This document shows positions 1-24,577 of a stretch of 24,577 nt of DNA, piece by piece. The notes under the pieces were generated by a model. The model was not told the origin of the DNA. It saw only the letters and a program-made list of their open reading frames with translations, and did not search any database. The first letter of the stretch is position 1, and each line of letters starts with the position of its first letter. A program made the position numbers and the translations under genes. Source of the DNA: a virus; IMG/VR virus record IMGVR_UViG_3300020203_000097, positions 1-24,577 of that record; one strand, 5' to 3'.

Positions 1-446
1 CCTTTAGCGATTGTGTGTGATGTAACTACGGAAACTATTATCATGAATTCCGCTAAAATGAAGCCCAACACACCTGCTAAGGCGGCTTGTTGTGGGTTGT
101 TAATACCACCAGTGAACTTTGTTAAGTCAATTGCGGTTGTAACGCCATTTTGTTCGGCAAATTTGCCCAAAAAGTACACATAGCCACTTTCATACACGCG
201 TAAGAATGAAAATATACCCGCCGATGCAAATACAAAAAGGATAAACAACCCCGCAACGGGTGTAAACCATTGTGGATATTCCGATTCATTTATGCTATTG
301 TAATCGGCGCGAATTGGCTTGCCTTGTGTGGATTTTTTGAGAATGTCCATAGCCTGATTCTTTGCGTGCTGATGTTGTTCAGGGTTAAGCACCAACAACC
401 CGTTCATTTTTGACTCTAGTTCTGCGTGTTCGTTCTGTTCGTTCAT
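1..446 (-). CDS. Membrane protein, N-terminal part (runs off left edge)
   Basis: An open frame on the minus strand starts at the ATG at 446-444 (protein begins MNEQNEHAELESK) and stays open for 148 codons to the window edge, so the C-terminus is missing. An AAAGG ribosome binding site lies about 10 nt upstream. The first ~58 residues are hydrophilic and Gln/Glu/Asn-rich. Two hydrophobic segments follow, at about residues 60-82 (WFTPVAGLFILFVFASAG) and 121-146 (AALAGVLGFILAEFMIIVSV), separated by a ~38-residue loop. It is therefore an integral membrane protein with a soluble N-terminal tail. I do not recognise a family. The extended -10 promoter at 494-502 on the same strand probably drives it. 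The gene diverges from the plus-strand replication and structural operons. Confidence 0.75.
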   Translation of the reverse strand, partial: MNEQNEHAELESKMNGLLVLNPEQHQHAKNQAMDILKKSTQGKPIRADYNSINESEYPQWFTPVAGLFILFVFASAGIFSFLRVYESGYVYFLGKFAEQNGVTTAIDLTKFTGGINNPQQAALAGVLGFILAEFMIIVSVVTSHTIAK

Positions 447-493
447 TATATTTTGCCTTTGCGTTAGATTTATGAGGGTAACTCTTAGCACTC

Positions 494-502
494 AGTATAC
501 CA
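494..502 (-). promoter_or_regulatory. Extended -10 promoter for the left-edge membrane gene
   Basis: On the minus strand the sequence reads TGGTATACT, an extended -10 element (TGn plus TATACT), about 48 nt upstream of the ATG at 446. No convincing -35 is present at 17 nt, which is common for extended -10 promoters. The same TGG-TATACT arrangement occurs at 785-793 on the plus strand. Confidence 0.45.
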
Positions 503-563
503 TATCTTTGAGCAATAATATCACTTTGCCGAAAAATTCTTACACAACTCTAACACAAACCCC

Positions 564-592
564 TTGCCTATATCGTAAAAATGCGATATACT
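564..592 (+). promoter_or_regulatory. Promoter of first candidate small RNA, with overlapping operator-like palindrome
   Basis: TTGCCT (564-569) and TATACT (587-592) are separated by exactly 17 nt, a near-consensus sigma70 promoter. A perfect 7-bp inverted repeat, TATATCG (569-575) and CGATATA (584-590), fills the spacer and overlaps the -10. That is the position expected of a repressor operator. Confidence 0.6.
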
Positions 593-598
593 GTAATC

Positions 599-715
599 AT
601 GGCTTAAGGGTTATTGCCTTTCACTTACGCCTAACGGGTATTGCTGATTTTGATGTGTTCGACTCAACCGTACACATCTTCGGAAAAACCACTGTGATTA
701 GGCAGTGGTTTTTTT
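599..715 (+). ncRNA. Candidate small RNA 1 (about 115 nt)
   Basis: A transcript from the promoter at 564-592 would start near 599 and end at the intrinsic terminator at 684-715, with no convincing coding frame between. It contains a 7-bp hairpin, GATGTGT (652-658) with ACACATC (672-678), just before the terminator hairpin. The promoter, structured body and terminator unit of about 115 nt is what a trans-acting or antisense small RNA looks like. It could also be a leader whose terminator is conditional. I recognise no RNA family. Confidence 0.45.
684..715 (+). terminator. Rho-independent terminator
   Basis: An 11-bp stem, AAAAACCACTG (684-694) with CAGTGGTTTTT (703-713), an 8-nt loop and a run of seven T. 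The A-tract on the 5' side means it could also work on the minus strand. Confidence 0.8.
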
Positions 716-784
716 GTTGTCAGGTAGGCATGGCAATTCTAATACTCTTCTAACAAAAGTCGTTGTGTTTTTGGCTCATTTTTG

Positions 785-793
785 TGGTATACT
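785..793 (+). promoter_or_regulatory. Extended -10 promoter of second candidate small RNA
   Basis: TGGTATACT at 785-793 is an extended -10 element. The best -35 candidate, TTGTGT at 763-768, has a long 19-nt spacer. The preceding GCTCATTTTTG resembles the GCTCAAAAATGG box of the two strong promoters at 1038 and 4380. Confidence 0.5.
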
Positions 794-799
794 GTAAGT

Positions 800-895
800 G
801 TGGAAAAAATCTGGTCGGTTTTATCCACGTGGTGATATTTGTTACTCCTTTAGTCTTAAACCCCAAAACGGCGCTCATCGTTTTTGGGGTTTTTC
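800..895 (+). ncRNA. Candidate small RNA 2 (about 95 nt)
   Basis: Transcription from 785-793 would begin near 800 and stop at the terminator at 858-895. The 5' end can fold, pairing GTGGA (799-803) with TCCAC (824-828). No plausible reading frame with a ribosome binding site lies inside. It is the second promoter-terminator unit in tandem with the one at 599-715. The two bodies are not obviously similar, so they are probably distinct small RNAs or conditional leaders. Confidence 0.42.
858..895 (+). terminator. Rho-independent terminator
   Basis: An 11-bp stem, AAACCCCAAAA (858-868) with TTTTGGGGTTT (882-892), a 13-nt loop and a T-rich tail. Confidence 0.8.
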
Positions 896-915
896 ATTTG
901 GGGAATAGCATGGGG

Positions 916-945
916 TTGCTGATTTTGATACTTTTACTGTACAAT
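916..945 (+). promoter_or_regulatory. Possible third weak promoter in the control region
   Basis: TTGCTG (916-921) and TACAAT (940-945) are 18 nt apart. The 14-mer TTGCTGATTTTGAT (916-929) is repeated exactly at 641-654 inside candidate small RNA 1, where no -10 follows. The promoter is possible, not certain. Confidence 0.25.
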
Positions 946-990
946 GAGGGAATATCGTTGGGCAATGGATATAAAGGAAGGTGGTGAAAA

Positions 991-1056
991 TTGGGTAGCG
1001 TTTTCGGAATTTCTAACACAAAAACTATAGACTTTCGGCTCAAAAATGGTGTATAA
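991..1056 (+). CDS. Possible short leader peptide (21 codons)
   Basis: A very good ribosome binding site, AAGGAAGGTGG (974-984), is followed 9 nt later by a TTG at 991. This opens a 21-codon frame (MGSVFGISNTKTIDFRLKNGV) ending at a TAA inside the next promoter's -10. Another frame, ATG at 944 or 965 to a TAG at 1028-1030, encodes the protein-like MDIKEGGENWVAFSEFL but has a poorer ribosome binding site. One of these may be a leader ORF of the replication gene; neither is proven. They are listed because the Shine-Dalgarno is stronger than those of most real genes here. Confidence 0.2.
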   Translation: MGSVFGISNTKTIDFRLKNGV

Positions 1057-1057
1057 T
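1038..1057 (+). promoter_or_regulatory. Promoter box of the replication gene (copy 1 of a 20-bp repeat)
   Basis: GCTCAAAAATGGTGTATAAT at 1038-1057 carries a consensus -10 (TATAAT, 1052-1057). The identical 20 bases recur at 4380-4399 in front of the terminase genes. The -35 region here (TAGACT, 1028-1033, 18-nt spacer) is not conserved between the copies. The shared box may therefore contain a binding site for a regulator as well as the -10. CTTTCGGC lies just upstream (1032-1039) and is also found in the arms of the inverted repeat at 4301-4361. Confidence 0.7.
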
Positions 1058-1102
1058 ATGGGTACAAATGAGCGCAACATCCATAATATAAAGGACACAC
1101 AA

Positions 1103-3961
1103 ATGAAAATCACCACCACGAAAGACCTATACAACAAAGACCAAAACCACATCCCCAACGCAAAATGGAACTCAGTGGCGATAAGCCGTCAACAGTTCAT
1201 AACCCACGTAACAAGCGGTTACGCATGGGCTATCGGCGAATACACCGACAATCGGCGTACTGCTGATAACTTTCTCTCTTCATCCGTCCTAGCCTTAGAC
1301 ATTGACGGGGTAGAAGGAACTGTCACAACACTTGATGACCTTATGGCAAACGCGTTTTTAGCCAGTTTTTGCGGGTTTATCTACGCTTCACCATCTTATA
1401 CCCCACAACATCCAAAATGGCGCGTGGTTTTTTTCCTAGACGCGTCTATTGTTAGCGCCGAAGAATATAAATCCCTCATGGTGAATCTCATTGCCATGAT
1501 GAGCAAGCAAATTGTCGGAATTGACGCGGTTGCGAAAGATTCTGCACGTTTTTTCTTTGGGCATGACTTACAAGCGCGTCCTGAACTTATTTGGCAATCT
1601 GACAACACCCTACCCCTATCGGTTGCTAGGGACATAGAAGGCGCGGTAGCCGTTACCCGCATGAGCTACAAGTCTTCGTTGGGTAGGCGTGCGGTAGCGG
1701 TAGCGGATGCACCCATTACACCGACTAAAGCAATGGTAGCCAAAGTGGGTAAAAAGTTCATGGCGCGTATATCGGCACTTGAAACAGTGTCGGTAAATCG
1801 CAACCACACATGTTTCAAACTGTGTGCCGATATGAATGATTCTGGTGTGGCGGTAGACGTTGCATATCCATTGATATATTCCGCAATGGTCAAGAACGGG
1901 TACATTGCAGAAGACGGGGTTTATTCCTTTAAGGCAACATTTACATCCGCATTTGGCAAAACACCCGATCACAGTGATGTTTTGTGGATGAATGAAGCGG
2001 ATGAGGATGCACCATTTTTGAAACTTGCCCATTATGACAGATTGTTGACGCTTGATACCCGTTATGTTACCGATATGGCTGATGTGGATTTTGAACGCAT
2101 GATGAGCTATCCCGTAGTCCTGATTAAATCCCCAACGGGTAGCGGTAAATCTTCTATGATGACACAGATTTGCAACAAATTTGAGCAAATGCACGGAAAA
2201 ACCCCACGCGTTTTGGTCATTTGCCATAGAAAAGCGTTGGTGAACAGAACTGCTACTGATTTGGGTATCCCCACCCACGCAACGGATGATTTTAAGGGTA
2301 GCGCGGTAGTGACCATAGACAGTTTGTTCAAGTATCAAACTACTGGTGGGACTATTGACCACGACATTATCATACTGGATGAAGCAACCCAATCGCTTTT
2401 GCACATGGTTAAATCACCATTTTTGAGACGATCACGCAACACACCCCAAACCATGCTCACAAATTTTATCCAACATGCAAAACTAGTAGTGTGCATGGAT
2501 GCCAATTTCTCACATGAGTCCGCATTGTGGATAGAACGCACGTCCCTACGTCCAGTGTTGCGCGTGTTTAACGCTGGCAAACCACCCGCACGCGCTACAA
2601 CCGTGTGGGATACAAAATATGGGATGCTCACAGACGCGTTTTTATCGGCACTTGACGGGTTTACGGCTATTGCGTGTTGCCAAAAGTCTGATGCACACGT
2701 TATCGCACGGATTGCCGAAACATTTGGCATAAAAGTGCTATGCGTCACATCCGAAACTGCTGATAACGCCGAATTAGAAGCGGTTTTGTTTGACATTAAC
2801 CATGCGGGCATTCAGTTACTGATTTATACGTCCTCATTGGGTACTGGTGTGGATATAACCCGTGAATGCAAAAACGCCTACCTGATTGCAACCCAAACCC
2901 TCACTGGTGAAGATTGCGTACAAATGATAAGCCGTGTACGCAACGCCGAAAAATATCACGTGGTGGGGATTGCTCAAAGTAAGGATGACCATAGTATCAT
3001 GGTTACACAAGAACAGATTTTAGAAGATTTGCAATGGTGTGCGTTCTACGACACTGAGATTGTCAGTGAAGAATCAAAAGCAAGCGCCAAACTGTATGCA
3101 GAACTCAAAGTCTCTGAGAATTACCAACGGAAAAACCAATCAAAATCGTTTTGTAGAAGCGCGTTGCAGAACGGATTTTGTTTTGTTGAACGGCTTGCGG
3201 ATGATAACGACTTTGTGCGTGCAGTGTTTCGCGTGGCAAGTGAAGCGGATGAAATTTGGCAGTGTGAGACAACTCTAAACCATGCGCCGATTACCGCCGA
3301 ACAACAGAAAGTCATTTTAGAAGCGAAGACCAACACCCGCGAAATTACCTACGGACGCAAGCGCAACATCATTGAAAACTTTGTCGGTGAAACCATCCTA
3401 GAAATTCATTATGATGAGTTACACACAGTGACGAAATATGAGCGCATGGCTAATTTAGCCTATGTGCAATTAGAAGCGTTTGAACGTGTGGAACTGAACA
3501 CCAGAAAGAATGTGGGTGTTGCGCGTCAAGATTACAACCCAATTTTGCTTAGAACACAGTTTTTTGCAGAACTTATGAGCGCAATGGGGTTGTCTGAATT
3601 AGAAGACCTTTACGCAATCGTGGGGTACTCTAAGGAAACATTGGTCACTGATACCGTGAAAACGTTCATTGACGGTAATCGCGTGCGCGTCCGCTGGCTA
3701 TTTGGACGCACAAAGTTCACCGAAGACCACATCACCGAATTGCAATTCCTATTGTTGCAATACAGTGTACCGCTTAAGCGCAAAAGCAAGGTTATGAAGG
3801 GTACGCGTGTACGTTCTGGCAACGGTGAACAATCTAGGGGTACGCGTGCAAGTTTCATGACCATTGACGCGGTTGCACTTGCCCAACGATTGGGGATAGC
3901 TGAAAAAATCATCGAAAAAATCCGCTTAGACAATTCCATCAGAGAAGGTAAGAACAAATGA
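1103..3961 (+). CDS. Replication initiator: primase-polymerase-like domain plus SF2 helicase (CyRepA1/origin-binding type)
   Basis: This 952-residue protein probably primes and unwinds the phage origin. I start it at the ATG at 1103 because AAGGA lies 7 nt upstream and the longer frame's ATG at 1046 falls inside the promoter. The N-terminal part looks like an archaeo-eukaryotic primase fold: LDIDG at residues 65-69 supplies the acidic pair, RVVFFLD is near 107 and DSARFFFG is at 146-153. The C-terminal half is a helicase: Walker A SPTGSGKS at 343-350, a Walker B DEAT box at 426-429, SLGTGVDI at 578-585, and QMISRVRN at 607-614 like SF2 motif VI. This combination resembles the origin-binding/CyRepA1 plasmid replication family. 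It overlaps the next gene by 4 nt (ATGA), so the two are co-translated. The assignment is by motif only. Confidence 0.75.
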   Translation: MKITTTKDLYNKDQNHIPNAKWNSVAISRQQFITHVTSGYAWAIGEYTDNRRTADNFLSSSVLALDIDGVEGTVTTLDDLMANAFLASFCGFIYASPSYTPQHPKWRVVFFLDASIVSAEEYKSLMVNLIAMMSKQIVGIDAVAKDSARFFFGHDLQARPELIWQSDNTLPLSVARDIEGAVAVTRMSYKSSLGRRAVAVADAPITPTKAMVAKVGKKFMARISALETVSVNRNHTCFKLCADMNDSGVAVDVAYPLIYSAMVKNGYIAEDGVYSFKATFTSAFGKTPDHSDVLWMNEADEDAPFLKLAHYDRLLTLDTRYVTDMADVDFERMMSYPVVLIKSPTGSGKSSMMTQICNKFEQMHGKTPRVLVICHRKALVNRTATDLGIPTHATDDFKGSAVVTIDSLFKYQTTGGTIDHDIIILDEATQSLLHMVKSPFLRRSRNTPQTMLTNFIQHAKLVVCMDANFSHESALWIERTSLRPVLRVFNAGKPPARATTVWDTKYGMLTDAFLSALDGFTAIACCQKSDAHVIARIAETFGIKVLCVTSETADNAELEAVLFDINHAGIQLLIYTSSLGTGVDITRECKNAYLIATQTLTGEDCVQMISRVRNAEKYHVVGIAQSKDDHSIMVTQEQILEDLQWCAFYDTEIVSEESKASAKLYAELKVSENYQRKNQSKSFCRSALQNGFCFVERLADDNDFVRAVFRVASEADEIWQCETTLNHAPITAEQQKVILEAKTNTREITYGRKRNIIENFVGETILEIHYDELHTVTKYERMANLAYVQLEAFERVELNTRKNVGVARQDYNPILLRTQFFAELMSAMGLSELEDLYAIVGYSKETLVTDTVKTFIDGNRVRVRWLFGRTKFTEDHITELQFLLLQYSVPLKRKSKVMKGTRVRSGNGEQSRGTRASFMTIDAVALAQRLGIAEKIIEKIRLDNSIREGKNK

Positions 3962-4290
3962 CAACCGACTTTTCATTCTTTTGCAGTGATGACACAAATG
4001 CGTTGGCGCATGAACAGTTATTGCGCCATGTGGTGAACGAAATAAACTACGGGTACATCCTATTGACGCTTCTAACGGATGATACCCGTGCTTTACGGGT
4101 ACAAGCCACGTTGTACGCCAATATCATGTGCTTAATCGGCGTGGCAGAGACTGCTAAAAACTTTCTCGGTCAAAAATATATTGAAAAAAAGCAAGGTGAA
4201 ACACGGAAATTCACCACGCTAGGTCAATGTTTAGCGGAATCACATGAGATTCACAAACTGAAACTAAGTGACGTTCAGGGGTATTCTTGA
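3958..4290 (+). CDS. Hypothetical protein, translationally coupled to the replication initiator
   Basis: This 110-residue gene overlaps the end of the replication gene by 4 nt, so the two are very probably co-translated and functionally linked. The product is soluble and predicted largely helical (ALAHEQLLRHVVNEINYGYILLTLL, then ALRVQATLYANIMCLIGVAETAKNFL), with a basic stretch EKKQGETRK near residues 82-90. It has no recognisable catalytic motif or zinc site. A small accessory factor for replication, such as a helicase loader or a DNA-binding partner, fits the position but is inference. The stop at 4288-4290 is followed within 10 bp by the large inverted repeat. Confidence 0.65.
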   Translation: MTTDFSFFCSDDTNALAHEQLLRHVVNEINYGYILLTLLTDDTRALRVQATLYANIMCLIGVAETAKNFLGQKYIEKKQGETRKFTTLGQCLAESHEIHKLKLSDVQGYS

Positions 4291-4300
4291 CCAAAATTCT

Positions 4301-4361
4301 AGGGTGTGATCACTTTCGGCATATAAAAGAAACATATATATGCCGAAAGTGATCACACCCT
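4301..4361. repeat. Perfect 25-bp inverted repeat upstream of the terminase genes
   Basis: The left arm (4301-4325, beginning AGGGTGTGATCACTTTCGGC) is the exact reverse complement of the right arm (4337-4361), with an 11-nt A-rich loop. Each arm contains the palindrome TGATCA and the word CTTTCGGC. No T-run follows on either side, so this is not a standard intrinsic terminator, although a hairpin this strong could still stop polymerase. Its position just before the small terminase makes a packaging recognition site, an origin or a recombination site possible. Confidence 0.9.
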
Positions 4362-4379
4362 GTAAAAAGTGGTTATAAA

Positions 4380-4399
4380 GCTCAAAAATGGTGTATAAT
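4380..4399 (+). promoter_or_regulatory. Promoter box of the packaging and head operon (copy 2)
   Basis: An exact copy of the 20 bases at 1038-1057, with TATAAT at 4394-4399. It lies 31 nt upstream of the small terminase ATG and 19 nt after the inverted repeat. A second TATAAT-like word (CATAAT, 4403-4408) follows but is probably irrelevant. Confidence 0.7.
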
Positions 4400-4429
4400 C
4401 GGCATAATCAGTATGAAGGATGGTAAGCA

Positions 4430-4939
4430 ATGAGACATAAAAAGAAAATCGAAATTGAGGAATTGAAAGAGTCCATCATGGCGCATGGTGGTATCATGGC
4501 GCGTGTGGCATGTGATTTTGCGGTAAGTTCTCAGACACTCACAAAAGCAATCGAAGAGTTTGGACTACGGGATTTTCGTGATGAAGCGTATGAAAATTCC
4601 GATAAGCGCCACGTGCAACCGTTGGGCAATATCGAATACGCGTTCAAAATATGTGGCGGTATTGTCGCTGATGTGGCTAAGGTACTTGATGTGGATGTGG
4701 CAACGGTTTACGCGTACATGCGTTCTTATCCACACTTGCATGAGGTTAGGCAACACGCACGGGATGATATGCTTGTGCTTGCCGAAGATACTCTAGGGCA
4801 ATTGGTACGTGATGGTGATTGGCAAGCCATTAAACTGGTTATCGGCACACAAGGACGCAAATTGGGGTATGCCAACACCACGAATATCGTGGCTGATGGT
4901 GATGCAGTAGTCACTGTTAAAGTGGTCTATGATGAGTAA
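4430..4939 (+). CDS. terS: Terminase small subunit (putative)
   Basis: This 169-residue protein lies directly before the large terminase and overlaps it by 11 nt, the usual place for the DNA-recognition subunit that brings genome ends to the packaging motor. It has two internally similar helix-turn-helix-like segments. The first is AHGGIMARVACDFAVSSQTLTKAI (residues 18-41); the second is CGGIVADVAKVLDVDVATVYAYM (75-97). Both share the pattern GGI-A-VA-------TL/TVY. A basic start (MRHKKK) precedes them, and DGDWQAIKLVIGTQGRKLGY near 128-147 resembles the oligomerisation region of small terminases. The start is supported by AAGGA 10 nt upstream. A general transcription regulator is the alternative, but position argues for terminase. 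Confidence 0.75.
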   Translation: MRHKKKIEIEELKESIMAHGGIMARVACDFAVSSQTLTKAIEEFGLRDFRDEAYENSDKRHVQPLGNIEYAFKICGGIVADVAKVLDVDVATVYAYMRSYPHLHEVRQHARDDMLVLAEDTLGQLVRDGDWQAIKLVIGTQGRKLGYANTTNIVADGDAVVTVKVVYDE

Positions 4940-6152
4940 TGAAATAAGGGTGGTATTCCCCAAACTATACCCGTTACAACAATCCTTTAAGGATGACAAC
5001 ACACGGTTTAAGGTGTTGTGTGCGGGTAGACGTTGGGGTAAAACCGAACTCTTGACAGTGATAATCTGTGAAGCGGTTATCGCTGGCAAAAATGTCGCAT
5101 ATTATTCGATGAACTATAAGCAAATGTGGGATACTTTCACGAAGATACTTGAACGGCTAAAGCCAATCGTTACAGAACAAAACCGCGCACAATATTCACT
5201 TAGGGCATTGACGCGTGGCAAGCTAACGTGTTGGTCTGGTGAAGCGTCTACCGCAACGCGTGGCGCGGGTTATGACCTGTTCATTGTGGACGAAGGCTCA
5301 TACATCCCTGACCTGTACCACAAATTTACATCCGACATATTGCCCACGTTGGCGGGTAGGGCTGGCAAGGCTATAATATGTAGCACCCCTAAAGGTTTCA
5401 ATGACTTTTATCGGCTTTTCCAATTGGAAAACCATGAGCCAAACTGGAAATCTTTCCAGTATCCGACAAGCACCAACGCGCATATCACGGCTGATGAACT
5501 CAGACAGTTCCAGAACATCCTATCACCATTGCAGTACAGAGAAGAATTTGAAGCGGAATTTGTCTCAAGTGAAGGCGCGGTATTCCGCAACATCACGGAA
5601 AATCTGGTTAAATCGGCTTTACCCGTTGTTGGACACAAATATGTTATGGGTGTGGATTGGGGTAAGTCAAACGACTTTACCGCTATTTCGGTGTGGGATA
5701 CAACAACCATGAGTGAGGTTCATCTTGACCGATTTAATCAAATATCGTGGGAACTGCAACGCGCTAGGCTAACTAAGCTGGCAACGGAATATGGCGTGGT
5801 GAAAGTGCTGGCAGAGTCCAACTCTATCGGTGAGCCACAAATTGAGCAATTGCAGAGTGAGGGATTGCCCATAGAAGGGTTTGCCACAACCGCGCAATCT
5901 AAGCCTAAAATCATACAAGCATTGGCGTTGGCGTTGGAAAAGAACACCATAAAGTTAACGGATGATATTATCGGCGCACAAGAACTAGCGTCCTATACCA
6001 TGACACAATCGGCGGGTGGTGGATGGAAATACTCTGCACCTACTGGTGGGCATGATGACACTGTGATAGCGCGTGCCATAGGGCTATATGCTTGTAGCGA
6101 TGTGTCCACAAAAATTACCATATCGAAAATTAATCCATTTAGGAGATCGTAA
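4929..6152 (+). CDS. terL: Terminase large subunit
   Basis: This 407-residue packaging ATPase-nuclease has all the expected parts in order. Walker A is GRRWGKT at 33-39, the variant typical of phage terminases. The hydrophobic strand FIVDEG at 118-123 gives Walker B Asp121 and Glu122. The coupling motif CSTPKG is at 151-156. The RNase H-like nuclease has MGVDWG (Asp243), LAESN (Glu296) and GGHDD (Asp376/377). Length is normal for the family. The start could be the ATG at 4929 or the next one at 4932; neither has a strong Shine-Dalgarno, so translation probably depends on coupling to the overlapping small subunit. Confidence 0.95.
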   Translation: MMSNEIRVVFPKLYPLQQSFKDDNTRFKVLCAGRRWGKTELLTVIICEAVIAGKNVAYYSMNYKQMWDTFTKILERLKPIVTEQNRAQYSLRALTRGKLTCWSGEASTATRGAGYDLFIVDEGSYIPDLYHKFTSDILPTLAGRAGKAIICSTPKGFNDFYRLFQLENHEPNWKSFQYPTSTNAHITADELRQFQNILSPLQYREEFEAEFVSSEGAVFRNITENLVKSALPVVGHKYVMGVDWGKSNDFTAISVWDTTTMSEVHLDRFNQISWELQRARLTKLATEYGVVKVLAESNSIGEPQIEQLQSEGLPIEGFATTAQSKPKIIQALALALEKNTIKLTDDIIGAQELASYTMTQSAGGGWKYSAPTGGHDDTVIARAIGLYACSDVSTKITISKINPFRRS

Positions 6153-7331
6153 ATGATAATCACAGACTTGACACTCATAAACGAAAGAAAATACACGGAT
6201 TTGGCTGATGCTGAATTCGGCAAAAGACGCGCAATGGTGAATACCCATATCGCATACTACAATGGCGAACACAAAAAGCAATTGGTCAAGAGTTCCGACA
6301 ACATCACCTACAATCTTTGTAAGCAAGTGGTAGATGAAACTGTTGCTTTTCTGTTACCGTTTACGCCTAAAATCGAAAGTGAAGGCAATCAAGAGTTCCT
6401 CAATGCCACGTGGGACGCGTTGGGTGGTTCTACCGTCCTACAAGAAATGGCTACCTATGGCAGTATTACTGGTCATGTGTTCGTGATGGTAACGCCACGT
6501 CTTAACGGGTTGCCACAAGTGACAATCATCCCCACTGAGAACGTTATCCAGTACGTGGCAAGCGGACACTCTTCGGCTATTATCGGCTATGAAATTCGGT
6601 GGGGTAATGAGCGCCAACTCATTTTGTTAGAAGGCACAACGTGGGTTATTTATGAGTACACCCTAAAGGGGCGCAAATGGGAACTGGTGCATGAGCCGAT
6701 TATGTGGGACTATGCCCAATGCCCAATTGTCGGATGGAAACATAACCCCTCTATCGGTAGCGTGTACGGTTCTTCGGATATTCCGCATTACGCCATGAAT
6801 GATGACATAAATAAGATTGCCAGTGACGTAAATTCTATTTTGCGCTACCACGCTTCACCAACAACGGTAGGCACTGGATTTGTGGCTGATGAACTGATGG
6901 AAACACCAATCGGCGGGTTTATGAGCATTAAAAACCCTGATGCCAAAATCTTTAACCTAGAGATGAGTTCCGATTTGAGTTCATCCATGACCATGTTGGA
7001 ATCGCTCATTAACCGATTTTTTCGGCAAGCGCGGGTAGTTATCGTAGAGGGTGTGGATAACTTTCGTGGCATGACTAATCTAGGTGTGCGTGCGTCTTTT
7101 GCGCCAATGATTGCCCACAACGAAACTCTACGCAGACAGTACAGCGAAGGGATTAAACGTATTTCGTTGCTGATGTTGGAACTATCGGCGTTGCCCATTG
7201 ATACACGGATTAGTGTCGTGTGGGGTGAAGCGCTACCCGTAGACGCAAGTCAGGAATTGGCACTCATTGAACGTCAAGTGGCATTGGGTGTGATGGACAT
7301 TGAGCAAGCCAAACAACGCTTAGGGCTATAG
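6153..7331 (+). CDS. Portal protein (SPP1 gp6-like)
   Basis: This 392-residue protein begins on the base after the terminase stop, with AGGAG (6140-6144) 8 nt upstream. It forms the dodecameric channel through which DNA enters the capsid and to which the tail attaches. Features typical of SPP1-type portals are the early YYNGEH, the segment NITYNLCKQVVDETVAFLLP, the DINKIASDVNSILRY stretch before the central channel helices, and the late ALIERQVALGVMDIEQAKQRLGL tail seen in many siphovirus portals. It is somewhat shorter than SPP1 gp6. Position right after the large terminase and before the scaffold supports the call. Confidence 0.88.
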   Translation: MIITDLTLINERKYTDLADAEFGKRRAMVNTHIAYYNGEHKKQLVKSSDNITYNLCKQVVDETVAFLLPFTPKIESEGNQEFLNATWDALGGSTVLQEMATYGSITGHVFVMVTPRLNGLPQVTIIPTENVIQYVASGHSSAIIGYEIRWGNERQLILLEGTTWVIYEYTLKGRKWELVHEPIMWDYAQCPIVGWKHNPSIGSVYGSSDIPHYAMNDDINKIASDVNSILRYHASPTTVGTGFVADELMETPIGGFMSIKNPDAKIFNLEMSSDLSSSMTMLESLINRFFRQARVVIVEGVDNFRGMTNLGVRASFAPMIAHNETLRRQYSEGIKRISLLMLELSALPIDTRISVVWGEALPVDASQELALIERQVALGVMDIEQAKQRLGL

Positions 7332-7332
7332 C

Positions 7333-7362
7333 TTGCAATTCAGAACAAAAGTATGCTATAAT
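7333..7362 (+). promoter_or_regulatory. Promoter before the scaffold and capsid genes
   Basis: TTGCAA (7333-7338), an 18-nt spacer and TATAAT (7357-7362), with TGC before the -10 (extended -10). It lies directly after the portal stop. It would give extra mRNA for scaffold and capsid proteins, which are needed in hundreds of copies. Confidence 0.7.
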
Positions 7363-7402
7363 GAAAATGTTTATCGCAAAAATACAATAAAGGGTGTCTG
7401 AG

Positions 7403-7909
7403 ATGCTAAATGAAGATGGTGAATTTCCAGTGGAAAAAGCCGTTGTGGAAACACAAGCGGATGGTCTAGGTGTGCCATACTACCGTTCACAAGCTGAAAA
7501 GTTTGAACGACTTTTTAACAAGTCGGAATTGGCAATGGCAAAATTACAAGAGTCCGCAACCCAACGGGATGAGTCTATATCGGCTTTTACCGTGCGCGTT
7601 GCAGAAATTGAGCAATCCCTAGAACAAGAACGCGCATTGCGCTTCTCAGAACTCAAAAAGCGGGTGCTATCGGAAAATCGGTTAGATGTTGATTTTATGG
7701 AATTCTTATCAGGAACTGATGAGGAAACTGTAACCGCGCAAGCCCAAAAACTTGCAGTAAAACTAAGCGCCACACATGCCGAATTGGTTGCACCAAAACC
7801 GCAAGTGTTACCGCGCATGGGTGGGCTAGGGCAACCGACTATCGGCAAACCCGCACATCTTAGTAACACCACACCATCACAATTAGGTGGTGGTTTTAAC
7901 CTAAAATAA
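7403..7909 (+). CDS. Capsid scaffolding protein
   Basis: I start this at the ATG at 7403, which has AAGGG 8 nt upstream; an in-frame GTG at 7394 is too close to that site. The product is 168 residues, acidic and mostly coiled coil from about 20 to 130 (for example YRSQAEKFERLFNKSELAMAKLQES and VAEIEQSLEQERALRFSELKKRVL). It has a flexible Pro/Gly-rich end (PKPQVLPRMGGLGQPTIGKP). A small acidic coiled-coil protein between portal and major capsid protein is the signature of the scaffold that templates procapsid assembly and then leaves. No protease gene is visible nearby. Confidence 0.8.
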   Translation: MLNEDGEFPVEKAVVETQADGLGVPYYRSQAEKFERLFNKSELAMAKLQESATQRDESISAFTVRVAEIEQSLEQERALRFSELKKRVLSENRLDVDFMEFLSGTDEETVTAQAQKLAVKLSATHAELVAPKPQVLPRMGGLGQPTIGKPAHLSNTTPSQLGGGFNLK

Positions 7910-7921
7910 TGGGAGAATCAC

Positions 7922-8779
7922 ATGCCAGCAGGAAATAGTACATATAACGATATTTCGGCTTTTGTCGCAAGTATTTATGAGGGGACACTCTTCACACTCT
8001 CTAATCAAGCGCGTTTGTTGCCTACCGTCCGCTTGTTTCAAGACGCGGTTGGGTTTGCGCCACGTGTGCTAGGCGAATACCAACCCGCCAACGTCCGCAC
8101 GGTTGCGGATGGTGAAGACGTTACGCCAACTCAGTTCAACAAAACATCATTGGCAACCGTAACCCCACAAAGACGCGCCGATCATTACCTTATCACGGAC
8201 GCACGCATGATGAGCGATCCTGATAACGTGATGCGTGATGCGTCCGAACAATTGGGTAGCGCTTTCGCCGATAATATTGACGCTGATATTGTGGCGCTTT
8301 TCGGTAGCCTTACAGGTGGTACTGTTGGTACTGCTGGCAACCCGCTCACATGGACTATGATTAGTAACGCGTCTGCCATTTTATCCGCACGTAAGGCAAA
8401 CGGACGTGTGTTCTGCGTCCTTCATCCATATCAGTTTGCAGACTTAGTAACATCCGCAACCACCACTGGACACGCAATCGCAAACGCGGTTAACGTTTAC
8501 AATGAACTGGATGGTGTGTATTTCACAAGCGGCGTTGTGGCAAACACCACGTTTGTTGTAACCAACGCTATCCCCATTGACGCTAGCGATGACGCTACGG
8601 GTGCAATGTATGTGAGCAACGCCATTGGTTTGGATATGCGACAAGGGTTTATGATTAACGCTTCACGGGATGAAAGTCGGTACAGCACCGAATTAAACGC
8701 AAGTATGGTTTATGGTGTTGGGGCTATCCGTCCGTTGTTGGGTGTGAAAATTGTCTCTGATGCAACTGTACCCGCCTAA
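7922..8779 (+). CDS. Major capsid protein 1
   Basis: This 285-residue protein follows the scaffold by 12 bp with GGGAG in front of its ATG. It has an N-terminal arm of about 30 residues and a body with the signature VRTVADGEDVTPTQF, YLITDARMMSDPDNVMRDAS, GRVFCVLHPYQ and a closing GVGAIRPLLGVKIVSDATVPA. This pattern belongs to a widespread group of HK97-fold capsid proteins annotated simply as major capsid protein. The next gene is a clear paralogue. Gene 1 has the longer arm, usually involved in contacts between capsomers, so I take it to be the main shell subunit. Confidence 0.85.
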   Translation: MPAGNSTYNDISAFVASIYEGTLFTLSNQARLLPTVRLFQDAVGFAPRVLGEYQPANVRTVADGEDVTPTQFNKTSLATVTPQRRADHYLITDARMMSDPDNVMRDASEQLGSAFADNIDADIVALFGSLTGGTVGTAGNPLTWTMISNASAILSARKANGRVFCVLHPYQFADLVTSATTTGHAIANAVNVYNELDGVYFTSGVVANTTFVVTNAIPIDASDDATGAMYVSNAIGLDMRQGFMINASRDESRYSTELNASMVYGVGAIRPLLGVKIVSDATVPA

Positions 8780-8798
8780 TTAACCTAAGGGGAATATG

Positions 8799-9602
8799 AT
8801 GGAAATTATCGGCACGCAATACACGGCTAAAATAGTATCACGGTTGCTACCGTGCGTTCACTTGTATGAGGACGCTACCGACTATTCCCCACGCACTATC
8901 GGCACTTTTTCAAACGCAAAGTTTCGCAGTGTTGCGGATGGTGAAGCAGTTACACCTACTGTATTTAGCAAAAATCGGCTAACCACGATTGCACCTATGT
9001 TCGTTACAGACAAGTTTATCATCACGGACACACGGATGAAAAGCGATCCCGCCAACGTGATGAGGGACGCGTCAAACGAATTGGCTTATGGTTTTGCCGA
9101 TAAACTGGACTCTGATATTGCAGAGAAATTTACAGGCTTTACTGGTGGGACGGTAGGCGTTACAAACACACCCCTAAAATGGGCAAGTATCCGCAATGCG
9201 TCCCTAATTCTATCGGCGAACAAGGCACACGGTAAATTGTTCTGTGTGCTTCATCCCTACCAATGGGTGCATTTGATGGATACTCTTATCGGCAACCCAC
9301 ACCCACGTGCAGTAACACCATACAATGACCTAGAGGGTGTGTACTTTGAGAGTGAACTCATGCCAAACATCACGTTTGTTGTATGCCCTACCGTCCTCAT
9401 CAATGAGGATAAAAACGCTTTTGGCGCTATGTTTGCGAGAGAAGCGATAGGGCTAGATATTCGGCAACCGTTCACCATTGAGACACAACGCAACGACAAA
9501 AATAACACCATTGAACTGGACGCGTCCGCTGGCTATGGCGTTGGCGTTACCCGTCCAGAATTCGGCGTTACCATTATTTCGGATGCAAGTATACCCGCAT
9601 AA
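8799..9602 (+). CDS. Major capsid protein 2 (tandem paralogue)
   Basis: This 267-residue protein is a tandem duplicate of the preceding gene. Over about 145 residues aligned by eye, roughly half are identical, including VADGE-VTPT-F, ITD-RM-SDP-NVMRDAS, TGGTVG and FCVLHPYQ. Its N-terminal arm is about 15 residues shorter. The ATG at 8799 is preferred over 8796 because it is 6 nt from AAGGGG. It could make pentamers or a minor shell component, as duplicated capsid genes do in T4 (gp23 and gp24), or be an alternative subunit. The frame is intact and conserved, so it is not a decaying copy. Confidence 0.85.
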   Translation: MEIIGTQYTAKIVSRLLPCVHLYEDATDYSPRTIGTFSNAKFRSVADGEAVTPTVFSKNRLTTIAPMFVTDKFIITDTRMKSDPANVMRDASNELAYGFADKLDSDIAEKFTGFTGGTVGVTNTPLKWASIRNASLILSANKAHGKLFCVLHPYQWVHLMDTLIGNPHPRAVTPYNDLEGVYFESELMPNITFVVCPTVLINEDKNAFGAMFAREAIGLDIRQPFTIETQRNDKNNTIELDASAGYGVGVTRPEFGVTIISDASIPA

Positions 9603-9649
9603 TTTCATTTTCGATTTGGCTAAGCCAATAGTAGAGGAACTAAAAACAA

Positions 9650-10054
9650 ATGAGTGAATCTCTGAATGTAAATATCGTAACTTACCAACTTGAGTCCGCT
9701 ATCGTTGTTGGTGATAGTTTTCAAGCATTGGTGTTAAAAGCACCAGTGAGCGCCAATGGTGGTGCTATCCGAATTGTTGATGCCTACGTGGTCAATGGCG
9801 CGGCAACAACCGCTGGAACTGGCTGGAGCGTCACATTGCAGAATCGTGGTACTACTGGTGTGGTTAGCGCGGTTGCAATGTCCGCATTGGCGGGTGGTAC
9901 TGGTAGTCCGTTTGCACTCAATACACCCCAACAGTTCACGATCACCGCGCCTATCCTAAAAGCTGGTGAATGGCTGGGATTTGTGAAGAATCAAACCAAT
10001 ACTAGCGCTCCAGTGAATGGTCAATTGGTGATTCATTACTTGAATGGCGTATAG
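9650..10054 (+). CDS. Probable capsid decoration/cement protein
   Basis: This 134-residue protein is rich in Val, Thr, Ala, Gly and Asn, has no Cys, and looks all-beta (TYQLESAIVVGDSFQALVLKAP, then GEWLGFVKNQTNTSAPVNGQLVIHYLNG). It lies directly after the capsid genes and before a strong terminator, where head decoration proteins are usually found. The best ribosome binding site, AGAGGAA, is rather far (about 13 nt) from the ATG at 9650. The function is inferred from position and composition; a small tail or fibre protein is the alternative. Confidence 0.55.
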   Translation: MSESLNVNIVTYQLESAIVVGDSFQALVLKAPVSANGGAIRIVDAYVVNGAATTAGTGWSVTLQNRGTTGVVSAVAMSALAGGTGSPFALNTPQQFTITAPILKAGEWLGFVKNQTNTSAPVNGQLVIHYLNGV

Positions 10055-10078
10055 CCCACCCACCACCAATATACACGT

Positions 10079-10105
10079 AGTCCCTAGCAATAGGGACTTT
10101 TTTTT
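10079..10105 (+). terminator. Rho-independent terminator ending the head operon
   Basis: An 8-bp perfect stem, AGTCCCTA (10079-10086) with TAGGGACT (10091-10098), a 4-nt GCAA loop and a run of eight or more T. It separates the head genes from the glycosyltransferase cassette. Confidence 0.9.
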
Positions 10106-10123
10106 ATACTTTTGTGCTATAAT
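10095..10123 (+). promoter_or_regulatory. Promoter of the glycosyltransferase cassette
   Basis: An extended -10, TGCTATAAT (10115-10123), starts 9 nt after the terminator's T-run. The only -35 candidate at the right distance, GACTTT (10095-10100, 17-nt spacer), lies in the terminator itself. Terminator and promoter are thus fused back to back, resetting transcription before the inserted genes. Confidence 0.6.
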
Positions 10124-10162
10124 TTAGGTATCGGAAAACACACACAAGCGGATGTAAAACAC

Positions 10163-11305
10163 ATGGCTAAAATAATGATTCACTCAAACGCAATATGGGC
10201 AAGTACGGGTTATGGTGTGCAAACTGGATTGCTTGCCAACGCGCTTGCACGGGATGGACACACGGTAACAAATAGCGCCAATTATGGCTTGCACGGTAGC
10301 CCTATAAACGTCAATGGCATTGAGGTTATTGGTGGTGGTAAGGACGTGTGGGGTAATGATGTAATAAAAGCCCACCAACAGTTCTATCAAGCTGATGTTA
10401 CTATCGGCTTATACGATATATGGGCAATGCAAGAGTCCGTGTTATCGTCACTGGAAAACTATTGGCATTGGTTGCCACTTGACCACGATCCCATAGTCCC
10501 TATGGTGATGAGCCGCCTACCACTTATCACGGGAATAATCGCTATGTCGGAATTTGGGCATAAGCAATTGTCGGATGTGGGTTTTGAGAGTACCTATATC
10601 CCACACGCCATTGACACAACCATTTTTAAGCCAATGGATAAATTAGAAGCGCGTACTATGGTCAACTTTCCACACGATAAATTTATCGTGGGGATGTTCA
10701 TGGCGAATAAAGGTTCACCATCACGAAAGAGATTTGACCAACAAATACGCGCATTTGCCATGTTCACACGCTCACACCCTGACAGTATGTTGTATATTCA
10801 CTCAGATATTACTGGTCATGGTGGTGATGACCTAAATCGGCTCATCGAATTGGCTGAAACACAATTCGCGGTTAAGCTGAACGTGCGATTTGTGAATCAG
10901 TATCGGTATGGTGCAAGCATGGTAAGCGCCAATGAGATTGCAACCCTCATGAACGCTTGCGACATAGTTTCAAATGCTACTGGTGGTGAAGGGTTTGGCG
11001 TGCCAATCATAGAAGCACAAGCGTGCGGTACACCCGTTATTGTGACGGATTTTTCTGCCATGCCTGAACTGGTGGTGGGTGGGTACAAAGTCGGATACAC
11101 CGATTTACAATACACCACACTTGAATCATATCAATGCAACCCGTCCGTAAAAGCCATTTTTGAAGCATTGGTCACTGAATGCTACACGGCTGAAAAGTCT
11201 GAGTTTAGACGACAACTCATCAGTAAGACCACGCACGAAAAATATGGCATTGATACCGTGTACGAAACTTACTGGCAACCGTTTATCGAAAGAGTGTCAA
11301 AATGA
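10163..11305 (+). CDS. Glycosyltransferase, GT4-like (GT-B fold)
   Basis: I start this 380-residue protein at the ATG at 10163; the longer frame begins in the promoter. It shows the hallmarks of GT-B retaining glycosyltransferases. There is a Gly-rich N-terminal loop (WASTGYGVQTGLLANAL, residues 12-28). The sugar-nucleotide site is EGFGVPIIEAQACGTPVIVTDFSAMPELV at 276-304, with the E-x7-E pair Glu276 and Glu284. The start of the second domain is HDKFIVGMFMANKGSPSRKRFDQQIRAF. There is no signal peptide or membrane segment, so it acts in the cytoplasm. It overlaps the next glycosyltransferase by 4 nt. Substrates cannot be read from sequence; virion proteins or host surface glycans are the likely targets. 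Confidence 0.88.
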   Translation: MAKIMIHSNAIWASTGYGVQTGLLANALARDGHTVTNSANYGLHGSPINVNGIEVIGGGKDVWGNDVIKAHQQFYQADVTIGLYDIWAMQESVLSSLENYWHWLPLDHDPIVPMVMSRLPLITGIIAMSEFGHKQLSDVGFESTYIPHAIDTTIFKPMDKLEARTMVNFPHDKFIVGMFMANKGSPSRKRFDQQIRAFAMFTRSHPDSMLYIHSDITGHGGDDLNRLIELAETQFAVKLNVRFVNQYRYGASMVSANEIATLMNACDIVSNATGGEGFGVPIIEAQACGTPVIVTDFSAMPELVVGGYKVGYTDLQYTTLESYQCNPSVKAIFEALVTECYTAEKSEFRRQLISKTTHEKYGIDTVYETYWQPFIERVSK

Positions 11306-12048
11306 GCAAAAACAGTGTGGTACATCCCACGTCCTACCGAATTGGCGTGCGTCCAAAGAATCACATCAGTGTGATTTTGCCTAGCCGTAACGCTAACCCT
11401 GATGAGCTATCGCGTGCCATTGAGTCTTGTATCGGCTTAGGTGTGTCGGTGTGCCTATGGTTTGACCACGATTATGATGAGCCACCCCATATTCCCAACG
11501 TTCTTTATAACCGATTGGTGAATGTTGGCATGGGTAGAGTAGGCAAAGTGCAAGCCATGAACAACGCGTTGGCAATGGTCAAAACGCCTTACTACCTGTA
11601 CTTAGGTGATGACGACTATTTGGGGGCTGGCATTCTGGAACTAGCTGATGCCCTTGCCCAACGTCCTGAATGCAGTTTCGCCTACGGGTTGCAACGCTTT
11701 ATCGGCGCACGCAATGATGATGTGCAAGCACGCCAATATCATGGCGGGGAATTGTATCACTCTAACGTGCCACTGAACGCATTGCTATACAGAACGGACG
11801 TGGCGCGTTCTATCGGCTATGATGACAACATTCACAATATTGAGGGTGTGGGCAAGCCCGAAGATTACGACTTGCTTTTGTCTCTGCATGAACTAGGACA
11901 TAACGGGATTGCAGTTCCCACGCGCAACGTGGTCATATACTACACCCTGTCATTTACCCGTGAATGGGCAAAAATGCAATCAGAAATAGCACAAGTAACC
12001 GCTCAATTCAAACGCAAGCACCCACGTTTTATCGGTTCATCCCTATAG
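11302..12048 (+). CDS. Glycosyltransferase, GT2-like (GT-A fold)
   Basis: This 248-residue protein is translationally coupled to the previous glycosyltransferase (ATGA overlap). It has a GT-A nucleotide-binding start (HISVILPSRNANPDELSRAIESC, residues 21-43), a repeat helix with KVQAMNNALAMVKTPYYLYLGDDDY in which Asp103-105 form the DXD metal site, and PEDYDLLLSLHELG at 186-199 giving the likely catalytic Glu187/Asp188. It has no membrane segments, so it is soluble. The pair probably builds or extends one glycan in two steps. The ribosome binding site is weak, consistent with coupling. No polymerase or flippase gene is nearby. Confidence 0.85.
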   Translation: MSKNSVVHPTSYRIGVRPKNHISVILPSRNANPDELSRAIESCIGLGVSVCLWFDHDYDEPPHIPNVLYNRLVNVGMGRVGKVQAMNNALAMVKTPYYLYLGDDDYLGAGILELADALAQRPECSFAYGLQRFIGARNDDVQARQYHGGELYHSNVPLNALLYRTDVARSIGYDDNIHNIEGVGKPEDYDLLLSLHELGHNGIAVPTRNVVIYYTLSFTREWAKMQSEIAQVTAQFKRKHPRFIGSSL

Positions 12049-12060
12049 AAGGAAAACATC

Positions 12061-12627
12061 ATGGCACGGATTGGTATGGCAAGTCTCATTCTTGAACTGC
12101 GTAATTTGGCGCAAGCTGGCAACGCCGATTATGTCCTGAACTCTGTCACATACTGGACGGATGACCAACTGCAATCGGCGTTGGACGTGTGGCAGTACCA
12201 GAATTACAAAATCCCACTGGATTATATAACTGATTCTAGCACGGACTATCGGCTACCTACCCGCATTGAACGTGCGGGTTTGAATAGCGGTTTTTCGGTG
12301 ATGAATGCTGATGGTAATGTGGTAAGCGCGGTACTCTATAGCATAAATTATGATTCTAGCGTCTTGACCTTCACCACTGCACAAAATGGGGTAGCCTATA
12401 CCGCCAACTACCGTTCATATAACTTGAACAATGCGGTAGCGGACGTGTGGGGAATTAAGGCTGGCTACTTTGCCGATTTGGTATCGTGGGCAAGCGATAA
12501 CCATAGAGTAGATTTGGGCAAACAGTATGAGAATGCGCTTGCCATGCAACGCAAATTTGCAAACCTGACAAACGCCATTGTTTTTTCAAGACGTTTTCGC
12601 ACGGATGAGGTTAATTATGAGGATTAG
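12061..12627 (+). CDS. Head-tail connector/adaptor protein (putative)
   Basis: This 188-residue protein has AAGGA 8 nt before its ATG. It begins with helical segments (ASLILELRNLAQAG and TDDQLQSALDVWQYQN), followed by a beta-rich centre and a C-terminal helical run (NAVADVWGIKAGYFADLVSWASDNHRVDLGKQYENALAMQRKFANL). The last pattern resembles adaptors that dock under the portal. Position before the head-closure and neck genes supports an adaptor. Sequence alone does not identify the family, so confidence is moderate. It overlaps the next gene by 11 nt. Confidence 0.6.
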   Translation: MARIGMASLILELRNLAQAGNADYVLNSVTYWTDDQLQSALDVWQYQNYKIPLDYITDSSTDYRLPTRIERAGLNSGFSVMNADGNVVSAVLYSINYDSSVLTFTTAQNGVAYTANYRSYNLNNAVADVWGIKAGYFADLVSWASDNHRVDLGKQYENALAMQRKFANLTNAIVFSRRFRTDEVNYED

Positions 12628-12979
12628 CCCTAAGCAACTGGACTCAATGCGTGCGTTTGTAAATGGTACTCTGCCTGATACATGCACCATTAGGGCATAT
12701 AGTAGTGTCTCTGATGGCGCGGGTGGGCTTACCAACACCCTAACCGTTGGGGTTGTATCGGCTTGCCGAATCGATCCATCAGGTTCTTCGATACAGCTGG
12801 ACATAAAAGCAAGTGGTGAACGGCTTAGGCGCATGTGGATGATTACGCTACCCGCAACGGTTGTAATCAGTAAAGCAAGCGTCTTTACCATCAATGGCGC
12901 AAATTATGAGCCGATAAAAATATATGATGGTCATTCATGGGATGTAAGTTCCCGTGCTGAAATTGTGGAAACAGAATGA
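12617..12979 (+). CDS. Head-closure (stopper) protein (putative)
   Basis: I start at the ATG at 12617, with GAGG six nt upstream, giving 120 residues; the longer frame from 12578 has no site. The product is a small beta-barrel-like protein (TCTIRAYSSVSDGAGGLTNTLT-VGVVSACRID, then WMITLPATVVISKASVFTINGANYEPIKI), a layout shared with SPP1 gp16-type stoppers that seal the filled head. The final sequence DVSSRAEIVE is also typical of that group. It overlaps the preceding gene by 11 nt and the following one by 4 nt. Confidence 0.65.
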   Translation: MRISPKQLDSMRAFVNGTLPDTCTIRAYSSVSDGAGGLTNTLTVGVVSACRIDPSGSSIQLDIKASGERLRRMWMITLPATVVISKASVFTINGANYEPIKIYDGHSWDVSSRAEIVETE

Positions 12980-13329
12980 GTACCATCACCATAAACCGCA
13001 AGCACTTTGATAACATCAACATCGAAGAAATTTCGGTTGTCGTGATAGAAGCGTTTGCGGATGTGATGGTTGCGGAAATTGTTGATAACTGGTCTCCAAC
13101 ATCACCTTCATCCCCACATACTGCACCCGCCATTGACACAGGACGGCTAAACCGCGAAACAAGACGCGCCAAAGTCATGCGGATGCGATTAGAATTCGGC
13201 ACACCCTACGCAGTATTTTTAGAGTATGGGACGCGTAGAATGTTGCCACGTCCATTTGTAAGACCAGCGTTTTACCGTGCGTTAAAAAGTGACGTGCTGG
13301 CTAAACGGCTCAAAAAAGAACTGGAATAA
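12976..13329 (+). CDS. Neck/tail-completion protein, HK97 gp10-like
   Basis: This 117-residue protein overlaps the previous gene by ATGA. The C-terminal half carries the family signature TGRLNRE (55-61), then FGTPYAVFLEYGTRRMLPRPFVRPAF (74-99). These Tyr-x-x-x-Leu-Glu-Tyr-Gly-Thr and Arg-Pro-Phe-x-x-Pro-Ala blocks are highly characteristic of gp10-like neck proteins. It sits between stopper and tail terminator as expected. Confidence 0.85.
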   Translation: MSTITINRKHFDNINIEEISVVVIEAFADVMVAEIVDNWSPTSPSSPHTAPAIDTGRLNRETRRAKVMRMRLEFGTPYAVFLEYGTRRMLPRPFVRPAFYRALKSDVLAKRLKKELE

Positions 13330-13331
13330 AG

Positions 13332-13373
13332 GCGTAGACACAACGTGTACACCCGTAGACAAATTGTACACAC
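13332..13373. repeat. Two tandem imperfect 21-bp repeats (operator-like)
   Basis: The unit [GC]CGTAGACA followed by a TGTACA-containing palindrome occurs at 13332-13352 and 13353-13373, with 15 of 21 positions identical. The two TGTAC cores are 21 bp apart, two helical turns. They fill the 66-bp gap before the tail terminator gene. Confidence 0.55.
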
Positions 13374-13404
13374 CTTATCGGCATAATAATAAAGGATGCA
13401 CCCC

Positions 13405-13818
13405 ATGAACTTACCTGATGTGGACTACGGAATTTATCAAAAACTTATCGCAAGTGCCACCATCACAACGCTTGTCGGTGGTGCAGTTACCCCACGCATT
13501 TACAATTTGCAAGCACCGATACAATCGGCGTTGCCCTATATCGTCTTCTACCATAATGCGGGTGGTTTTGACAACCTTACGCCACGTGGGGAATACACTT
13601 TTGATTACCGTGTAGAATGCGTTGCAGATTCAAGACAAGTGTGCTATACTGTTGCCAACGCGTGCGCTACCCACTTGCACAACAACGATATTCCCCTCAC
13701 TGGTTACAGCAACTATAGCACCAAAATAGGGCAAGTCTATTCGTTCATCGAAAATGACAATGGCAAGCAATATTGGCGCAAGGGTTTTGACATCAAGATA
13801 AGATATTCTATAGAATAG
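13405..13818 (+). CDS. Tail terminator protein (DUF3168-like)
   Basis: I choose the ATG at 13405, 8 nt from AAAGG; the frame's earlier ATG at 13396 overlaps that site. The 137-residue product has the order typical of tail terminators: a short N-terminal helix (IYQKLIASATITTLVGG), then PRIYNLQAPIQSALPYIVFYHNAGGF, a central YTFDYRVECVADSRQVCYTVANACATHL and a final beta strand WRKGFDIKIRYSIE. It forms the hexameric ring that stops tail-tube growth and joins the tail to the head. A promoter for the next gene lies inside it. Confidence 0.8.
   Translation: MNLPDVDYGIYQKLIASATITTLVGGAVTPRIYNLQAPIQSALPYIVFYHNAGGFDNLTPRGEYTFDYRVECVADSRQVCYTVANACATHLHNNDIPLTGYSNYSTKIGQVYSFIENDNGKQYWRKGFDIKIRYSIE
13622..13650 (+). 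promoter_or_regulatory. Internal promoter upstream of the major tail protein
   Basis: TTGCAG (13622-13627), a 17-nt spacer and TATACT (13645-13650), with TGC giving an extended -10. It lies inside the tail terminator gene about 180 bp before the major tail protein gene, a product needed in many copies. Coding constraint makes chance possible. Confidence 0.45.
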
Positions 13819-13828
13819 GAAAAAATCA

Positions 13829-14260
13829 ATGGCAACTAACGCAAGTAATCGTTACACAGGTGAACTTTTGCATATTTCGTTTAAGGGCGTGGTCTTACAA
13901 GCAGACTTCCGCTCAGTGTCGGTAACAGAATCTACGGATACAGTGGACGTTAGTGCGGGTGCTTCACGTGCGCGTACTTACATCCGCACACTGAATGCCG
14001 CTGAAATTACCATCGAATATTTAGAACAATTGACAACCGCGGGAAGCGCTATTCGTACCGCGTTGGCATTGAACGCTGATGGTACTCTGATTTACGCTCC
14101 TGAAGGAACTGCCGTAGGCAAACCACGCTATTCCTGTATCGCAATGGTTACAGGTGTGGATCGCACATACCCCTATGATGACATTGTTTCGGTATCTGTG
14201 AATCTTCTACGTGATGGTGCATGGATTGCTCATTACGAACAATTGGCAAGCGTATTCTAA
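13829..14260 (+). CDS. Major tail (tube) protein
   Basis: This 143-residue protein lies between the tail terminator and the chaperone frames, the fixed place of the tube subunit. It is beta-rich (GELLHISFKGVVLQADFRSVSVTESTDTVDVSAG) and has a long loop and helix region (AAEITIEYLEQLTTAGSAIRTALAL), then VSVSVNLLRDGAWI, like the tail-tube fold shared by siphoviruses. AGGA lies 10 nt before the ATG. It is shorter than lambda gpV and has no added Ig-like domain. Confidence 0.82.
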   Translation: MATNASNRYTGELLHISFKGVVLQADFRSVSVTESTDTVDVSAGASRARTYIRTLNAAEITIEYLEQLTTAGSAIRTALALNADGTLIYAPEGTAVGKPRYSCIAMVTGVDRTYPYDDIVSVSVNLLRDGAWIAHYEQLASVF

Positions 14261-14300
14261 TCTCAATTTTATCTCACATATAACCCTATAAGGCATTAAC

Positions 14301-14588
14301 ATGACAAAAGCAAAAACACCCACCAACAAAAAACAAGAATCTGCACCGATTACCGAAAGTGGCTATATCGTCAATTTGGAATCGTGGCGCATGAAGGATT
14401 TTCGCAAGTTTACGCAAGTCGCTAAAGATGGCGATCTTGATGGTATGATTGAGATGGTAGACGCGGTTACAACTTTCCCTGATGGTGTTGATTCAGTGGA
14501 TGAGATGGAACTTGAGCAATGGGGGGAACTGGTAGAATTGGTCAATGACAGATTGATTGCTAAGTTTCGCACTAAAAAAGCAGACTAG
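14301..14588 (+). CDS. Tail assembly chaperone, short form (gpG-like)
   Basis: This 95-residue protein has a basic start (TKAKTPTNKKQ), then YIVNLESWRMKDFRKFTQVAKDGDLDGMIEMVDAVTT and an acidic helix (SVDEMELEQWGELVELVNDRLIAKF). Sequence layout, position before the tape measure and the overlapping second frame match the lambda gpG/gpGT pair, which coats the tape measure during tail assembly. The frame ends in ACT AAA AAA GCA GAC TAG. The A6G tract at 14574-14580 just before the stop is the likely slippage site into the following frame. TAAGG precedes the ATG. Confidence 0.8.
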   Translation: MTKAKTPTNKKQESAPITESGYIVNLESWRMKDFRKFTQVAKDGDLDGMIEMVDAVTTFPDGVDSVDEMELEQWGELVELVNDRLIAKFRTKKAD

Positions 14589-14790
14589 CCAATCAATTTT
14601 TATCGCCATTGCCTACAACAGAACAAGCCACGTTAGCGAAGAACTTTCGTGGCTTATTCAGGAACTGCAACTGGCAGAAAAGTACGGATGGACGTTGGAT
14701 TACATCCGTGCTATGGATTTAGATGACTTGCTGATGACAATCGGCTATCTGGACGGTATGAATACCGCTCAAAGTAACCACAAAAAGTAA
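14581..14790 (+). CDS. Tail assembly chaperone, frameshift extension (gpT-like)
   Basis: The second chaperone frame runs from about 14581 to a TAA at 14788-14790 and reads QTSQSIFIAIAYNRTSHVSEELSWLIQELQLAEKYGWTL-DYIRAMDLDDLLMTIGYLDGM. It has no good start: only a TTG at 14557 without a Shine-Dalgarno. Relative to the short form it is in the +1 (equivalently -2) frame, so a +1 or -2 slip on A6G would make a fusion of about 165 residues. The usual lambda arrangement is -1; the -1 frame here is also open to about 14720 but gives an unstructured Trp/Arg-rich sequence. The extension is not an independent gene. Confidence 0.7.
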   Translation, partial: QTSQSIFIAIAYNRTSHVSEELSWLIQELQLAEKYGWTLDYIRAMDLDDLLMTIGYLDGMNTAQSNHKK

Positions 14791-14799
14791 GGCGTTAAT

Positions 14800-17673
14800 G
14801 TGGAAACAGCAAAGTTAACCGTACTATTTACAGCCGATACCAGTGACTTTGAGCGTGGCGCTGATCGGATAGACAGAGAACTAAAGCGTACTGAGAAGGG
14901 TTCTGATAATCTCTTCGATAAAATGAGTTCTGGCTTTAGCAGTATCGGCGCAAATATCGCAAGTCTATCCGTGCCACTTAACGGACTCTTCGCGGTTGCC
15001 ATTAACGCCGCGGTTGGTTTTAATGAGCAAATGGTCAATATACAATCGGTAATGGGCTACACCACCGAAGAGACAGATGCAATGGGTAGGTCAATATTAG
15101 ACCTATCCACAACATCTAAATTTGGCGCTACGGAAATAGCTTCGGCAATGTATGATGTTGTTGGTGGTGTGGCTGATGCAACCCAGCATTTTGATATTTT
15201 GAGTGAGTCCGTTGCATTGGCAGAGGCGAATAACGCCGATTTAACCACCAGTGGCAAGGCGCTTGTTTCCACTTTGAACGCCTACGCGTCACAAGGCGTT
15301 AAAGTGACCAGAATCTCGGACGTGATGACGCAAGTGATTAAGCAAGGGGTAGGCACGCTTGATGAGCTATCCGCTTCATTTGCCAAAACCGCGGGGTTAG
15401 CTTCACCATTGGGGATTAGTATCGAAGAATTGGGCTTGATGTATGCGGATATGTCCACGCGTGGCTTGACTTTCGCACAAGCGGGTACGCAAATAGAAGC
15501 GCTATTGGGATCGTTGCTAAATCCCACTGCGAAAGTAACCGCGGCGTTTGCCACAATGGGATTAACTCAAGAACAAGCAATGGCGCAAATTGCCGATACA
15601 GGACTCATTGCATTCATTCATGATATGACAGCCGCGGGGGTAGACCTTACCACTGTCTTCACGAACAGAGAAGCGTTAATGGGTGCGCTTGCTTTAGCGG
15701 GTATGGATAGTGATGCGCTAAGAGAGTTTGCAATTAACGCATGGGGTGCAACGGAAGCTACCCGCTTTTTCGCTAGACAGGCTACTCAGTTCAAAATAGA
15801 TACCCTGATGGGCGATTTGAACGATTTGGCGATTGTGATTGGTGATGCGCTTCTACCAGAAATAGATAAATTTTTGGATAAGTTATCCCCACTAGTCCAG
15901 AAAGTAACTCAATGGGCAAGTGAAAACCCTGAACTAATTAGACAGGCTTTTCAACTTAGCTTAGGGTTATCGGCAATGGCTTTAAGCATGACAGTGTTAG
16001 CCGTCTCTTCGGCAATAATCGCAACCGCGTTTAGAACACTGGCTACTGGTGGTGCATTGCTCAATATGGCGTTTATATTGCTGAAAACATCAACAACCGC
16101 TATCGGTGTAAGCATGGGTGTGTTAGCCTTACCACTTGTGGCACTCATTGGCGCGGGTTTGGCATTGGCGCACGTTATTGGTGGTAATGAAGGCATTGTA
16201 GGGACATTCAATAAAGCCATAACCGCGGCTAGGCAATTGGTAGAATTGGGCATTATGTTCGTCAAGCAAGCGTTTGAGGATTTTGTCGCTTCACCATTGT
16301 TCGCCACGCTTAGAGGGTTGTTTGAGAGTGCGTTAACCATTGGCGCGGGTGTGTTAGAAGGCATTATCGGTTTTTTCGGTAGTGTCATAACTGAGATTAC
16401 GAATTTCACATCTTCACCACTGTTCGCCACGATTGTAAGCACGTTTGAGGGTGCGTTCAAAATCGGCGAAACTGTCTTACAAGGGGTGGTAGACTTTTTC
16501 GGCAATGTCATAACTGCAATCGTGGGATTTACAGAATCTGAAACATTTGCCACGATACTCAGTGTGTTTGAATCGGCTTTTAACTTAGGCGTAACCGTGT
16601 TAACACTGGTAACGGATTTTTTCGCAAGTGTCATAACCGCGATTGTTGACTTTACGCAATCGGAAACATTCGCTACAATTATCGGCGCATTTGAAACTGC
16701 GTTTGCTTTTGGTGTAAGCATTGTAGAAGGCGTTGTGGCGTTCTTTGGGCTTGTGGTTGCTGAAATTCAAAAGTTCATAGATTCACCATTGTTCACTGCA
16801 ATTAGTGACACTTTCGAGAACGCATTTGGCTTAGTCGGTGACATTATTAAGATGTTTATCGGCACAATTGAAACTATCGTCAACACGATAAGGGACGTTA
16901 TAAGTAGTCCAGTGTTTCAAGAAATTCTAGCTAAGTTTGTGGAAATATTTGAGGTAGGCATAACCGCGATTGTTAACGGCTTAACTACCGTGATAACGGG
17001 TGTGATTGCAATCATACAAGCCGTTGTTGATAGTCCAGTGTTTCAACTGTTGAAAGATATATTTGAAACTACCTTAAACGCAATTGGCGAATTCCTGACA
17101 GCGTTTTTTCTGGTAATTGACACTATTATCACGAAAATCCGTGAGGTTGTTGACTCTGATGTTTTCAAGACTCTTGAGAACATATTCAAGACCACATTTG
17201 GCGCAATCCAAACATTTGTAGAAGGCGTTATCGGCATTATAACTGGACTCATAAATGGGATAGGCGATGGTATAAAGGCGGTTGGGGATGAAATAAACCG
17301 ACTGAGGGGAATAAAACCGATAGACCTTTCGATTAACACGGGTCCCGCCCCTGCAATGCACACGGTAGACGTATTATCGAACTTTATAACGGGGCATCCA
17401 GCCAACGCAACACCGCCACCAGCACCGCCACCGCGCACAGGGCGTGGACGTGCTACGGGTGGTCGTGTGCTGGCAGGACATTCATACATGGTAGGCGAAA
17501 TGGGACGGGAACGCTTTACACCTGATGTAGGCGGTATGATAACCCCTAATCGGAAAATAGATGGTGGTGGTAAGGGTATAAACATCAGTGGCACGGTAAA
17601 CATCTATGGCGTACAGGATATAAACTCACTGCATGACCAATTGGTTGTCATTGCCCAACAGAGAGGGTTTTGA
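14800..17673 (+). CDS. Tail tape-measure protein
   Basis: This 957-residue protein starts with GTG at 14800, TAAGG 7 nt upstream; the ATG at 14798 is out of frame. It sets tail length and is ejected with the DNA. Residues 1-380 contain the conserved tape-measure head (VLFTADTSDFERGADRIDREL, FNEQMVNIQSVMGYTTEETDAMG, LDLSTTSKFGATEIASAMYDVVGG). A hydrophobic stretch follows at about 383-465, probably the membrane-inserting region. From about 498 to 830 there are eight repeats anchored on Ser-Pro/Glu-x-Phe with a 41-residue step. A Pro-rich linker (867-888) leads to a Gly-rich tail. No lysozyme or peptidase domain is evident. Confidence 0.93.
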   Translation: METAKLTVLFTADTSDFERGADRIDRELKRTEKGSDNLFDKMSSGFSSIGANIASLSVPLNGLFAVAINAAVGFNEQMVNIQSVMGYTTEETDAMGRSILDLSTTSKFGATEIASAMYDVVGGVADATQHFDILSESVALAEANNADLTTSGKALVSTLNAYASQGVKVTRISDVMTQVIKQGVGTLDELSASFAKTAGLASPLGISIEELGLMYADMSTRGLTFAQAGTQIEALLGSLLNPTAKVTAAFATMGLTQEQAMAQIADTGLIAFIHDMTAAGVDLTTVFTNREALMGALALAGMDSDALREFAINAWGATEATRFFARQATQFKIDTLMGDLNDLAIVIGDALLPEIDKFLDKLSPLVQKVTQWASENPELIRQAFQLSLGLSAMALSMTVLAVSSAIIATAFRTLATGGALLNMAFILLKTSTTAIGVSMGVLALPLVALIGAGLALAHVIGGNEGIVGTFNKAITAARQLVELGIMFVKQAFEDFVASPLFATLRGLFESALTIGAGVLEGIIGFFGSVITEITNFTSSPLFATIVSTFEGAFKIGETVLQGVVDFFGNVITAIVGFTESETFATILSVFESAFNLGVTVLTLVTDFFASVITAIVDFTQSETFATIIGAFETAFAFGVSIVEGVVAFFGLVVAEIQKFIDSPLFTAISDTFENAFGLVGDIIKMFIGTIETIVNTIRDVISSPVFQEILAKFVEIFEVGITAIVNGLTTVITGVIAIIQAVVDSPVFQLLKDIFETTLNAIGEFLTAFFLVIDTIITKIREVVDSDVFKTLENIFKTTFGAIQTFVEGVIGIITGLINGIGDGIKAVGDEINRLRGIKPIDLSINTGPAPAMHTVDVLSNFITGHPANATPPPAPPPRTGRGRATGGRVLAGHSYMVGEMGRERFTPDVGGMITPNRKIDGGGKGINISGTVNIYGVQDINSLHDQLVVIAQQRGF
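16291..17277 (+). repeat. Eight 123-bp (41-residue) repeats in the tape-measure gene
   Basis: The anchor Ser codon of the SPLF/SETF/SPVF motif lies at 16291, 16414, 16537, 16660, 16783, 16906, 17032 and 17155. Six of the seven steps are exactly 123 bp and one is 126 bp. The third and fourth units are closest to each other at DNA level (TCTGAAACATTTGCC and TCGGAAACATTCGCT). Confidence 0.85.
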
Positions 17674-17674
17674 T

Positions 17675-19177
17675 ATGATTAAATTCTATGTGGATTGGAA
17701 TAAAAATAGCAATTTCACGGGGACGTATGACGATATTACTGCTGATGTGGTGAACGCCGATTGGTTTTTAGGCGCACGTTCACCGTTTCAATCTGTGTGT
17801 GATGAATTGACATTGCGCTTGACGCTGAAAAACACCACTGGAAAATATAGTCCAGAAAATTCCAGTAGTGTTATAGCTGGCTTGATTAGACCATATTGCC
17901 GTGTGCGGATTGTGGATGATACCACAAGTACCGTGATGTGGAACGGCTACCTAGATTTTCCAAACATAAACTGGCAACCCGCGGGGTTGTTCACGGGTAA
18001 GGGACATATTACCTTTAGCGCAATCGGCGCTAAGGGACTCTTAGAACGCATAACGGTTGCCTTACCTGAATACGCGTCCGCTACTGGTGATGAGATTATT
18101 GAGGACGTGCTAGAATTGGCACGGGTATTTATGCTCATTGAGGGAAGCTGGCTTGTCGGTGAAGCTGGCTTTAGCGAATTAGGCGTAACCACTGTTTTAC
18201 AGACTAACGACAAGTGGCGCACGTTTGACAAGGGTTTGACCACATTCACGGATTTTGGTGGTGGTCGCGTCAATGCGTGGTCAATTATTGCGGACGTGGT
18301 ACAGACAGAACGCGGGTTTTTCTATATTGATAGAACTGGACGTTACATATTCAAAAACCGCCACAATACCTACTTGTCGGATGCTATCGGCATAGCAAAA
18401 AGCGAAACACGCACGCGTGGGATTGGCTACAAGTATGGGGATTTGATGGTAAATCTTGTAACCGTTACTGGTGTGCCTAAGCGGACACTACCATCCGAAT
18501 TATTGTGGACGTTACCCGCGCCATTGACTATTTCACCATCCAATACAATCATCATTGACGCGAAACTGCGTAGAACTACTGGTCAATTCGCAAGCGCCAC
18601 ATCAGTTACCGAAACTGTTGTCTATTCGCAAGGTGATGCGAATATCACCATTACCGCCAATGGTGGGATTGCCACGCTTGAGATTTTCAATTCGGGCAAA
18701 GTTACAGCAATTATCAGTAGTATGACTTTAGAAGGTTCACCATCTTTTGAGCAAAATCAATTGGTGGTGCAAGTGGATGACCTTGCGTCACAAGACGAAT
18801 TCGGCAAACGCGAAAAGTCTCTGTCACTGAACAATGTTTCGGAATACAGGGACGTGATGTATACCGCGCACATGGAATTGCTTAGGTTGCCACTGCGTGG
18901 ACGCGCCACAAGTATCACCATGCTACGTGAAGACAGTGGCAGTAACCACACTGAGATTGTTAGCGGACTCAAGATAGGGGATTTTGTGCAAGCAACTTTA
19001 ACCGATACCCTCTACCACACTGGACGCTATATCGTTATCGGCGAAAATCACTCATGGCAACAATCTAATGTGCATACCGCCACGTTTTTCCTAGAGCCTG
19101 TATCTCAAGTGGGTTTTGTGCTGAACGTTACTGGTCGCAACGAACTAAATGGCGCTAAAACTATTTTGATTTATTAG
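17675..19177 (+). CDS. Distal tail/baseplate hub protein (putative)
   Basis: I start this 500-residue protein at the ATG at 17675, 7 nt from GAGAGGG; the frame is open to 17633 inside the tape-measure gene but has no site there. The N-terminal block IKFYVDWNKNSNFTGTYDDITADVVNADWFLGARSPFQ and the following TLKNTTGKYSPENSSSVIAGLIRPYCRVRI are common in tail-tip proteins encoded right after the tape measure. The body is beta-rich, with a late hub-like segment (LRLPLRGRATSITMLREDSG, GDFVQATLTDTLYHTGRYIVIGENHSWQ). It probably forms the ring at the tail end to which fibres attach. No hydrolase motif is seen. Confidence 0.7.
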   Translation: MIKFYVDWNKNSNFTGTYDDITADVVNADWFLGARSPFQSVCDELTLRLTLKNTTGKYSPENSSSVIAGLIRPYCRVRIVDDTTSTVMWNGYLDFPNINWQPAGLFTGKGHITFSAIGAKGLLERITVALPEYASATGDEIIEDVLELARVFMLIEGSWLVGEAGFSELGVTTVLQTNDKWRTFDKGLTTFTDFGGGRVNAWSIIADVVQTERGFFYIDRTGRYIFKNRHNTYLSDAIGIAKSETRTRGIGYKYGDLMVNLVTVTGVPKRTLPSELLWTLPAPLTISPSNTIIIDAKLRRTTGQFASATSVTETVVYSQGDANITITANGGIATLEIFNSGKVTAIISSMTLEGSPSFEQNQLVVQVDDLASQDEFGKREKSLSLNNVSEYRDVMYTAHMELLRLPLRGRATSITMLREDSGSNHTEIVSGLKIGDFVQATLTDTLYHTGRYIVIGENHSWQQSNVHTATFFLEPVSQVGFVLNVTGRNELNGAKTILIY

Positions 19178-19194
19178 CATGAAGGGACATTCAC

Positions 19195-19836
19195 ATGCCT
19201 AGAACTACACCCGCTACACTTGTACCCGCTACCGCTATAACGGCTGATATTTGGAACGATCAGGTAGGGGATAATTTAACTCATCTTTTGGGACTAACCG
19301 CAAGCGGTACAGCATTAACCGATTTAACTGGTGGTGGTGAAATTATTAGCCTACCCCTAGTAGGTGGTGTGTCCACAATCCAAACCCGCGCCACAGCTGG
19401 ATTATTCACCACAATTGATTTGACGACTTTGAACGGGTATGCACAAGCCTATGATGTTGAAATTTCGTTTACCCTTCGGTCAAACGCCGCCGCCCTTAAC
19501 GACAACATGTCGTTGGTTTTGAACGGTGATGTGACTGCCGCCAACTACTACAACCAACGTGCAGGGTCAAATGATGGTGCAGGTCTAATCGCAGAGGGTG
19601 TTGATGCGTCAATGTCCTTCATAACCGCTAATAATGGCATTACCCATAGCTTCTCACAAGGTGATTTTGTTATATACAATTTCAAAAACGCGTCCATCAG
19701 TAAAAACATCCCCATGAAAGTAGGCGGGTTGTATTCGGCAAGCCAATCACGTTTGGATTTGGGCTTGATAACCTACCGTCCGCAAATTGCATCACAACGG
19801 TTAATTTTGCGTTGGTTACAGGCACGGGTTTTATGA
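19195..19836 (+). CDS. Minor tail protein, with a candidate -1 frameshift near its end
   Basis: This 213-residue frame has AAGGGA 7 nt before its ATG. It starts TPATLVPATAITADIWNDQVGDNLTHL, typical of tail appendage proteins, and continues as a beta-rich adhesin-like domain (LFTTIDLTTLNGYAQAYDVEISFTLRSNAAALNDNMSLVLNGD). The in-frame end (YRPQIASQRLILRWLQARVL) looks unnatural. The -1 frame is open from 19704 to a TAA at 19869-19871 and reads LDNLPSANCITTVNFALVTGTGFMTHSSIKVRFIV, a beta-rich end usual for this kind of protein. It stops exactly where the next gene starts. The heptamer T TTG GGC at 19758-19764 is in the correct phase for a -1 slip. Confidence 0.75.
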   Translation: MPRTTPATLVPATAITADIWNDQVGDNLTHLLGLTASGTALTDLTGGGEIISLPLVGGVSTIQTRATAGLFTTIDLTTLNGYAQAYDVEISFTLRSNAAALNDNMSLVLNGDVTAANYYNQRAGSNDGAGLIAEGVDASMSFITANNGITHSFSQGDFVIYNFKNASISKNIPMKVGGLYSASQSRLDLGLITYRPQIASQRLILRWLQARVL

Positions 19837-19871
19837 CACATTCTTCTATTAAAGTGAGGTTCATAGTATAA

Positions 19872-20540
19872 ATGCCATTAGGTGATGATTTGAGTGTACG
19901 CAACACAGGTGATTTAATCACAACCGCGATATACAATGAAATTATCGCGTCCGTCAATTTCGTATTGCGTGGGAATATGGTGGGTGCAATACAGGCTAAC
20001 TTTAGAACGACAAATATTGATGAGCATTGGCTACTTTGCAATGGCAACACTATCGGCGCGTCCGCAAGTGGTGCAACTGCACGTGCAAACGCTGATATGG
20101 CATTGTTGTATGGGTTATTGTGGGGTGCTACCACCAATGCAATCCTCATCATTCAGAATTCGGCGGGTACTGATACCACGCGTGGGCTTACTGCAACGGC
20201 TGATTTTAATGCCAACAAACGCTTGCCCTTACCAGATTTGCGAGGACGCACTATTATCGGCATTGACGGGACGGCTGATAGAATTGCGGACGCGTGGGCA
20301 AACGATCTTGGCGGTTTTGGCGGGTTGTCTACGCACACATTGACGGTTGCTCAAATGCCTAGCCATAGCCACGTTGGTACTTTTTCTGGTAGTATTAACT
20401 TTGCGGTTGCGGGTGGGGTAGGGGCGGCAAGTGGTAGTGGCTATAGTAACGACTCGATCGGCGCTACTGGTGGTAGTGCTTCACATCCTAATGTGCAACC
20501 GTCAATGGCGTTGTCTTATTTAATCTGTACGGGCGTATAA
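19872..20540 (+). CDS. Tail fibre protein with phage tail collar domain
   Basis: This 222-residue protein has the collar domain signature in order: WLLCNG (53-58), LPLPDLRGRTIIGID (118-132), HTLTVAQMPSHSHV (155-168) and the closing HPNVQPSMALSYLICTG (205-221). The segment between is Gly/Ser/Ala-rich (AGGVGAASGSGYSNDSIGATGG) and probably an exposed loop. It is short, so it is likely a tip or a small adhesin and not a full-length fibre. It probably contacts the host surface. The Shine-Dalgarno (GAGG, 12 nt upstream) is weak, in keeping with coupling to the previous gene. Confidence 0.87.
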   Translation: MPLGDDLSVRNTGDLITTAIYNEIIASVNFVLRGNMVGAIQANFRTTNIDEHWLLCNGNTIGASASGATARANADMALLYGLLWGATTNAILIIQNSAGTDTTRGLTATADFNANKRLPLPDLRGRTIIGIDGTADRIADAWANDLGGFGGLSTHTLTVAQMPSHSHVGTFSGSINFAVAGGVGAASGSGYSNDSIGATGGSASHPNVQPSMALSYLICTGV

Positions 20541-20555
20541 CGTAAAGGAAAAAGC

Positions 20556-21056
20556 ATGGATATAATTGCGATAGGAACACTTTTTGAGTCATTTGGTTTG
20601 CCAATCGGTATTGCTATCGCAATATTTGTGTTTTTGGTGAAGGTACAAGCGGACGCAAGTAAAAGCGATGAACGCAATGACAAAATCATAACTGGTCAAC
20701 TTGATATTAGCGTGCGCCAACTGGATATATTAGGTAAACAGACTAGCTTGATGGTAGAATTAGATGCCAAAACAAGTTCACAATTAAAATTGGCAAGCGA
20801 GGGTTTTAACCGCATGGATGAGAATCACAAGCTAACAACCCTAGAGGTTGTGGCTATAAAAACGCAGTTTGAAAAACTATTGCCAGCAATGGTAGCAATG
20901 CAGTGTACAATCACTGCCAACGATATTAACATGGGTGTTCTGAAAACGGACGTTGGCGCACTGCACGCAGAGATTACCACAATCGGCACAATCTTAACCA
21001 GTATTATCGGTATGCTGAATAATTCGGCAACCACTATAGAGGATGAAAACAAATGA
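20556..21056 (+). CDS. Membrane-anchored coiled-coil protein (holin or spanin candidate)
   Basis: This 166-residue protein has a single N-terminal membrane segment at about residues 4-28 (IAIGTLFESFGLPIGIAIAIFVFLV), followed by a polar, probably coiled-coil body (RQLDILGKQTSLMVELDAKTSSQLKL and NRMDENHKLTTLEVVAIKTQFEKLL). Position after the tail genes and 4-nt overlap with another small membrane protein suggest a role in lysis. There is no lipobox, and no endolysin is visible in the window. AAAGGA lies 8 nt before the ATG. A phage-encoded membrane tether is the alternative. Confidence 0.55.
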   Translation: MDIIAIGTLFESFGLPIGIAIAIFVFLVKVQADASKSDERNDKIITGQLDISVRQLDILGKQTSLMVELDAKTSSQLKLASEGFNRMDENHKLTTLEVVAIKTQFEKLLPAMVAMQCTITANDINMGVLKTDVGALHAEITTIGTILTSIIGMLNNSATTIEDENK

Positions 21057-21319
21057 GAAACATATATGCGTCTATCGCAATCATGATTCTGCTATTTTTT
21101 ACGCAGAATATTATCACTAGGGATGTTGCGGTAGCGCTTGCGCTCATCGTTTTCATCGCGTTTATTTTAGATTACTGGACGTTCATACCCGCGCCTATCC
21201 AGATACCCTTAAATCGGCTTGTGACGCGTTTTAAGGCTATCGTAGAAGGATTAGTGGCGAAGACAAAGACCACGCTAGACGATTTGGCATGGACTATTTT
21301 TAAGCGCTACCTGAAATAA
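21053..21319 (+). CDS. Small membrane protein (holin candidate)
   Basis: This 88-residue protein overlaps the previous gene by ATGA. It has two adjacent hydrophobic segments, at about residues 4-18 (IYASIAIMILLFFTQ) and 25-43 (VAVALALIVFIAFILDYWT), and a basic amphipathic C-terminus (NRLVTRFKAIVEGLVAKTKTTLDDLAWTIFKRYLK). Two membrane segments and a charged tail fit a class II holin. It is the last plus-strand gene and is followed by terminators. The lysis role is inferred from topology and position only. Confidence 0.55.
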   Translation: MRNIYASIAIMILLFFTQNIITRDVAVALALIVFIAFILDYWTFIPAPIQIPLNRLVTRFKAIVEGLVAKTKTTLDDLAWTIFKRYLK

Positions 21320-21325
21320 CAAAAT

Positions 21326-21345
21326 ACCCCTCTAGCGGGGTTTTT
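21326..21345 (+). terminator. Weak terminator after the structural operon
   Basis: CCCC (21327-21330), a TCTAGC loop, GGGG (21337-21340) and TTTTT, just after the stop of the last plus-strand gene. The stem is only 4-5 bp, so it is probably backed up by the stronger hairpin at 21385-21422. Confidence 0.5.
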
Positions 21346-21384
21346 AGGCTGGCTATTTTCTGTATCCGTTTGACGGGTAAAATC

Positions 21385-21425
21385 AAAAAGCAGTGTGCAT
21401 TTGTATCCGCACACTGCTTTTTTGT
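21385..21425. terminator. Strong bidirectional terminator between convergent operons
   Basis: A 14-bp perfect stem, AAAAAGCAGTGTGC (21385-21398) with GCACACTGCTTTTT (21409-21422), a 10-nt loop and T-runs on both strands. It can stop the plus-strand structural operon and the minus-strand accessory operon. Confidence 0.88.
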
Positions 21426-21431
21426 TTGTGT

Positions 21432-21491
21432 CACTTTTCGCCAATTTCGCAGACTATGCGAAAGTGAATGTTTTCCTAGACTATGCGAAAG
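21432..21491. repeat. Nested hairpin and 14-bp direct repeat
   Basis: AGACTATGCGAAAG occurs at 21451-21464 and 21478-21491. The first copy forms a hairpin, TTTCGCA (21445-21451) with TGCGAAA (21457-21463). The reverse complement CACTTTCGCATA is nearly the CACTTTCGGCATA found in the arms of the inverted repeat at 4301-4361. No gene lies in 21320-21531. Confidence 0.6.
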
Positions 21492-21497
21492 AGAGTC

Positions 21498-21521
21498 AAA
21501 CCCCTCGAATTCGAGGGGTTT
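21498..21521. terminator. 24-bp perfect palindrome at the end of the minus-strand operon
   Basis: AAACCCCTCGAA joined directly to TTCGAGGGGTTT, with no spacer, lies 10 bp after the stop of the last minus-strand gene. It may act as a hairpin terminator, but no long T-run follows on either strand, so a protein-binding site is also possible. Confidence 0.5.
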
Positions 21522-21531
21522 AGAATCATCC

Positions 21532-21897
21532 TCATGATCGGTAATTGTAGTCGTATTTGTATTCGTACTGAATTTCTTCGCCTTCACTCAGTTCATATAC
21601 GCATGGCGGTTCATCACAGTAATTGTATGTCAATTGGGGATCGCCATTGTATCTTGTTACGCGCACGTGTTCGCCACCTATATTCTCATATCTGCGACAC
21701 ACGAAAAAGCCATTACCAATTTTCGTGTAGGAAATTACGCCATTTTGTACCATAAATGTACAATCGGTAAGGTTTCCGTTATATCCCTCTTTCCAGTACG
21801 TGGGTGTTTGCGATTTATAGTCTCTTACAATTTGCGCCATTGCGATTATTGACGGGTTTTCTGAGTGTACGAATTCGTTAATTTCTTGAATGTTCAT
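21532..21897 (-). CDS. Small accessory protein, paralogue family member D
   Basis: This 121-residue protein is the last gene of the minus-strand block. It starts 1 nt after the stop of the preceding gene with GAGAG upstream. It shares a loose pattern with the three related genes at 21899, 22201 and 23075: a short N-terminal helix (MNIQEINEFV), an aromatic strand centred on Trp35 (PTYWKEGYNG), a Val-rich strand (CTFMVQNGVISYTKIG) and a late Tyr/Arg segment (RYENIGGEHVRVTRYN). It adds an acidic Tyr-rich tail (CVYELSEGEEIQYEYKYDYNYR). There are several Cys but no clear metal site. Function unknown. Confidence 0.65.
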   Translation of the reverse strand: MNIQEINEFVHSENPSIIAMAQIVRDYKSQTPTYWKEGYNGNLTDCTFMVQNGVISYTKIGNGFFVCRRYENIGGEHVRVTRYNGDPQLTYNYCDEPPCVYELSEGEEIQYEYKYDYNYRS

Positions 21898-21898
21898 G

Positions 21899-22201
21899 TT
21901 ATTTACTCTCTTCTATAGATTCATCAATAGGTAAGTGGTGGTATGTGACAAACGTTCTGCCTTCATTTTCAAACTCTCTTACAAGCACATTGTTTTCCAT
22001 GAGTTCATATTCGCGGTATTCCGAAACAAATGCGTTGCGGATGGTGTGAATAAGCCGTCCACGTCTTACGGTTGCGACATTTTCGGCGGGTTTTCCGTTG
22101 TGATATTCCGTCCAACGAAATTCATGACCTTCACAGTTCTTAACGACTTGCAACATTTGCGAATAGGACATTTTTGGCGCGTCTACGATAGGGGTATCCA
22201 T
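21899..22201 (-). CDS. Small accessory protein, paralogue family member C
   Basis: This 100-residue protein begins at an ATG overlapping the upstream stop by one base (TAATG), so translation is coupled. The core runs MLQVVKNCEGHEFRWTEYHNGKPAENVATVRRGRLIHTIRNAFV. The motif (K/N)-x-x-G-x-x-F-x-W-x-E, centred on Trp30, and the following V-x-x-G-x-(L/I)-x-H-x-I strand match the gene at 22201-22515 well. The ending VREFENEGRTFVTYHHLPIDE is acidic. It is probably a small alpha/beta protein. No catalytic motif is visible; the function is unknown. Confidence 0.65.
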   Translation of the reverse strand: MDTPIVDAPKMSYSQMLQVVKNCEGHEFRWTEYHNGKPAENVATVRRGRLIHTIRNAFVSEYREYELMENNVLVREFENEGRTFVTYHHLPIDESIEESK

Positions 22202-22515
22202 TATTTTCTCTCTTCTAAGCGAATTTCGCCTAATGCGGTTGCAAAGTCACTATAATTCTCATAGGCGGTTGTAATCACCATACCCGCCACAATCTCATAA
22301 CTGAAAATTGTGTAGCCGTACTGAGTAAAAATCGCATGGAAAATCGCACCTTGTGTAACGCTTACCGTGTGCGTCCGTTGGGACGGCTTGCGTCCCAATT
22401 CGATTAACTCTACCCATGAAAAGTCTTTGCCTTCATGGTTTTTGCCAATAGTTTCTAAAAGTAGTGGCGTTGGGGATGTGACAAATTCTTGAACTGCTTG
22501 TGGGATGATATTCAT
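22201..22515 (-). CDS. Small accessory protein, paralogue family member B
   Basis: This 104-residue protein has AAAGGA about 8 nt upstream of its ATG at 22515. It starts MNIIPQAVQEFVTSPTPLLLETI. The core GKNHEGKDFSWVELIELGRKPSQRTHTVSVTQGAIFHAIFTQYGYTIFSYEI is the clearest version of the shared family pattern, with Trp34 and the strand VTQGAIFHAI. The late segment TTAYENYSDFATAL aligns with TTEYRTHAEFELA of the gene at 23075. There is no signal peptide or membrane segment. The function is unknown; position in an early-type accessory block is the only clue. Confidence 0.65.
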   Translation of the reverse strand: MNIIPQAVQEFVTSPTPLLLETIGKNHEGKDFSWVELIELGRKPSQRTHTVSVTQGAIFHAIFTQYGYTIFSYEIVAGMVITTAYENYSDFATALGEIRLEERK

Positions 22516-22558
22516 GATGTTTCCTTTATGGGTTAATGGTGCTAAGGGTAGGATGGAA

Positions 22559-22888
22559 CTATTTTGACAAGTTTGATAACTTTAGGACGTTGTGGTAATT
22601 TCGGCGGTACTTTTCCACTGCAACGATATTTGTTTGGCGCAAAAGCGCCAACTCTTCGGCGTTGCAACCCCATGAGTAAATTTCTTCTATCGAACAAAAC
22701 CCGTTGCTTGATATGATGCTGATACTGTCATCACCTGAAACAAATACGCGTCCGTCCTTCATGTGGCAATCGGCGCTAATCCCGTATGAACGGGATGCAC
22801 TCTCTGCACGTGCGGTTGCTTGTTCGTAGGTCAAGCCACTGATGCACTCTTCTACGCCATTAAAAACGATTTTCACTGTGTAGGTCAT
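22559..22888 (-). CDS. Small hypothetical protein
   Basis: This 109-residue protein has AAAGGA 8 nt before its ATG. It begins with a beta strand (TYTVKIVFNGVEECISGLTYEQATARAESASRSYG) that gives a beta-turn-helix start often seen in small regulatory phage proteins. It continues with CHMKDGRVFVSGDDSISII and a helical end (NAEELALLRQTNIVAVEKYRRNYHNVLKL). It has four Cys (residues 14, 41, 65 and 74) but not in a recognisable zinc pattern. It does not share the tryptophan-centred core of its neighbours. Function unknown. Confidence 0.6.
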   Translation of the reverse strand: MTYTVKIVFNGVEECISGLTYEQATARAESASRSYGISADCHMKDGRVFVSGDDSISIISSNGFCSIEEIYSWGCNAEELALLRQTNIVAVEKYRRNYHNVLKLSNLSK

Positions 22889-22899
22889 GATTTTTTCCT

Positions 22900-23073
22900 T
22901 TAGATAATCAGATTTTGGATAAATAAGGCGCGTGCGGTTGCTTGCAAGCCGATTGTATCGGCTTTTGCGGGTACTCTGTCAAAACTGTATCGGTCTTTTT
23001 CTGGCTGGCTTGCCACGTCCGCTACCGCCAACAGTTCCTCAAAATCGGCACGGGAATTCTCAATATCGCACAT
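22900..23073 (-). CDS. Very small hypothetical protein
   Basis: I start this at the ATG at 23073 with GAGGA 7 nt upstream, giving 57 residues (MCDIENSRADFEELLAVADVASQPEKDRYSFDRVPAKAD...). A TTG at 23097 in the same frame lies inside the upstream gene and is less likely. The product is acidic, with a helix ADFEELLAVADVA near its start and a hydrophobic C-terminus (IGLQATARALFIQNLII). Its start is 1 nt from the stop of the upstream gene, so translation is coupled. Function unknown. Confidence 0.5.
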   Translation of the reverse strand: MCDIENSRADFEELLAVADVASQPEKDRYSFDRVPAKADTIGLQATARALFIQNLII

Positions 23074-23074
23074 G

Positions 23075-23368
23075 TTAGCGTCCTCTAGCCAGTTCAAATT
23101 CGGCGTGCGTGCGGTATTCGGTGGTCAAAACGCGTCCGTAACCATCCAACATGTATGATGAAAATCTTGTCTTTGATGAAGCGCTATGCTTCATCAGGAA
23201 AACTGTGTCGGATGTGACGAAGACATTGTACACGCTATCCGTACCGCCACGCACTTTGTTTTGCCATGAGAACTTGGCGTTGGCGTGGTAGCGTAGGATG
23301 GTGTTAATATTTTCGTAGGACGTATTTCCTGATTCTGCGAGTTCCGAAATTTCGGTGGGGATGTTCAT
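23075..23368 (-). CDS. Small accessory protein, paralogue family member A
   Basis: This 97-residue protein has AAGGA about 9 nt before its ATG. It shares the layout of the three genes at 21532-22515: MNIPTEISEL at the start (like MNIQEINEF of member D), INTILRYHANAKFSWQNKVRGG with Trp35, a strand YNVFVTSDTVFLMKHS, a turn, FSSYMLDGYGRV, and TTEYRTHAEFELA at the end (like TTAYENYSDFATA of member B). It is the most upstream of the four and is separated from the others by two unrelated genes. Function unknown. Confidence 0.65.
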   Translation of the reverse strand: MNIPTEISELAESGNTSYENINTILRYHANAKFSWQNKVRGGTDSVYNVFVTSDTVFLMKHSASSKTRFSSYMLDGYGRVLTTEYRTHAEFELARGR

Positions 23369-23398
23369 TTGTGTGTATCCTTATAGTTATGGTACAAT
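23369..23398 (+). promoter_or_regulatory. Possible plus-strand promoter between minus-strand genes
   Basis: TTGTGT (23369-23374), an 18-nt spacer and TACAAT (23393-23398), with TGG giving an extended -10. It diverges from the minus-strand gene at 23368. Confidence 0.4.
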
Positions 23399-23404
23399 AT
23401 AAAA

Positions 23405-23457
23405 TGTGTGTGTTTCCTTAGGATTGCACCCTCTAAATCAATAGAGGGTGTTTTCTT
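23405..23457 (+). ncRNA. Candidate very short plus-strand RNA (about 53 nt)
   Basis: A transcript from the promoter at 23369-23398 would start near 23405 and end in the terminator at 23427-23460. No coding frame fits. It lies in the gap between two minus-strand genes, overlapping neither. This is the third promoter-terminator pair of this kind in the window. It may be a small RNA, or the terminator may only serve to stop plus-strand read-through. Confidence 0.3.
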
Positions 23458-23460
23458 TTT
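23427..23460 (+). terminator. Plus-strand intrinsic terminator
   Basis: A 9-bp stem, CACCCTCTA (23427-23435) with TAGAGGGTG (23442-23450), a 6-nt loop and TTTTCTTTTT. On the minus strand the hairpin is not followed by T, so it is oriented for plus-strand RNA. Confidence 0.8.
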
Positions 23461-23466
23461 ATCGGC

Positions 23467-23835
23467 TTAAATCGAATTCGTGATATTGGGTGCTATTGGC
23501 GTGGTATTTGCGCCATAGTCATATTCTGCCACTGCTACGGGAATAAACCCCTCTAGCCCACGTTGTACCCCTACGACATACCACCATCCGCTATCGGTGA
23601 AAATCATACCGACAACGGTTAATGGCAACCCTTCACCGAAACTTGCCAACTGGATGCACTCTGTGTTCGTGCAATCGTAAACGATACCCGCTACCACGCT
23701 GATGTATTCCGTTGCACGGATGTTTATCCGTGTGCCGTAATTCGCGTCCCATGTTTGAGATTGTGGCAATGCGCCACAACCAACAATCATGACCAGTAGG
23801 GTTAGTGCGATGAAAACTTTGATTATTTGAGCCAT
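23467..23835 (-). CDS. Lipoprotein with SH3-like domain (superinfection-exclusion candidate)
   Basis: This 122-residue protein starts at the ATG at 23835 with AAGGA upstream. It has a type II signal peptide: a basic Lys6, a hydrophobic core (VFIALTLLVMI) and the lipobox IVGC with Cys20, so it should be lipidated and anchored in the membrane facing outward. The mature part carries an SH3-like beta domain (YGTRINIRATEYISVV and EGLPLTVVGMIFTDSGWWYVVGVQRGLEGFIPVAVAEY), with the usual NIRA, GWW and GFIP marks. Phage-encoded surface lipoproteins are known to block later infections, for example Llp of T5; that role here is inference. Cell-wall binding is the alternative. Confidence 0.8.
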   Translation of the reverse strand: MAQIIKVFIALTLLVMIVGCGALPQSQTWDANYGTRINIRATEYISVVAGIVYDCTNTECIQLASFGEGLPLTVVGMIFTDSGWWYVVGVQRGLEGFIPVAVAEYDYGANTTPIAPNITNSI

Positions 23836-23870
23836 GTTGTGTATATCCTTCTGCTAAAAAATCGAATGAG

Positions 23871-24577
23871 CTAGATTGTTATTTTGCCACTGCGGATTGC
23901 ATTCTGTACGACATTGATGGTCGTTTTACTTACCCCTATCACTGCTTCTAAGGACACGCATGTTTCATCAATTCGGTTTGGGTTGCTTTGGAAAAATGCG
24001 ACTACCGCACGTTTCTGCACCGACATTTTTCCGCTTCCTACGTTTCCGCTATTGTTGTTGCTTCCGCCAATTCCGTAGTTTCCGTGAATTCCGCCAATTC
24101 CGCCAATTCCGTCTGCGGAAATTCCGCCAATTCCGTATTTTTCCACCTTAGGTGGTACGGAAATTAGAACTTGCCCACTGGTTAGGCGTTGCCCACCACC
24201 ACTTGCCGATAACATCATGGCGTTACTGAGTTCTACGTCCGCAAAATTGTCACTGGTTTGTACAAGTTCACGTTTAATCACTGAACGCCAATCGGTGTAG
24301 CTCAATGAGTCTAGGATAGACTTGCGTGCTTTACCACCATTGCCTAAAACATTGGCATTCACTATTTCCGTTTTCAGGTAAGCGATAAAAAGTTTCTGAA
24401 AATCTGGATGTGATTCTGGCTTATTGTGCGCCATAGTCCACACATCTAACGCTTGCTTAAAATCTGCACTGTTTTTAGTGCGTGCCACAAGGCTATACAA
24501 AAACAGTGTTGACAAAATGTGTGAAAATATGATTGCAACTACTGGTGGTGAAATTGTCACACCCCAACTAAATATAT
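23871..24577 (-). CDS. Membrane protein with Gly-rich repeats and C-terminal HTH (runs off right edge)
   Basis: The minus-strand frame is open from the right edge to a stop at 23871; the GTG at 24560 is probably internal, because the upstream codons (IFSWG) are also open. A hydrophobic segment is seen at once (VTISPPVVAIIFSHILSTLFLYSLVA). A soluble helical domain (NSADFKQALDVWTMAHNKPESHPDFQKLFIAYLKTEIVN) follows, then a Gly/Ile/Asn-rich linker (KYGIGGISADGIGGIGGIHG). The C-terminal part reads RAVVAFFQSNPNRIDETCVSLEAVIGVSKTTINVVQNAI and looks like a helix-turn-helix. A membrane-tethered DNA-binding protein is suggested. It resembles the left-edge gene in having membrane segments and a hydrophilic part. 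Confidence 0.7.
   Translation of the reverse strand, partial: IFSWGVTISPPVVAIIFSHILSTLFLYSLVARTKNSADFKQALDVWTMAHNKPESHPDFQKLFIAYLKTEIVNANVLGNGGKARKSILDSLSYTDWRSVIKRELVQTSDNFADVELSNAMMLSASGGGQRLTSGQVLISVPPKVEKYGIGGISADGIGGIGGIHGNYGIGGSNNNSGNVGSGKMSVQKRAVVAFFQSNPNRIDETCVSLEAVIGVSKTTINVVQNAIRSGKITI
24062..24139. repeat. 9-bp tandem repeat array in the Gly-rich linker
   Basis: TTCCGNNNN units (most often TTCCGCCAA) occur in register at 24062, 24071, 24080, 24089, 24098 and 24107, then after a 6-bp slip at 24122 and 24131. They encode the Gly-Gly-Ile/Gly-Ile-Gly linker of the minus-strand protein and could vary in copy number. Confidence 0.8.

Follow-up and report, generated by a model that had tools for sequence, protein, structure and literature searches.

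The window is the whole 24,577-base stretch of DNA analyzed here, an IMG/VR virus record from a small, uncultured phage. Its plus strand codes for a primase-helicase, the large terminase (TerL), portal, major head protein, glycosyltransferases, tail proteins, and a tape measure protein. The closest terminases of cultured phages, those of Thermus phages, are ~30% identical, and cultured phages hold no match to the tail protein at 17633. Directly past the tail and holin-like genes begins a run of minus-strand genes. Its direction is opposite to that of the replication genes and of the virion genes, with which it converges. Four small genes of this run, A, B, C, and F, are the subject of this analysis. 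They are listed here with their neighbors.

21497..21522, minus strand: terminator-like hairpin after A, with an 11-pair stem and T only in part downstream
21532..21897, minus strand: paralogue A, 121 aa, the most diverged copy in the window
21899..22201, minus strand: paralogue B, 100 aa
22201..22515, minus strand: paralogue C, 104 aa, the hub of the family
22559..22888, minus strand: gene D, 109 aa, among the copies and not a member
22900..23073, minus strand: gene E, likely ATG start at 23073, 57 aa, among the copies and not a member
23075..23368, minus strand: paralogue F, 97 aa
23467-23835, minus strand: gene G, read from its sequence as having a lipoprotein-signal-like N-terminus (VMIVGCG) followed by an SH3-like sequence
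23871..24560, minus strand: gene H, upstream of the array in the same direction, with a hydrophobic N-terminus, Gly-Ile repeats, and an HTH-like C-terminal end

The four paralogues start with ATG and form a tight run on the minus strand, with the stop of C overlapping the start of B and only 1 nt separating B from A. SD-like purine stretches are found upstream of each of them. Terminator-like sites in the region number 5, against 4.5 expected by chance. Paralogue A is acidic (calculated charge ~-7) and carries a C-terminal tail rich in Tyr and Glu. In gene H, GGAATTGGCGGAATT-type repeats at 24040-24160 code for the Gly-Ile-rich stretch between the hydrophobic N-terminus and the HTH-like C-terminus.

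Relatives of this phage were sought using the major head protein, TerL, portal, primase, and tail proteins. The scan used short exact patterns, which miss distant kin, and returned one near-identical and one moderate relative from viral contigs and none from genome contigs. The near-identical relative, G002 (IMGVR_UViG_3300020192_000384), shares 98.7% identity across window positions 7708-22566. The moderate relative, G001 (IMGVR_UViG_3300037462_000451), shares the gene order of the window, and most of its core proteins are 47-66% identical to those of the window (TerL 58%, portal 60%, head protein 66%). Because the glycosyltransferase gene of G001 is divided between both contig ends, these phages probably have circular or circularly permuted genomes, in which the minus-strand run has the tail genes on one side and the primase on the other. 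On a circular genome, a minus-strand membrane-protein-like frame at 1-445 would lie next to gene H (23871-24577). When they were joined in silico, their reading frames disagreed and a stop fell at the junction, so the ends of the window may not be exactly contiguous.

In the same genome place and on the same strand as the window array, G001 holds one clear and one probable further copy.

L007:430-759, minus strand: R1, a clear member and relative of C (z 13)
L007:768-1103, minus strand: R2, a probable member with F as its best partner

The initial annotation, made from the sequence without searches, had described A, B, C, and F as divergent paralogues. Shuffle tests and leave-one-out profiles now bear this out and confirm, at the level of sequence, that the four are diverged paralogues of one family and that the duplication is real. 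In pairwise shuffle tests, B and C are similar at z ~10 and C and F at z ~9-10, while A is weaker (A-B z 3.5-3.9, A-F z 3.4-3.7). B and F show nothing direct in these tests and are connected through C. Between C and R1, BLASTP found 42% identity over 50 aa (E=2.5e-7). Leave-one-out HMMs were then run against 592 six-frame ORFs from seven phage DNA stretches, and in every run the withheld member was the top ORF outside the training set, with E-values of 2e-10 for C, 2.7e-7 for B, 1.6e-4 for F, 5.7e-4 for A, 1.4e-4 for R1, and 0.034 for R2. The next-best ORF reached E 0.1 or worse. Sensitive profile comparison, a check named beforehand, matched the C-type and F-type profiles across 89 columns with a probability of 92.8% and E=4e-7. 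Genes D and E gave no match to the family profile in the leave-one-out searches of the 592 ORFs, and profile-profile comparison of D with the family returned a probability of 0.2%.

One could argue that the four proteins do not form a single family and that their similarity is due to chance or to convergence of small alpha/beta proteins. The missing direct similarity between B and F, the weakness of A and R2, and the failure of A alone to yield a usable fold model would speak for this. It is nevertheless highly improbable given that every withheld member ranks first, that B-C, C-F, and C-R1 each stand far above their shuffles, and that the C-type and F-type profiles match as they do.

Some details of the earlier description held and others did not. 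A local match pointed out between TTAYENYSDFATA and TTEYRTHAEFELA is real and lies between C and F. The Trp at residue 30-35, proposed as a shared feature, occurs in each of the four window members and is missing from the members in G001. The late segment thought to be common to the four is not, since the C-terminus of B and A is different. The six members (A, B, C, F, R1, R2) have just two residues in common throughout, M1 and one Val, and no polar residue, acidic ones included, is conserved in all of them.

The place of R2 was less clear. By itself it did not match the four-member profile in hhalign, and its membership therefore rests on the withheld HMM test, its genome place, and the tree, which together make it a probable member of the family. 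The tree separates F and R2 from A, B, C, and R1 with support of 96/95 on very long branches, and gene order agrees with this split. Read together, the two point to an older pair of one C-type and one F-type gene, which probably predates the split of the window phage and G001, and suggest that the C-type gene was later copied in the window lineage to give B and A. The array would have grown by tandem duplication.

With the six-member alignment, AlphaFold2 gave a confident model of C with a mean pLDDT of 89.5 and a pTM of 0.81. In the predicted fold, two helices at the N-terminus are followed by a sheet of five strands and a helix at the C-terminus (H6-13 H17-27 E31-38 E45-53 E57-64 E67-76 E79-85 H88-103). 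F and the G001 copies share the sequence of this final helix, which A and B lack. Paralogue A modeled alone, without an alignment, gave an unusable result (pLDDT 32), and its low-confidence order of helices and strands, compatible with that of C, carries little weight. The refuting condition named in the initial annotation, predicted folds unrelated to each other, was examined with these two proteins, of which C alone folds with confidence. Foldseek of the C model against PDB and the BFVD viral models returned no match at E<=0.001, and among the matches listed the best TM over the query was <0.5. A weak similarity (probability 0.72) was seen to small alpha/beta proteins such as E. coli Ivy (1xs0), which for Ivy amounts to no match (TM-score 0.37, rmsd 9, E 0.35).

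The family libraries Pfam, NCBIfam, PHROGs, and PADLOC likewise held no credible match for the paralogues, in agreement with the initial annotation, in which no known family had been recognized. Nothing credible among catalogued anti-CRISPR or counter-defence families was found in Pfam, NCBIfam, or PHROGs, libraries in which the known anti-CRISPRs are incompletely represented. A tblastn search of cultured phages with C, R1, F, and B gave nothing below E ~3. The protein family is new to these libraries, even if arrays of this type are familiar in phages.

A few weaker candidates were considered and set aside. Profile searches of PDB returned designed helical proteins (E 0.0002 and up), which matched the N-terminal helices only, with no stretch passing alone, and endonuclease G at E 0.2 over a partial stretch. 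A further candidate was phrog_11025, a group of hypothetical proteins from Erwinia, Salmonella, and Proteus jumbo phages. It matched C only, and weakly (hmmscan E=0.01), yet C and one of its proteins, Erwinia phage Simmy50 gp221, scored z ~12 in shuffle tests. Diverged phrog_11025 proteins behaved inconsistently against C (z 0.4, 0.25, 3.0), no paralogue besides C matched gp221, and profile-profile comparison gave a probability of 0.5%. The match is most likely due to chance.

That the family consists of enzymes, for example a nuclease fragment related to Cas4/Csa1, is suggested by B, which matches PADLOC Cas4 at E=0.008 and 0.01 and Pfam Csa1 at E=0.1. We consider this very unlikely. Only one of the six members matches, weakly and after many tests, and the match covers positions 27-101 of the 266 in the Cas4 profile, close to its N-terminus. 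The family keeps no acidic or other polar residue, which leaves the catalytic residues of PD-(D/E)XK nucleases without counterparts, and the predicted fold of C, with its two helices, five strands, and final helix, is unmatched. With so little invariant and nothing polar among it, a conserved active site is unlikely for the family as a whole, and we infer that the paralogues are binding proteins rather than enzymes.

What, then, would such proteins bind? The location of the array bears on this question. In genome-wide BLASTP, nearly all plus-strand genes of the window have a relative in G001 at 30-70% identity, whereas among the eight minus-strand genes a credible relative was returned for C alone. 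The array therefore lies in the variable, accessory, and least conserved part of the genome. The family itself counts four copies in the window and two in G001. This matters for the idea that the paralogues are minor virion or assembly proteins encoded on the opposite strand, which would fit with a run lying directly past the tail and holin-like genes. However, the run is opposite in direction to, and convergent with, all virion genes, and the number of paralogues differs between the related phages (4 vs 2) while nearly every virion gene has a single counterpart in the other phage. A virion role is accordingly improbable.

The scarcity of invariant residues, the differing copy number, and a position apart from the replication and virion genes make contact with host proteins the likeliest role. 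We tentatively propose, at somewhat less than an even chance, a new family of small phage binding proteins that act on the host, in takeover or counter-defence. The array would be expressed early, as we assume from its position and direction; a promoter scan was uninformative. Each copy would stick to a host protein or assembly, either a defence component or some other machine, and block or redirect it, and the copies would have diverged to bind different targets or variants of a target.

Several observations temper this proposal. It comes with no target and no linked defence or counter-defence gene, and variable phage proteins of this size are found in many other roles. The initial annotation had seen in the repeated duplication and divergence the mark of anti-defence or host-takeover proteins locked in conflict with the host; no defence or counter-defence match survived, and fast change was not seen between the window and G002. 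Paralogues A and C carry 0 amino-acid changes against G002 and B carries 2, so that no ongoing arms race is visible, in a sample far too small to exclude one. Positive selection likewise left no sign among the window-vs-G002 changes, which are too few.

The proteins might instead be directed at competing phages or at the phage that encodes them, with superinfection exclusion or control of phage gene expression as examples, in concert with genes G and H. Mixed cassettes of such genes are common in phages. The same run holds the lipoprotein-like gene G with its SH3-like sequence (Pfam SH3_1, E=0.19), as well as gene H with its HTH-like end. This C-terminal end resembles an HTH-like gene upstream of the array in G001 (local score 45, z 4.0), whose protein has a weak match to HTH_24 (E=0.009, below the cut-off). 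A linked Aca-type HTH regulator gene is a feature looked for with anti-CRISPRs; each of the two phages has an HTH-like end encoded ahead of its array, below the cut-offs and not assigned to Aca. On the other hand, the four proteins, judged by eye, have no signal peptide, membrane segment, or recognizable DNA-binding motif, and G and H stand outside the paralogous set. We regard a phage-directed role as rather unlikely. Gene G on its own could be a surface or superinfection-exclusion protein.

For tandem duplication of genes with a host-directed role, one precedent comes from T4, in which the small counter-defence gene tifA was amplified in tandem under ToxIN during an evolution experiment (PMC9391042). 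The window array is comparable in that a small phage protein has been multiplied by recombination in an accessory part of the genome. It differs in that its copies are old and diverged, those of T4 having arisen in the experiment, and the likeness is in size and duplication, with no sequence relation to TifA found. A second precedent is SegB, a GIY-YIG enzyme that drives the amplification of anti-defence genes (PMC13096335). In G001, a GIY-YIG endonuclease gene (L011:10913-11365, minus strand; Pfam PF01541, E=8e-6) lies directly downstream of R1 and so adjoins the R1/R2 pair, where a role in copying is putative by analogy; no such gene stands beside the array in the window. The fuller version of the host-directed proposal, in which proteins of a new fold form a duplicating set of inhibitors, each copy against a different host defence protein or variant and with the GIY-YIG endonuclease aiding multiplication, is a doubtful one.

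Diverged paralogue arrays in accessory regions are good candidates for host-directed inhibitors. Should the paralogues prove to be inhibitors, they would form a new family with a predicted fold unmatched in PDB and viral models, from phages that have only distant cultured kin. The set to be screened is small and concrete: the four window copies and the two from G001.

Outside the array, two further features of the genome stand out. Each of the tandem genes at 7922-8779 and 8796-9602 matches the one major head protein gene that G001 has (66% and 49% identity), and the major head protein thus seems to have been duplicated in the window phage. The tape measure protein is 957 aa long in the window (14800-17673) and 663 aa in G001 (L011:5264-7255), a difference that predicts tails of different lengths. 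Its gene also has the most differences between the window and G002 of any gene (83 nt).
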